Source: Psychrobacter fulvigenes (GTDB lineage: Bacteria > Pseudomonadota > Gammaproteobacteria > Pseudomonadales > Moraxellaceae). Taken from it: a stretch of 64,000 nucleotides of DNA. Positions within the stretch are counted from its first letter, which is position 1. Every line of letters starts with the position of its first letter. Shown here one piece after another: positions 1 to 64,000 of the stretch. Under the pieces are notes generated by a model. That model had not been told where the DNA came from. It saw only the letters and a list, made by a program, of their open reading frames with translations, and made no database searches. Made by a program: the position numbers and the translations under genes. The stretch is taken from assembly GCF_904846155.1 (NCBI RefSeq), contig NZ_CAJGZP010000001.1, forward strand, positions 2,542,001 through 2,606,000, written 5' to 3'.

Positions 1-36
1 CAACCAAATGCGTACACCAAGCCTATCTTTGCCATT

Positions 37-651
37 TTATTCTAAAATTTCTTTACAGTTTACTAAAGTATCATTGTATCTATCTCGCGCTGATATCCAA
101 CCAAATACTCGCTGATTCATGGTTGCACCCTCCTCAGTATCATTACGAGCAATTGGATCATCAGAACTACAATTAAAGGTTCGGACTCTATTTGCTGGCA
201 AGCCAAGATTAACCAAATAGTCTTTGATACTTTGCGCGCGAGCACCTGCTAATGAGACAGGTATTAATTGCTGAGACGAGTCTTTGATATGTGCAACCTT
301 GTTATCAACGGATTGTTGTTCGATTTTAGAAGTATGGCCTTGGACAAAAAGCGTCAGATTAGAACAGCGAGCCGCGAACTCTATAATCTTGTTTAACTCT
401 GAAACGTACTTATCTTTTATTTCAGCGCTATCTCTATCGAAAAATACTCGCAACTCCATGGATAACATATCCTCCAAAGTCACCGTCATAGGTTTACCAT
501 TTTTATCAACAGGTGGCGGCTCAGCTATGCAGGTGGAAGGCACTAAAGTTTCTTGGCTAATACTATTGCCTACAGTCGCTGATTGACATCCTGATACTAA
601 GCCTATAATTAATAAAGCAATAGTGACTTTTGTTGCTCCAAACTTAGTCAT
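37..651 (-). CDS. OmpA-family outer-membrane lipoprotein
   Basis: 204 aa. The N-terminus is a lipoprotein signal (hydrophobic residues 9-20, lipobox LVSGC, lipidated Cys22), so the mature protein should be anchored in the outer membrane. Residues about 65-190 resemble the OmpA C-terminal peptidoglycan-binding domain: VFFDRDSAEI opens it, LFVQGHTS is the central strand, and ARAQSIKDYLVNLGL followed by NRV is the typical helix. There is no beta-barrel, so a Pal-like or YiaD-like role tethering the outer membrane to peptidoglycan is likely. The ATG has an AGGA ribosome site about 8 nt upstream. Extra cysteines (about 41, 96, 160 and 199) could form disulfides in the periplasm. The specific role is not known. 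Confidence 0.8.
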   Translation of the reverse strand: MTKFGATKVTIALLIIGLVSGCQSATVGNSISQETLVPSTCIAEPPPVDKNGKPMTVTLEDMLSMELRVFFDRDSAEIKDKYVSELNKIIEFAARCSNLTLFVQGHTSKIEQQSVDNKVAHIKDSSQQLIPVSLAGARAQSIKDYLVNLGLPANRVRTFNCSSDDPIARNDTEEGATMNQRVFGWISARDRYNDTLVNCKEILE

Positions 652-716
652 AGAGTATTCCTAATTAGTGATAGTAAATCACACTATATCTAACGTATCT
701 TTTTAAGAAAAACACC

Positions 717-1970
717 CTAGACCCCACTTGCCTGCTTGGCAAACAGGCGCATCAAGGGTTTAATTTTGCTGACGCGATACATACCTTCATTGCGAAGTTG
801 TTGGATGGGACGCATTTGAGCAAGCGAGCCTGCAAACAGCCAATTAAGCGCCGAAAAACTGTGCATCATCATGCTATTATGCGGACGACGCAGACGCTCA
901 TAGCTACGCAAGGTTTGGTTCGTACCCCACAGTTTGTTGCCACTGCGCGCATAGTCATGGGTGAGTTGTTCACTTAATGCCTTCACATCGAGCATGCCCA
1001 AATTCAGCCCCTGACCTGCCAGCGGATGCACGCCATGTGCCGCATCACCGATTAATACTAAGTTATCCGCGACGTAGCTTTTTGCTTGCTGCGCTGCTAA
1101 TGGAAAGCTGGCGATTGATTCAATGTCGCGGATAGCACCCAGCTCATAATTGCTGGCAGCAGCCAATTTATCAGCGATATAGCGCGGCGTTTCTTCCAAC
1201 AATGCCAATGCTTGGTTGCGTGGCAGTGTCCATACAATCGACTGCCAATGTTGTGGATTGGCCTTGTCCTCATCAGTGATATCGGCTAACGGTAATAACG
1301 CTAGCGTCCCAGTAGGTAGCATGGCTTGCCGAGCAGTCGCTCGGTGCGGCTTGTCGGTTTGAATGGCACAACAAATCGCCGTTTGCTTATAATCAAGCGT
1401 ATCCAGCTCAATTCCTGCCTGCTGGCGCACAAACGAGCCGCGGCCATCCGCACCGACTAACAGACGCGCATCAATAACCGCACCCTCCTCTAACGTCACG
1501 CGGTAGCCTTGTTCTGTCCCCAACCAATCCATATCGACTACTTTTTGCCCAGCGATGACGGTCAGATAGTCACTGACATCATCCTCAGAGAGACGCTGCG
1601 ATAATGCATACTCAATAACTGCAGGCTCAACCATGCTCCCAAGCAGTTCTGGCGTACTGCTTTCACTATCACCAAATAATAGCTCGCCCATACCGTTCAG
1701 TTGCCATACCTGCATTTGTGAATAGTCGGCCTTACGCCCAGATAGCGCAATCTTTTGCCAAGCGCCCACGTCTTTGAGTAAGTTTATACTGGCTAGGCTA
1801 AGCGCATAAACACGGGCATCGCGCCTGCTTAGTACTGCTTGCCACCCTAACTCATCACGTGCAGGCCGTGCATCAATCAAAGTCACGGGCATTTTGGCTT
1901 GCGCCAGTTTTAGAGCCAGCGTCGCACCGACGATACCGCTGCCAATAATGAGCGTATGGTTGTTTTTCAT
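717..1970 (-). CDS. ubiI: FAD-dependent ubiquinone-biosynthesis hydroxylase (UbiI/VisC-like)
   Basis: 417 aa flavoprotein of the UbiH/UbiF/UbiI/COQ6 monooxygenase family, which hydroxylates the aromatic ring of ubiquinone precursors at the cytoplasmic face of the membrane. FAD-binding signatures are present in order: GSGIVG at residues 10-15 (dinucleotide fold), GADGRGS near residue 173, and GDAAHGVHPLAGQG near 309, followed by LNLGMLD. The GDAAH form matches UbiI/VisC and UbiF rather than UbiH. It lies directly downstream of a second family member in the same orientation, the same ubiH-ubiI order as in E. coli. The exact ring position hydroxylated cannot be read from sequence, so the symbol is provisional. 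Confidence 0.8.
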   Translation of the reverse strand: MKNNHTLIIGSGIVGATLALKLAQAKMPVTLIDARPARDELGWQAVLSRRDARVYALSLASINLLKDVGAWQKIALSGRKADYSQMQVWQLNGMGELLFGDSESSTPELLGSMVEPAVIEYALSQRLSEDDVSDYLTVIAGQKVVDMDWLGTEQGYRVTLEEGAVIDARLLVGADGRGSFVRQQAGIELDTLDYKQTAICCAIQTDKPHRATARQAMLPTGTLALLPLADITDEDKANPQHWQSIVWTLPRNQALALLEETPRYIADKLAAASNYELGAIRDIESIASFPLAAQQAKSYVADNLVLIGDAAHGVHPLAGQGLNLGMLDVKALSEQLTHDYARSGNKLWGTNQTLRSYERLRRPHNSMMMHSFSALNWLFAGSLAQMRPIQQLRNEGMYRVSKIKPLMRLFAKQASGV

Positions 1971-2060
1971 AAGTTATCTCTCAATGTTAGAACGCTTGTC
2001 AGGCTAGAACGCTTATTATCAACTGAAATTACACATTAACACGGATTTAATATCTCTAAA

Positions 2061-2131
2061 GCGCTCGGAAATTATTTGGCACAGCCTCTGGAACTACTGT
2101 ACAGCCAGCGAGACAAATGATTACCGAGCGC
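2061..2131. repeat. Imperfect 71-bp palindrome between ubiH and ubiI
   Basis: The ends are GCGCTCGG (2061-2068) and CCGAGCGC (2124-2131), and the arms stay partly complementary inward (ATTTG against CAAAT). The centre contains CAGCCTCTGGAAC, which resembles the core of the two larger repeats at 8255-8393 and 41738-41887. It sits in the 204-bp gap between the two ubiquinone genes and could fold in the RNA. Membership in the same repeat family is inference. Confidence 0.5.
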
Positions 2132-2168
2132 CAAACATGATGGTTTTGCATAATATCAGTTATCAATA

Positions 2169-3464
2169 CTATGATTTTAAGCCCATTGCATAGTTAGCGA
2201 CTAATGGCTTAATGTTTGGTAATTTATCAAAGGCAACCAAAGCCACGTTACGTGCCAGCTTTACCGCTGGGTTCGGATGCGTAAAGCCATGTACGACGGC
2301 ATCACAAAAGCGGATGACACGTTTTTGATCGCTTAGACGCGCTTTTTCATAGCGTTTTAATAACTGCGGATCACCAATATCTGCGCCCTTAAGTACTTGC
2401 GCACTCATCATCTGCGCCAGGACATGCGCATCACGCATACATAGGTTGAAGCCCTGACCCGCCACAGGGTGCAAAGTATGAGCTGCGTTGCCCATGATGA
2501 CGCAGCGACCATCTGCCTGCTTGTCTGCCAGCACGCGTGTCAATGGATAAGCACCGCGGCGACCGGCAGCGACAAACTTGCCAGCACGCTGACCAAACGC
2601 CTGTTGCAAAGTCGCCAGAAAATGCGCATCATCGTCTAAATATTTATTTTCTTCACCCGTTGGACAGACCCAGACTACCGATCGGCGATAGCCGTTTTGA
2701 TAGTCATTATTGCCATCCCCTTCTGGATCGGTCAATGGCAACACAGCAAGCGGGCCTGCTGGACTAAAACGCTCAATGGCGATGTGCTCGTGAGGCTTAT
2801 CCGTCTCTACCACGCCAACGATAGCGGTTTGCTGATAGTCATAAGTCGTAGTGCCGATATCCAATAACTGACGCACTGTAGAGTCGCGACCGTCACAAGC
2901 GACCAAAACGCTGGCTTGCAATTGCTGCTCATGCTCCTCTTCACCATAGTAGCTAAAGCTGAGCGTCACCCCATCCGTTTGTTGTACATCGATGACATTG
3001 GCATTGTCAATCAAAGTAATCAGTGGTTCTTGCTGTGCGGCCAGTAATAGCTTGCGCCCTAGCCACGCATTTTCCATGACTTGTCCAAATGAGTCGACTT
3101 GCTCCTCAGCTTTGTTTAACTGCGCGCGCCCAAAGCTGCCTTGCTCACTGATCTGTACCGCATCAATGCGACAAGCATGACTTTGCAGCTCATCCCATAG
3201 CCCAATCTCTTGATAAATCTGTACCGTGCGTCGTGATAATGCCGTATTTCGACTGTCTAAATAATGGCTACGCGTACTATCATCATTTGGGCTGATTTTT
3301 GGATAGCTCATCTTTTCTAGCAAGGTACTGGCAATACCATGATGCGCAAGCAACAATGCAAAAGATAAGCCCACGTGACCACCACCAGCGATCAGCACCT
3401 GCTGCTCGGTGATTGCCGCTTTTTTTCCTACATTTGATAAATCTGAATCAGTGTTTTGCATCAT
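2169..3464 (-). CDS. ubiH: 2-octaprenyl-6-methoxyphenol hydroxylase (UbiH)
   Basis: About 431 aa, FAD-dependent aromatic hydroxylase of ubiquinone biosynthesis. GGGHVG at residues 27-32 is the FAD-binding loop, CDGRDSTVRQLL is the DG motif, and GNAAHTLHPVAGQGFN is the second FAD motif. Asn in place of the usual Asp (GNAA rather than GDAA) is characteristic of UbiH, which separates it from its neighbour. Reading the frame back to a TTG at 3476 adds four residues, but the GGGA ribosome site lies inside that stretch and is well placed (6 nt) for the ATG at 3464; a second ATG follows at once. Probably first gene of a ubiH-ubiI unit. Confidence 0.82.
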   Translation of the reverse strand: MMQNTDSDLSNVGKKAAITEQQVLIAGGGHVGLSFALLLAHHGIASTLLEKMSYPKISPNDDSTRSHYLDSRNTALSRRTVQIYQEIGLWDELQSHACRIDAVQISEQGSFGRAQLNKAEEQVDSFGQVMENAWLGRKLLLAAQQEPLITLIDNANVIDVQQTDGVTLSFSYYGEEEHEQQLQASVLVACDGRDSTVRQLLDIGTTTYDYQQTAIVGVVETDKPHEHIAIERFSPAGPLAVLPLTDPEGDGNNDYQNGYRRSVVWVCPTGEENKYLDDDAHFLATLQQAFGQRAGKFVAAGRRGAYPLTRVLADKQADGRCVIMGNAAHTLHPVAGQGFNLCMRDAHVLAQMMSAQVLKGADIGDPQLLKRYEKARLSDQKRVIRFCDAVVHGFTHPNPAVKLARNVALVAFDKLPNIKPLVANYAMGLKS

Positions 3465-3926
3465 TATTATTCCCAATTATTATTTCTACTGCGATTTGTT
3501 GAGATTGCTTACGATAGACGGTGAATAGCTGCTCAAAACTACCTTTATTTTATAATATTTATCATTTGATGCGTGCTCTAAGCTGAGTTATTGGCCGTTA
3601 TAATATAAGCCATAGATTACCACAAATTGCGCAAACTTCCGTGTCCTTCACTATAGGTATAACGCTGACTCAACCTTTAGGACCCCTTATGGTCACAAAG
3701 CAAAGTATTGATAGCAGGAGTAGCAAACTCCAGGATTGCAATCGTCATACAAAACAAAACTATCCACCTCTGTCTATGGCTTGAAATTTAAAAACTATCA
3801 ACCATAATGGAAGTAAGATGTTTACTTGTCATCACCCATATAATCAATAACTATTTTTCCGTCATTTTTACTTTTATTTTCTAAAAGCTATAAACCCTTA
3901 CTGACTATTTTATTTTATCTATTAAG
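3465..3926. other. Intergenic stretch between divergent ubiH and phoH
   Basis: AT-rich DNA without a credible gene. It must hold the promoters of both flanking genes. The clearest candidate is a TATAAT at 3839-3844 pointing toward phoH, but no good -35 hexamer accompanies it. Confidence 0.4.
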
Positions 3927-3962
3927 CCCGCTCACCTATTAAAACCTACCAATAGTAGCGGG
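3927..3962 (+). promoter_or_regulatory. Leader hairpin just upstream of phoH
   Basis: CCCGCT (3927-3932) pairs with AGCGGG (3957-3962) and inside it CTATT (3936-3940) pairs with AATAG (3951-3955). The stem ends 10 nt before the AAGGA ribosome site at 3973-3977. It could modulate translation of phoH; no function is established. Confidence 0.4.
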
Positions 3963-3984
3963 CACCTAATATAAGGATAATCGC

Positions 3985-5088
3985 TTGACTGACTCCATGA
4001 GCCGCCGTATAAAGTTTGAATCACTGACCCCAGCACAGCTCAAAACCGTGCTTGGCGAATATAATAATCACATGAAATACATTCAAGAACGTCTCAATAT
4101 TAAGATAAGCCAGCGTCAAGGCGACTTTTGCCTTAGCGGTGATATAAGGGATGTTGAGCGCGGCGAACGTATCATATATAAGCTCGTTGACGAAACCCAA
4201 AATTCAAAAGATATCAGTGCAGCAGAGTTACACCTTATCATTCAATCAAGCATCTCACGTGATGAAGACGTAGAAGACGATGAGCAGGTCACGGATAGTA
4301 AAGAAGACGCCAATGATTTGGATTCGGCAAGTGACTTTACGCCCGTAAGTTTGCGTACGCGCAAAGGTAAAATCATCCCGCGTGGTGGCAATCAACAGCG
4401 TTATGTAAAAAACGTGCTGAGCTCTGATGTGTCATTCGGTATTGGCCCTGCTGGTACTGGTAAGACCTACTTGGCAGTCGCTTGTGCGGTCGACATGCTT
4501 GAGCGCAATGAGATTGAGCGTATCTTACTGGTGCGCCCTGCGGTAGAAGCAGGCGAGAAGCTAGGATTTTTGCCTGGCGACTTGACGCAAAAGATTGATC
4601 CATATTTACGTCCTTTGTACGATGCGCTATACGAGATGATAGGTTTTGAGAAGGTCGGAAAAATGCTAGAGCGTCAGATCATTGAGGTTGCGCCACTTGC
4701 GTACATGCGAGGGCGGACTTTGAACAACTCGTTTGTGATCTTGGATGAGGCGCAGAATACTACGCCTGAACAGATGAAAATGTTTTTGACACGCTTAGGC
4801 TTTGGGTCACGCGCTGTCATCACTGGTGACATCACTCAGGTCGACCTGCCACGCGGTCATAAGTCAGGTCTGGCACAAGCGATGGATATCTTAAGTGATA
4901 TTGAAGAGATTCATATCACCAAGTTTGATTCAAAAGATGTGGTACGCCATCAGCTGGTACAAAAAATCGTCGAAGCCTATGATGTGTTTGATGAGGAGCA
5001 AGTAGCGCTACAAGAAAAACGTAAGTTTGAGCGTATGAAGGAGCAAGAGCGCAAACAAGCAGTCGCTGATGCGGCCGCTAAGTTATAG
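3985..5088 (+). CDS. phoH: PhoH-family ATPase/RNA-associated protein (YbeZ)
   Basis: 367 aa, a cytoplasmic PhoH/YbeZ protein: an ATPase usually paired with the endoribonuclease YbeY in ribosome and RNA quality control. The Walker A motif GPAGTGKT has its lysine at residue 160, and the Walker B motif VILDEAQNTTPEQMK follows about 90 residues later. The first 110 residues form the acidic N-terminal part typical of YbeZ. The chosen start is TTG at 3985: AAGGA at 3973-3977 is 7 nt upstream, whereas the first in-frame ATG (3997) lies 19 nt away. A terminator follows, so ybeY downstream probably also has its own promoter. Confidence 0.92.
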   Translation: MTDSMSRRIKFESLTPAQLKTVLGEYNNHMKYIQERLNIKISQRQGDFCLSGDIRDVERGERIIYKLVDETQNSKDISAAELHLIIQSSISRDEDVEDDEQVTDSKEDANDLDSASDFTPVSLRTRKGKIIPRGGNQQRYVKNVLSSDVSFGIGPAGTGKTYLAVACAVDMLERNEIERILLVRPAVEAGEKLGFLPGDLTQKIDPYLRPLYDALYEMIGFEKVGKMLERQIIEVAPLAYMRGRTLNNSFVILDEAQNTTPEQMKMFLTRLGFGSRAVITGDITQVDLPRGHKSGLAQAMDILSDIEEIHITKFDSKDVVRHQLVQKIVEAYDVFDEEQVALQEKRKFERMKEQERKQAVADAAAKL

Positions 5089-5118
5089 CTAACTGTCGCA
5101 CGCTAGTTTTGAAATCAG

Positions 5119-5152
5119 AAAACCGGATTACTGCTCGTAATCCGGTTTTTTT
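5119..5152 (+). terminator. Rho-independent terminator after phoH
   Basis: A perfect 13-bp stem (5119-5131 with 5137-5149), loop TGCTC, followed by a run of T. It lies 30 bp after the phoH stop. Confidence 0.9.
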
Positions 5153-5210
5153 GCTAAGTACCATATATAAGAGTAGTACCTACTCAACTAGCAACTTATA
5201 TGGACTACCC

Positions 5211-5336
5211 TAGGCTGTGGCTTTAGCCCTGAGAAACGTTAAAAAATTGCACTGCAATTTTAGTTTCGCAAGAGAAATTCTTTAAATAGAATTTCTGTAA
5301 GATAGTTTGCAGCACTTCGCCACCAACCACAGCCTA
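5211..5336. repeat. Palindromic element with nested hairpins between phoH and ybeY
   Basis: The ends are TAGGCTGTGG (5211-5220) and its exact reverse complement CCACAGCCTA (5327-5336). Two hairpins lie inside: AAAATTGCA/TGCAATTTT near 5251-5270, and AGAAATTCT (5273-5281) with AGAATTTCT (5288-5296) around a TTAAAT loop. The second is preceded by CGCAAG, so read on the minus strand it is the same hairpin that occurs several times around the tRNA-Lys genes (stem followed by CTTGCG). It lies in the 399-bp phoH-ybeY gap and encodes no protein. Confidence 0.7.
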
Positions 5337-5487
5337 CACCAATACATTTAGATATTTAAAAATGGGGCAATCAATATAAGTTTTGATCTTAACATTACCT
5401 CAGCTGCTATAGTAGCTTTAACAAGATAATTAAAGATTAAAGACAGCAAGGCTTAATCAGACTCAAAATTCTTAATAGGATAAAAAT

Positions 5488-6108
5488 ATGAATCAACCTA
5501 ACAATAATAAAACAGCGGATGAAATCGCTAGTAGTGTCAATAATAACAATGCCAGTTTAGCGGCACTCGACATTAGCGCAACTGACAGTATTGATAATAC
5601 TTTGGTCGACAGTTTTTATGGTGAAGACAGTCTCTTGCCAATCATGAGGGCGACACTTGATTATATGAATGAGCGCATCAAAAACGGTCTCACGTTACCC
5701 TACTTTGCCGACATCAATCCTGAGCTGTGGCAAAAGAAACCTAAAGCGCTGGATATATATATCACTGATGAAAGCGAAGGTCGCGAGTTGAATCTGGAAG
5801 CACGTGGCAAGGATTATGCGACCAATATTTTATCTTACCCAAGCGACTTGCCTGCCTCCACCATAGAGCTGATGCCGACGTTGCCACTGGGTGAGCTAAT
5901 TATCTGTCATGCAGTGGTGGTGCGAGAAGCCGCGGAACAGGAAAAAACAGTAGTACAGCACATCAGCCATTTACTGGTACATGGTGTGCTGCATCTATTG
6001 GGTTTTGATCATGAGCTCGGACAGGCTGAGCAAGATGAGATGGAAAGCTTTGAAATTGAGATTTTGGCAGGTTTACATCTACCAAACCCCTATCTTCCCA
6101 ACGCTTAA
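5488..6108 (+). CDS. ybeY: Endoribonuclease YbeY (rRNA maturation factor)
   Basis: 206 aa. The zinc-binding signature HGVLHLLGFDH is complete, with the three metal ligands at His165, His169 and His175, as in the single-strand endoribonuclease YbeY that matures 16S rRNA 3' ends and takes part in 70S quality control. The protein is about 50 residues longer than E. coli YbeY; the extra part is an Asn- and Ser-rich N-terminal tail (residues 1-45) that looks disordered. ATG with AGGA 8 nt upstream. It lies downstream of phoH (ybeZ), its usual partner, separated by a terminator and a repeat. Confidence 0.93.
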   Translation: MNQPNNNKTADEIASSVNNNNASLAALDISATDSIDNTLVDSFYGEDSLLPIMRATLDYMNERIKNGLTLPYFADINPELWQKKPKALDIYITDESEGRELNLEARGKDYATNILSYPSDLPASTIELMPTLPLGELIICHAVVVREAAEQEKTVVQHISHLLVHGVLHLLGFDHELGQAEQDEMESFEIEILAGLHLPNPYLPNA

Positions 6109-6170
6109 GTTTGATGTAGCCAGTTTTTTACCTAGCCAATCATTTAAGATAGCCAGTCTTTTTAAGGTGA

Positions 6171-7046
6171 TTAGTCTTTGGCCATGGGCAGTTTTTGTGA
6201 CTGACCCATTTGGTTAATCATCTGATCCAGTCCTTTGACATGGACACTACGCTGCGGGAATGGAATCTCAATCTTCTCATCATCCAGCGCATGCTTGAAC
6301 TGCTCTAGCAAATCGCATTGCATCGTCCACCAGTCGGCATTGGTCGTCCAAACGTTTAAGGTCAGATCTACTGAGTTATCGCCCAGATTGGTGACACGCA
6401 CGATAGGCTCAGGGTCGGTAAAGGCCAGTGGATTGTTCTTTGCCAAGCTGAGCATGACGTTTTTGGCGACCTTAATATCCGCATCGTAGCCAATACCGAC
6501 CGTGATATCGACGCGGCGGTTGGGCAGCGCGGTATAGTTGGTGACGGCTGAGGTGGTGATATCGCTGTTAGGGATGATGATGTCGTGATTGTTAATCGTC
6601 GTCAGGTGGGTGTTGATTAAGGTAATCTCTGTCACTGTCCCTGTGTAGCTACTGATTTGAACATAATCACCGCGTACAAACGGGCGGAAGGTCACAATCA
6701 TAATGCCAGCCGCGAAGTTTGACAGCTGATCCTTTAATGACAGACCAATGGCTACCGCGGCGCCACCCAATATAGCGACGACTGACGTGGTCTGCACGCC
6801 AACTTTGCTAAGGGCTGCTAGAGCAACCACGACTAACAATACGCCATATAACAAGCGACCTAAGAAGTTAGCGACGGTATCATCTAAGTGGCTACGCAAC
6901 ATAATACCGTGAGCGAACGTGACTGCTTTTTTGGCAAGCCAACGCCCTACCACGAATATCAATATCGCTAGAGCAATCTTAATAACTAAGCTGAATGCGT
7001 TACTGGTAAGGGTAGCAACATCTACTGTAAAACCTAAAAATTCCAT
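6171..7046 (-). CDS. mscS: Small mechanosensitive ion channel (MscS family)
   Basis: 291 aa, close to the 286 aa of E. coli MscS. Three transmembrane helices are visible in the first 130 residues; the pore-lining third helix is the Gly/Ala-rich segment ending GGAAVAIGLSLKDQLSNF, followed by the beta domain starting near VRGDYVQI and an alpha/beta C-terminal domain. It would open under membrane tension to release solutes during hypo-osmotic shock. Convergent with ybeY, 62 bp apart. Upstream, ATAGCTTGATTG occurs twice (7063-7074 and 7080-7091), directly in the leader; the meaning is unknown. Confidence 0.9.
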   Translation of the reverse strand: MEFLGFTVDVATLTSNAFSLVIKIALAILIFVVGRWLAKKAVTFAHGIMLRSHLDDTVANFLGRLLYGVLLVVVALAALSKVGVQTTSVVAILGGAAVAIGLSLKDQLSNFAAGIMIVTFRPFVRGDYVQISSYTGTVTEITLINTHLTTINNHDIIIPNSDITTSAVTNYTALPNRRVDITVGIGYDADIKVAKNVMLSLAKNNPLAFTDPEPIVRVTNLGDNSVDLTLNVWTTNADWWTMQCDLLEQFKHALDDEKIEIPFPQRSVHVKGLDQMINQMGQSQKLPMAKD

Positions 7047-7195
7047 ACTGACTCTTTATTTTATAGCTTGATTGACTTGATAGCTTGATTGGCTATCTGG
7101 TTTGACGTCACAATCGAATGTCGATCATCACTCTAATGGTTGAGCATTTTAACGCAAGCATCGTTTTGGGTTGTTCGTATTTTAGTAACTTATAC

Positions 7196-8095
7196 TTAAT
7201 AAGTCACATCTACTTTGTCGCTGTAACGATAGGTACGTATCAGACGCAGCTCGACAATATCACTCATGTCTTCGGTAAACTTACCAAAAGGTGCGGCTTG
7301 TCGTACTGATTGCTTCGCAGCTTCGTCTAATATCGTTGAGCCTGAGCTTTCTAGCAGGCGAATGGCTTTAATATTCCCATCATTACTGATAATGACCATC
7401 AGGCGCACTTCGCCAGTGATTCCCTGCGCCCGTGCCTGTACCGGATAGTGTAAGTTACCGATACGCTCGACATGCTCACGAAAGGTTTCAATATAGTCCG
7501 CTGCTGCCCCGCGCGTGGTTGAGTTGCTATCCACGGTGACGACTTTAGACTTGGTGGCATAGACTTGTTGGCGCTGTGATAGCTGCGCCTCTAAAGTTGC
7601 AATCTGCTTACGCAGGCGCTCTTCTTGCGCTTGCATGTCATCTTGCGCTTGTTTGCTGTCGTTATCAGACTCTACGGTCGCTTGACGCCAACTCAAGGTC
7701 GTACGCAAATAGCTTTCTTGGTAGCGCTGCTGACGCACCTTACGCTGCATATTGATCACATCTTGGGTTTCGCTGATTTGCTCTGCAGTCAATGGGCTGG
7801 TTTGCGCACTTTCTTGTCTTACTTTTTGAAGTACCGAACCGCCGCCTTCTTGTGAAGCATTGGCGATATAGTGCGCATCTTCATTGGGCTTCATATTATC
7901 AGTCAAAGCCTTGGCAACATCTTGCATCAACGCTGCAGGATCTTTGCCCATAGAAAAGCTCACGCCAAAAATGATCACCACGTGCACCACTAAGGCAATG
8001 ATAATAGCGACAGGCATGCTAAAATCGCGCTTTGGTGCTTGCGCAGAAAAGTGATAGCTTTGGGAGTCTTTAATATGGGCCACAATGGGTCTCAA
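7196..8095 (-). CDS. TonB-like energy-transducing protein with coiled coil
   Basis: 299 aa. One transmembrane anchor lies at about residues 27-48, a charged coiled coil at about 145-185 (QAQEERLRKQIATLEAQL), and a TonB C-terminal domain at about 205-295 (YPVQARAQGITGEVRLMVII, then LDEAAKQSVRQAAPFG). TonB proteins couple inner-membrane proton force to outer-membrane receptors, but the usual Pro-rich spacer is replaced here by the coiled coil, and no exbB or exbD is adjacent. The longest frame starts with TTG at 8095; a GTG at 8083 is an alternative start and neither has a strong ribosome site. The partner receptor is unknown. Confidence 0.75.
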   Translation of the reverse strand: MRPIVAHIKDSQSYHFSAQAPKRDFSMPVAIIIALVVHVVIIFGVSFSMGKDPAALMQDVAKALTDNMKPNEDAHYIANASQEGGGSVLQKVRQESAQTSPLTAEQISETQDVINMQRKVRQQRYQESYLRTTLSWRQATVESDNDSKQAQDDMQAQEERLRKQIATLEAQLSQRQQVYATKSKVVTVDSNSTTRGAAADYIETFREHVERIGNLHYPVQARAQGITGEVRLMVIISNDGNIKAIRLLESSGSTILDEAAKQSVRQAAPFGKFTEDMSDIVELRLIRTYRYSDKVDVTY

Positions 8096-8254
8096 CTTTC
8101 AGCATAAGTATGGCGGCCATCGCCTTGATCTTGATAATTGGCTGCTATTTTACATGGTTCACACTCATAATGGCAGTTGCAATAATGACTGCTCTTTCAA
8201 GCTACGTCTGATACTCGAGCCTTGCTTTGAAATATACTATTTTCGACGTCATCA

Positions 8255-8393
8255 TATAGTCGACGCACTGTAAAAAGAACCTAGCGCTACTGGGATGAAT
8301 GTTGCGTAGCCTCTGTGAACGCAGCACGCAAGTAAAATTTGTACCAGTAGGGCGTTTAAATTTAGATAACAGTTTTATTTTCAACTGACTACA
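8255..8393. repeat. Dispersed palindromic repeat, copy A
   Basis: A 139-bp element in the gap between the TonB-like gene and the next gene. The inner inverted repeat is GCGCTACTGG (8284-8293) with CCAGTAGGGC (8344-8353), flanking a core with GCGTAGCCTCTGTGAACGCA. The left end reads TATAGTC; the right end in reverse complement reads TGTAGTCAGTTGAAAA and aligns with the left end of copy B at 41738-41887. There is no open frame and no transposase, so it resembles a MITE or other non-autonomous repeat. Confidence 0.75.
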
Positions 8394-8504
8394 ACATGAC
8401 CAATGTCTGATTCAAATCAACTCTACTGGTTATGTTGGTTGGTTTATTTGCTACAATATGACGCCCTTAGCTTTTCGCTACGCTGTTTTGCTATATACTA
8501 TTTT

Positions 8505-8538
8505 AGGGTGTTGAACCCCTACTTAGTATTGACACCCT
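8505..8538 (+). promoter_or_regulatory. Inverted repeat ahead of an unknown gene
   Basis: AGGGTGT (8505-8511) and ACACCCT (8532-8538) are perfect complements 20 nt apart, just downstream of a TATACT (8494-8499) that could be a -10 box and just upstream of the AAGGA ribosome site at 8547-8551. It could be an operator or a leader hairpin. Confidence 0.35.
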
Positions 8539-8559
8539 ATAATGATAAGGATAACCAGT

Positions 8560-9333
8560 TTGCGCAACTTCGATAACTTTGATGACTTCACTGATAATCT
8601 TGGCTATCGCTTTAGCGAGTCATTTAGCGATGGCTGGGAGAGCTTAAGCCAAACCATCAAAAAGCTCTATGACAGAAGCATTGATAAGCTCGATGATGAG
8701 CTGGCTTTACCAGTTGCCCAAACCTACGTCAATGATGCCTTGCAAAAGTTCGTCACTGATAATGTCGGAGCTATCTTGGAGCTACGCGTTGAGCTGCATG
8801 ACGATTGGTTCCGCTTGTACTGTACCTTAAATATTGCAGGTATTTATGCTGAAGTCGCCAGTAACTTTAGTCTCGTGCACGTGCAGCTCGATCGTAACGT
8901 ACAGCGCTTTGTTTTTGGTCAGCAGACTTATACTGACGTACTCAACTTACGCTGCGAGTCATTTATTAAACGCCAAGGCATCAAGCTTTTTATTTGGTTT
9001 TATCATAGCGTGCTCAAAAAAGATCCGTTAGGCTTCATTCTGACTTATATCAATATAGCCCGCGCAAAAGAAGAGATTATCTACCTTGATATTAATCGTT
9101 GGCTAAAAAAGAATAAAAAAATCATGAGTGGCTTACACAAAGTACAGGTTAATTATGGTGAGCTCGAAGAAGAACAGCTGGTGCTAAAAACACAGGTAAA
9201 CTACCGTGACTTGATAGGTGCCAGTAGCATCGATGATATTATTACTGAAGATGACGCGAGCGAAGATGAACCTGAGCTCATGAAAGGTCCTATCAACCCA
9301 ATCGCTGATGCGGCCAAACCAAGCCAAGTCTAA
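8560..9333 (+). CDS. Protein of unknown function
   Basis: I do not recognise this protein. It is about 257 aa, mixed alpha/beta, without signal peptide or clear membrane helix; one hydrophobic patch (residues 140-165, around LFIWFYHSVL) could associate with a membrane. The C-terminal 40 residues are acidic and probably disordered (TEDDASEDEPE). An ATG at 8542 is in frame but lacks a ribosome site. AAGGA (8547-8551) is 8 nt before a TTG at 8560, the same arrangement as in phoH, so TTG is preferred. Monocistronic: inverted repeat upstream, terminator downstream. The ordinary codon use suggests a resident gene rather than a recent import. Confidence 0.7.
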   Translation: MRNFDNFDDFTDNLGYRFSESFSDGWESLSQTIKKLYDRSIDKLDDELALPVAQTYVNDALQKFVTDNVGAILELRVELHDDWFRLYCTLNIAGIYAEVASNFSLVHVQLDRNVQRFVFGQQTYTDVLNLRCESFIKRQGIKLFIWFYHSVLKKDPLGFILTYINIARAKEEIIYLDINRWLKKNKKIMSGLHKVQVNYGELEEEQLVLKTQVNYRDLIGASSIDDIITEDDASEDEPELMKGPINPIADAAKPSQV

Positions 9334-9370
9334 TAGCCAAACACAGGGGCGATTATTGCTCTAACGAATG

Positions 9371-9409
9371 AAAACGCCGCTGCCTTAAATGAAGGTAGCG
9401 GCGTTTTTT
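9371..9409. terminator. Bidirectional terminator between the unknown gene and fpr
   Basis: The GC-rich stem AACGCCGCTGCCTT pairs with AAGGTAGCGGCGTT (one G-U pair), loop AAATG, with A-run before and T-run after, between two convergent genes. Confidence 0.88.
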
Positions 9410-9453
9410 GTGGCCGTTTGAATATAGCCATACGTTTAGCAGTAATTTTTAGC

Positions 9454-10272
9454 TTACCAATAGTTCTCTACAGCGATATTGCCTTCACCGCGGCGATTCA
9501 TGACTAGCCCCAGATCTTTGAGCGTCTCTTTGGTATCTTCTACCATCTCAGGGTTGCCACATAGCATTACATGGGCGCTGTCTATATCTAGCTTGATACC
9601 TGCACGCTCTTCTAACTTACCATTAACCAGCAACTTTGGTAAGCGCTCAGTTAAGGCATCTGCCATCGGCTCGCGGGTGACGATTGGGACAAATATCAAT
9701 TTGGCTGGATTGTCGACCAATGAGCCAAAATCTTCTTGCAAGGTTTTAATCAATTCGAGATAGGCAAGCTCTTCCTTCGACCGTGCACTGTAGGCAAGTA
9801 CGATGTGTTCGTAATCCTCCCAAGTTTGTAGATCTTGTAGCATCGACAAAAACGGCGCCAACCCTGTCCCTGTGGCTAGCAACCACAAATCCTTGGGCAA
9901 TGGCTTTTGATAACGTGCTAAGGTCAAAAACCCAAATGGCATAGTATTCAATAGTAACTCATCACCGACTTGCAAATGCTGCAACTGCGAGGTAAACGCC
10001 CCATCAGGAATGACAATCGAGAAGAACTCTAGCACCTCGTCAAAAGGCGAAGACACAATAGAATACGCACGGTAGATATCTTCATTCAAGGAGTCGTCCA
10101 ATGCGACATCTTGAGCTTTATAGTGTTGTAATTGACTGGGATTGACACCCAAACGCACGAACTGACCAGCAGTAAACTTAAAGCTGTCTGGACGGGTAAC
10201 CGTAAAACTAAACAAGCCTGGTGTCCATGTGGTTTTGTTCAGCACCGTTACTTTTTGAATATTGTCACTCAT
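9454..10272 (-). CDS. fpr: Ferredoxin/flavodoxin-NADP+ reductase
   Basis: 272 aa, FNR-family flavoenzyme moving electrons between NADPH and ferredoxin or flavodoxin in the cytoplasm. The N-terminal FAD-binding barrel has RAYSIVSSP (FAD motif RxYS) near residue 68. The NADP-binding half has LLATGTGLAPFLSML near residue 130 and MLCGNPEMV near 233. It ends in an aromatic residue (VENYW), as FNRs do, stacking on the flavin. The length matches bacterial Fpr (about 250-275). Transcribed alone: the nuo terminator lies upstream, and downstream it shares a terminator with the convergent neighbour. Confidence 0.93.
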   Translation of the reverse strand: MSDNIQKVTVLNKTTWTPGLFSFTVTRPDSFKFTAGQFVRLGVNPSQLQHYKAQDVALDDSLNEDIYRAYSIVSSPFDEVLEFFSIVIPDGAFTSQLQHLQVGDELLLNTMPFGFLTLARYQKPLPKDLWLLATGTGLAPFLSMLQDLQTWEDYEHIVLAYSARSKEELAYLELIKTLQEDFGSLVDNPAKLIFVPIVTREPMADALTERLPKLLVNGKLEERAGIKLDIDSAHVMLCGNPEMVEDTKETLKDLGLVMNRRGEGNIAVENYW

Positions 10273-10342
10273 AATAATTAATCACTCTCATTTTTATTAA
10301 TAGTCTTTTATTGATGGTTGTTTTTATAAGTTTTTAAAGGAT

Positions 10343-10390
10343 ACAAACCAAAAGATGCGCCAAGCTTAGCATAAACTTGGCGCATCTTGG
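10343..10390 (-). terminator. Terminator of the nuo operon
   Basis: A perfect 13-bp stem AAGATGCGCCAAG (10352-10364) with CTTGGCGCATCTT (10376-10388), 11-nt loop. On the minus strand it is followed by TTTTGGTTTG. It lies about 90 bp after the nuoN stop and shields fpr from nuo transcription. Confidence 0.88.
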
Positions 10391-10475
10391 TTTTCTAACA
10401 GTAACAGCGGATAAGTAACCCACATCGTTAGCCGTTACTTATCCTATCTCTATACGGCTTCTTATACGGCTTGTG

Positions 10476-11954
10476 TTACCAAATACGCGCCATACCTGAC
10501 CAAACGATCAAGCTATTTGGCAGTACACCAAAGTAGATAATCACTATGGTGACACCAATCACCATGAGCCCGCCCATACGAATGCCCCACTGCCCTGCTA
10601 CATCAAACTCAATAAACTGCTTAGGACGTTTAAACAATGTCAGCATCACGCGCAGGTAATAGAACAGACCGATGGCACTGCCCAAGATAATCATCGCTGC
10701 TAAGAACCAGTTGGTTCCTTGCACAGCGGCTAAAATCGCAAACAGCTTAGTAATAAAGCCTGCTGTCAGTGGAATACCCGCTAAGGACAACATCATAATG
10801 GTCATCACCGCGGTAATCACCGGACGACGCCAAAATAGCCCTTGATAGTGTGATAAATCATCCGCTTCACCAGATTGACGATAAGGACTCGACATCAGCG
10901 TTACGACGCCAAAAGCACCAACAGAGGTCAAGGCATAAGCTGCCATATACATGCTAGAGATGCTATCAGCGGCAGCACCAATACTGACAATGACAATCAA
11001 TACGTAACCCATATGGGCAATGGAAGAATACCCTAATAGGCGCTTAAGGTTGGTCTGACGGACAGCCAATAAGTTACCAACTAGGATAGACAAGGTTGCC
11101 ATAACCATCAGTAGCATTTGTACCGACGGCAATGCCAACAAAGCGCTATCAATTAAAAAACGCACTGCCAGTGCCATCATCGCCACTTTAGACACCGAAG
11201 CTAAGTAAGTCGCTATAGGAGCGGGTGCGCCTTCATAGACATCTGGTGTCCATGCATGAAAGGGTGCCGCAGACAGTTTGAAAGCAACCCCAAACAGCAT
11301 AAGTGCTGCCCCTAGTATCAGCAGTGGCGACTCAAACATACTGCCTAGCACCAGGCTAATCGGCTTGAATGCCAGTGAGCCAACCTGAGCATAAATAAAC
11401 GCCATACCCATTAAGATAGTTGCAGAGGCGGTCGCTGAGAGCACCAAATACTTAAGACCTGACTCCAAAGAGCGGCTGCGCAAAAAGGTATAAGACAGCA
11501 AGCCGTATAGCGGTATAGAAAGCAGCTCAAGACTCATAAAGAATGCCGCCATATGCTGCGCTGATACCATTAATAAAGCACCAGTCGTCGATAACAATAG
11601 CAGCAAATACAGCTCGTCCTTATTATCTTTAAGATTTGCCAAATAGGCGTATGCCAAGGTACAGCAAGCCAAGGCACAGATAAAGATAACCACCATATTA
11701 AACTTGGCAAAGCTATCAATCACAAATAGCTGCTCAGCGTTTGGCACTACTGAGCCACTACTTATCACACCCGTGATCTGTCCAATCAAGGTAAACAGGC
11801 CGACGTTCAGACCCAAAACACTGATGGTAGCAGTGACAAAATGTGAGCGCTTAATAGTGATAGCAATCATGGCCAATAAAGACGTAATCGCTACTGCAAT
11901 GATCGGCGCATAAGGCATTAACCCCATCAAATCATTCATCGTAAATTCATTCAT
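10476..11954 (-). CDS. nuoN: NADH-quinone oxidoreductase subunit N
   Basis: 492 aa, a polytopic inner-membrane protein with about 14 hydrophobic helices, one of the three antiporter-like proton-pumping subunits of complex I. Family signatures include SLELLSIPLYGLLSY, KYLVLSATASATILMG and AAPFHAWTPDVYEGAP (the last is diagnostic for NuoN and homologous Mrp antiporters). Last gene of the operon; it begins 3 nt after nuoM and is followed by the operon terminator. A GGAGG ribosome site lies 11 nt upstream of the ATG, inside the end of nuoM, so the two are translationally linked. Confidence 0.96.
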   Translation of the reverse strand: MNEFTMNDLMGLMPYAPIIAVAITSLLAMIAITIKRSHFVTATISVLGLNVGLFTLIGQITGVISSGSVVPNAEQLFVIDSFAKFNMVVIFICALACCTLAYAYLANLKDNKDELYLLLLLSTTGALLMVSAQHMAAFFMSLELLSIPLYGLLSYTFLRSRSLESGLKYLVLSATASATILMGMAFIYAQVGSLAFKPISLVLGSMFESPLLILGAALMLFGVAFKLSAAPFHAWTPDVYEGAPAPIATYLASVSKVAMMALAVRFLIDSALLALPSVQMLLMVMATLSILVGNLLAVRQTNLKRLLGYSSIAHMGYVLIVIVSIGAAADSISSMYMAAYALTSVGAFGVVTLMSSPYRQSGEADDLSHYQGLFWRRPVITAVMTIMMLSLAGIPLTAGFITKLFAILAAVQGTNWFLAAMIILGSAIGLFYYLRVMLTLFKRPKQFIEFDVAGQWGIRMGGLMVIGVTIVIIYFGVLPNSLIVWSGMARIW

Positions 11955-11957
11955 GAC

Positions 11958-13586
11958 TTAACGTGCCTCCATTGCATCAAGTAACGGCGACATATCGACC
12001 TGCGTCACCTGACTGTAAATATATGCATTATTGATCCACTGCATAGCGTGACTTGATGTATCCAAAAACGGCTGCGGATACAGTCCGAGCCATACTAGCC
12101 CTGCTGCCAACATCAATAATAATGACAGCTCGCGCTTACCCAAATCTTTCACTCTACGCGGTGGTAAGCCATGCGACTTGGTCTCATGCAGTGCCACTGC
12201 TTCAATGTTATTGGCACCAAATAGCGCACGGTAAATCAATATTAATGAGTACAGACCTGCTAGTACCAAACTAAACGTCGCTAGCACCACAAATACGGGA
12301 TACTGCGCAAACGCACCAAACAAAATCATGAACTCACCGATGAAGTTACCAGTACCAGGAATACCTAGCAACGCGGCACTAAAGAACATCAGCATAGGCG
12401 CGTAGTAACGGAACTGCCCCCACATACCGCCCATCAAGGTCAGGTCACGAGTATGCAAGCGCTCATAGAGCTGACCTGCCATGATGAACAGCGCGGCTGA
12501 GCTAAGACCATGTGCTAGCATTTGGATCATCAAGCCTTGTAGGCTGAGTAAAGTACCCGCATAAATCGCCAACACCACAAAACCCATGTGCGAGATACTG
12601 GTATAGGCCAATAGACGCTTCATGTCTGTTTGCATAAAGGCGAGCCATGCGCCATAAAAAATACCAATGGTGCCCAAAGTGATGGCAATCGGTGCAAACT
12701 CTTGCGATGCTGCAGGAAATAACGGCAGCACAAAACGAATCAAACCATAGGCAGCTGTCTTAATCAGCACCCCTGCCAAATCCACCGAACCTGCTGTTGG
12801 TGCCTGCGCATGTGCATCAGGTAACCAACCGTGGAACGGCATAACTGGCAACTTGACGGCAAAGCCGATAAAGAAGCACAGCATGATCGGATATTCCCAG
12901 CCGCCAAGTGGCGTACCGAGCAAGTCATTATAGTTAAAGCTCACCACACCGCTATTAGCGTAGCTGAACAGCACTAATAACAACACGCCAATGAGCATAA
13001 TAAGCCCAGAAGCTTGGGTATAAATAAAGAACTTAGTTGCTGCGTATTCTTTTGTCTTACCACCAACGACATCATGACCCCAAATGGCAATCAAGAAGTA
13101 GATAGGAACCAGCATCATCTCCCAAAAGAAGAAGAATAAAAACAGGTCAATGGCTAAGAAAACACCAATAACGCCGCCTAAGCTCCATAGCAAGTTCAGA
13201 TGAAAGAAGCCAACACGGCGCTGGATTTCATTCCATGAACACGCAACGGCAGCGACACCAAGCAGCCCTGTCAATGCAACCATCATTAGCGACAGACCAT
13301 CTAGCGCTAAGTGAAAGCTGATACCGAAGCTTGGTATCCACGGCACACTAAATTCAGCAATCCAAGGCACCGCCGCTGCAGGCGCAATCACTTGCTTACT
13401 CATGCCAGCAAAGTCGCCATACTGCCAAAGCACCATAGACAGCCCAAAGGTCAACATCATACCAATTAAGGCAATCCACCGTGGTAGGCGCTTATTAAAG
13501 CGCTCAACCAACCAACATAGCAATCCGGCAATAAACGGAATAGCAATCAATGCCGGTAGCATCCACGTTTGTTGTAACTCAATCAT
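11958..13586 (-). CDS. nuoM: NADH-quinone oxidoreductase subunit M
   Basis: 542 aa, antiporter-like membrane subunit of complex I, about 14 helices. The key stretch FFFFWEMMLVPIYFLI holds the conserved Glu of the proton channel, and KLPVMPFHGWLPDAHAQAPT is the signature loop with the conserved Lys. Slightly longer than E. coli NuoM (509 aa). Starts 1 nt after the nuoL stop, with a weak ribosome site, consistent with translational coupling. Confidence 0.96.
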   Translation of the reverse strand: MIELQQTWMLPALIAIPFIAGLLCWLVERFNKRLPRWIALIGMMLTFGLSMVLWQYGDFAGMSKQVIAPAAAVPWIAEFSVPWIPSFGISFHLALDGLSLMMVALTGLLGVAAVACSWNEIQRRVGFFHLNLLWSLGGVIGVFLAIDLFLFFFFWEMMLVPIYFLIAIWGHDVVGGKTKEYAATKFFIYTQASGLIMLIGVLLLVLFSYANSGVVSFNYNDLLGTPLGGWEYPIMLCFFIGFAVKLPVMPFHGWLPDAHAQAPTAGSVDLAGVLIKTAAYGLIRFVLPLFPAASQEFAPIAITLGTIGIFYGAWLAFMQTDMKRLLAYTSISHMGFVVLAIYAGTLLSLQGLMIQMLAHGLSSAALFIMAGQLYERLHTRDLTLMGGMWGQFRYYAPMLMFFSAALLGIPGTGNFIGEFMILFGAFAQYPVFVVLATFSLVLAGLYSLILIYRALFGANNIEAVALHETKSHGLPPRRVKDLGKRELSLLLMLAAGLVWLGLYPQPFLDTSSHAMQWINNAYIYSQVTQVDMSPLLDAMEAR

Positions 13587-13587
13587 T

Positions 13588-15462
13588 TTACACCACCGTA
13601 ATCATTACCAGCACCAGCAATACAGCTACTCCCAAGCCAAAGCTTGCAGCATAACCTCGAAGTGACCCAGTTTGCGTTGCAGACAAGGCTTTATTACCTG
13701 CTGACGCCAACATTGGCAATATATTCCACGTCTTATCAACAGGGTCGGCTTTAAATAAACGGCCAATCAACAAGAAGGGTTTTACAAATACCAAATCGTA
13801 TAAAGCGTCAAAGCCCATACCGTGATAGCACCAATGGTATAGCGCCCCACCGATTCGCGTCTGCTTAAAGCGTGAGAGCATCCGGCCCTTATCAACTACA
13901 TAAAATAGCGCTGCCAATATTAGTCCTGCTAGCATCGCACCCATAGCGATATATTCGGCCGTATGTTTGTCATCGGCTTGGTTGGCCACTTCTAATAGAT
14001 GCCCAACGCTTTCTGGCAACACGCCTTGTAATGGCGGTGTAATCCACGCCCCTACGGCGGTTGATAGCACGAGTAACACCGTAAGCGGCAACCAATACGA
14101 CACGCCAGATAGCTTGTGCGCTGGGGTTTTTTCTTCACCAAAAAAGATAATCCAAATCATACGGATGGTATAAATGGCAGTTAAGAATGCACCGAATACC
14201 CCCATATAAAATAAGACTTGATGACCCGTCGCAAACGCTTCCCAAAGGATGGCTTCTTTTGAATAAAAGCCAACCGTTACCCAAGGTATCGCTGCAAGCG
14301 CGCCGCCACCGACGATATAACACCAGAATACTAACGGTATTTTCTTACGCAGTCCGCCCATCTTGAAAATGTTTTGCTCATGATGCACGGCAAGAATGAC
14401 CGCACCTGAAGATAAGAACAATAAGGCCTTAAAGAACGCGTGAGTCATCAGATGGAAGACAGCGCCTTGCCATGCCCCCACGCCCAATGCTAAGAACATA
14501 TAGCCGATTTGACTCATGGTCGAATACGCTAAAATGCGCTTAATGTCTGTCTGTACCAACGCACAAAATCCAGCGACCACCAGCGTCAAGGCACCCACAG
14601 CACCGACCCAGTACAACAAAATACCTGGGGTCAAAATAAACAATGGATGTAGGCGCGCGATTAAATAAACACCTGCGGTAACCATCGTTGCCGCGTGAAT
14701 CAACGCTGATACTGGCGTTGGACCTGCCATCGCATCAGCAAGCCACGTATGTAGTGGAATCTGTGCCGACTTACCCATTGCTCCACCAACAAGCATCATG
14801 GTGGTTAGGATCATCGTTGGATTATTCACATCGAACACCTCAGGCGCACGGGTGATGATCTCTTGGATATTCAGCGTGCCAAACTCACGGAACAGTAAGA
14901 ATAGACCAAACGCCAAAAACACATCGCCGATACGGGTCACGGTAAAGGCTTTCATCGCCGCACGGCCATTGGCTCTGTCTTCAAAATAAAAACCAATCAG
15001 CAAGTACGAACAAATACCCACACCTTCCCAACCAAGATATAGCAGTAACAAATCATCCGCGAGCACCAGCAATAACATACTGGCGACGAACAAATTCATA
15101 TAGCTAAAGAAACGGGCAAAACCCTTATCACCCTTCATGTACCAAGCAGCAAACAAATGAATCAAAAAGCCCACGCCAGTAATCACACCTGTCATGGTCA
15201 AGGCTAAGCCATCAAAGCTGAGCCCAAAGCTTGGCGCAAAGTCTCCCACTTGAAACCATGTCCACAGTGGCACTTGTACGACCGTACCTGCGGGATGTGT
15301 GCTCAAAAAGGTATAGCTGGCAACCAATGTACATAGCGCTGATAGCCCCATGCTACCAACACCAACCATCGCTGCCGCCTGTTCAGTTAACCTGTCGCGC
15401 ATAAAGGCTAAGATCAAAAAGCCAATGAGCGGGAGTATAAAGGTTAATGGTAATAAACTCAT
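13588..15462 (-). CDS. nuoL: NADH-quinone oxidoreductase subunit L
   Basis: 624 aa, the largest antiporter-like subunit of complex I and the distal proton pump, close to the 613 aa of E. coli. Recognisable segments are LYLGWEGVGICSYLLIGFYF (conserved Glu), AQIPLHTWLADAMAGPTPVSA and the broken-helix region SQIGYMFLALGVGAW. The C-terminal part carries the long lateral helix that clamps NuoM and NuoN. An AAAGGA ribosome site precedes the ATG. Starts just after nuoK (4-nt gap). Confidence 0.96.
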   Translation of the reverse strand: MSLLPLTFILPLIGFLILAFMRDRLTEQAAAMVGVGSMGLSALCTLVASYTFLSTHPAGTVVQVPLWTWFQVGDFAPSFGLSFDGLALTMTGVITGVGFLIHLFAAWYMKGDKGFARFFSYMNLFVASMLLLVLADDLLLLYLGWEGVGICSYLLIGFYFEDRANGRAAMKAFTVTRIGDVFLAFGLFLLFREFGTLNIQEIITRAPEVFDVNNPTMILTTMMLVGGAMGKSAQIPLHTWLADAMAGPTPVSALIHAATMVTAGVYLIARLHPLFILTPGILLYWVGAVGALTLVVAGFCALVQTDIKRILAYSTMSQIGYMFLALGVGAWQGAVFHLMTHAFFKALLFLSSGAVILAVHHEQNIFKMGGLRKKIPLVFWCYIVGGGALAAIPWVTVGFYSKEAILWEAFATGHQVLFYMGVFGAFLTAIYTIRMIWIIFFGEEKTPAHKLSGVSYWLPLTVLLVLSTAVGAWITPPLQGVLPESVGHLLEVANQADDKHTAEYIAMGAMLAGLILAALFYVVDKGRMLSRFKQTRIGGALYHWCYHGMGFDALYDLVFVKPFLLIGRLFKADPVDKTWNILPMLASAGNKALSATQTGSLRGYAASFGLGVAVLLVLVMITVV

Positions 15463-15466
15463 GACA

Positions 15467-15874
15467 TCATCCTTTCATCTCATTGGCGCTATCGACATCG
15501 AGATGCCCACGCTTATGATAAAACTGCAATAATATTGCTAAGCCAATGGCTGCTTCAGCGGCCGCCAAGGTCAAAATAAAGATAAACATAATCTGTCCAT
15601 CTGGGTCGACCCAGCGGCTGCCTGCCACCACGAACGCCAAAGCTGCCGCATTCATCATGATCTCAAGGCTCATCAGCATGAATAAAAAGTTACGTCTGAC
15701 CATCACACCGCACAGACCAATTGCAAATAAGATACCTGCCAATATCAATCCATGGCTCATAGGTATCATACCCAATACACTCTGCGCCTCAGCAGCAGGC
15801 TGTACTAAGCCTGCAACCTCATGGGCAAACGGCACATTTGACACCTCTTGTGCCACGCTTGCTGCTAGTACCAT
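15467..15874 (-). CDS. nuoK: NADH-quinone oxidoreductase subunit K, N-terminally extended
   Basis: 135 aa against about 100 in most bacteria. The canonical NuoK begins [19 protein letters not shown] at residue 36 (nt 15769) and has three membrane helices with the conserved Glu in [14 protein letters not shown], part of the proton path. The frame, however, extends 35 residues further upstream to an ATG that overlaps the nuoJ stop (TGATG) and has a near-ideal AAGGAG ribosome site 9 nt before it. The start at 15769 has only a poor site. The sequence therefore supports the long form, with a mostly soluble Ala/Val/Glu-rich extension. Confidence 0.9.
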
Positions 15875-16584
15875 CAGTCTGACTCCTTGCGCGTAGCTTT
15901 CTGCGTACCTACCTGCATACCCACATAGTCATGTGGATCTACATCTTTATATTCGTAGGGTTCTGCCATTTCCACAGCGTCGGTAGCACTGCTATTGTCA
16001 TATTCGCTCATACTGCCAATACTTGGCTGGAAATCCTGACTATCGTTTCCGATAACCTCATCATCTATAGACTCTTTGCCTAAATGATAGGCTGCGACCA
16101 GTGCCGCGAGTAACAATAATGCAGCCACTTCTACTAGCAGCACATATTTGGTAAATAAGACTGTACCCACTGCTTTGGCAGACACCGTCGTTCCACCAAT
16201 AACAGCAGCCTCGTCATGATTGAGACCGATCATCGCATAGAGCACAACCGCGATAACAATCGTCAGCCCTGTCGGCAGCGCCCAAGTCTTGGCATCAAGC
16301 CAGCGCTCTTCACGGGCATCGTTAGCCATACCCAGATTGAGCATCATGATAACGAAAACAAACAGCACCATAATCGCGCCAGCGTATACCACAATCTCAA
16401 GCGCACCAGCAAAAGGCGCACCCAATATAAAAAATATGCCAGATATGGCCAACAGTGACACGATCATCGATAAGATGGCATGTACTGGATTGGCATGAAT
16501 GACCACGCGCAAACTGGCAAAGATAGCCACTGCCGCCAGTGCATAAAACCCTGTCAAATCTGGGCTATTTAAGATAGTCATCAT
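15874..16584 (-). CDS. nuoJ: NADH-quinone oxidoreductase subunit J
   Basis: 236 aa, membrane subunit of complex I with five helices; [21 protein letters not shown] is the diagnostic segment whose pi-bulge helix moves during coupling. The last 65 residues or so after YHLGKE are an acidic soluble tail ([25 protein letters not shown]) that makes it longer than E. coli NuoJ (184 aa). Overlaps nuoI by 4 nt (ATGA) and nuoK by 1 nt. A second ATG follows immediately. An AAGGAG ribosome site lies 10 nt upstream. Confidence 0.95.
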
Positions 16585-17129
16585 GGTAGCAAGCTCCTTA
16601 GATCCACAGGCTCAGCTTCATTCTGCGCTAAACCTTTTGGTTTGTCCGCTACCGCCATACCTGTCACGCGATAATAGTTATAATCAGGATATTTACCTGG
16701 TCCTGAAATCAGCAGATGCTCTTTTTCGTAGACCAGATCTTGACGCACGTATTCGCCCATCTCAAAGTCAGGGGTCATTTGAATGGCCGTCGTTGGGCAA
16801 GCTTCTTCACACATCCCGCAAAAAATACAGCGCGAGAAGTTAATACGGAAAAACTCTGGGTACCAACGTCCATCATCACGCTCCGCTTTTTGTAGCGAAA
16901 TACAGCCAACTGGACAGGCCACTGCACATAGGTTACAAGCGACGCAGCGTTCATCCCCATCAGGGTCACGAGTGAGGACAATACGTCCGCGAAACCGTGG
17001 CGGTACGGGTACGGGTACTTCAGGGTAAAGAATCGTATCTCGTGGACGAATCGCATGACTGTTCACCATCCACATGCTGCGAACAATGGTAAACATGCCT
17101 ATTACTATCTTTTTTATCGAAGTTAACAT
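16581..17129 (-). CDS. nuoI: NADH-quinone oxidoreductase subunit I (2x[4Fe-4S])
   Basis: 182 aa, the ferredoxin-like peripheral subunit that carries clusters N6a and N6b on the route to N2. Two complete motifs are visible: Cys62, 65, 68 with Cys72, and Cys101, 104, 107 with Cys111, each closed by CP. The N-terminal amphipathic helix ([16 protein letters not shown]) docks on the membrane arm. The ATG has AAAGGAT 10 nt upstream. Sits between nuoH (27-nt gap) and nuoJ (4-nt overlap). Confidence 0.97.
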
Positions 17130-17156
17130 GGGGTTATTATCCTTTTCAGCATTGCC

Positions 17157-18191
17157 TTAGCTCATCAGCAGAATTACCGCGGCGGTAACCAGCAGATTAA
17201 TTAAGGTCACTGGCAAGCAAACCTTCCAGCCAAAATTCATCACCTGATCATAGCGCGGACGCATGAGAGAGCCTCGAGCCAAAATGAACATGGTCATAAA
17301 GAACAGCGTCTTAATCATGAACCAAAAAGCTGGCGGAATAAACGGAATATCTAAATTGAAAGGTGCAAGCCAACCACCAAAGAACAAACAGGTCATCAAT
17401 GCTGAGATTAATACGACGTTGACATATTCACCGATAAAAAACATACCAAACTTCATGCCTGAATATTCAACATGGTACCCTTCAGCAAGCTCCTGCTCTG
17501 CTTCTGGTTGGTCAAATGGATGTCTGTGAGTAACGGCAACACCAGCAACCACAAAAGTCAAAAACCCAAAAAACTGCGGGATGATGTACCATCCGTCAGC
17601 CTGTGCTTCGACAATGGCACGTAAATTAAACGAGCCTGTCAAGGCGACAACACCCATCAATGACAGACCTAAGAAGACTTCGTAACTGATGGTTTGTGCT
17701 GCTGAACGCAGACCACCCAGTAGCGAGAACTTGTTTGCTGATGCCCAGCCGCCGAACAGTACTGCATAGACTGCAATGCCCGCCATGGCAAAGAAGAACA
17801 AAATACCAATATCCCAATCTGCCACACCAAGCGTTGGTGATACTGGGATAATGGCAAATGAGGCCAATGCCGTAAACATTGCGACTGCTGGCGCAAGGAT
17901 AAAGATAAATTTATCAGTAAAGTTTGGCGTCCAATCTTCTTTAAAGAAGATTTTTAGCATATCAGCAACCAACTGCAAGGAGCCAAAAGGCCCGACACGG
18001 TTTGGCCCATAGCGATCTTGCCACAGCGCCAGCATTCGACGCTCATAGACAATCATCAACGCCGCGACAATGACCACCACCAAAAAGATGACAATCGATT
18101 GCACAACCATAAATAAAATGGACCAAGTATCATACGTCATCATACCAGCCAAAAAGCTTGGCACATCAGGAATAATACGAGTAAATGACAT
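17157..18191 (-). CDS. nuoH: NADH-quinone oxidoreductase subunit H
   Basis: 344 aa, the membrane subunit that forms the quinone chamber with NuoB and NuoD. Eight or so helices; [21 protein letters not shown] is the family hallmark, and [20 protein letters not shown] is the conserved acidic loop. The frame is open upstream to 18248, but MSFTRII at 18191 is the correct start: AGGAG lies 8 nt upstream and nuoG stops 1 nt earlier. The extended version would overlap nuoG by 56 nt and begins with an implausible Arg-rich stretch. Confidence 0.96.
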
Positions 18192-18192
18192 A

Positions 18193-21100
18193 TTAGATCT
18201 CCTGCGTGTTGGTCGGCGCGGCAGTCGCGCGGTTAGAGGTAGCCTCACCTTCTAAGACTGAATCATCAGCCATAGCACCTGTCATGCTGACCGGCGCATC
18301 AACCTTGCGTACTGAGGCTGGCATTGACGGATGAATAATACTCACCTGACCAACTGGATAGCCAATACAGCCCTCCGCTAAATAATATACTACTTGCACT
18401 GGCAACGTGATTTGCTGATTATCGATCTCGATAGCCAAATAATCACCCTCACTCACACCCCAGTCTTTAGCATCGTCAATACCAACACGCCAAGTAGCAA
18501 CCGGCAGCTGTGCGGCGACGATTGGGCTACGTGACGCCATGATTGAACTGGCATAGATATTATAAATAGGAACCAGCTTAGCTTGTCCTTTCTCGATATC
18601 AGTCGTCGCGGTAGACAAAGTCTCTGGCGCCACATACTGACGCAGTGTCAAACGCTCTAACTGATCAAATAAGCGTATCCCAGGATCGCCACCTTTTAGG
18701 CCACCCCCAACTTTGTCTTGATATTTATTCCACGCTTGCGGTGAGTTCCAGCCCGCTGCATTGGCGAATGGAATCATTGAGCCTTTGGCTTGTTTGCCGC
18801 TATAACCTTCCATCGAAAAGGTCAAACCTGTGTCCAAATCTTTTGGTTGCATCGGCTCGTGGACAGATATCGGTGCGCGCATCGCCGTACGACCCGAATA
18901 ACGACGAGGCTGACGGGCAATCTTGAGACCAGTAATGCGATAATCAGCATCAGGAGCAGCACCCTTGATAGCAGCAAGCTTAGGATGAGTCGCTACCAAA
19001 GCATTGATGACATCATCAAGCTGTGTCCAGTCGACATCACGACCCTCTATGCTGCTGTGAACTGCATGCAACCAACGCCAACCTTCTTTGATACTACTAA
19101 GCGGATGGTAATATTCGTTATCATAAACTTGGAAGAATCGCTGAGCTCGGCCTTCAGCAGATATCAATGTGCCATCTGCTTCTGCAAAGCTGGCAGCCGG
19201 CAGGACGATATCGACATCTTTATGCCAATCCAGTAGCTGATGATCCAAGGCGATGACGGTTTTATCTACCAATAGCTGAGTCAACTTGTGACCATCAATG
19301 GCATCTGTCAGCTGGTTTTCAGCGACAATTACCACATCAAAATCAGTGGCAAGCAATTCTTCGACTGATTGACCGCCAAGCAAGCAGACGCCTATGCTAT
19401 TAGCCTCAGGAACCGTTAAATAGATACCCGCTTGCGCATAGTAGTTTTCATTAACTGTTTTTAGCTCAAGGCTGTCTTCTCTTAGCTCTTGACTGTCCGC
19501 AGGCTCGCGCTCTACATCATCTTGCGCATCTTTATTGGTACCCGTTTCAGGCTTAGCTGGTTTGGCTGATAGCTCTTTATCTTCTTCAGGCTGATCATTA
19601 GCAGACTGCGCTTGCGCTTTTACTTTGGCATTGTGCGCGTCTACTTGCTGCTGTTCCGTTGCTTTAATAGCTGCACGTTTTTGCGTGAGTACTTGAGTAA
19701 TTTGCGCGGCTGCCTCTATCATGGCGGTTGATGACAAACTGCTGCCCGATACAATCAACGGCTTATCAGCTTGCACCAAATCATAAGCGATTTGCTGAGC
19801 CAACGCTTGCATAGCATCCGTATTAGCATTGACATCAGCATCTGATTGCTCGGCTGATTGTGGTTCTGCTACTTCTGCTAAATCATCAGCAAGTTTGGTA
19901 ATCTCATCAGCCACTTTAAAACCAAGCATCGTGATGTCTTCTGGTGTGGCGACCACGCTGACTTTGCTGATATCTTCTAGTTTGGTTTGAGCAACGTCGA
20001 TGACATAGACTGGGCTCAAGGCATCTTGAGCAATACGTTTGACAGGCTCTGCAAGCCACGGCTGAGTTTGGAGCGCCGCCGCCATTTTCAGGCCTTCATT
20101 TTTTGCCGATTGGCGCACTGATAGTGCCAAGCGTGGTGAGGTTTGGGTAATGTCTTCACCCAATATCAGCACTGCATCATGGCTTTCAACATCAGTCATA
20201 CCAGGGTTATAGATACCTTCAGTGCTCAGCACTTCGATGCATTTATTGACCAGTGCTTGCTGCTGGTGATTGAGACCTGTTGAGAAGTTATCAAAGCCAA
20301 CGAGGTTTTTTAGGGCAAAGTTGGTTTCCAAACTGGCACGTGGAGAGCCAATACCAATGACCTTCTTATCTTTTATACGTTTGATGGTCTCATCAAGTGC
20401 ATAGTCAATATTAATTTTGACGTGTTTTTCATTGATACGCTCAAGCGCTTGGGTTGGGCGATCAGCGCGATTGACATAGCCGTAACCAAAGCGACCACGG
20501 TCACATAGGAAGTAACGGTTTACTTCGCCGTTATAGCGGTTCTCGATACGGCGCAATTCACCATAGCGCTCACCCGGTGAGATGTTACAACCAGCCGAAC
20601 AGCCATGACAGATGCTAGGCGCATATTGCATGTCCCATTTACGGTTGTAACGCTCAGAGTGGGTTTGGTCAGTAAAAACCCCAGTTGGACATACTTCGGT
20701 TAAGTTGCCTGAAAACTCACTTTCAAGCTGACCGTCTTTATCACGACCGAAATACACGCGGTTATTGGAGGCGTAAACCCCCAAGTCTTCGCCGCCTGCA
20801 TAGTCTTTATAAAAACGTACGCAGCGATAGCAGGCGATACAGCGGTTCATCTCATGAGCGATAAAAGGCCCAAGCTCTTGGTTATGATGCGTGCGTTTGG
20901 TAAAGCGATAGCGACGACGGCTATGGCCTGACATATAGGTCATGTCTTGTAAGTGACAGTGCCCACCCTCTTCACAGGTTGGACAATCGTGCGGGTGGTT
21001 GGTCATAAGGAGCTCAACCATCGACTTACGAAACGCTTTTGCTTCATCGTCAGTAACAGATATGTACATATCATCGTCGGGAGCGACCATACAAGACATC

Positions 21101-21300
21101 ACCAGACGTCCGCGACCTGCTTCCATATCATCGAAATTTTGATACTGCTTGACCGCACACTGACGGCAAGAACCGACTGAACCTAAAGCTGGATGATAAC
21201 AAAAATACGGCACATCAATGCCGAGTGATAAACATGCCTGCAGCAAGTTATCAGCGCTATCTACCTCGACAGTGGTTCCATCAATATGTATGACTGCCAT
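18193..21300 (-). CDS. nuoG: NADH-quinone oxidoreductase subunit G
   Basis: 1035 aa, the largest peripheral subunit of complex I and an iron-sulfur wire. N-terminal [2Fe-2S] ligands are Cys34, Cys45, Cys48 and Cys70; then come [14 protein letters not shown] (N5), [10 protein letters not shown] (N4) and CHGCSAGC (N7). The remainder is a molybdopterin-oxidoreductase-like fold. It exceeds E. coli NuoG (about 908 aa), largely through a charged, Gln/Glu/Lys-rich insertion at about residues 550-615, which looks like a flexible surface loop. An AGGAGAG ribosome site precedes the ATG. Confidence 0.95.
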
Positions 21301-21309
21301 GCCGCTCTC

Positions 21310-22733
21310 CTATTTCACTTCTGGCTGTTGATTGGCTGCAGCATCAATGACATCTACGCCAACCGCCTGCGCGATTTTTTGATCAAACTCAGGACGGAAG
21401 TATTTTATCGCACTCATCAGTGGTTCCATCGCACCTGGAGCATGCGCACAAAAGGTTTTGCCAATCCACAAGTCGCGCGTGAGTCCCTCTAACTTCTCAA
21501 CATCGCCTATTTGCCCCTCGCCATCATTAATGGCGGTCAGCAGTTTGACACCCCAAGGTAGGCCGTCACGACATGGTGTACAAAAGCCGCATGATTCACG
21601 CTGAAAGAAGATCTCAAGATTGCGCAATAACGGCACCATATCTTGCTCTTCATCGACGACCATGATCAAACCTGTACCCATACGGCTACCGGCTTTTTGA
21701 ATGGTATCAAAATCCATGACAACGTCTAAATGATCAGCCGTCAAAAAGTCCGTTGATGCGCCGCCGGGTAGCCAAGCTTTGAGGGTACGGCCATCAATCA
21801 TACCACCAGCGAAATCCTCAATGATTTCGCGAGCGGTATAACCAAATGGCAATTCCCACAATCCAGGATCATTGACCAAGCCTGAGCAACCAAATAGCTT
21901 AGTGCCTGGCGTTTCACTATTGCCTTTTATTTGCGCTAGCGACTGATACCATTCCACGCCGTTGTTTAGGATGGCTGGCATGTTACATAAGGTCTCAACG
22001 TTGTTGACGACCGTTGGGCGACCCCATGCCCCAGAAACTTGTGGAAATGGTGGTTTGGTACGAGGATTGGCGCGGCGACCTTCCAAGCAGTTAATCAGCG
22101 CCGTCTCTTCACCGCAAATATAGCGTCCAGCGCCCGTATGCACATGTAGATGAAAGCTAAAGTCTGAACCCAGAATGTTGTCGCCCATTAGATTATTGGC
22201 CAGACATTCTTCAATGGCTGCGACCAAGCGCTGGGCGGCTAAAATATATTCACCGCGAATAAAGATATAACCATCGGTGGCACCAATGGCATGGGCAGTG
22301 ATCAGCATACCTTCGATCAACTGAAAAGGCAGACGCTCCATGAGCAAACGGTCTTTAAAAGTACCTGGCTCCATCTCGTCGGCATTACAGATGAGGTAGC
22401 GCGGCAGACCATCAGGAGGAATCATAAACGACCACTTTAGGCCTGCGTAAAACCTGCACCGCCACGACCTCTGACGTTGGCCGCTTTAATCATATTTTGT
22501 ACGTCTATGGCAGGCTTGTCTAACGCCGTCTTCAAACCTGCAAAACCATTTAAAGACTCATAGGTCGCTAAGTCCAATATGGCATCGTGGTGTGCAAGCC
22601 GCCATGTCAGCGGTCTTGTCTCACTGGTAGCCGTGGCTTTATCACCATAGACAGGAATACGTTGATCATTGAGTTGGCTGGGTGCTTTACCTTGACCACG
22701 ACGAGCAATCTGCTCAGAAACTGTTAATCTCAT
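21310..22733 (-). pseudogene. nuoF: NADH-quinone oxidoreductase subunit F, one-base frameshift
   Basis: NuoF binds NADH and FMN and holds cluster N3. The gene appears as two frames: 22437-22733 (98 aa, ending [10 protein letters not shown] then TAA) and 21310-22425 (371 aa from MIPPDGLPR). Adding one C in the minus-strand run GCCTAA gives GCC CTA AAG TGG, restoring A-L-K-W across the junction, the sequence expected after GRGGAGF in NuoF. All else is intact: [51 protein letters not shown] and KTFCAHAPG. The start overlaps nuoE by 4 nt, with GGAG upstream. The change lies at a GG/GGG run (22440-22441), so an assembly error is as likely as a real mutation. The downstream genes are undamaged. Confidence 0.93.
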
Positions 22734-23239
22734 GCGTATAGCTCCAATAACTGGGCGACTTCATCAGGCTGGACAGGGCCATAGGTATCTTCATCAATCA
22801 GTACCGCAGGGCCTTTGTCACAGTTACCTAAGCAGCAAATCGGCAGCAACGTAAAGCGACCATCTACTGTCGTCTGGCCATACTCGATACCTAATTGTGA
22901 GCGTATCTCAGCAGACAGCGCCTCATAGCCAGTCAAATAACACGCCACTGAATCACAAATCAAAATCACATGGCGGCCGACAGGTTGGCGGTAAATACGG
23001 TTAAAGAAAGTTGCGACCCCGTCGATATCAGTGACTGGAATATCTAGGATATTAGCAATCGCATTTACCTGTGCGTCATCAACCCAGCCATTGCGCTTTT
23101 GCACGATCTTTAGCGCATCTAATGAGGCTGCGCGCGCATGTGGATAATGCTGTACAAACTCATCAATGGCTGCAATTTCAGCAGCGGTCAAGATGCTTGC
23201 TACATCTACTTTTGGCGCTTTATCGGAAACAATCTTCAT
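22730..23239 (-). CDS. nuoE: NADH-quinone oxidoreductase subunit E ([2Fe-2S])
   Basis: About 169 aa, thioredoxin-like subunit carrying cluster N1a near the FMN. Ligands: Cys95 and Cys100 (CDSVAC) and Cys136 with Cys140 (CCLGNC region). An N-terminal helical bundle precedes (DEFVQHYP, DALKIVQKRNGW, GVATFFNRIYRQPVG). The frame can be read from a GTG at 23260, but MKIVSDK at 23239 is the first ATG and matches family length (166 aa in E. coli). Overlaps nuoF by 4 nt. Confidence 0.95.
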   Translation of the reverse strand: MKIVSDKAPKVDVASILTAAEIAAIDEFVQHYPHARAASLDALKIVQKRNGWVDDAQVNAIANILDIPVTDIDGVATFFNRIYRQPVGRHVILICDSVACYLTGYEALSAEIRSQLGIEYGQTTVDGRFTLLPICCLGNCDKGPAVLIDEDTYGPVQPDEVAQLLELYA

Positions 23240-23369
23240 AATCTTTTTTTCTTTCCTCACTCATCACGTAGTCATGCTTGGCGCTGATCGCGCAGTGACT
23301 ACGATTTGGTGTGCCAGTTGGCGCTCACATTTACATGAGCTTTCTTAAGCTTTGATAATGACAGCCGCT

Positions 23370-25145
23370 TTAACGATCACAGTCTGCCATCACAATATCA
23401 ATCGACGCCAAATACATAATGGCATCAGAGACCAGCGAGCCATTAATTACCGACGGCATCTGCTGCAGATGCGCGAATGTCGGCGTACGAATACGCGTAC
23501 GATAACTCATCGTGGCGCGATCTGAGGTAATGTAATAGCTATTGATACCTTTAGTAGCCTCTACCATCGTTGAGCATTCACCCGCTGGCATCACAGGACC
23601 CCAAGACACGGATATAAAGTGATTGATTAGGGTTTCAATGTCATTTAAAGTACGGTCTTTTGGTGGCGGTACTGCTAGTGGGTGATCGGCTTTATAAGGG
23701 CCTTGCGGCATATTATCCATACACTGACGGATGATACGCATGGATTGGCGTATTTCCTCAATCTTGATCATACAGCGATCATAAGCATCGCCATTGTAGC
23801 CGACAGGTACTTCAAAGTCGTAGTTTTCATAGCCCATATATGGACGCGCTTTACGTAAATCAAAATCAACACCTGTAGCACGTAAGCCTGCACCCGTCAC
23901 GCCCCAAGCTAATGCTTGCTTGGCATTATACTGCGCAACGCCTTGGCTACGACCCTTCAGCACACTGTTCTGCAGAGCTGCTTTGACATATTCATCCAAG
24001 CGCTTTGGCATCCAGTCCAAAAACTCACGTACCAGACGTTGCCAGCCACGTGGTAAGTCATGCGCTGTACCGCCAATACGAAACCAAGCTGGATGCATGC
24101 GATAACCAGTCACGGCTTCGATGACGTCATAAGCTTTTTGGCGGTCGGTAAACATATAGAATACTGGCGTCATACCCCCAGCATCTTGGATAAAGGTACC
24201 GACGTATAGCAGGTTGTTGGTAATACGGAAAAACTCACTCATCATCACGCGAATAGTTTCAGCACGCGGTGGAATGGTAATTCCCGCCAGCTTTTCGACC
24301 GACATGATATATGGTAGCTCATTCATCACACCGCCAAGATAATCAATCCGGTCGGTATAAGGAATATAAGAATGCCATGTTTGACGCTCAGCCATCTTTT
24401 CGGCGCCGCGGTGGTGATAACCAATATCTGGAATACAGTCAATGACCTCTTCGCCATCAAGCTGTAAAACCAATCTAAAAGCACCATGAGCTGAAGGATG
24501 GTTGGGACCAATGTTCAAAAACATAAAGTCTTCATCACGCCCTGAGCGCTTCATACCCCACTCTTCGGGGACAAAGCGCAAGTTTTCTTGCTCGTATTGT
24601 TGTTTGGCAGTATTCAAAAAATACGGGGTAAACTCAGTCGCGCGCGCGTGATACTCCTTGCGCAGTGGATGACCTTCCCAGTATTTAGGCAGTAGGATAC
24701 GCGTCAGATGCGGATGACCGTCAAAGACAATCCCAAACATATCCCACACTTCGCGCTCATACCAGTTGGCATTTGGCCACACTTTGGTCGCACTGGGGAT
24801 ATTGAGATCTTCTTCGCTCAGCGCAACTTTGATACGTACATCGCTATTACGCTCAAGAGACATTAAGTGATAGAACACCGTAAAGTCACTGGCTGGCAGA
24901 CCCGCGCGATGTTGACGCAAGCGCTCATCCATCGCCGACAAGTCATATAGCATGACATAAGGCTTTGGCAACGTGCGCAAGAACAACAAAATATCCAACA
25001 GGTCAGCACGCGCAACCCAAACAGTCGGAATCTCATCGACGGTCTGCTGCACGACAAACTTGCCAGCATACTTGTGTTCCAGCTCTCTGATGACTGCTGG
25101 TACGGGTTTGATCTTAGGATCTTTGTTTTCGACTACCGTGACCAT
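23370..25145 (-). CDS. nuoCD: NADH-quinone oxidoreductase fused subunits C/D
   Basis: 591 aa fusion, as in E. coli (600 aa). Residues 1-190 form NuoC (30-kDa type; [27 protein letters not shown] is the signature). After a linker around VPEEWG, residues 210-591 form NuoD (49-kDa type; [22 protein letters not shown], and the tail ending MADCDR). NuoD builds the quinone site with NuoB and NuoH. AAGGA lies about 12 nt before the ATG. The 130-bp gap to nuoE and the 83-bp gap to nuoB are the largest inside the operon's first half. Confidence 0.97.
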
Positions 25146-25228
25146 GAATGATGTATTCCTTCATTAATCATAACTAAACTGAGATAGAGGCTCTAATCTA
25201 CTGACGAAATAATACTTATCAATAAAAA

Positions 25229-25897
25229 CTAAATACTATCTGGGCTACGCAAGTTTTTTACCGCGATACGATCTGCTTGCTTACGGTCACGCTCAGGCGT
25301 CATCTGTGGCTGATAGACGCCTTGATCATTGACGTGAATCCCTAGTGGACGACGCTCTTTGGTGATGGACTCTTGCAACAACATCAACCCTTGAATAAGC
25401 GCTTCTGGACGCGGCGGACAGCCAGGCACATACACATCTACTGGAATGATTTTATCTACGCCTTGTACCACAGAATAAATATCGTACATACCACCAGAGT
25501 TGGCGCAAGCACCCATAGATATGACCCATTTTGGCTCAAGCATTTGCTCATACAGACGCTGAATCACAGGCGCCATTTTGACAAAGCAAGTCCCTGCTAC
25601 GATCATCACATCCGCCTGACGCGGCGACGCTCGAATCACTTCTGCACCGAAACGCGATAAATCGTGTACCGCTGTCAAGGTCGTCGCATACTCAACGTAG
25701 CAACAAGAAGTACCAAAGTTAAATGGCCATAAAGAGTGCTTGCGACCCCAGTTAGCCGTCGAATGTACAAGGTCTTCGAGACGACCCATAAAGACGTTTT
25801 TATTGACTTCATCTTCTAGCGGATCATTAACAGTTTGGCGAGTCTGTGCAGGATACTGATCTGCATCAGGATTGGCTTTGGTTATTGTGTACTTCAT
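25229..25897 (-). CDS. nuoB: NADH-quinone oxidoreductase subunit B (cluster N2)
   Basis: 222 aa. The four ligands of terminal cluster N2 are Cys65-Cys66 (GTSCCYVEY), Cys131 (MGACANSGG) and Cys160 ([12 protein letters not shown]), at the spacing seen in E. coli. N2 hands electrons to quinone. The longest frame begins at a TTG (25906), but the ATG at 25897 has AAAGG about 9 nt upstream and is preferred. Located between nuoA (about 93 nt) and nuoCD. Confidence 0.96.
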
Positions 25898-25990
25898 AAC
25901 ATACAACCTTTAAATTAAGCGCAGCGTAGCGACCATGTTTTCAATAATTTACGTAGCATACGACAATAAAACTTATCAGTATATTGCGTG

Positions 25991-26614
25991 CTAACTTTCT
26001 TTATTGTCATGATGCGCAGACGCAGAGAAATCCACAGAAGTAATATTGCCCGTGGTATTAATATGATCAATATTTTTTAGATGACGGCGGTTCTCTTCAA
26101 TACTATTTGAGACATTAATTTGCCCTGAAGACTGTGCTGGCACCTTCCCAGTAGGATCTACCATTAGCTCTTCCACACCATCGAACTTGGTAATGTCTGC
26201 CAAATTAAAACCGATAGGAGCCGTTTTTAGACGGGGCTTTTTGCGTAGCTTGTCAGCAGGCGACCAATTCATCGCACCTAAGCTAAGCTCGTATATCAAG
26301 CCAATAATCAAGATGCCAATAAATATCGTAGCCGCTGCAAATCCAAGCCAACTGGCCTCGCGAACTGAGACCGCATAAGCATATAAATACAAGGCTTCTA
26401 AATCGAAGATAACAAAAAAGATAGCCACCAAATAGAATTTTGCAGACAAACGAATACGGGCATTGCCAGCTCCGACAACACCCGCTTCAAATATCTCTTC
26501 TTTTTGTAAGCCATGAGAGCGTCCGCCGAGTAAGCGCGGGACGACCAGCATAAATACAACCAAGCCGATAGCGGCTAAAATAAAAGCTACTGCTGACCAA
26601 TCAAAGGCAGACAT
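25991..26614 (-). CDS. nuoA: NADH-quinone oxidoreductase subunit A
   Basis: 207 aa, three-helix membrane subunit of complex I and first gene of the operon. The hallmark loop YLVAIFFVIFDLEALYLYAY carries the conserved acidic residues of the second helix. Helices at about 8-28, 65-88 and 93-118. The last 80 residues are a soluble tail rich in Asn, Ser and His (ENRRHLKNIDHINTTGNI), longer than in E. coli (147 aa). GGAG lies 11 nt before the ATG. The long upstream region without genes presumably contains the nuo promoter. Confidence 0.95.
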   Translation of the reverse strand: MSAFDWSAVAFILAAIGLVVFMLVVPRLLGGRSHGLQKEEIFEAGVVGAGNARIRLSAKFYLVAIFFVIFDLEALYLYAYAVSVREASWLGFAAATIFIGILIIGLIYELSLGAMNWSPADKLRKKPRLKTAPIGFNLADITKFDGVEELMVDPTGKVPAQSSGQINVSNSIEENRRHLKNIDHINTTGNITSVDFSASAHHDNKES

Positions 26615-26764
26615 GATAATACGTGCTCCTCACCCAATCGAGTGTCATAAGTAGTGCAAGACATAATGATTTAAAAAATATTTTAAAACATGATGGCATC
26701 ACAATACCTGACGCAGACGAAAACACAGATCGACTGTGCTGGTAATGGCCAATTATCAAGATTA

Positions 26765-26809
26765 TTGACAAGAGTATTGTTGACAAGAACACTACTGACA
26801 ACATAGTAA
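26765..26809. repeat. Three 15-bp direct repeats upstream of nuoA
   Basis: TTGACAAGAGTATTG, TTGACAAGAACACTA and CTGACAACATAGTAA start at 26765, 26780 and 26795, in exact 15-bp register, about 150 bp upstream of nuoA. Such arrays can be regulator-binding sites; no regulator is identified. Confidence 0.45.
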
Positions 26810-27041
26810 GACGGCACCAACCGTAACGAATATCTAAGGCGCAAGCTATGTAGGTGGTCATCAACCTAGTCATGACAGCTATTGTTACTCTAAATAAATC
26901 ATAGCAATAGCGCCAATAGACACATGACGTTAATCTTATACACCCAATTATTAACTATGGTTGGTTAATAGTAGCTGACGCAGATAAGGGCTGGTCGTCG
27001 AACCTATCTGACTAAAATGCTGACTGAAACGTAAGACAAAC

Positions 27042-27085
27042 TTATTAAATCAATATCATACGTACACATTTAATTGATTTAATAA
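27042..27085. repeat. 13-bp perfect inverted repeat
   Basis: TTATTAAATCAAT (27042-27054) and ATTGATTTAATAA (27073-27085) are exact complements with an 18-bp spacer that contains TACGTA. No T-run follows, so it is not a clear terminator; an operator or cruciform is possible. Confidence 0.5.
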
Positions 27086-27349
27086 CTCATTGCACGTAGT
27101 CAATAATAGCGTGACAACTGGCATAAACTGTTTGCCTACTATACGCCTATAGATAGTCAAAATCCAGTTTGTTACTGCATTGAATGGTCATTTTATATGC
27201 TACAAAGTATGTATTTTTTGACATAAAGTTTACTACACCTCAAATGAGTGATGACTTTGCAAGCAAATACACCAAACCATTATCTGTTATCCAACAGTCT
27301 CACACATTACTTTTATCGGTAAACAGAGCCTAACATTATGATTTTATAA

Positions 27350-27386
27350 TAAAAAAGGACAAACCACATGATGGCTTGTCCTTTTG
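27350..27386 (-). terminator. Terminator of lolA
   Basis: AAAAGGACAA (27353-27362) pairs with TTGTCCTTTT (27376-27385), extended by CC/GG inside. On the minus strand the stem runs into a T-rich stretch. It begins 23 bp after the lolA stop. Confidence 0.82.
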
Positions 27387-27408
27387 GTTTTTATTAAGTT
27401 ATAAGAAA

Positions 27409-28098
27409 TTACTGATCAATCACATCAACACCTTGTGGCGGTGTAAATTTAAACTGACTACTGCTGATACTTGGGTTCATCTTAATACCGCTAAACTTGA
27501 TAGAAGTGGTCTGACCTAGCGTATCGTTCAATACCATCATCACAGGTTTGCCACCGTTAAAGCTCATAGATAGACTTTTAAAGCTAGCATCGCCTGATTT
27601 AGGGTAAAGCACATAGTAGTTTTTGTTGGCATAAGGCTGAGTAATCTTAAAGTTTTTATCGATTTTGCTAGGATCACCTGATAAAAGTAGCGCTGGAGTA
27701 TTACCTACCTGCGTGTCCACCCCTTGTTTGGTTGCTTGCTCCAAATCTTTGTCATATATCCACATTGAATTGCCATTCGCAACAATCAACTGCTCAGACG
27801 GTGATTTGGTCTCCCAGCGGAAGTTATTTGGACGCTGCACACTCATCGAGCCTTTAAAGGTACCACTACTAGCGCCCTTAGTCGTTTGAGTAAAGTTGGC
27901 CGTCATACTTTTGGTATTCGTCAGCAGCTTATTCAAACGCTTAGCAGCAACCAAGTTATCAGCAGGAGCAGCTGTTGCTGATTGCGTCAATGCCATCATG
28001 GGTGCAGCCACACCCAAACTGGTCATCAGTACGCCTGCTAACGCACCACTCATTATTTTTTGCTTTACGGTCATTGTGTTCTTAGTAGATAAAGTCAT
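27409..28098 (-). CDS. lolA: Outer-membrane lipoprotein carrier protein LolA
   Basis: About 229 aa periplasmic chaperone that takes lipoproteins from LolCDE to LolB. Cleavable signal peptide (residues 10-45, hydrophobic LAGVLMTSLGVAAPMMAL then SATAAPAD). The mature part has the LolA pattern: LNKLLTNTKSMTANFTQTTK, GSMSVQRPNNFRWETKSPSEQ, IVANGNSMWIYDKDLEQATK. The frame can be extended to an ATG at 28122, but the ATG at 28098 has AGAGGA 6 nt upstream and is preferred. Monocistronic, with its own terminator. Confidence 0.93.
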   Translation of the reverse strand: MTLSTKNTMTVKQKIMSGALAGVLMTSLGVAAPMMALTQSATAAPADNLVAAKRLNKLLTNTKSMTANFTQTTKGASSGTFKGSMSVQRPNNFRWETKSPSEQLIVANGNSMWIYDKDLEQATKQGVDTQVGNTPALLLSGDPSKIDKNFKITQPYANKNYYVLYPKSGDASFKSLSMSFNGGKPVMMVLNDTLGQTTSIKFSGIKMNPSISSSQFKFTPPQGVDVIDQ

Positions 28099-28533
28099 CG
28101 TTGTTCCTCTAATAATAGTCATAAAATGTCGTTCAGTGAATGGTCAGGTTAGATCATCGCGCTATTGTTGTGTTCATCTGGTGCACAGTTCAAACTCCGT
28201 GCATGGTGAGTTATCGCGATACATTAACAGACTCTCTCTATCGAGCTAATCATTGATTCTAACCTTAAACCTTTGGTTCTAAACCCTAGCTCTAAAATTT
28301 AGTCATGCAGTGCTTATTTATTAAAAGTGCTTATTTTACATGTTAATAAAATAGCGCTGCCAACCAATGACCACAGTGTGCCAGTTTTTTTATTACGCGC
28401 CTAGTCATGAATTGCAATCAATACTACACCTGCCATACGCGCTTGTAACGCATACCGTTACACCAGTTTTTTTGATCATATTTTGCACTTTGCTAAAACG
28501 TGTTGAACATCCAACGACTCAGAATCAGGCACA
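28099..28533. other. Intergenic region upstream of lolA
   Basis: No gene seen. It contains two copies of AGTGCTTATTT 17 bp apart (28309-28319 and 28326-28336) of unknown meaning, and ends at the terminator downstream of rpmA. The lolA promoter must lie here but is not obvious. Confidence 0.4.
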
Positions 28534-28569
28534 AAAAATCCCTACTGCCAAATAGCAATAGGGATTTTT
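28534..28569. terminator. Terminator downstream of rpmA
   Basis: AAAAATCCCTA (28534-28544) pairs with TAGGGATTTTT (28559-28569). A on one side and T on the other make it usable in both directions; on the minus strand it ends the rplU-rpmA transcript. Confidence 0.82.
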
Positions 28570-28635
28570 GTATGTTTCAAGCTGTCTTACTTTATATAAT
28601 ATAAATTATAACATAAGACAAATTGAGAGCGAAAA

Positions 28636-28893
28636 CTACTCGCTTTCAACCATCACATAGCGGCGGTTAAATTTACCTTTGGTCGTAAACTTCACTACAC
28701 CGTCATTAAGTGCAAATAAAGTATGATCACGACCCATGCCAACGCCTTCGCCTGCGTGGAATTCTGTACCACGTTGACGAACGATGATGTTACCAGCGAC
28801 AATGGCTTGACCGCCAAAGATTTTTACGCCGAGCATTTTTGGGTTTGAATCACGACCGTTACGTGTCGAGCCGGCAGCTTTTTTATGTGCCAT
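28636..28893 (-). CDS. rpmA: 50S ribosomal protein L27
   Basis: 85 aa, L27, which reaches toward the peptidyl-transferase centre. It starts [20 protein letters not shown], the expected N-terminus without a cleavable extension, and contains [22 protein letters not shown]. Strong AAGGAG ribosome site before the ATG. Second gene of the classic rplU-rpmA unit, 105 nt after rplU. Confidence 0.98.
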
Positions 28894-28998
28894 GAGAAAA
28901 TCTCCTTGTTAATGTGACTTATCGCTATGGCGATAACTCTTGAGCTTTTAGTGCGCTATTGTGTATGAGTAGCTAAAAGTTAACAGCTACGCTAATAA

Positions 28999-29310
28999 TT
29001 AGGCATTAATCGCTTTGATTTTTAACAAGGTGTACCATTGGCGGTGACCTTGCTCTTTGTGATAATGCTTACGACGGTTGTGCTTGACGATACGGATTTT
29101 TTCGCCGCGACCATGTTCAACCACTTCCACTTCTACGCTAGCACCTTCTACGACTGGCTGACCGATTTTTACATCATCGCCGTTAACAACCATCAACACG
29201 TCTTCGAACTTGATAGTTTCGCCTTTTTCTGCTTTTAGTAATTCTACTTTTAAAAGCTCATCGACGACTACACGGTGCTGTTTACCACCACTTTTGATTA
29301 CTGCGTACAT
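28999..29310 (-). CDS. rplU: 50S ribosomal protein L21
   Basis: 103 aa, the same length as in E. coli. [14 protein letters not shown] opens the protein and [20 protein letters not shown] is the rRNA-binding C-terminal region. GGAG 8 nt upstream of the ATG. Its transcript begins at an extended -10 promoter about 35 bp upstream and continues into rpmA. Divergent from ispB, the same neighbourhood as in E. coli. Confidence 0.98.
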
Positions 29311-29346
29311 TGTCTGACTCCGTTTAACCCGTGTGCCGTGGCTGAT

Positions 29347-29355
29347 ATTATACCA
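29347..29355 (-). promoter_or_regulatory. Extended -10 promoter for rplU-rpmA
   Basis: On the minus strand the sequence reads TGGTATAAT, a perfect -10 with the TGn extension; the -35 region 17 bp upstream (GTGTTC) is weak, as tolerated by extended -10 promoters. The predicted start is about 30 nt before the rplU ATG. Confidence 0.65.
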
Positions 29356-29800
29356 ACACTTCGACGACGAACACGACAGGGAAAAATTAAAGGCAAGATT
29401 TTACGGCTTTTTGCTCATAAAAGCAAGCCGTTCTTCTTGTTTTTAAAGTTGGTGATAGTATCTAAAAAGTACCTAAAACTAACTAGGATTTGCTAAAACC
29501 TTACTACAGGATATCTTGAGTTTAAAGACATCCAACGCTTGCTTAAGCGCACAAAGACTAAGCAAACGCAGGGTAATATAAACGCCAAAGCCAGTTTAGT
29601 AAAAACTTTGACTATAAACCCAAGCTTAGGTGTGGCTATTATAGCTCATATAATCAGTAACTTACAATGTACTATTAATCTAAGCATCATTTTAATCACC
29701 GAATTGATAACGCAGCTATGCTACTATAAGCACACTGACAGTCTTATAAAAGACTATTATCAAACCATTATTTTATCCTTTATTGATACGACTATCTATT
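29356..29800. other. Intergenic region between divergent rplU and ispB
   Basis: AT-rich. It holds a hairpin ACGGCTT/AAGCCGT (about 29402-29430) with the inner arm GCT/AGC, of unknown role. A frame across 29539-29883 looks like chance: low complexity and overlapping ispB out of frame. Confidence 0.4.
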
Positions 29801-30826
29801 ATGACCATCACTTCTTTATCAAGCGCATCTACTTCTTCTGTACCCACGCCAAGCTACGCCGACATCCAAAGCATCGTCGCTGATGATTTTGAGATTATGG
29901 ACAAACAAGTCTTTGGCAGCCTCAATTCCAAAGTTCAGCTGGTAATGAACGTCTCGCAGCACGTCATTAATGCTGGCGGCAAACGCATGCGCCCGCTGAT
30001 TACTCTATTGTGTGCCCGCATGTTTGAGGATGCTCCCTCCAAGCAGGCTATGCATCTGGCTGCCATCACAGAGATGTTGCACACCGCAACCTTGGTTCAT
30101 GACGATGTGATTGATGAGTCAGGTCAACGCCGTGGTAAACCTACGGCAAACGCCACTTGGGACAATGCCACTGCGGTATTGGTCGGTGACTATCTGATTG
30201 CCCGTGCCTTTAACTTACTGGTCGGTTTCCAAAGCTTGCCGTTGCTACAAGTATTCTCAGATGGTACTTGTGATATCGCAGAGGGCGAAGTATTGCAGCT
30301 GCAACATCAGCATAATCCTGCGGCAACCGAAGAGGATTACTTGCGGATTATCGATGGAAAAACCTCACGTCTGTTTATGATGGCGACTCAAGGCGCGGCG
30401 ATACTGCAGGACAAAACAGAATACTTGCAGGCGTTGGGTGATTTTGGTCAGCATTTTGGTAATGCTTTCCAGATTATCGATGACGTCCTCGACTACAGCG
30501 GTGACAGTGAGCTCATGGGCAAAAACCTTGGTGACGATCTGGCTGAAGGTAAGCCTACTCTGCCTACGATCAAAGCGCTTGAACTTCTAAAAGACAGTGA
30601 CAAAGACGGCTACAACCAGCTTCGAGTCGCTGTGCAAACGGGTAAAACGCCAAACGCTGAGCAGCTGATCGAACTGGTTCGGGGTTCAGGGTCGTTAGAT
30701 TATTGTAAAAAGCGCGCCTTGGAAGAAACCGCGCTGGCACAGCAGGCACTAAGCACCCTGCCTGACAATCGCTACCGTCAAGGTCTGTATCAATTGACTG
30801 AACTTGCTAGCGCGCGTTTATTGTAA
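29801..30826 (+). CDS. ispB: Octaprenyl diphosphate synthase
   Basis: 341 aa trans-prenyltransferase making the polyprenyl tail of ubiquinone from farnesyl and isopentenyl diphosphates. Both aspartate-rich motifs are intact: LVHDDVIDESGQRRG (first DDxxD) and FQIIDDVLDYSGD (second). GGKRMRPLITLL is the substrate-binding stretch. The frame opens at a TTG (29783), but the ATG at 29801 is more natural; neither has a clear ribosome site. Divergent from rplU-rpmA, as in E. coli. The chain length made cannot be read exactly. Confidence 0.93.
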   Translation: MTITSLSSASTSSVPTPSYADIQSIVADDFEIMDKQVFGSLNSKVQLVMNVSQHVINAGGKRMRPLITLLCARMFEDAPSKQAMHLAAITEMLHTATLVHDDVIDESGQRRGKPTANATWDNATAVLVGDYLIARAFNLLVGFQSLPLLQVFSDGTCDIAEGEVLQLQHQHNPAATEEDYLRIIDGKTSRLFMMATQGAAILQDKTEYLQALGDFGQHFGNAFQIIDDVLDYSGDSELMGKNLGDDLAEGKPTLPTIKALELLKDSDKDGYNQLRVAVQTGKTPNAEQLIELVRGSGSLDYCKKRALEETALAQQALSTLPDNRYRQGLYQLTELASARLL

Positions 30827-31152
30827 TTTAATACGATATTAAGCCAAGAATGATAGCTTGAAACTAAATCAAGAATAATAGCTTATGGCTGGATGTAATA
30901 GCGAAAATACTTAGATGTTGCTAAAACATCTGTTTTCTGTACGATGAGGTTTTTGCTAAAAATCAGGCTCAAAACTATAAAAAAATGTCAGTTAATGAAT
31001 CAATATAACAAAAATTAACAATTTTTAAGGCGGTCAATCGTAGAAAATTCAAGCCACTATTGTTTCCTGTATCACTTGTACTGTCTATGTTCCTCTTCGC
31101 TTACAAAGAGTTGCAAGATGGTTTTGAGGCATAAAGAGCTGTCTTTTTGTGC
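30827..31152. other. Intergenic region after ispB
   Basis: No gene. It contains a 15-bp direct repeat (CAAGAATGATAGCTT at 30845 and, with one change, at 30870) and an AT hairpin AAAAATT/AATTTTT near 31012-31027 that could weakly terminate ispB. Confidence 0.4.
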
Positions 31153-31184
31153 TTGACTGTAGGGTACACCCCATAGTTTATAAT
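31153..31184 (+). promoter_or_regulatory. MerR-type promoter upstream of the RND efflux operon
   Basis: A -35 TTGACT (31153-31158) and a perfect -10 TATAAT (31179-31184) are separated by 20 bp. The long spacer holds a dyad (31156-31177): ACTGTAGGGT, AC, ACCCCATAGT, with 7 of 10 positions symmetric. A 19-20 bp spacer centred on a dyad is the hallmark of promoters activated by MerR-family regulators. It points toward the efflux genes, with a leader of about 400 nt. No MerR gene lies in the window. Confidence 0.6.
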
Positions 31185-31376
31185 AATCGATTGAATTTAT
31201 TTATCTAAAACTACTATATGGTTGCTTTTTTAGTACCATGACTCTGTTTCATAACCTTCTATTCTGATTTTGGTTTGATTGATAAACTGCGGATCAGATG
31301 TCAACTGCTTAAAATATAATGTGGTTTGACCTATTATATAGAGTATGCAACAGTTTTTTGGCGCTAGAATTTTTTA

Positions 31377-31391
31377 TGATATTGAATATCA
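31377..31391. promoter_or_regulatory. 15-bp palindrome (candidate operator)
   Basis: TGATATTGAATATCA is perfectly symmetric around its central base, 200 bp before acrA. Its size and form suit a TetR- or MarR-type site; no regulator gene is adjacent. Confidence 0.35.
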
Positions 31392-31436
31392 GCATCCTTA
31401 ACCTGCTCTGAGTATGTATATTTATTATGTACGGTT

Positions 31437-31461
31437 ATATTGGTCTGAATATTACCAATAT
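31437..31461. promoter_or_regulatory. Inverted repeat (candidate operator)
   Basis: ATATTGGT (31437-31444) and ACCAATAT (31454-31461) are exact complements 9 bp apart, between the 15-bp palindrome and the acrA start. Confidence 0.35.
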
Positions 31462-31479
31462 TTATCTTAAGAGCAGATC

Positions 31480-31503
31480 ACTAATTGAATATGCTCAATT
31501 AGT
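31480..31503. promoter_or_regulatory. Inverted repeat (candidate operator or leader hairpin)
   Basis: ACTAATTGA (31480-31488) and TCAATTAGT (31495-31503) are exact complements with a 6-bp spacer, 87 bp before the acrA start. Third inverted repeat in this 130-bp stretch. Confidence 0.38.
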
Positions 31504-31589
31504 TAATAACGAACAACCCTATCCATGACGTTAAGATTGACCTTTAAACTTTTACTTATACCGCATCTATATTATTGACGAGGACATTG

Positions 31590-32981
31590 ATGAAGCACTC
31601 TTATCTTGCGCTTGTAATAGCATCTGTACTATCTGGAGCTGTACTGGTTGGCTGTGACAAAAACGAGGGCGCCGCTGGTGAGCAAGCACAGCAGCAGATG
31701 CCGCCTGCCGTCGTCAACGTCCAGACCGTTACCTTTGATACTGTCCCCCAAGTACATACTTTTTCTGGACGTACTGCCGCCTATCAAACTGCAGACGTCC
31801 GTCCACAGGTGAATGGGGTTATTGAAGAAATCTTGTTCCGTGAAGGCAGCAATGTCAAAAAGAATCAGCCGCTTTATCGAATCAACACCGACAACTATAC
31901 TTCGTCTGTTGCTAGCGGTGAAGCAGCGGTACAGCAAGCTCAGGCCAACTATCAAACTGCGATGGCCAACAACGCCAATGCAAAAGCTGAGCTGGCCAGT
32001 CGTCAAGCATCACTTGCACAAGCACAGAACGATCTACAACGCCTAGAAGGGCTTGTCGATATCGATGCGATCTCCAAACAACAATATGACCAAGCGGTGA
32101 CGCAAGTGCGTACGGCGCAAGCGGCTGTTCAGAGCGCCCAAGCAGCGGTCGGACAAACCCAAGCAGGCATTGAAAGCTCAAAAGCCAACATTCAGGCTGC
32201 ACAAGCCAACTTGAATGCCAGTGCTCTAAATCTCAATCGTACTATCGTTCGTGCCCCGCTCACAGGTCGTAGTGGTCGCTCAAGCGTGACCGCTGGTACG
32301 TTGGTCAGCTCTGGTCAGCCTGATCCCTTAGTTACCATCTCGCGCTTAGATCCCATCTATGTCGATATCAGCCAGTCATCTTCTGAGCTGCTCAAACTGC
32401 GTCAACAAATCTCTGAAGGCAAGGCACAAGCAGGAATGAATACTGTTGAGCTAGTATTAGAAGATGGCTCAGTGTATCCAGTCCGTGGTCAACTCGCCTT
32501 GTCTGAGGCCAGGGTTGATGAGTCAACTGGTGCGGTGACCTTACGCGCGGTATTCCCTAACAATAACAATACCTTACTGCCAGGCATGTATGTCACTGCA
32601 CGCTTAACGCAAAGCGTGATTACCAACGCTGCTTTGGTACCGCAAAGTGCGGTAATGCGTACACCTAAGAGTGAAACGCAAGTATATATCGTTGATGAAA
32701 ACAACAAAATTCAAGTACGTCCTGTCACTATTAATGGTACTTATGAGGGACAGTGGGTTGTCACAGATGGCCTGAAAGCTGGGGATAAAGTGGTGGTGAT
32801 TGGCGGTTCGAAGGTCAAACCTGAACAAGAGGTGGTCGTCAAACCATTAGAAGATCCGAACCCTGCGCCATCCGCCCAAGGTGCGCCTACGGCAAAAACA
32901 CCGCAGCAAGCCGCAAACACAGCGGATACGCCTGATGATGACACTTCCGCTAAAGAACCTGCAGAAGCAGCCACCAACTAA
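31590..32981 (+). CDS. acrA: RND efflux periplasmic adaptor (AcrA/MexA/AdeI-like lipoprotein)
   Basis: 463 aa membrane fusion protein linking the inner-membrane pump to the outer-membrane channel. Lipoprotein signal with lipobox ending VGC (Cys22). The barrel-sandwich half-motif VRPQVNGVIEEILFREGSNV is followed by a long Ala/Gln-rich coiled-coil hairpin (residues about 110-215) and NRTIVRAPLTGRSGRSSV. The C-terminus is an Ala/Pro/Thr-rich low-complexity tail. The frame extends to a TTG at 31575, but GAGGA lies 6 nt before the ATG at 31590. First gene of a three-gene operon. Confidence 0.92.
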   Translation: MKHSYLALVIASVLSGAVLVGCDKNEGAAGEQAQQQMPPAVVNVQTVTFDTVPQVHTFSGRTAAYQTADVRPQVNGVIEEILFREGSNVKKNQPLYRINTDNYTSSVASGEAAVQQAQANYQTAMANNANAKAELASRQASLAQAQNDLQRLEGLVDIDAISKQQYDQAVTQVRTAQAAVQSAQAAVGQTQAGIESSKANIQAAQANLNASALNLNRTIVRAPLTGRSGRSSVTAGTLVSSGQPDPLVTISRLDPIYVDISQSSSELLKLRQQISEGKAQAGMNTVELVLEDGSVYPVRGQLALSEARVDESTGAVTLRAVFPNNNNTLLPGMYVTARLTQSVITNAALVPQSAVMRTPKSETQVYIVDENNKIQVRPVTINGTYEGQWVVTDGLKAGDKVVVIGGSKVKPEQEVVVKPLEDPNPAPSAQGAPTAKTPQQAANTADTPDDDTSAKEPAEAATN

Positions 32982-33016
32982 TTCCATTCAAAGATAGGAA
33001 GACTTAGGGATATACT

Positions 33017-36000
33017 ATGTCACGTTTTTTTATTGATCGCCCTATTTTTGCATGGGTATTGGCTATTTTAGTCATGCTCGTCGGGGTGATATCGGTCGTT
33101 AGTTTACCGATTGAGCAGTACCCACGCATCGCACCACCAACCGTTTCAGTGAGCGCAAGCTATCCTGGTGCTAACGCCCAAACCGTTGAGAACTCGGTTG
33201 TTCAGATCATTGAGCAGCGTATGAAAGGTCTCGATGGTTTGATGTATATGTCGTCGTCGAGCTCTTCAAACGGCAGCGCCTCTGTCACTCTGACTTTTGA
33301 GAACGGTACCGACTCTGATACCGCGCAAGTACAGGTACAGAATAAGCTACAAGCGGCCATGAGCTCGCTACCCGAGTCCGTTCAGCGTCAAGGCGTCAAC
33401 GTCAATAAATCCTCTAGCAGCTTTTTAATGGTGCAAGGTTTTATTTCTGAAGATGGCGCTATGGATCGCGCGGATATCGCTGACTATGTCAACTCAAACG
33501 TCGTCGATCAACTTAGCCGAGTCGAGGGTGTCGGTGAAGTTCAGGTGTTTGGTTCCGCTTATGCTATGCGTATTTGGCTAGATCCATCACGCCTGCGTAG
33601 CTATAACATGGTGCCATCTGATGTCGTTAATGCAGTACGTGCGCAAAACGCGCAAGTCTCTGCTGGTCAGCTCGGCCAAGCGCCTGCTGATACCGATCAA
33701 CAGGTGATTAACGCCACAGTAACCGTCCAAAGCTATCTACAAACACCTGATGAGTTCAAAGACATCTTATTAAAAACAGACAGCTCTGGTGCCCAAGTGC
33801 GCTTGGGTGATGTCGCAGATGTCGAGATTGGTAGTGAAAACTACAGCGTTATCTCACTCTATAATGGTCAAGAAGCAGCTGGTCTAGGTATCTCTCTGGC
33901 TGGCGGAGCGAACGCGCTTGAGACTCGTGAAGCTGTCGGCGCGCGTATGGCTGAGCTAGAAGCTAACTTCCCAGCTGGTCTGATCTCAGTTGTACCATAT
34001 GATACGACACCGTTTGTACGCTTATCTATTCAGCAAGTCGTATACACACTGCTAGAAGCGATCGCACTGGTGTTTATCGTCATGTACATCTTTTTGCAGA
34101 ACTGGCGTGCAACCATTATTCCAACCCTTGCCGTACCTGTCGTCTTACTTGGTACCTTTGCTGTACTCTATGTTGCAGGCTTTAGTATCAACGTACTGAC
34201 CATGTTCGCCATGGTACTGTCCATTGGTCTGCTGGTCGATGACGCTATCGTCGTCGTCGAAAACGTCGAGCGTATCTTGGAGGAAGACCCTGATATCTCC
34301 ATCAAGGCCGCCACCATTCAATCAATGAAAGAGATCAGTAAGATTGTTATTGGTATTGCACTGATTCTATCAGCAGTATTCGTACCGATGGCCTTCTTTG
34401 GTGGTTCAACGGGCGTGATTTATCGCCAGTTCTCCATCACTTTGATTACCGCGATGGTACTCTCGGCACTGGTCGCGCTTATCTTCACGCCTGCTCTCTG
34501 TGTGACCTTGCTAAAACGTAGTAAGAGTCATGAGAAAGGTAACGAAGAAAATCAAAAAGGTTTCTTTGGTTGGTTTAACCGTAGCTTCTTCAAAATGAGC
34601 CGCTCTTATGAAAACACGGTTGGTAAGAGCTTTCGCTTCAAATGGTTATATCTGATTGGCTATGCTGCCATCATTGGTATCATGGCGGTGGTCTTCTTAC
34701 GCATTCCTGGCTCATTCTTACCAGAAGAAGATCAGGGTATTATGTTTACCTTGGTACAGCTTCCAGCAGGTGCGACACTTGATGAAACTCAAGATGTGCT
34801 CGATAAAGTCAGTGACTACTATGACTCTCAAGAAGAAGACAATATCGCTTCCGTCTTCACTATCGCAGGCTTCAGCTTTGCTGGTAGTGGTCAAAACATG
34901 GGACTGGCATTCGTCCGTTTGACGGATTGGGATGCACGACCAGGCAAAGAAAATACTGCCCAAGCTGTTGCTGATCGGGCCATGGGTTACTTCTTTACTC
35001 AGCTCAACGAAGCGCAGGTGTTTGCCATTGTACCGCCAGCGATTACCGAACTTGGTAACGCCAGTGGTTTTGACTTGATGCTACAGGATACAGGTGGTAT
35101 CGGACATGAGGCACTGGTTGAAGCGCGTAATATGCTCCTTGGCATGTCTGCACAAAACGAGCAAGTCGCTGGTGTGCGTCCAAACGGTCAAGAAGATGCC
35201 CCGCAATTAAAAGTCAATATCAACCAAGAACAAGCCGCTGCTTATGGCTTATCTATGGGTAACATTAATAGCGTTATTTCTACGGCTTGGGGCTCAAGCT
35301 ACATTAATGACTTCATTGATCGTGGCCGTATTAAACGTGTATTTGTTCAAGGTGAGCCGAGCAGCCGTACCAATCCTGATGATATCGGTAAATGGTATGT
35401 GCGTAATGATGTCGGTAACATGATCTCATTTGATGCGTTCTCTAGTAGTGAGTGGCAATCAGGCTCGCCGCGCTTGACTCGCTATAACAGCTTGCCGTCT
35501 ATGAACATTCAGGGTAGCGCAGCACCAGGATTGAGTACTGGTGAAGCGATGAGTGCAATGGAGGGGATGGTAGAGCAACTCCCTGAAGGTGTCGGCTTTG
35601 AATGGACAGGTATGTCACTTGAAGAGCAAAAGTCAGGTGCACAGGCGCCAATGCTATATGCACTATCGATTTTAGTAGTATTCTTATGTCTAGCAGCCTT
35701 GTATGAAAGCTGGTCTGTGCCCTTCTCCGTCCTACTAGTGATCCCGCTTGGGGTCTTGGGTGCGGTGATATTTACTTGGCTACGAGGCTTTGAAAACGAC
35801 ATTTACTTGCAAGTAGGTCTACTCACGGTGGTTGGTCTGTCTGCCAAAAACGCCATTCTAATTATTGAGTTTGCCAAAGAACACCAAGAGCAAGGCTATA
35901 GTCTAAAAGAGGCGGTCATGACAGCAGCAAGGCAACGTCTACGTCCTATTATCATGACCTCGCTTGCGTTTGGCCTTGGTGTTGTGCCATTATTCATAGC

Positions 36001-36247
36001 GACTGGCGCAGGCTCAGGTAGTCAGAATGCTATCGGTACCAGTGTGGTTGGTGGTGTTATTACTGCGACGTTCTTAGGTATCTTCTTTATTCCTATGTTC
36101 TATATCTGGGTGCGCAGCATGTTCCCGCATAAGTATGAGAACAATGAGCCAAACAATAGAGATGATGACAACGGTACGTCTGGCCCACAAAGTCCAACGC
36201 CCCCTGAGAGTTATCAGCCTGTAAGCCTTGGAGATAATACACAATGA
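33017..36247 (+). CDS. acrB: RND multidrug efflux transporter (AcrB/MexB/AdeJ-like, HAE1 family)
   Basis: 1076 aa, full-length hydrophobe/amphiphile efflux transporter: proton-driven, trimeric, inner membrane. It begins [20 protein letters not shown] as expected. Twelve helices in two halves, separated by large periplasmic loops; the proton relay aspartates are in [20 protein letters not shown], and [16 protein letters not shown] mirrors this in the second half. About 30 residues longer than AcrB through a polar C-terminal tail. AGGG 7 nt before the ATG, 35 nt after acrA. The last codons overlap the next gene (ATGA). Confidence 0.96.
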
Positions 36248-38082
36248 GTTTTCGTTCCATTTTTACCAGCAAGTCAGCTGCAGCAGTAGTGACTACTGCT
36301 AGCATGCCGACTATGAGCAATCTACAGGAAGTATCCTCCTCCGCACAGATGCGCAAAAACGGTGGACGCCTGCTTGGCCTGACAGTATTGGCGATGAGCA
36401 TGGCGGCCTGTAATACCATTCCCAAAGCGGATATGCGCCCCGTCCTTGCTGAGCCTAACATTCCTATCGAACAGGCCTACGGAGCGTTTGATAAAGAAAC
36501 CGTTAGCACCTCTGAACAGCCAAGTCTTGCCAGTCAGCGTTGGCAAAACTTCTATAGCGATGAGCGCCTAAAAGGGCTGATTGCAATAGGTCTAGAAAAC
36601 AACAAAGACTTTGAAAGTGCCCGCCTCGCGATCGAAAAAGCGCGCGCACAATATCAAATCACTGATATTAATGATCTGCCTAGAATCGATGGCAGTGGTG
36701 GCTACACTCGCTCAGCACAAAACCGTGTTGATAAGAACTCTAGTGGCTCTTATAACGTCAATTTAGGTCTTGCTAACTATGAGCTAGACTTTTGGGGTAA
36801 GATTTCTAGCCTAAAAGATCAAGCATTGCAGAACTTTTTGGCAACGACTGCGGCAAAAGACTCTACCCAGATCAGCTTGATTAGTAATATTGCTCAAAGC
36901 TACGCCAATCTAAGCTATAGCATGGCACAGCTTAAGTTAGCTGAAGCCACAGTTGAGAGTCGTGAGAGATCGCTATTCATCGCTGACAAGCGCTTTGAAG
37001 CAGGCATTGACCCTAAGCTACCGTCATTACAAGCCAGTGCTTCTTTAGAAAACGCCAAGCTTGCCGTACTGCGTGCACAAAGCAGCATTTTGAAATCACG
37101 TAACGCGCTGCAATTCTTGGTCGGTGGCCCTATTCCAGGTGAGCTTATTCCAGCGCCTGCAGTCAGTAATATCACCACCCATGAAGTCTTTAGTGCTGGT
37201 CTACCAAGTGAGCTCCTACGCTATCGTCCAGATGTACTGCAAGCTGAGTACAACCTCAAAGCGGCTGGCGCTAACATCGCCGTCGCACGTGCCTCTTACT
37301 TTCCTTCTATTAGCCTTGCTAGTAGTGTTGGGGTGAGTAGTGGCAGTTTGGACGACTTGTTCAAGAGTGGCTCAGTCGGTTGGTCGTTCGGTCCAAGCAT
37401 CAGTGTGCCAATCTTTGATGCTGGCCGCTTAGACGCCAATTATGACGTGGCAAAAATCGAACGTGAGCAAACCCTTGCAAACTACGAAAAGTCTATCCAA
37501 ACGGCATTCCGTGAAGTGTCGGATGTGCTTGCTACCCGAGCGACATTAGGAGATCAGCTACAAGCACAGTATCGTCTGCAAGATAACTTTGAGCAGACTT
37601 ATCAGATAGCAGATGCGCGCTTCAAAGCAGGTATCTCAAACTATCTAGATGTGCTCGATGCGCAGCGCTCGTTGTTCTCAACTCAGCAAGGTATTTTAGA
37701 TTTGGAACTACAGAAAATCGTCAGCCAAATTGAGCTATACCAAGCGCTTGGTGGCGGTGCCAATCTTGATGTGCCAGAAGTTATTCCTGCGGCGCAGTAT
37801 ACCAACCTCGCCCAAATTGCAAACTTGCCTGCAAACAGTGCAGAAGCGAAAGCCGCTTATGTCATTGATGCAGCAAGCTCAGCACGGGTAGCGTCTCCAC
37901 AAGAAGCTCAGGCCATTAAACAGTCTGAAACAGTGACCAAGTCGACCTTTAGACCGACTGCTGCCGTTGATATTAATCAGGATGGCCAAGCAGATGCGGC
38001 TGTTGGAGTGGTCACTGAAGAAGTTACTCTGAAAGAGAATACTGTTGAACAGGTACCAGTAACGCAGATCATCGAACCTTAG
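36244..38082 (+). CDS. RND outer-membrane efflux lipoprotein (OprM/AdeK-like), C-terminally extended
   Basis: 612 aa, TolC-family channel closing the tripartite pump. Two repeated outer-membrane efflux halves are visible ([20 protein letters not shown] and [34 protein letters not shown]). Two oddities. First, the lipobox MSMAAC places the lipidated cysteine at residue 56, so an unusual 35-residue segment precedes a normal signal that could itself start at the ATG at 36349; the upstream start is chosen because it overlaps acrB (ATGA) and has GGAG. Second, about 100 residues follow the usual end, including a DxNxDGxxD calcium-loop-like motif at 576-584. Confidence 0.9.
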
Positions 38083-38124
38083 GTAGTCGTAAAATGCTTG
38101 GTAGATGAGAAATACCTGACAACT

Positions 38125-38151
38125 AGCCCTGCCGCCTTGGTGGGGCTTTTT
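38125..38151 (+). terminator. Terminator of the efflux operon
   Basis: The stem AGCCCTGCC with GGTGGGGCT (two G-U pairs) around loop GCCTT is followed by TTTTT, about 40 bp after the stop of the outer-membrane gene. Confidence 0.82.
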
Positions 38152-38302
38152 GCTTTAGTAGGCTGCTTTTGGTTATAGTAGTCTCACTCTATTGAAATAC
38201 TCTTTGATGCACATTCATTTTATAAAAAATGCCACGCTTTTAAGATGCTTGATTTAATGAAAGCAAAGATGTTGGAAATGACAATTATTGAAAATATAAT
38301 AA

Positions 38303-39319
<1,017 letters not shown>

Positions 39320-39351
39320 TGTTGTGTTAATTTTTTAGAAATATTACCTTC

Positions 39352-39387
39352 TCTCGTCTACAAGTGTCTGTCCGTAGACGAGATTTT
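39352..39387 (+). terminator. Terminator of hemB
   Basis: TCTCGTCTAC (39352-39361) pairs exactly with GTAGACGAGA (39374-39383), followed by TTTT. Confidence 0.8.
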
Positions 39388-39429
39388 AGGGTCTGTCAGT
39401 GCCAAGGTCGAATAATCAAACAGACCCTA
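39387..39429. repeat. 10-bp inverted repeat after the hemB terminator
   Basis: TAGGGTCTGT (39387-39396) and ACAGACCCTA (39420-39429) are perfect complements with a 23-bp spacer, abutting the hemB terminator. The GGGTCTGT ends recall insertion-sequence termini, but there is no transposase; a second hairpin or a tiny remnant are both possible. Confidence 0.45.
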
Positions 39430-39645
39430 ATATCCTTAGCGACACCTTAATGTGAATAGCCATTCTCCATCTCCTGCCCAAAAGTATCCATTTTGCTTTA
39501 TAATAACCAACCTAATTTTGATGGCGACCTTACGCTATCTGCCGAATTTTCTTACTAATATTAAGGCGTGATCAACCCTCTCGCCTCAGTTTATACTTTC
39601 CTTTAGATTATATTTCCCTTTAGCTTTTGCCTTACAGGTCATTTT

Positions 39646-41679
39646 ATGAGTCAACTCAATCCTAGACAACAAGAAGCCATGCTCTACGTATCCGGACCTC
39701 TGCTCGTCTTGGCTGGGGCAGGCTCGGGTAAAACCTCAGTCATCACCCGCAAAATTGCCTATCTTATCGAAGAGTGCAACATGCCAGCCGAGCGCATCAC
39801 GGCGGTGACTTTTACCAACAAAGCCGCCCGTGAAATGAAAGCGCGGGTCAGCAAGCTCCTGCCTAGCGAAAAGACCCGCGGATTAACGGTATCAACCTTT
39901 CACCAGTTCGGACTACAGTTTTTACGTTATGAGCTGATTCACACGCCTTTAAAGGGCAACTTCTCCATCATGGACAGCGATGACAGCAAGCGCTTGTTGA
40001 TGGAGCTGATGATGCGTGACAATTTAAGCGGTGCTGAAAGTCGCGAACTGGTCGGCAAAGCCATTAAGATGATTTCTGACTGGAAGAACGATCTCATTGA
40101 GCCAGATCAAGCGATGGAGACCTTAGAAGATCCAGAAGACATGATTTTTGCCACCTTGTATGCGCTATATGAGCGCAATCTACGCGCTTATAATGCCGTC
40201 GATTTTGATGACTTAATTGTGCTACCGACTAAGATTTTGCGTGAAAACAGAGAGCTACGCGATAAGTGGCAGAACCGTATCCGCTACTTGCTAGTCGATG
40301 AATATCAAGATACCAATACCGCACAATATGAAATGATTAAGTATTTGGTCGGACCGCAAGGACGCTTTACTGTCGTTGGCGATGACGACCAATCTATCTA
40401 TGCGTGGCGCGGTGCCAAACCTGAAAACATGGCATTACTCAAAGAAGACTTCCCTAAGCTTAAAATTGTGATGCTTGAGCAAAACTACCGCTCAACTACG
40501 CGTATTTTGACCTCTGCCAACGCGGTCATTACCAACAATGAGCATTTATTTGAAAAAAAGCTCTGGTCAGATAAAGGTCAAGGCGAAAAAATCCGTATTA
40601 TTAACTGCCGTAATGACGACGATGAGTCCGAGCGCGTGGCAAAAGAGATCGTCACTCATAAACTGCGCTTTGGTAATGAATGGGAGCAATACGCCGTCCT
40701 TTATCGCAGTAACTTTCAGGCGCGGATGTTAGAAGCACAGCTGCGTCAGCTGCAAGTGCCTTATAAGCTTTCTGGCGGTCAGTCGTTTTTTGCCCGTAGT
40801 GAAATCAAAGACATCATGGGCTATCTGCGTCTGATATTGAACCCTGAAGATGACAGTGCTTTTTTGCGCATTATCAACACGCCCAAACGCGGAATGGGAC
40901 CAGCGACTCTAGAAAAATTAGGACTGTTCTCACAAGAGCACAGCATTTCTCTGCTAGCGTCCTGTACGCATGGTGGTTTGAGCCATGTATTACCGAGCAA
41001 AGCTTATGGTACCTTAAAAGAGTTTGGCGATTTTATTGAGCACTATACCCGTGAGCTAGATCAGCACCCTGATCCAGTCCCTATCGTGCGCCAGATGATT
41101 GATGAGACCGGTTATATCGACTTTGTACGCAGCGACTCAAAAACGCCGCAACAAGAAAAAAACCGTATTGATAATATCGATATGCTCTATACCAGTATTC
41201 AGTCTCTGATTAACCGCGCTGAAGAAGACGAAGATCGTACCATCGATACCATCATTCGTAAGCTGGTGCTGCTCGATATGCTCGAGCAGCAGCAAGAAGA
41301 AGAAAATACCAATAAAGTAAACCTCATGACTTTGCATGCAGCAAAAGGCTTGGAGTTTGACTTTGTCTATATCATGGGCTTAGAGGAAGAGATGCTACCG
41401 CACCGAAACTCTATCCTAAGCGAGACAGTCGAAGAAGAACGGCGCTTGATGTACGTGGGTATTACCCGCGCCCGTCGTGAGCTCACTCTCACTCTCGCCA
41501 CTCAGCGCCGTGCTGGTGGTCAGATGCGCGTGACCTCGGAGTCAAGGTTTTTAGATGAGTTACCAGAAGACCATATCGACTGGCCAGCCAAAGCCAAAAA
41601 GAAAAAAGCCACCAAAAACCCAGAAGCCGTCGCTGATGAGTATTTGGCGAATATTCGAGCGTTATTGGGTAATCGCTAG
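39646..41679 (+). CDS. rep: ATP-dependent DNA helicase Rep
   Basis: 677 aa (E. coli Rep 673), superfamily-1 3'-5' helicase that clears proteins ahead of the replication fork and supports restart. Walker A AGAGSGKT with Lys29; motif Ia TFTNKAAREMK; motif II LLVDEYQDTN; motif III VVGDDDQSIYAWRGA; motif IV LEQNYRST; motif V LMTLHAAKGLEFDFVYI; motif VI EEERRLMYVGITRARREL. All are complete. Rep rather than UvrD is supported by length and by the N-terminal MSQLNPRQQEAM. The Lys-rich C-terminus matches a tail that contacts DnaB. Confidence 0.94.
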   Translation: MSQLNPRQQEAMLYVSGPLLVLAGAGSGKTSVITRKIAYLIEECNMPAERITAVTFTNKAAREMKARVSKLLPSEKTRGLTVSTFHQFGLQFLRYELIHTPLKGNFSIMDSDDSKRLLMELMMRDNLSGAESRELVGKAIKMISDWKNDLIEPDQAMETLEDPEDMIFATLYALYERNLRAYNAVDFDDLIVLPTKILRENRELRDKWQNRIRYLLVDEYQDTNTAQYEMIKYLVGPQGRFTVVGDDDQSIYAWRGAKPENMALLKEDFPKLKIVMLEQNYRSTTRILTSANAVITNNEHLFEKKLWSDKGQGEKIRIINCRNDDDESERVAKEIVTHKLRFGNEWEQYAVLYRSNFQARMLEAQLRQLQVPYKLSGGQSFFARSEIKDIMGYLRLILNPEDDSAFLRIINTPKRGMGPATLEKLGLFSQEHSISLLASCTHGGLSHVLPSKAYGTLKEFGDFIEHYTRELDQHPDPVPIVRQMIDETGYIDFVRSDSKTPQQEKNRIDNIDMLYTSIQSLINRAEEDEDRTIDTIIRKLVLLDMLEQQQEEENTNKVNLMTLHAAKGLEFDFVYIMGLEEEMLPHRNSILSETVEEERRLMYVGITRARRELTLTLATQRRAGGQMRVTSESRFLDELPEDHIDWPAKAKKKKATKNPEAVADEYLANIRALLGNR

Positions 41680-41737
41680 CATTTGCTCTCAGGCGTGTCC
41701 TTATAGGTTGACGCTTTAGCCTAGTAGGGTCTATTGA

Positions 41738-41887
41738 TATAGTCAGTTGAAAAAACTGGCATAATTTTAAAAGTGCTACTGGAATGCTTTCTTTTTAAAA
41801 TATGGGTTACGCAGCCTCTGAGAACGCAGCAAGCAAGGAAAATTTATACCAGTAGCGCTGTAACACTTTTAAACTGAATCTACTATA
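41738..41887. repeat. Dispersed palindromic repeat, copy B
   Basis: 150 bp between rep and mgtE. The outer ends are TATAGT (41738-41743) and ACTATA (41882-41887). Next come TTTAAAAGTG / CACTTTTAAA (right arm 41864-41873), then GCTACTGG (41775-41782) / CCAGTAGC (41849-41856), all complementary. The core ACGCAGCCTCTGAGAACGCA matches copy A at 8255-8393 in the same relative position. It has no coding capacity. Confidence 0.75.
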
Positions 41888-41915
41888 TTCATAATTTTAT
41901 ATTTTTGGAAAGCCT

Positions 41916-43319
41916 ATGTCTGCTCCCACGCCTAGCTCAGAACAACCGCCTAAAGTGCAGACAGAGTATAATCCGGCAGAATATAGCGCTGAAGACAAGC
42001 TCATTTATTTGCAGACCTTGGTTGCAGAAAACGACTCGCCGATGATGGCTGAGTTTTTGGCGGAACAATCTGAGTATGAAATTGCCAACCTGCTTGAGTC
42101 CTTCCCTGGTAACGACAGGCGGCTAATTTGGCAGCAAGTTCCTTTAGATATCAAAGGTGAGGTACTTGCCGAGGTTGAGGATGATATCCGTCCCTCGTTA
42201 ATGGAAAACATGCAAGCGGGCGAGATTGAAACGCTGGCAGAAGACCTTGATGCACGTGACATCGCTGAGATTTTGGATACGGTAGAAGAAGATGTCCGTA
42301 CCGAAGTCATGGCCAACCTTGACGATGACATTCGTGTACAGGTCAACCAATTAAATACCTATGAGGACTGGGAAGTCGGTGACTATATGGATCCCGACAC
42401 CATTCAGATTCAGGGCAATATCAGCCTTGAGCAGGTACAAAACTGGCTACGCGGCGAAGAGGATCTGCTCGATGACCAAACTCAAGAGCTCATTGTGGTG
42501 GATCAAAGCTATCAGCTTATGGGGTTACTGAGCTTGGTTGACCTGATCAAATACCCGCAAAGCTCCTTAGTTGAGCAATGGATAGACCCTGCCATTACTA
42601 TCAATGATCGCATGGATATCCAAGACGCCGCCGCAGTGTTTCGCTCAGCAGATATCAGCTTTGCGCCAGTTGTGAACGACTTTGGCGAGTTGGTAGGCCA
42701 GCTAAATGCTGAAGACATCATGGAGATTATCCAAGATGATGTCGATAGTACGATGAAGCACTTGGCTGGTGTCAGTGATGATGAAGAATTGTTTGCGCCT
42801 ATCTTGACCAGCGCCAAAAGTCGTAGTATCTGGCTGGGCATTAACCTCTGTACTGCACTATTAGCAGCAGCTGTGATCGGTCAGTTCGAAGCAGTACTGG
42901 CAAAGGTCGTAGCACTGGCGATCCTGATGCCAGTAGTGGCGAGTATGGGCGGTATTGCGGGCTCGCAAACATTGACCGTGGTGATACGCGGTATGGCCAT
43001 GGGTCAAATCGGTGGTTCCAACCGACTGTGGCTGCTCAACAAAGAGCTGTGGGTCGGCGCGATAAACGGTATCATATGGGCAGTGATCATGGCGTTTATT
43101 GCGCAGCTGTGGTTCCAAGATGTCAAAATCAGTGCAGTGATTGGCTTTGCAATCGCGATTAATATGACCGCTGCTAATGTCTCTGGCATCAGTATACCCT
43201 TGATGCTGAAGCGCATGGATATCGACCCTGCCTTATCAGCCTCAGTGATATTGACCACCGTGACCGATATCGTCGGCTTTATGTCGTTCTTGGGACTGGC
43301 CAGCGTATTAATCCTATAA
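41916..43319 (+). CDS. mgtE: Magnesium transporter MgtE
   Basis: 467 aa. The three MgtE parts are in order: an acidic superhelical N-domain (residues about 30-145, ESFPGNDRRLIWQQVPLDIKGEVLAEV), two CBS domains (about 150-275, DYMDPDTIQI and DISFAPVVNDFGELVGQLNAEDI) and five C-terminal membrane helices (about 300-467, with PVVASMGGIAGSQTLTVVIRGMA lining the pore). It is a Mg2+ channel gated by cytoplasmic magnesium. GGAA just before the ATG. A 150-bp repeat occupies its upstream region, so the promoter may lie within or next to that repeat. Confidence 0.95.
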   Translation: MSAPTPSSEQPPKVQTEYNPAEYSAEDKLIYLQTLVAENDSPMMAEFLAEQSEYEIANLLESFPGNDRRLIWQQVPLDIKGEVLAEVEDDIRPSLMENMQAGEIETLAEDLDARDIAEILDTVEEDVRTEVMANLDDDIRVQVNQLNTYEDWEVGDYMDPDTIQIQGNISLEQVQNWLRGEEDLLDDQTQELIVVDQSYQLMGLLSLVDLIKYPQSSLVEQWIDPAITINDRMDIQDAAAVFRSADISFAPVVNDFGELVGQLNAEDIMEIIQDDVDSTMKHLAGVSDDEELFAPILTSAKSRSIWLGINLCTALLAAAVIGQFEAVLAKVVALAILMPVVASMGGIAGSQTLTVVIRGMAMGQIGGSNRLWLLNKELWVGAINGIIWAVIMAFIAQLWFQDVKISAVIGFAIAINMTAANVSGISIPLMLKRMDIDPALSASVILTTVTDIVGFMSFLGLASVLIL

Positions 43320-43406
43320 CTCTCATAACCAATGACAAATAGCCAATATCAGAATCAACATTTACCCCAATTTATCTAACCTGCTAAAACCTAAAGTGAG
43401 TGTGTT

Positions 43407-43871
43407 ATGCAAGCTGTACAAGTCAAAGTTCTGAATCCAAAACTTACCCAAGATGAGGCTTTTTCTCTACCAACACGGGCGACCGATGGCTCGGCTGGTA
43501 TAGATTTGCGCGCCTGTATTGATGAGCCGCTAACGATTAAGGCAGGCGCGACGCATTTAGTAGGCACAGGTCTGGCAGTGTACATCCAAGATCCTAACTA
43601 TGCTGGCATGATTCTGCCACGCTCAGGCCTTGGTCATAAACATGGAATCGTACTAGGCAATCTAGTGGGACTTATCGATGCAGACTATCAAGGCGAGCTG
43701 ATGGTCAGTATTTGGAACCGCAGTAGTCAAGATTTTATACTTAATCCTGCGGAACGTATGGCACAATACATTGTAGTGCCAGTCGCTCGCCCTGAGTTTG
43801 AAGTGGTCTCAGAATTCAGCGATAAAAGCGCGCGTGGTGCAGGCGGTTTTGGCCACTCAGGTCGTCAATAA
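43407..43871 (+). CDS. dut: Deoxyuridine 5'-triphosphate nucleotidohydrolase (dUTPase)
   Basis: 154 aa (E. coli 151), homotrimeric enzyme hydrolysing dUTP to dUMP, keeping uracil out of DNA. All five motifs are visible: [12 protein letters not shown] (I), [11 protein letters not shown] (II), [11 protein letters not shown] (III), ERMAQYIV (IV) and [10 protein letters not shown] (V). It stands just upstream of the phosphomannomutase-type gene, the same dut-algC pairing seen in Pseudomonas-like genomes. Confidence 0.97.
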
Positions 43872-43944
43872 GCTAAAAACAGTTATATTAAAGCCTTTAT
43901 ATCAAAACCGTTATCTTGCAGCAATAATACTGAACATTCGCAGC

Positions 43945-43974
43945 AGCGGCAGGCTATTTGATTGCTTTGCCGCT
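43945..43974 (+). promoter_or_regulatory. Hairpin between dut and the phosphomannomutase gene
   Basis: AGCGGCA (43945-43951) pairs with TGCCGCT (43968-43974); only TTACTC follows, so it is a weak terminator or attenuator at best. Confidence 0.35.
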
Positions 43975-44009
43975 TTACTCTTACATAGGGAAATAAGGAG
44001 ATTGTAGTC

Positions 44010-45938
44010 ATGCCGACCTTTGCTGCACAGCTCCCCCTATTTCGTGCTTATGACATTCGCGGTGATCGTCACTACTTTACAACTGAATTTATTCAAGCGC
44101 TGGGAATGGCTTTCGCGCATCTCTATAAAACGCAACACAGCCACTCACAAACAAGGCATAAAGAAAAAAAACAGCTTAAAAACAGTGCATTGGCTCATAC
44201 AAACTCTCAATCCAATGATACTAAACGTGCAACCACGACTGTAGTCATTGGTTATGATGTCCGCTTTGGTAGTGACGATATTGCGCACATGCTTGCCAAT
44301 ATTTTGAGCCAAAACGGATTGACCGTTGTACAATTGGGACTCATTACCACGCCGATGATGGTGTTTTGGGCACAGCGATATGATGGCCACGGCATTATGG
44401 TGACTGCCAGCCATTCAGAAAAAAACACCCTAGGTATCAAATGGCTAGTGAATAAAAGCTCTCCTAGTAGCGAAGATATTCAAGACTTCTATCATAGTTT
44501 AACGGTTATTAACCCATCAAAACCCAACATTTCTCAGAAAAAAAACAAGTCGAAACTCCTGTCTTTAGAGTCAAGTGATGAATGCTCCTCTAGTTCCCTT
44601 ACTAGCAGCATTGTTAACTTACCGTCCGATATTGTGGTGGACACTTATATTGAAGCGATTACACAAGTATTTGCACATATCAAACAACAAAATAGCAGTA
44701 CAAACCAGCACAACAGCTCACCTGACAAGCTCGATTTGACGGTCGTTATTGACTGTATGCATGGCGCAACCAGCAATATCGCTCAACCATTATTCGCACA
44801 GTTTTGCCAGCGAGTTATCATACTCAATGATACGCCTGACGGCAGTTTCCCCGCTGGTAACCCCGACCCTACTGAGCCCAACCGTCTGGCCGAGCTGCAA
44901 CAAACTGTCATTGTCAACGAAGCCGATATCGGTCTGGCGTTTGATGGTGATGGTGACAGACTAATGGTCGTTGATAATAGAGGCAAGGTCGTCACCCCTG
45001 ATCATCTGTTATATCTATTAGCACAAGTAGCAATCTCTGAACGCCCTAACCCATCTCAAACATCAGACGCACCGCAGGTTTTATTTGATGTTAAATGCTC
45101 TCATCATCTGCCACGCCTACTCAAAAAAAATGGCGCGCTGCCAACGATGAGCAAGACCGGCAGCAGTATTATGCGGCAGCAGCTACAGTCTGATTATAGC
45201 CAAGCGATATTTGCTGGTGAATTATCAGGTCATTTTATTTTTAATGACAGTTACTTCATTGTTTATGATGATGCAATGTATGCTGGACTACGGCTAATAC
45301 ATTGGTTAGTATCGACTATGGTAGAATCCAATATCACTGCCTTTTTTCATGCAAATATTAACACCTCTAGTCATTCTACTTTACCTCTCAACGCCGATTC
45401 ATGGGGTGCACCTAAAAGAGCAAGCCTGCCTTATCGGCTGACGGATATCACGCAGTATCTACCCGTTTTGGTCAATACTTCTGACACTTATTTGCCATTG
45501 CCAGAAAACCCTTCCAGCTCTTGCTCGCTCATTGAGCATTTGGCAACGCTTTGTCATTATTTACAGTCTCTGAATGAGGGTGCTGGCGCTCAACCTGCTG
45601 TGATACCTGCCGATCATTCGCAGAAACTCGCACTACCAACCGCGGCTTTGGACAATTCAGCATGCCAGTGTTTTAAGGGGCTACAGCCAATCACAAAAGC
45701 ACAAGCGCAGCAACTATTACCAGCAGGAACGCGCCTGTCTCGTATTGATGGGGTGCGCTTAGACTTCACCCGTGGGTTTGGTGTCGTACGTCAGTCAAAT
45801 ACCAGCCACAGTCTCACAGTGCGCTTTGCAGGAGATAGCTTAGCAGATATGCAATATGTACAATCACGCTTTGTAGAGTTATGCCAAGTGTTCGACAGTC
45901 AAATAGCTGAGCAGATTGCAACTGTCCGACCTGAATAA
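44010..45938 (+). CDS. algC: Phosphomannomutase/phosphoglucomutase (AlgC-like) with insertions
   Basis: 642 aa, alpha-D-phosphohexomutase family, interconverting hexose 6- and 1-phosphates for lipopolysaccharide and exopolysaccharide precursors. The catalytic phosphoserine loop is TASHSE (Ser134), slightly off the usual TASHNP. The metal loop is DGDGDRLMV, the sugar loop GELSGHFIF (GEMSGH in most), and the phosphate-binding end RLDFTRGFGVVRQSNTSHSLTVRF. It is far longer than AlgC (about 460 aa) through Ser/Lys/Asn-rich insertions near residues 47-75 and 170-205 and a longer domain 3-4 linker. AAGGAG 11 nt before the ATG. Confidence 0.85.
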   Translation: MPTFAAQLPLFRAYDIRGDRHYFTTEFIQALGMAFAHLYKTQHSHSQTRHKEKKQLKNSALAHTNSQSNDTKRATTTVVIGYDVRFGSDDIAHMLANILSQNGLTVVQLGLITTPMMVFWAQRYDGHGIMVTASHSEKNTLGIKWLVNKSSPSSEDIQDFYHSLTVINPSKPNISQKKNKSKLLSLESSDECSSSSLTSSIVNLPSDIVVDTYIEAITQVFAHIKQQNSSTNQHNSSPDKLDLTVVIDCMHGATSNIAQPLFAQFCQRVIILNDTPDGSFPAGNPDPTEPNRLAELQQTVIVNEADIGLAFDGDGDRLMVVDNRGKVVTPDHLLYLLAQVAISERPNPSQTSDAPQVLFDVKCSHHLPRLLKKNGALPTMSKTGSSIMRQQLQSDYSQAIFAGELSGHFIFNDSYFIVYDDAMYAGLRLIHWLVSTMVESNITAFFHANINTSSHSTLPLNADSWGAPKRASLPYRLTDITQYLPVLVNTSDTYLPLPENPSSSCSLIEHLATLCHYLQSLNEGAGAQPAVIPADHSQKLALPTAALDNSACQCFKGLQPITKAQAQQLLPAGTRLSRIDGVRLDFTRGFGVVRQSNTSHSLTVRFAGDSLADMQYVQSRFVELCQVFDSQIAEQIATVRPE

Positions 45939-45973
45939 TGTAATAATAATGATTCGCATAAATGATTCTTATA

Positions 45974-45979
45974 TATAAT
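45974..45979 (+). promoter_or_regulatory. Possible -10 box for argB
   Basis: A perfect TATAAT about 90 bp upstream of argB; the best -35 candidates (GATTCG at 17 bp) are weak. Confidence 0.3.
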
Positions 45980-46060
45980 GCTATTTACTAGCTTGCATGG
46001 ATACTTTAAATACTTACTCTAAACCCTTACTTTTGACCTGTTTTTATACCAATGTTCTAG

Positions 46061-46981
<921 letters not shown>

Positions 46982-47007
46982 AAATATCGAATAAAGCATG
47001 TAACACG

Positions 47008-47045
47008 AAAATCCCGAACTTAAGACCTAAGCTCGGGATTTTTTA
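47008..47045. terminator. Terminator between argB and the convergent ArsC-like gene
   Basis: AAAATCCCGA (47008-47017) pairs with TCGGGATTTT (47033-47042), extended by CTTA/TAAG, flanked by A and T runs and therefore usable from both sides. Confidence 0.88.
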
Positions 47046-47067
47046 TAGTCGACTAAAACAGCATCTT

Positions 47068-47433
47068 TTATGAAAAAGCTTTATGGTATTCGGCTTCGTC
47101 AAAGCCACACAATAGTATCGACTGGTTTTCGACCTCGCCTTCTACAATTGGTCGTTTAATCATACTGGTATTCTCTACCAGCAAATCAATGGCGGTGTCT
47201 ACACTTGCATCAGCTGCCTGCTTTTGCTCATCGGTTAGTTTGCGCCATGTGGTGCCGCGCTTATTCAATACTTTATCAATACCAAGCTCCTCTACCCAGC
47301 GTTGTATGCTAGATTTCTCGATACCTTGTTTTTTATAATCATGAAAATCATAGCTTACGTCCAGCTCGTCAAGGGTAGTAAAGGCCTTTTTCATCGTGCC
47401 GCATGATTTGATACCGTAAATAGTGATGGTCAT
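47068..47433 (-). CDS. ArsC/Spx-family protein (YffB-like)
   Basis: 121 aa, thioredoxin-fold protein of the ArsC/Spx group. It starts MTITIYGIKSCGTMKKAF: one Cys followed by GTMKKA, the pattern of YffB rather than of true arsenate reductase (CGTSR) or of Spx (CxxC). It retains RWVEELGIDKVLNKRGTTWRKL and MIKRPIVEG, the conserved Arg region. Probably glutathione-dependent thiol chemistry; the substrate is unknown. GGAG 7 nt before the ATG. No ars genes nearby, so arsenic resistance is not implied. Confidence 0.88.
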   Translation of the reverse strand: MTITIYGIKSCGTMKKAFTTLDELDVSYDFHDYKKQGIEKSSIQRWVEELGIDKVLNKRGTTWRKLTDEQKQAADASVDTAIDLLVENTSMIKRPIVEGEVENQSILLCGFDEAEYHKAFS

Positions 47434-47640
47434 ATAAACTCCAAGTCAATTATCATTATTCATCTCATTATACCTAACACTGGCGAAATGTAGACGCTAA
47501 CGTCAACCATAGGCCATTTTTAACAACAAACTTATCGAGCAGGCAAACCATCATATCATCGCAATTTTTGCCGAATTACGCTATGCTATGGCATTGTAAA
47601 AATTCACCCTTTTATCTGTGTTAACCAATTTGAGCCGACA

Positions 47641-50355
47641 ATGAGCAACTTGCAAACCACCCAAACCAATAATCAACAATCAAACATCACTGATGCAGGT
47701 ATTGAGTCTTATCAACCGCAGCTAATCGAAGCGCAGCAGCAAGCCAAGTGGGCGACTGACAAACGCTTTGACGTGAGTAATGAGCCAAGCGATAAGCCAA
47801 GCCGTTATATGCTCTCCATGTTCCCTTATCCAAGCGGTAAGCTACATATGGGGCACGTGCGTAACTATACGATCTCTGACGTACTGAGCCGTTATTATCG
47901 CCTCAAAGGCTATGATGTCATGCAGCCAATGGGCTGGGATGGCTTTGGCTTGCCAGCCGAAAACGCTGCCATTGCCAACCAGACGCCACCTGCCGAATGG
48001 ACGTTTGCAAATATTGGTAGCATGCGTGCACAGCTCAAGTTGTTGGGTCTATCCATTGACTGGTCACGTGAATTTGCTACCTGTGGCCCTGAGTATTATC
48101 AGTGGGAGCAGTGGTTGTTTTTGCAATTGTACAAAAAAGGCTTGGTCTACAAAAAGCTTGCCACGGTCAACTGGGATCCCATTGACAATACTGTATTAGC
48201 CAACGAGCAGGTCATTGACGGTAAAGGCTGGCGTAGTGGTGCGCTTGTCGAAAAGCGCGACATCCCTATGTACTACTTCAATATCACCGATTATGCTGAT
48301 GAGCTACTTGATGATCTAGATCAACTTGAAGGCCACTGGCCCTCTGAAGTACTCACCATGCAGCGCAATTGGATTGGCCGTAGCGCGGGTATGGAAGTTC
48401 ATTTCCCATACAATATTGCAGGTGAAACGAACACCTTAGATGTCTTTACTACTCGTCCTGACACCCTGATGGGTGTGACCTATGTCGCTGTCGCAGCAGA
48501 GCATTCTTTGGCTGAATATGCGGCTGAAAACAACAAAGCCATCGCTGATTTTTGTACTGCTTGCAAAAAAGGCTCAGTGGCTGAGGCTGATCTTGCCAAA
48601 GCGGATAAAGTAGGCATGGACACGGGCCTTACGGTTACCCATCCGCTAACGGGTGAAGAAATACCTGTTTGGGTCGCAAACTACGTACTGATGAGCTATG
48701 GTTCAGGCGCAGTGATGGCCGTTCCTGCTCATGATGAACGTGATTATGAGTTTGCAACCAAATACAACTTACCTATCAAACAAGTTATTCAGTCCCCTGA
48801 TGGTTATGCTGAGTCTATTATCGCCGAAGCCAAGGCGGATGGTTCTGAGCCAAACCTTGCTTATACAGAACGCAATACTTTAATAAACTCAGGCGAGTTC
48901 GATGGAATGGACTTTGAGCAAGTCTTTGAGGCCATGCTCGCCAAACTTGAGCCGCAAGGTCTTGCCAATCAAAAAATCCAATATCGCCTGCGGGATTGGG
49001 GTGTATCTCGCCAGCGCTATTGGGGCTGCCCTATCCCAATGGTTAACTGTGAGCATTGCGGCAACGTACCTGTCGAAGAGCAGGACTTGCCCGTCGTACT
49101 ACCGACTGACGTCGTCCCTGATGGTCGTGGCAACCCTCTAAAAAACATGCCAGAGTTTGTAAATACCACTTGCCCAAAATGTGGCAATCCAGCTGAGCGT
49201 GAAACTGACACCTTTGATACCTTCGTTGAATCGAGCTGGTACTATGCTCGTTTTGCCAGTCCACAAGACACTCAAAACATGGTCAACAAGTCTGCTGCTA
49301 ATAAGTGGTTGCCAGTCGATCAGTACGTCGGCGGTGTAGAGCACGCCGTTATGCATCTGCTTTATGCGCGTTTTTTCCATAAGTTGATGCGTGATGAATC
49401 ACTGGTCTCAGGTGATGAGCCATTTGCCAACTTAATGACTCAAGGTATGGTATTGGCTGGTACTTTCTATCGTGTCAATGCAGATGGTAGTACCACTTAC
49501 TACTTCCCAGCTGATATCGATATTGACTACAACGAGCGTGGACAACCGATTAAGGCCATCCTAAAAGCAGATGGACAGCCAGTGACTATCGGTAAAATCG
49601 AAAAGATGTCGAAGTCAAAAAACAACGGCGTCGACCCACAAACGACGATTGATCAATACGGCGCTGATACGGTGCGTCTATATACGCTATTTACCGCGCC
49701 CGCAGATCAGACGCTTGAATGGTCGGATGATGCCCTAAAAGGCCCTTATAACTTCGTCAAAAAAGTGTGGCGTATCGCTACTGACCATATGCAAGCATTA
49801 GCTACTGCAAACCTAGCGCTTGATACACTAAATACGACTGCATTAGACACCAACGGCTTAAGCAAAGCTGCCAAAAACTTGCGCCGTAAGACTCATGAGA
49901 CCGTAGCCAAGATTGATAGCGATTTGGGCGAGCGCTTGGCACTCAACACGCCAGTCTCCAGTTTAATGGAGCTTGCCAACGAGCTGGGCAGCTTTAAAGC
50001 CAGTAACGAGCAAGACCTGCAAGTACAGCACGAAGCACTTGTCGACTTGCTCATTATGCTATCAGCTTATGCCCCGCACGTTGGTGAGTACTTACTTGAG
50101 CAGCTAGGTATCGACACTGTCACCATGCTTTATCCAGAAGTTGATGCTAGCGCTTTGGTACAGGATACGGTGACCATGGTGGTACAGGTCAATGGTAAGG
50201 TACGCGGTAAGATGGATGTGGCGCCTAATAGCGACCCTGAACAGCTAAAAGCTCAGGCGCGCGCTATTGAGAGTGTGGCAAAATTCCTTACGGGTGAGAT
50301 CAAAAAAGAAATCGTCGTGCCAAATAAGCTGGTAAACATTGTGGTTGCAGGCTAG
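47641..50355 (+). CDS. leuS: Leucyl-tRNA synthetase
   Basis: 904 aa (E. coli 860), class I aminoacyl-tRNA synthetase with its editing domain. The ATP site HIGH variant is HMGH (residues 69-72, in FPYPSGKLHMGHVRNY), and KMSKS is at 655-659. The editing domain contains TTRPDTLMGVTYVAVAAEH and the C-terminal part QVNGKVRGKMDVAP. A zinc-type insert is visible (NCEHCGNVPVEEQ and CPKCGN). The first 20 residues are a Gln/Asn-rich tail extra to E. coli. First gene of a leuS-lptE-holA unit, the order known from E. coli. Confidence 0.97.
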   Translation: MSNLQTTQTNNQQSNITDAGIESYQPQLIEAQQQAKWATDKRFDVSNEPSDKPSRYMLSMFPYPSGKLHMGHVRNYTISDVLSRYYRLKGYDVMQPMGWDGFGLPAENAAIANQTPPAEWTFANIGSMRAQLKLLGLSIDWSREFATCGPEYYQWEQWLFLQLYKKGLVYKKLATVNWDPIDNTVLANEQVIDGKGWRSGALVEKRDIPMYYFNITDYADELLDDLDQLEGHWPSEVLTMQRNWIGRSAGMEVHFPYNIAGETNTLDVFTTRPDTLMGVTYVAVAAEHSLAEYAAENNKAIADFCTACKKGSVAEADLAKADKVGMDTGLTVTHPLTGEEIPVWVANYVLMSYGSGAVMAVPAHDERDYEFATKYNLPIKQVIQSPDGYAESIIAEAKADGSEPNLAYTERNTLINSGEFDGMDFEQVFEAMLAKLEPQGLANQKIQYRLRDWGVSRQRYWGCPIPMVNCEHCGNVPVEEQDLPVVLPTDVVPDGRGNPLKNMPEFVNTTCPKCGNPAERETDTFDTFVESSWYYARFASPQDTQNMVNKSAANKWLPVDQYVGGVEHAVMHLLYARFFHKLMRDESLVSGDEPFANLMTQGMVLAGTFYRVNADGSTTYYFPADIDIDYNERGQPIKAILKADGQPVTIGKIEKMSKSKNNGVDPQTTIDQYGADTVRLYTLFTAPADQTLEWSDDALKGPYNFVKKVWRIATDHMQALATANLALDTLNTTALDTNGLSKAAKNLRRKTHETVAKIDSDLGERLALNTPVSSLMELANELGSFKASNEQDLQVQHEALVDLLIMLSAYAPHVGEYLLEQLGIDTVTMLYPEVDASALVQDTVTMVVQVNGKVRGKMDVAPNSDPEQLKAQARAIESVAKFLTGEIKKEIVVPNKLVNIVVAG

Positions 50356-50425
50356 GCTAATTGAAGCATCGAAACATTGACACTTAGTGTTTCTAGCCTT
50401 TTTATCAAAAATAAGGATAGCGATT

Positions 50426-51136
50426 ATGTCGTACAAGCATCGAGCTGTGCCGCCACAGCAAGTGCAAACACAGGCACAAAGCAATGTAGCAAAGAAACAT
50501 CGTGGGCAAAAACTGGCAACGATACTCCTCGCCTCCCTGCCGATGTTTGCAGTGCTTGGTACGGCAGCTACGCTAAGTGGTTGCGGTTTTCAGCTGCGTG
50601 GCTATGATGCACCCCTGAAATTTGATGTAGACAAGACAGCGGTCATCATTGAGGACAATCGCACCTCGTTTCCACTAAAACTGCCGTTAACGCGAAGCCT
50701 AGAGGCTTTAGGTATCGAAGTAGTTGATAGTATCGCAGTGATAGAGAATGCCAACCGTGCGACTGCTGATCAGATTGCCACTATTACTGTCAATAATGTA
50801 CGCTTTAAACGTTATGAGCTGGTCGGCGTCTTAACAGAAATCCGCTTGGTGTTATCAGCAGATGTCAGCTATCAGACTTTGGAAAACGGTAAACCTGTGA
50901 CGCTCACCAATCCTATCCAAGTTGAGCGTAGCTACCAATATAACGAGGCCTCAGTCAGTACCGATGATCAACAAGGTACTCAAATTCGTGATTGGCTCTA
51001 TGATAGCTTGGCACGCCGTATCACAGATCAATATGTCGCTATTGCACTGCCTAAAGTAGCTCCAAGCAGCGCCAACAAATCAGTGCAAATGATTAAAAGC
51101 TCGGAGACAACAACTGTCATTGCGCCAAGTCCATAG
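50426..51136 (+). CDS. lptE: LPS-assembly lipoprotein LptE
   Basis: About 236 aa outer-membrane lipoprotein that plugs LptD and completes the lipopolysaccharide transport bridge. Lipobox TLSGC with Cys53, directly followed by GFQLRGYDAPLKF, the LptE N-terminal signature. The frame is open upstream to 50387, but the ATG at 50426 has AAGGA 9 nt upstream. A polar 28-residue stretch precedes the hydrophobic signal core. Between leuS and holA, its usual place. Confidence 0.92.
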   Translation: MSYKHRAVPPQQVQTQAQSNVAKKHRGQKLATILLASLPMFAVLGTAATLSGCGFQLRGYDAPLKFDVDKTAVIIEDNRTSFPLKLPLTRSLEALGIEVVDSIAVIENANRATADQIATITVNNVRFKRYELVGVLTEIRLVLSADVSYQTLENGKPVTLTNPIQVERSYQYNEASVSTDDQQGTQIRDWLYDSLARRITDQYVAIALPKVAPSSANKSVQMIKSSETTTVIAPSP

Positions 51137-51224
51137 CGAAACCTTTACAAGCTCTTAATAGATATTATTACTTACCTTTATTTTATAATCTTTCTTAACC
51201 TTAAAAGATGATAGCTCATTACTG

Positions 51225-52301
51225 ATGCAAGATACCTTTATTCAAGCCTACCCAAAACTATTGCAACCTTCCGTTGCAGTAGCGGGCTTGTGGCTGGCGC
51301 ATGGTGATGAGCCACTACTGAGTCAATGGCTTATCGATGCCATGCGTCCGCATTGGCGCGCACAAAATTACGCCATCAAGCGCATTGAGCTGATATCCGT
51401 TAAAAGCTGGCAAGAGGTTTTGTCAGAGCTAGGTAGCCAGTCTTTGTTTGATGATGCAAGCGCGCTTATCGTGACTGGCAATCATAAACCTGACAAAGCC
51501 GTGATCGCTGAGTTAGAGCGCTTCGCCCAGGATGCGCAGACGGGTGCACACAGTCATAGTTTATTATGGCTAACGCCCAAACAAGACAAGCGTTCTCAAA
51601 GCAGTAAATGGTTTGCGCCGTTTGCTCAATATGGCCACGTCATTGACTGCAACTTATATAACGAACAGCAACGTCAGCAGCTGTTGCAAATACGTGCGCA
51701 GCAGTTTGGGTTACGACTGTCTCAAGATGCTTGGCAACTGCTCATGTCACATACTGAGCATCATCTCTTAAGTGCTTACCAGACGTTATGGCGGCTATCT
51801 TATCTATTTGCTCCAGAGCTGATGGCCAATAGCGTTGATACCAATAATGACAGCCACGCCTCTGCCAAGCCTTCTACGGAAGTGGCCTTGGATATCAAAG
51901 ACTTACAGGCAGCCTTGGTCAGTGACGCTCAATTTAGCGTCTTTGATTTATCAGATGCGATGCTGGCAGGTAATAGCGCGCAAGTGGCAAAGATCATCTT
52001 TCAACTCAAAGCCACTGATGAGCCGACGACCTTAGTACTCTGGGCAATCAGCAAAGACATGCGTCAGATTATGCAATTGATGGATGGGCAAGACCCGCAA
52101 GTGCTAGGTATTTGGCGTAGCAAGCAAAGCTTATATCAAGGGGCATGCCGCCGTCAGTCAAAAGCGCAAACTGCACAGTGGCCTGCCCTACTGTATCGCT
52201 GTGATCAAGCGATCAAAGGCCTTGTCCGCCAGCCAGCGTGGGAGTTGCTATTGCAGGCAGCGCTTGAGTTATCTGGAAAACGCTTGTTTACGGCTCGATA
52301 A
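51225..52301 (+). CDS. holA: DNA polymerase III delta subunit
   Basis: 358 aa, clamp-loader delta subunit that opens the beta ring. Recognisable by LWLAHGDEPLLSQWLIDAMR near the N-terminus (the inactive nucleotide-site region), SQSLFDDASALIVTGN, LLWLTPKQDKRSQSSKWF and the C-terminal helical LLYRCDQAIKGLVRQPAWELL. E. coli is 343 aa. No strong ribosome site precedes the ATG, so it probably relies on coupling within the leuS-lptE-holA transcript. Confidence 0.92.
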   Translation: MQDTFIQAYPKLLQPSVAVAGLWLAHGDEPLLSQWLIDAMRPHWRAQNYAIKRIELISVKSWQEVLSELGSQSLFDDASALIVTGNHKPDKAVIAELERFAQDAQTGAHSHSLLWLTPKQDKRSQSSKWFAPFAQYGHVIDCNLYNEQQRQQLLQIRAQQFGLRLSQDAWQLLMSHTEHHLLSAYQTLWRLSYLFAPELMANSVDTNNDSHASAKPSTEVALDIKDLQAALVSDAQFSVFDLSDAMLAGNSAQVAKIIFQLKATDEPTTLVLWAISKDMRQIMQLMDGQDPQVLGIWRSKQSLYQGACRRQSKAQTAQWPALLYRCDQAIKGLVRQPAWELLLQAALELSGKRLFTAR

Positions 52302-52556
52302 GTATCTCTTGTTTTTGCTATCTAAGCTTTACCATCTCTATTCTTTGATCAGCTATGCCAACACCCCCTCCTATCTAAAGTTGATTTTCTTATCATCTCT
52401 AAAATGAACTGTCTTCCCCAATCATGACGCTTAGCCTGTGCTTCTCTTACCTTCTCCAAAGACACCTTAACCTTTCGTAAACTAATTGCTATTCCCTTTT
52501 GCCCCTGAACTCTCTACTATAGCTACACTTGATTTAATTGTGATTGGATTGTTGTC

Positions 52557-53891
52557 ATGCGCAAAATAAGCAAAAAGTCTGCTATTAAATGGGCTGTCAT
52601 CGCCTTAATTATCCTAGCTTTAGGGGCTTTAGCCTATACCTTCTTTAAACCAAAAGATGCCACACCCAACTATCTGACAGCGATAGCTGAGATTGGCGAT
52701 ATAGAAAATAACGTCATGGCCTCTGGTAAAGTCAAAGCGTTAAATACCGTGGATGTCGGTGCGCAGGTATCTGGTGAGGTAAAGCGTCTATACGTAGAAG
52801 TGGGTGATCAAGTACAGCAAGGCGACCTCATCGCACAAATCGACCAAGTCACACAAAAGAACAACTTAAGCAATCAACAAGCCAGCCTCGAGCAAAGTGA
52901 AGCGGCCATACAAAGCGCACAAGCAGAGTCATTAAGCCGTCAAGCCAGCCTAAAGAGCGCGTATGCTGACCTTGCTAGCCGCCAGTCTGAGCTTAAGCAA
53001 GCACAGTCTGATTTTACCCGCCTGCAGTCTTTGGTCGCCATTGATGCGATCTCGCAGCAAGAGTATGACACGCAAGCGACCCGCGTTGAGACCGCCAAGG
53101 CCGCCGTTGCCAATGCGCGCGCCGCCATCGATAATGCCAAAGCCGCCATTGCCACGACACAAGCCAACATAAACAGTCAACAAGCGGCGCTACGCAAAGC
53201 ACAGACTAACGTCAGCACTGCTGAGGAAGATCTCAGCTACACCACCATTCGTGCGCCTATCTCAGGCACGGTGGTTTCCATTACTACCGAACAAGGCACT
53301 ACCGTCAACGCCAACCAAACGGCTCCAACCATCGTGACATTAGCAGATTTATCAACGGTACGTATTAACGCGCAAATCTCCGAAGCCGATGTCATCAACG
53401 TCGATGCTGGTATGCCCGTTTACTTCAATGTCATCGGTAATCCTGATCAAAAGTTTGATGCAGTTCTCAAAGCCATCGAGCCAGCACCTGAACGCATCAG
53501 TGATACCAGCTCGACTGATTCTGCGATTTATTATGTCGGCTATATCGAAGTACCAAATACCGATCGCCGCTTTCGTATTGACATGACTGCCCAAGTTTAT
53601 ATTGTCATTAATGAAGCAAAAGACACCTTACTGATTCCAGCGGCTGCATTACAGCCTGCGGGTAAAACCAAAAAACCTGATGTTGCCAATGAAGATCCTA
53701 GCGTAAAAACAGCCATGGTTCGCGTGCTACAAGCAGATGGTGAGGTCACTGAACAAATAGTAAAAGTCGGTATTAATAACCGTGTCGATGCCCAAATCTT
53801 AAGCGGTTTGAATGAAGGTGATGAGGTGATTTTGAGCGAAGAAGGCTCAGCACTTAGCAGTCAAGGCAGAAGTGGCAGACGCCCATTTTAA
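52557..53891 (+). CDS. macA: MacA-family periplasmic adaptor
   Basis: 444 aa. One N-terminal transmembrane anchor (residues 11-30) rather than a lipobox. It then has the lipoyl half-motif VDVGAQVSGEVKRLYVEVGD, a long coiled-coil hairpin of Ala/Gln/Lys heptads (residues about 90-215), and DLSYTTIRAPISGTVV. The C-terminal membrane-proximal domain follows. As MacA it should stimulate MacB and reach a TolC-type channel; none is adjacent, so an outer-membrane protein is borrowed, possibly the OprM-like one at 36244. macB follows 89 nt later. Confidence 0.92.
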   Translation: MRKISKKSAIKWAVIALIILALGALAYTFFKPKDATPNYLTAIAEIGDIENNVMASGKVKALNTVDVGAQVSGEVKRLYVEVGDQVQQGDLIAQIDQVTQKNNLSNQQASLEQSEAAIQSAQAESLSRQASLKSAYADLASRQSELKQAQSDFTRLQSLVAIDAISQQEYDTQATRVETAKAAVANARAAIDNAKAAIATTQANINSQQAALRKAQTNVSTAEEDLSYTTIRAPISGTVVSITTEQGTTVNANQTAPTIVTLADLSTVRINAQISEADVINVDAGMPVYFNVIGNPDQKFDAVLKAIEPAPERISDTSSTDSAIYYVGYIEVPNTDRRFRIDMTAQVYIVINEAKDTLLIPAAALQPAGKTKKPDVANEDPSVKTAMVRVLQADGEVTEQIVKVGINNRVDAQILSGLNEGDEVILSEEGSALSSQGRSGRRPF

Positions 53892-53980
53892 TGCTAAGCA
53901 CTAATCTTAGCGTACCGCCAACACAGATAACACTCTGACATTGATTTATATAAGCAGTATTGATATAGGCAGCATCACCA

Positions 53981-55978
53981 ATGAACAGCAAAAACACCAC
54001 CTCTACTACCTCAGCAGACATCCCCTTGATGCAGGTCAAGGGACTGAATAAAGAGTTTAAAGCTGGTGAGCAGACTATTCGTGTGCTACATGATATTGAG
54101 CTGAGTATCAATCAAGGCGAGATGGTCGCCATCATTGGCCAGTCGGGCTCAGGCAAGTCTACTTTGATGAATATCTTGGGCTGCCTAGACCAAGCCAGTA
54201 GTGGTGATTACAAAGTGTTTGGACAGTCTGTCAGCCGCTTAGAAGCAGACGATCTGGCCAAGCTGCGCCGCGAGCACTTTGGTTTTATTTTTCAACGTTA
54301 TCATTTACTTGGTGACATTAGTGCAAGAGATAACGTCGCTGTTCCGGCCGTTTATGCAGGTATGGACGGACAAGCCCGTAGCGAGCGTGCCGAAAAGCTG
54401 CTAGTAGACTTAGGACTGGCGGATAAAGTCAATAACCGCCCAAACCAGCTGTCAGGTGGACAACAGCAACGTGTGTCCATCGCACGCGCACTGATGAACG
54501 GTGGCGATGTTATCTTAGCTGATGAGCCGACAGGTGCGCTCGATAGCAAGTCAGGCGACGATGTGATGCAAATACTGCATGACTTGAATGCTCAAGGGCA
54601 CACTATCATCATGGTCACTCACGACCCCAACCTTGCCGCGCAAGCCGAGCGGGTGATCGAGCTAAAAGACGGCTACGTGATCGCTGATTATAAAAACGAA
54701 CCGTATCAGAAAAAACCAACGCAACCAAAAGCCGCCGTCAACAAACATCGCAAGAGTGCTTTTAGTAGCTTTCTTGACCGTCTATCTGAAGCATTTAAGA
54801 TGTCACTGTTAGCGATGCGCGCTCACAAAATGCGCACCTTGCTTACCATGCTTGGCATCATCATCGGTATCGCTTCAGTCGTATCGGTCGTGGGTCTCGG
54901 TAAAGGCTCACAGGAGCAAATACTGGCCAATATCAGCTCACTTGGCACCAATACCATCACCGTTATTGATGGTTATCCTTGGGGTGACCCTAGGCGAAAT
55001 TATGGTGATGACAATCTAACACCTGATGACGCACAAGCAGTTGCAGATCAGCCTTATGTCGTCAGTGTCAGCCCTCAGCTCGATAGCAATATGAATGTGC
55101 GTTACCGTAACGTACAAGAAGCCGCTAGCGTTAGCGGTGTGGGCAAAGACTACCTAGCGGTCACAGGTGAGACCCTAATCCGAGGTCAAGGCTTCGATGA
55201 GCAAAGCATCTTACGACGTACCCAAGACATTATTATTGATGACAACGCCAAGCAGACCTTTTTCCCTGATACTGCCAACCCCATCGGCGAGGTTGTGCTC
55301 ATTGGTAATGTACCTGGGCGCATCATTGGCGTGCTTGCGCCTAATGATGGCGGATTTGGTGGGCAGGTGGACTCTCCAACCCTATATATGCCCTACACAA
55401 CGATGATGTCACGTCTGGTAGGTAGTCCCAATATCCAACGCTTCGTCGCTTTGATTGATGATAGTATTTCATCCTCTGCTGCAGAATCGGCAATCTCCAC
55501 ACTGATGATAAGTCGCCATGGTACCGACGATTTTCGCATACGCAATTCAGACTCTATCCGTCAAACCATTGAGTCTACCACCACAGCCATGACTTTATTG
55601 ATCTCATCCATCGCAATTATATCTCTAGTGGTTGGTGGTATTGGCGTCATGAATATCATGTTAGTCTCAGTCACTGAGCGCACCAATGAGATTGGGGTAC
55701 GTATGGCAGTCGGTGCACGCCAAAGCGATATCTTACAACAGTTTTTAATAGAAGCTATTTTGGTATGTATTCTAGGTGGACTACTTGGGATTGGACTGGC
55801 ATTTGCCATTGGTGAGCTAATCAACCGCGTTGGCGGTGAGAGTTTTAAAGTTATCTACTCCCCGACCTCTATTATTGCTGCATTTGTATGCTCAACACTC
55901 ATCGGTGTCATTTTCGGCTTTTTACCGGCGCGTAATGCGGCCAAACTGGATCCTGTTGAAGCCCTTTCGAGAGATTAA
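53981..55978 (+). CDS. macB: MacB-type ABC transporter (ATPase-permease fusion)
   Basis: 665 aa (E. coli 648). N-terminal ATPase: Walker A GQSGSGKST (Lys59), signature LSGGQQQRVSIARAL, Walker B VILADEPTGALD, switch histidine in MVTHDP. Then comes a linker helix, one membrane helix (around residues 275-305), a large periplasmic domain, and three C-terminal helices with GGIGVMNIMLVSVTERTNEIG and the coupling EIGVRMAVGA. A mechanotransmission transporter exporting macrolides, peptides or heme-type compounds from the periplasm. The substrate is not readable here. Confidence 0.95.
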   Translation: MNSKNTTSTTSADIPLMQVKGLNKEFKAGEQTIRVLHDIELSINQGEMVAIIGQSGSGKSTLMNILGCLDQASSGDYKVFGQSVSRLEADDLAKLRREHFGFIFQRYHLLGDISARDNVAVPAVYAGMDGQARSERAEKLLVDLGLADKVNNRPNQLSGGQQQRVSIARALMNGGDVILADEPTGALDSKSGDDVMQILHDLNAQGHTIIMVTHDPNLAAQAERVIELKDGYVIADYKNEPYQKKPTQPKAAVNKHRKSAFSSFLDRLSEAFKMSLLAMRAHKMRTLLTMLGIIIGIASVVSVVGLGKGSQEQILANISSLGTNTITVIDGYPWGDPRRNYGDDNLTPDDAQAVADQPYVVSVSPQLDSNMNVRYRNVQEAASVSGVGKDYLAVTGETLIRGQGFDEQSILRRTQDIIIDDNAKQTFFPDTANPIGEVVLIGNVPGRIIGVLAPNDGGFGGQVDSPTLYMPYTTMMSRLVGSPNIQRFVALIDDSISSSAAESAISTLMISRHGTDDFRIRNSDSIRQTIESTTTAMTLLISSIAIISLVVGGIGVMNIMLVSVTERTNEIGVRMAVGARQSDILQQFLIEAILVCILGGLLGIGLAFAIGELINRVGGESFKVIYSPTSIIAAFVCSTLIGVIFGFLPARNAAKLDPVEALSRD

Positions 55979-56094
55979 CGACCGATTACTGATACGATGT
56001 GCCAGTTATAAAGTGCCAAAAATATATAAAATGATGAAAAACTGAAGAAATATACTATTTTCCTTAAGATTTGCACTTTTTTGATGAAGTGGGG
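55979..56094. other. Gap between macB and the tRNA-Lys leader
   Basis: AT-rich, with no terminator recognised for macB and no gene. Confidence 0.35.
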
Positions 56095-56122
56095 TTGTAA
56101 TTGTCATAATTATATATATAAT
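56095..56122 (+). promoter_or_regulatory. Promoter for the tRNA-Lys cluster
   Basis: -35 TTGTAA (56095-56100), 16-bp spacer and perfect -10 TATAAT (56117-56122). The expected start is about 56129, giving a leader of about 290 nt before the first tRNA. Confidence 0.65.
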
Positions 56123-56125
56123 GTG

Positions 56126-56162
56126 CTCTCACGTTTAGAGATACAAACAATCTAAACGAGAG
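56126..56162 (+). promoter_or_regulatory. Hairpin at the start of the tRNA-Lys transcript
   Basis: CGTTTAGA (56132-56139) pairs with TCTAAACG (56151-56158), extended outward by CTCT/AGAG, right after the -10 box. It could be an operator or a processing stem. Confidence 0.45.
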
Positions 56163-56221
56163 AACAAGCTTGATGCCTCTGTTGATATCGATAAGTCGAT
56201 ATAAAGAGAATTTAAGTTATT

Positions 56222-56378
56222 AGAATTTACGAAAATGTAAGTTCGCTTGTATACGATCAGATACATTGATTATATGCATAAGTATTAGAAAATCCTATTT
56301 AAAGGATTTTCTCTTGCGAATAATTGCAACCCTTAGTTTGGATACATAGCTTTTAGAATTTACGAAAATGTAAATTCT
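56222..56378 (+). repeat. Hairpin repeats ending CTTGCG, upstream of the first tRNA-Lys
   Basis: Three members. A degenerate one at 56222-56249. A perfect one at 56287-56312: AGAAAATCCT/AGGATTTTCT, loop ATTTAA, followed by CTTGCG. Another at 56355-56378: AGAATTTAC/GTAAATTCT, followed by CTCTTGCG-type sequence. The minus-strand hairpin at 5267-5296 has the same ATTTAA loop and CTTGCG flank. Confidence 0.7.
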
Positions 56379-56500
56379 CTTGCGCTCGGATGAAGTAGTA
56401 CTTCATTTTATCCTCGCTCAGGACCGATAGCTCAGTTGGTAGAGCAGTTGACTTTTAATCAATTGGTCCCGCGTTCGAGTCGCGGTCGGTCCACCATATT
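56257..56500 (+). repeat. 244-bp direct duplication, copy 1
   Basis: Identical base for base to 56621-56864 by my reading: two leader hairpins, a 40-bp spacer, tRNA-Lys with CCA, and four bases of trailer. Differences begin at once outside both ends. Confidence 0.9.
56421..56496 (+). tRNA. tRNA-Lys(UUU), copy 1
   Basis: 76 nt including encoded CCA. The acceptor GGACCGA pairs with TCGGTCC, discriminator A. The D arm is GCTCAGTTGGTAGAGC. The anticodon loop CTTTTAA gives anticodon UUU. The T arm is CGCG-TTCGAGT-CGCG. No own terminator follows, so it is probably co-transcribed with copy 2. Confidence 0.97.
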
Positions 56501-56583
56501 TAATTTAGTTCTTGTTATTCGTTCTGCCCTATCCGGTAGTTGTTTAATAAGTTTAAAAGACATCATTATGATGTTTAGTTTTT

Positions 56584-56609
56584 AGAATTTCCCCTTTAAG
56601 GGAAATTCT
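56584..56609 (+). repeat. Hairpin repeat ending CTTGCA between the tRNA-Lys copies
   Basis: AGAATTTCCC (56584-56593) pairs with GGGAAATTCT (56600-56609), loop CTTTAA, then CTTGCA. It is outside the exact duplication but stands where the degenerate hairpin stands before copy 1. A separate 15-bp palindrome ACATCAT-T-ATGATGT lies at 56560-56574. Confidence 0.7.
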
Positions 56610-56620
56610 CTTGCATACAG

Positions 56621-56864
56621 TCAGATACATTGATTATATGCATAAGTATTAGAAAATCCTATTTAAAGGATTTTCTCTTGCGAATAATTGCAACCCTTAG
56701 TTTGGATACATAGCTTTTAGAATTTACGAAAATGTAAATTCTCTTGCGCTCGGATGAAGTAGTACTTCATTTTATCCTCGCTCAGGACCGATAGCTCAGT
56801 TGGTAGAGCAGTTGACTTTTAATCAATTGGTCCCGCGTTCGAGTCGCGGTCGGTCCACCATATT
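56621..56864 (+). repeat. 244-bp direct duplication, copy 2
   Basis: Second copy of the unit at 56257-56500, offset exactly 364 bp, carrying hairpins at 56651-56676 and 56719-56742 and the second tRNA-Lys. Confidence 0.9.
56785..56860 (+). tRNA. tRNA-Lys(UUU), copy 2
   Basis: Identical to the first copy over all 76 nt, including anticodon UUU and encoded CCA. A strong terminator follows 6 nt later, closing the tRNA transcript. Confidence 0.97.
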
Positions 56865-56866
56865 CC

Positions 56867-56905
56867 AAAAGCCCAGTCATTAATTATAATGACTGGGCTT
56901 TTTTT
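56867..56905. terminator. Terminator of the tRNA-Lys cluster
   Basis: A perfect 16-bp stem (56867-56882 with 56887-56902), 4-nt loop and T-run. The A-run on the other side serves the convergent hydrolase gene. Confidence 0.92.
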
Positions 56906-56913
56906 ATGACTTT

Positions 56914-57708
56914 TTAACGCTTAGCTTTACGGTTGCGCTTAAAAATACTAAAGTCAGCATCTTTTCGCCACAGCAACTTATGCTTGATGGTATCTTTGAT
57001 CGTACGTGGATGCTTAGGCGCTTGAGTAATCAGCATATCAAAAGTCGCTTCATCTATCGCCAGCTCACGTCCATGTGCCATCATGACTACTGATGGCTTT
57101 AACGCTTTTATTTTTTGCAGCGACTGAATATAGACTTTAGGATCATAGATGGGAAACGGTGCCACGAATTTATGACGTAGCTTAATAATCAAATCTGCCG
57201 TATATACTTTGCGACTCGGCACATGAAACAAAGATAAATCACGATCTGTATGTCCTGGCGTTTCAAGCACTTGCCATTCATCAAATCCTGGCACACAATC
57301 TCTATCTTTAACGACAAAATCAGGATTAAGATGGGCTGGATAGTACAAGTTTCTAGGTGAGCGCCCTTGACGCCTTGCCACGTAATGCGCCAGACTCATA
57401 TCTACCAGATGCATGGCTCGCCCGCCAAGCCCTTTATACCACTGATCCTTCTTATCTGCAGATACAATCAGGCAGCCTGTCGCTTCTCTAAATTTTTGCG
57501 CCCCGCCTGCATGATCAGGATGCATATGGGTGACCACGACTACTTTTAGATCGGTTATTGGCCGCTGTAATATTGTCTTAATATAGTCTAGCACCATTGC
57601 TACATCAGGGCGGCAACCACCGTCCAGTAACATAATTTTATCTGGATATACCGCAAGGTACGTACTCTGAATATATCCATCTAGGCGTACAATTTCACAT
57701 AAACTCAT
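56914..57708 (-). CDS. Metallo-beta-lactamase-fold hydrolase
   Basis: 264 aa. The metal motif VVVTHMHPDHAGG (HxHxDH) is complete, followed by the third-ligand region LETPGHTDRDLSLFH, an Asp ligand near VYTADLI, and the final HGRE. The family includes glyoxalase II-like and quorum-quenching lactonase enzymes; nothing here fixes the substrate. No signal peptide: cytoplasmic. The frame reads upstream to a TTG at 57759, but the ATG at 57708 has AGGGA 7 nt upstream. The Lys/Arg-rich C-terminus (KHKLLWRKDADFSIFKRNRK) is unusual and may bind nucleic acid or membrane. Confidence 0.85.
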   Translation of the reverse strand: MSLCEIVRLDGYIQSTYLAVYPDKIMLLDGGCRPDVAMVLDYIKTILQRPITDLKVVVVTHMHPDHAGGAQKFREATGCLIVSADKKDQWYKGLGGRAMHLVDMSLAHYVARRQGRSPRNLYYPAHLNPDFVVKDRDCVPGFDEWQVLETPGHTDRDLSLFHVPSRKVYTADLIIKLRHKFVAPFPIYDPKVYIQSLQKIKALKPSVVMMAHGRELAIDEATFDMLITQAPKHPRTIKDTIKHKLLWRKDADFSIFKRNRKAKR

Positions 57709-57994
57709 TTGTATTCCCTGCCCCACTATCGTTGTGAGACTTCCTTTCAATGTAAGCAATGAGCTTTAGTATAGCGCTCAGTAATTTTAAATAAACGACT
57801 TTGAGTGAACGCTTGTGACCATAGATAATAAAACCTATATGATACTTGAACGAAAAACTTATAAATTTATTATCAAAAAAAGCAAAAACTCAGCACAGAG
57901 GCTGAGTTTAAGATAATGTATTTGATAATTGGGATTGTAGTCAGCATTTTTTAATCAATGCTGAACTTTGCTAAGCTAGCCATTACTGATTTAA

Positions 57995-60082
57995 CTAGGC
58001 AAGATCACGAACCTTTGGCTCACGTTCCCACAGACGTGATTTGGCGTTTTCAATAAAGCTATCTAACTCAGCCAATGGCGTAACAAAGCTGTCTTTTTCG
58101 ATAGGTAGCTTACTTAAGATAAATTCATCGGTCGCACCGCAATAAGAAATCGCCTTACAATGTCCATAAGCATCGTTAAACCAATCCAATGCTGAGCTGT
58201 CTTTGGCAAGCTTCTTAGCTTGATCAGGCATGATGATACTAACTACTGCATCAAACATCACTGAAGGACCACCAGCGAGACGCTCATCTGCTTGTATGCG
58301 TGTATCGTCATCCAACACAACTTCCTTATTAGGTGCAACAATTTTTACGCTAGCGCCCTGCTCTTTTGCCGCATCTTCAAACTTTTGGATTTCACTGTGT
58401 TTGGATCCATCAGCAACCAAGATACCAATCAAACGCCCTTTTAAACTCTTAGGCGTCAGACCAATCGTTTGTAAGGCATCGGAAGTCGCCATATCTTGTA
58501 CTGGAGCGGCTGCATCAGCGGGTTCTGGCAACTCCATACCAAGCGCTTTTGCCACCCGATTTGCCAAGTCTTCATCGATATGAGGCAGATGACTTAGCAT
58601 ACGAGTACGTACATGTGCCGTATCCACCTTACCAAGCTCAAACGCGTAAGCAGAAGCAATATGTGCTTGCTCAGCTGGTGTCTGACTACGGTAGAACATA
58701 CGCGGTTGGCTATAATGATCGGCGAAGCTCTCCGCACGTACGCGCCCTTTTACGCCATCATCTAACTGCTCATGGAATGACTCAAAGCCACGTTTGGCGC
58801 TCTCACGTGGTCTGGTTGGATCTAAGCTTTGCGGCTCATAAAGAGTTCGTGTTTTAGGCACTTGCATCTGCATATGACCGTCTTGCTGATTGTTAGCAAA
58901 CGGACATTTTGGTGCATTGATAGGAATTTGGGCAAAGTTTGGCGAGCCTAAACGTGACAGCTGAGTATCTAAGTAGCTAAATAGACGACCTTGTAGTAAT
59001 GGATCATTACTGAAGTCGATACCAGGTGGCAAGTGTGATGGACAGAACGCAACCTGCTCCGTTTCCGCAAAGAAATTATCCGGATAACGATTGAGTACCA
59101 TTTTACCGACTACTTTCACTGGTACCATTTCTTCTGGAATCAGTTTAGTTGCGTCTAAATGGTCAAATGGGAATTCATTGGCTTCTTCTTCGGTAAATAA
59201 CTGGACGCCAAACTCCCACTCAGGATAGTCGCCGTTATTTATTGATTCAAACAAATCACGACGATGATAGTCAGGGTCAGCACCTGAGATTTTTACTGCC
59301 TCATCCCATGTGGTTGACTGCACACCAAGTACTGGCTTCCAATGGAAACGCACAAAGGTACTCTTACCATCTTTATTAATCAAACGATAGCTGTGAATGC
59401 CAAAACCTTCCATCATGCGTAAGCTACGTGGCAGAGCGCGATCACTCATCAGCCAGATTAGATTATGCATAGTCTCAGGACTTAACGACACAAAATCCCA
59501 GAACGTATCATGGGCAGATGCTGCTTGCGGGAAGCCGCGATCAGGCTCTGGTTTTACCGCATGGATAAGGTCTGGGAATTTCATCGCATCTTGAATAAAG
59601 AAGATTGGCATGTTGTTACCAACGATATCCCAGTTACCTTCTTCGGTATAGATCTTCACGGCAAAACCGCGTACATCACGTGGTGTATCTTTTGAGCCCT
59701 TATTACCAGCAACCGTAGAAAAGCGCGTAAACAATGGCGTCTGTTTACCTGTTTCGTTCAAAATTTTCGCAGTGGTATATTCTTCTAATGACTCTGTTAG
59801 TTCAAAATAACCGTGCGCAGCACTACCACGCGCATGAACGATACGCTCAGGAATACGCTCATGGTCAAAATGATGAATCTTTTCACGTAATACAAAATCT
59901 TCCAATAGAGTTGGCCCTCGTGCGCCTACTTTTAGAGAGTTTTGATTATCTGAAATCACGACACCTTGCTGGGTCGTTAAAACTGTACTGTCATCCCCTG
60001 CGCGCTGATGGGTCTCGCCTCCATTGCCACGTTCCGTATTCATACTCTTGGCGGGGTCGGTATGATCTAAATCCTTTTTCAT
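57995..60082 (-). CDS. katE: Large-subunit catalase (HPII/KatE type)
   Basis: 695 aa, clade-2 monofunctional heme catalase removing hydrogen peroxide. Catalytic His83 is in RIVHARG, the heme-pocket Asn in VGNNMPIFF, and the heme-ligand Tyr in [14 protein letters not shown]. The C-terminal 150 residues are the flavodoxin/DJ-1-like domain found only in large catalases ([17 protein letters not shown]). Slightly shorter than E. coli KatE (753) because the N-terminal arm is shorter. AGGA 7 nt before the ATG. Divergent from the hydrolase gene at 60490. Confidence 0.95.
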
Positions 60083-60489
60083 AATATATCCTAGCTGATG
60101 AGTAAAATGGACTCTGATGAGACCATCAAAAAGCCATTACACAGTATTTTTATCCTTGGAGCTTCATAGTGACTTCAACTGTCAATTGCTTATCTGTGTA
60201 TTAGCACTGTTTGATTTGAAAAATATGCTCATCAATTATATTACTTAAAAAAACCAATCATTTATGTCACATATATCGTTAAGCGTGTTGATATTTGGTT
60301 AAATTCTATACACTTAACATCGAGTCTGTAGCCGTCTTTGAAATTGTAGGTATTAATAATGAGTTATTGTCATGCAGACATTCTTTCAGGTATGCTTTGA
60401 TAAAGGCTTACACATCGATGATAAATAAATGGACAGTGTCTTTAGCCACATATTTATCTCTCTTCTATTAAATTATGAGGCTAACTATT
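60083..60489. other. Divergent promoter region between katE and the dienelactone hydrolase gene
   Basis: No gene. A possible rightward promoter has TTGTCA (60367-60372) and TATGCT (60391-60396), 18 bp apart. An imperfect inverted repeat GTTAAGCGTGT/ACACTTAAC lies near 60282-60320. No clear OxyR site was recognised. Confidence 0.35.
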
Positions 60490-61317
60490 ATGTTACTTAA
60501 ATCATTGACCACATCTAACTTATCATCCGATTCTCCATCCAACTCTTCACCTAAGCGAATCTGCTCATTAATGCTTGCAACCTCGATGGGCTTGATGGCA
60601 CTGAGCTTTAGCCAAACGGCGGCCGCAATTACTACCAAAGATATTACCTATACGGTGGACGAGCAGCCTTACCAAGGCTATTATGCAAAAGCAGATAAAG
60701 CCAATGCGCCTTTTATCTTGCTCATTCATGATTGGGATGGGCTAACAGACTATGAGCGCAAACGTGCCGACATGTTGGCTAAGCAAGGCTACAACGTGTT
60801 CGCAGCAGATATGTTTGGCACTGGTGTTCGTCCCACTGAGTTGGCAGATAAGAAGCGCCTAACCGCAGCGCTATATGATGACCGCAGCAAAATGCGCCGT
60901 TTACTGCAAGGGGCATTAAATGCAGGGCAAGAGCAAGGTAATAACGTCCGTGAAGGCGTGACGATGGGCTATTGTTTTGGTGGTAGTGTGGCCTTAGAGC
61001 TTGCGCGTTCAGGATTTCCGCAAAAAGCGTTTGTGCCTTTTCATGGGGGGCCTGAGCTGCCAGCGGGTCAAACTTATGATAAAACGAAGGGTGAGATTTT
61101 AGTCTTTCATGGCAGTGCCGACGAAGCCGTGCCGTTTGAGGATTTTACCGCCCTTGGTAAGACGTTAGAAACCAGTGGAGTACCCCATGAGATGCTGACT
61201 TATAGCGGTGCAGTCCATGCCTTTACTGACTTCAATAATCCTGATAGATACAATGCTCGTGCCGATGAGCGCTCTTGGAGACGTTATACAGATTTTTTAG
61301 CCAATGCATATAAATAA
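60490..61317 (+). CDS. Exported dienelactone hydrolase-family protein
   Basis: 275 aa alpha/beta hydrolase of the dienelactone hydrolase family. The nucleophile is Cys162 in GYCFGGS, with the acid in FHGSADEAVP and the His in SGAVHAFTD: the Cys-Asp-His triad of the family. Residues 1-46 form a long polar leader and a Sec signal (LMALSFSQTAAA then ITTK), so the enzyme should be periplasmic, unlike the classical cytosolic one. An ATG at 60475 is in frame but lacks a ribosome site; GAGG 9 nt before 60490 supports the latter. The substrate is unknown. Confidence 0.85.
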   Translation: MLLKSLTTSNLSSDSPSNSSPKRICSLMLATSMGLMALSFSQTAAAITTKDITYTVDEQPYQGYYAKADKANAPFILLIHDWDGLTDYERKRADMLAKQGYNVFAADMFGTGVRPTELADKKRLTAALYDDRSKMRRLLQGALNAGQEQGNNVREGVTMGYCFGGSVALELARSGFPQKAFVPFHGGPELPAGQTYDKTKGEILVFHGSADEAVPFEDFTALGKTLETSGVPHEMLTYSGAVHAFTDFNNPDRYNARADERSWRRYTDFLANAYK

Positions 61318-61390
61318 CTTTAGTTTGTACCCTATAAGAAGAGCGAACCTTATTTATTAACCAGTCTGTTAGAAGACAAGGAAGACATTC

Positions 61391-64000
61391 ATGTTACTAA
61401 AGAACGAATTATTGCGTACACGTGTTAGATTGTTAGGATCATTTTTGGGTGAGGCCATTTCTCGCCAATCTGGGGAAGACACTGTCCATACCATTGAGAC
61501 CTTGCGTAAAGGCTTTATTCAGGAGCGTCGCGAGCACAATGCAGCGCACAAACAGCAGCTCATCGACCTCATTGCCTCGTTAGACAATCAAACATTAAAA
61601 AACGTCATTCGTGCGTTCTCTATATACTTTTTTCTTGCAAACTTGACTGAAGAAAACTACCTACGTGAGCAGCGCCGTGCCATGCGTGCCGAGTCCAACC
61701 AAAGCTGGGAAGGCTCATTTCGCCGCACTTTACTAGAGTGCCGTGAACGTAACATTGAGCCTGATCAAATAAAAGAGCTCATCGACGATCTTAAATTTAT
61801 TCCCGTTTTTACGGCACATCCCACCGAAGCTCGTAGACGCACCACCATGAATATCTTGCAAACGCTATACGAGCATACAGATGCCATGAGCGATTATCCC
61901 GAAGGCAGCCTAGCCTTTGAGCAAGCCAAACAAAAAACCGCAGAAACCATTGATTTGCTTTGGTCGTCAGACGAAGTCCGTACTCGCAAACCATTGGTTT
62001 ATGATGAAATAAACAACGGCTTGCACTATTTTGATGCCAGTTTATTCACCGCCATTCCAAAGGTGTATCGTAATACCAAAGATGCCATAGTCGAAGTCTA
62101 CCCAGAACTCACCGACTATCCCCTACCCGCTTTTGTCAGCTTTGGCTCTTGGATTGGTGGCGATAGAGATGGTAATCCCTTCGTCACTCACGAAACTACC
62201 GAGATGGCAGTACTGATGCATGCCAATACGGTGCTCCGTCATTACCAAGTCCTCATCAGAAAGCTGCGCCGCGAGCTTATTCATAGCAACACGATTGTCG
62301 ACATTGCCCCAGATATTTATGCCCGCATCAAAGACTACAGCGAGCTTGATCAAAAAGTCTTCTTCTATAATCCTGAAGATTATCATAACGAGCCGTACCG
62401 AAGACTACTGTCCATCATTCTTGCCAAAATAAAAGCGACCAACCAGCATATCCAAAGCCAAGGAACAGATAGTGAGGCCGGAAAAGATGCCTATTCAACC
62501 CCCCAAGCCTTGTTAGATGACTTACGACTCATTCGCCAAAGTGTGAACACCCATGACCAGGCTCATGGCGAAGGTTTGCTGCTTGATACCATTCGCTTGG
62601 TAAAAACCTGCGGATTTCACTTGGCATCTCTCGATATTCGCCAAGATTCAGGATATCACGGCGAAGTCATTGCTGACATTTTTGCCAGTGCTTCCAATCT
62701 ACCAGACTATCAATCACTCAGCGAAACAGAGCGCCAACAGTGGTTAACACGTTTATTAGAAAACCCTGGCACACCGCTTATTTATAGCGATAATTTAAGC
62801 GAGCAGACGCGTGAACAGCTTAACTTGATGAACTCTGTGGCGAAATTACGCAAACTGGTTGGCGAAGATACTTTTGGTAGCTATGTTATCTCCATGACCA
62901 ATAACGCCAGTCAACTGTTAGAAGTGCTTCTACTGATGCGTTTTGCGGGCTTATCTGGCATCAATAATGAAGGTCATTTATTTGCTGCCTTACCTGTTGC
63001 CCCCTTATTTGAAACCATTGAAGATCTTAAAAATATTGACAAGATCATGCCTACGATTCTAGAAAACCCACTATATCGTGAGCTACTCGAGCACTCAGGG
63101 AACCTGCAAGAAATCATGCTTGGCTACTCAGATTCTTCAAAAGATGGCGGCATTATTACCTCGGCTTGGCAGCTGTATAGCGCTCAGCAAACCATTACCA
63201 ATATTGCCAATAAATATGGCATCAGTACACGGCTGTTCCATGGCCGCGGTGGCTCTGTCAGTCGCGGGGGCGGCTCCACCCATCAAGCCATCGCCGCCCA
63301 ACCTGCGGGCACCTTAAACGGGCAAATCAAGTTCACTGAGCAAGGTGAAGTACTTTACGCTAAGTATGCCAATCCAGATACGGCGGTCTTTGAATTAACC
63401 ATGGGCATCACTGGTGCGCTAAAAGCCAGTTCGTCACGATTTGTGGCACAACCAACACAGCTTGATAGGTATGAAACCCTATTTGCTCGATTGGCAGATG
63501 CTGGTGATCAGCAATACCGTGCCCTGACTGATAACACAGAAGGCTTCTATAAATTTTATTCTGAAGCCACACCTGTTCAAGAGATTTCATTGCTCAATAT
63601 TGGCTCACGTCCTGCCCATCGTAAAAAAGGACTGCCAAGTAAGTCTACCATTCGGGCGATACCTTGGGTATTTGGCTGGTCATTGGCGCGCTTCACCCTC
63701 CCTGCTTGGTACGGAGTGGGCAGCGCTTTAGATAGTGTCAAACAAGATGAAGACTTGATGAAGGAAATGAATAAAAACTGGCCGTTTTTCAGTGCCTTTA
63801 TCAGCAATATTGAAATGGCCTTTACCAAATCTGAGATGAGTATTGCCCGTGCATACAGCCAATTATGTGAGGATGAAACCTTACGCGAGCAAATAATGCA
63901 GGCAGTCATTGATGAGCATGAACTTACCAACGCAGGTCTTAACTCATTGCTAGATCAGGAGTCTTTACTTGCAAATCAACAAGACTTGGCTCATTCCTTG
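61391..64000 (+). CDS. ppc: Phosphoenolpyruvate carboxylase (3' end beyond window)
   Basis: 870 codons visible, open at the window end; the family is about 880-930 aa, so little is missing. It converts phosphoenolpyruvate and bicarbonate to oxaloacetate to refill the citric-acid cycle. Signatures: VFTAHPTEARRR with catalytic His143, SFGSWIGGDRDGNP, GYSDSSKDGG, LFHGRGGSVSRGGG, and IPWVFGWSLARFTLPAWYG. One frame without interruption. AAGGA 9 nt before the ATG. It lies 73 bp after the dienelactone hydrolase gene and may share its transcript. Confidence 0.96.
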   Translation, partial: MLLKNELLRTRVRLLGSFLGEAISRQSGEDTVHTIETLRKGFIQERREHNAAHKQQLIDLIASLDNQTLKNVIRAFSIYFFLANLTEENYLREQRRAMRAESNQSWEGSFRRTLLECRERNIEPDQIKELIDDLKFIPVFTAHPTEARRRTTMNILQTLYEHTDAMSDYPEGSLAFEQAKQKTAETIDLLWSSDEVRTRKPLVYDEINNGLHYFDASLFTAIPKVYRNTKDAIVEVYPELTDYPLPAFVSFGSWIGGDRDGNPFVTHETTEMAVLMHANTVLRHYQVLIRKLRRELIHSNTIVDIAPDIYARIKDYSELDQKVFFYNPEDYHNEPYRRLLSIILAKIKATNQHIQSQGTDSEAGKDAYSTPQALLDDLRLIRQSVNTHDQAHGEGLLLDTIRLVKTCGFHLASLDIRQDSGYHGEVIADIFASASNLPDYQSLSETERQQWLTRLLENPGTPLIYSDNLSEQTREQLNLMNSVAKLRKLVGEDTFGSYVISMTNNASQLLEVLLLMRFAGLSGINNEGHLFAALPVAPLFETIEDLKNIDKIMPTILENPLYRELLEHSGNLQEIMLGYSDSSKDGGIITSAWQLYSAQQTITNIANKYGISTRLFHGRGGSVSRGGGSTHQAIAAQPAGTLNGQIKFTEQGEVLYAKYANPDTAVFELTMGITGALKASSSRFVAQPTQLDRYETLFARLADAGDQQYRALTDNTEGFYKFYSEATPVQEISLLNIGSRPAHRKKGLPSKSTIRAIPWVFGWSLARFTLPAWYGVGSALDSVKQDEDLMKEMNKNWPFFSAFISNIEMAFTKSEMSIARAYSQLCEDETLREQIMQAVIDEHELTNAGLNSLLDQESLLANQQDLAHSL

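Follow-up and report, generated by a model that had tools for sequence, protein, structure and literature searches.

A One-Base Frame Break in nuoF of a Psychrobacter Complex I Operon, Probably Due to a Residual Assembly Indel

Introduction

The NuoF or 51-kDa subunit of complex I is described by the protein families TIGR01959 and NF008436; in the Psychrobacter DNA that we have analyzed here, the protein is split in two frames. Our search of the literature found no papers on the nuoF gene of Psychrobacter, or on complex I in conjunction with Na+-NQR in this genus. The closest systems are the intact subunit itself, the errors that arise in sequence assemblies and a nuoF break in another Psychrobacter genome, G106, which is treated below. 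Regarding the assemblies, indel errors of one base in bacterial long-read data are the subject of Kastor (PMC12007338) and, reportedly, of Homopolish (PMC8011154). According to the Kastor study, what goes wrong in such assemblies is mostly a matter of short indels at homopolymers. The present case resembles these errors in being a one-base break within a conserved gene, accompanied by other breaks in the same assembly, some of which lie in homopolymers, but differs from them in that the break in nuoF is situated at a short run.

The nuo Operon and Its Broken Gene

The window, by which we mean the whole stretch of 64,000 nucleotides under analysis, belongs to a 3.40-Mb contig from the chromosome of a Psychrobacter (genome G000, assembled in 5 contigs and 99.99% complete). 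Its minus strand carries, from 26614 to 10476, a cluster with the gene order nuoA-B-CD-E-F-G-H-I-J-K-L-M-N. The 12 genes other than nuoF (A, B, fused C/D, E and G to N) had been considered open in a first-pass annotation made from the sequence alone, and this is confirmed, each of them being an open frame with a match to the NCBIfam or Pfam family expected for it. Upstream of nuoF lie intact nuoA (25991–26614, PF00507), nuoB (25229–25906, PF01058), the nuoCD fusion (23370–25145) and nuoE (22730–23260), the last two identified by their open frame and profile match. Downstream follow intact nuoG (18193–21300, TIGR01973), then nuoH (17157–18248), also intact, the profile matches of which start from residue 36, its true start being probably later than that of the ORF, and finally nuoI, J, K, L, M and N (10476–17129), which are all open. 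The window additionally contains two tRNA genes, at 56421–56493 and 56785–56857 (Rfam at gathering thresholds), both scoring 73.1 bits and perhaps duplicates of each other.

The nuoF gene starts with an ATG at 22733 that overlaps the stop of nuoE, and its frame ends prematurely after 98 codons (22440–22733) with a TAA at 22439–22437. The remainder of NuoF is encoded in the −1 frame, in an ORF of 371 aa (21310–22425) that matches NF008436 with 585 bits; from stop to stop this frame comprises 391 aa. The first-pass annotation had recognized correctly that one frame stops and a second resumes the NuoF sequence. From ATG to stop the gene has 1424 bases here, while a protein of 474 aa requires 1425. 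Both pieces match the NuoF profile, the 5′ piece with an E value of 9e-11 for NF008436; the 3′ piece, whose homology, when taken over 21310–22452, extends from residue 95 (F) as far as the C terminus and which matches PF01512 and PF10589, remains below the curated cut-off of TIGR01959 (523.6 vs. 558.65 bits) because the gene is split. The sequence record does contain the frame break. A second copy of nuoF elsewhere was considered and rejected, since a search of the genome found a single Complex1_51K locus.

Intact Homologs and Position of the Missing Base

The nearest NuoF that we found, P0001, is an intact protein of 474 aa that matches the 3′ piece at 97% and is itself matched by solved chains including 7awt_F and 2fug_1. 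Its first 95 residues are identical to those of the window, after which it continues in frame with NAGLKW. Its substitutions with respect to the 371-aa piece are confined to a single cluster of 10, all between residues 168 and 216, as if deriving from recombination or a chimeric contig. We have then compared the gene with 109 loci of relatives having overlapping species, mostly of Psychrobacter with six of Moraxella, which correspond to 88 distinct sequences. All 109, like P0001, are intact at the break site and read in a single frame after the motif GRGGAGF, continuing with NAGLKW in 85 cases, PAGIKW in 22 and PAGLKW in two. The record is one base short with respect to all these loci and to the near-identical intact protein.

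To place the gap, a single one was slid along positions 22406–22480 and each arrangement was compared with the locus of every relative. For every one of the 109 loci, the best placement takes in a point between 22446 and 22449; in 41 of them it ties with a placement between 22453 and 22452. A tblastn search with the NuoF of the relative G028 sets the break at residue 95, the two pieces meeting at 22452/22449, and MAFFT introduces its gap directly after TTTT. The missing base is consequently located in the Asn codon that follows GRGGAGF (minus strand, 22446–22449), beside the TTTT tract and approximately two to three codons upstream of the site suggested earlier. Judging from these alignments, residues 1–95 of the 5′ piece are in the true frame, while the T-Q-A with which the 98-codon frame ends is an out-of-frame peptide. 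The first-pass annotation had instead postulated a missing C in the minus-strand sequence GCCTAA (GG at 22440–22441 on the plus strand), a site that we reject because no locus among the 109 favors a gap there. The added C would restore an ALKW peptide, whereas P0001 reads FNAGLKW and the relatives N/P-A-G-L/I-K-W.

Across the genus, the NuoF profile matches all 105 genomes, including the one studied here, which is the only one in which the match is distributed over two frames; the same search found the break in none of the other 104, each of which represents a different species. Moreover, among 14 proteins examined out of the 17 matching the 98-aa piece, none ends in TQA. In G106, a genome of 2 contigs and 85% completeness, the profile match begins at position 26 only, and the DNA (contig C1 of G106, 1543201–1544900) reveals an independent break of one base in the vicinity of codon 70; the first frame of this gene corresponds letter for letter to the 70-aa protein P0130. 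This second case is similar to that of the window in being a one-base break in an assembly of few contigs, but it differs in its position at codon ~70 and in the 85% completeness of its assembly. A hand count with rounded contig numbers assigns fewer than 10 contigs to 28 of the 105 genomes, and broken nuoF genes occur in two of these as against none of the other 77 (P = 0.07).

Selection on nuoF

After filtering for length and identity, 101 of the 109 loci were available for estimating pN/pS, and for comparison 400 pairs of relatives were sampled, keeping only those with pS over 0.3 (377 and 365). The median pN/pS of the 3′ piece is 0.06 versus the 101 relatives, compared with 0.12 between relatives, while that of the 5′ piece is 0.16, compared with 0.21 between relatives; all these ratios are rough, because synonymous sites are near saturation. 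We saw neither relaxed selection nor any further lesion in nuoF, and the 12 other nuo genes are open. A very young pseudogene, too, would lack signs of relaxed selection, and if the deletion is real, not enough time has passed for it to leave a mark of this kind.

Other Split Genes in the Same Assembly

The frequency of split genes was evaluated by comparing 1.36 Mb of the G000 chromosome, plus 20 kb of plasmid, with 1.40 Mb of G028, a relative assembled in a single contig. The second contig of G000 (57 kb; noted at positions 1–20000) is plasmid-like; parts of this contig match plasmid records, from Acinetobacter, Moraxella and Psychrobacter among others, at places annotated as tet(H) and aminoglycoside phosphotransferases. 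None of these records covers 80% of the query, nor does any of the 11 records of a plasmid collection that are hit by the nuo region, and a small contig, which reads N, gave no match; records close to this genome may be missing from such searches. For the count we took those ORFs of G028 that reach at least 100 aa and match well, without overlapping shadow ORFs, whose removal brought 586 down to 520 and, in the reverse direction, 598 down to 529. The count covers split genes, as distinct from genes broken by a point stop (stops within HSPs, 62 and 59 rows). Six of 520 non-shadow genes are split in G000 relative to G028. The reverse test yielded one of 529, an apparent split in an ORF of 123 aa, a second reverse split having been dropped with the shadow ORFs. 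This excess hints at assembly indels without being significant (Fisher P = 0.067), nor is it significant for the class of one-base breaks, five versus one (P = 0.12); an earlier, smaller comparison had given three of 269 versus none of 266.

Five of the six splits in G000 are apparently due to indels of one base, and three of these indels lie in runs of 5–6 A or T. Besides nuoF, they affect, on contig C1, the genes for the pyruvate dehydrogenase E2 component (aceF, TIGR01348; 2254967–2256692), an AmpG-family transporter (1856563–1858463), a WG-repeat protein (1798000–1798931) and a protein of 160 aa (2606902–2607362) that has no family match at the thresholds used. The WG-repeat gene shows a net loss of one base in an ambiguous alignment. 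Compared with G028, aceF contains one additional base within a run of A at about codon 28. A broken E2 gene would be costly in an aerobe; yet this break, situated so early in the gene, leaves most of it open and hence need not be lethal. The sixth case, nadC (C1, 2531076–2531925, about 10 kb to the left of the window), is of a different nature, for it contains a segment inverted between perfect 17-bp inverted repeats that lie 140 bp apart and do not appear in the aligned copy of G028. No second nadC was found. The inversion perhaps originated from a template switch during replication and is not a base-calling error, so that at least one gene of this genome would seem to be truly broken.

Origin of the Frame Break

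How did a conserved respiratory gene come to be recorded in two frames? The first-pass annotation had offered three options, base-calling error, fresh mutation and recoding. Our data favor the first, leave the second in play and, through the evidence of the relatives, oppose the third. In our judgment, the missing base of nuoF probably reflects an indel of one base left over in the assembly. An error of the consensus next to the TTTT tract would have dropped it, while the DNA of the living strain would keep it; the strain would then have an ordinary intact nuoF and, with it, normal complex I. This reading agrees with the intactness of P0001, with the profile match falling in two frames in no other genome of the genus (that of G106 being short at its start), with the low pN/pS and the lack of a second lesion in the gene, with the five one-base breaks in the same assembly, including that of the E2 gene, and with the break of G106. 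It has to be balanced against the position of the lesion, at a short run rather than a long homopolymer, against a split-gene excess that is not significant, against the 99.99% completeness of the assembly, against the ambiguity of one of the five one-base cases, the WG-repeat gene, and the possible harmlessness of another, the E2 break, as well as against the inversion of nadC, which base calling does not explain.

A genuine and very recent deletion of one base, that is, an ordinary null mutation, appears possible but rather unlikely. NuoF would then be truncated at 98 aa, before most of its FMN-binding domain, leaving complex I unable to oxidize NADH, a function that would pass to different enzymes, for instance the Na+-translocating NQR. 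The genes nqrD, nqrE and nqrF are indeed intact elsewhere on the chromosome (the search covered these three genes), so that the loss of NADH oxidation by complex I would plausibly be tolerated. Loss-of-function nuo mutations, including frameshifts, are mentioned for Escherichia coli in a published study (PMC8795404), and the additional split genes of the assembly, together with the inverted nadC, are compatible with true gene damage in this strain. However, the NuoF profile is matched in each of the 105 genomes of the genus, neither nuoF nor the other nuo genes show further decay, and the one-base break in the E2 gene hints at errors in the same assembly. If the deletion were real, the strain would have to oxidize NADH without complex I, a result that would be useful but ordinary.

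It is very improbable that the deletion is real and that some NuoF is nonetheless made by recoding, either by a −1 slip on T-TTT-A, in which the tRNA for Phe TTT re-pairs one base back, or by RNA polymerase adding a U in the T4 run, to give at some yield a nearly normal NuoF of 474 aa with the sequence GRGGAGF-Y-AGLKW. Direct reading of the junction indicates that a single-tRNA slip is conceivable, as the zero frame GGT TTT ACG permits it, the −1 frame then reading TAC GCA GGC CTA AAG TGG and being open across the junction; but the same reading finds only T-TTT-A and no heptamer of the form X XXY YYZ, as stated already in the first pass, which had argued against recoding. No other among the 105 genomes shares the two-frame arrangement. 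Furthermore, 43 of the 109 loci contain GGTTTTA in a gene that is read in frame without any shift; the tract has accordingly been inherited as coding sequence and is no evolved signal. Were recoding true, an ordinary run of codons at the FMN-site loop would serve to rescue, in a leaky fashion, a respiratory gene that is broken.

Returning to the assembly indel that we consider probable, its significance would be limited to annotation: This Psychrobacter strain should not be listed among organisms without complex I, and the other genes that are split in its assembly, aceF included, would merit equal caution.
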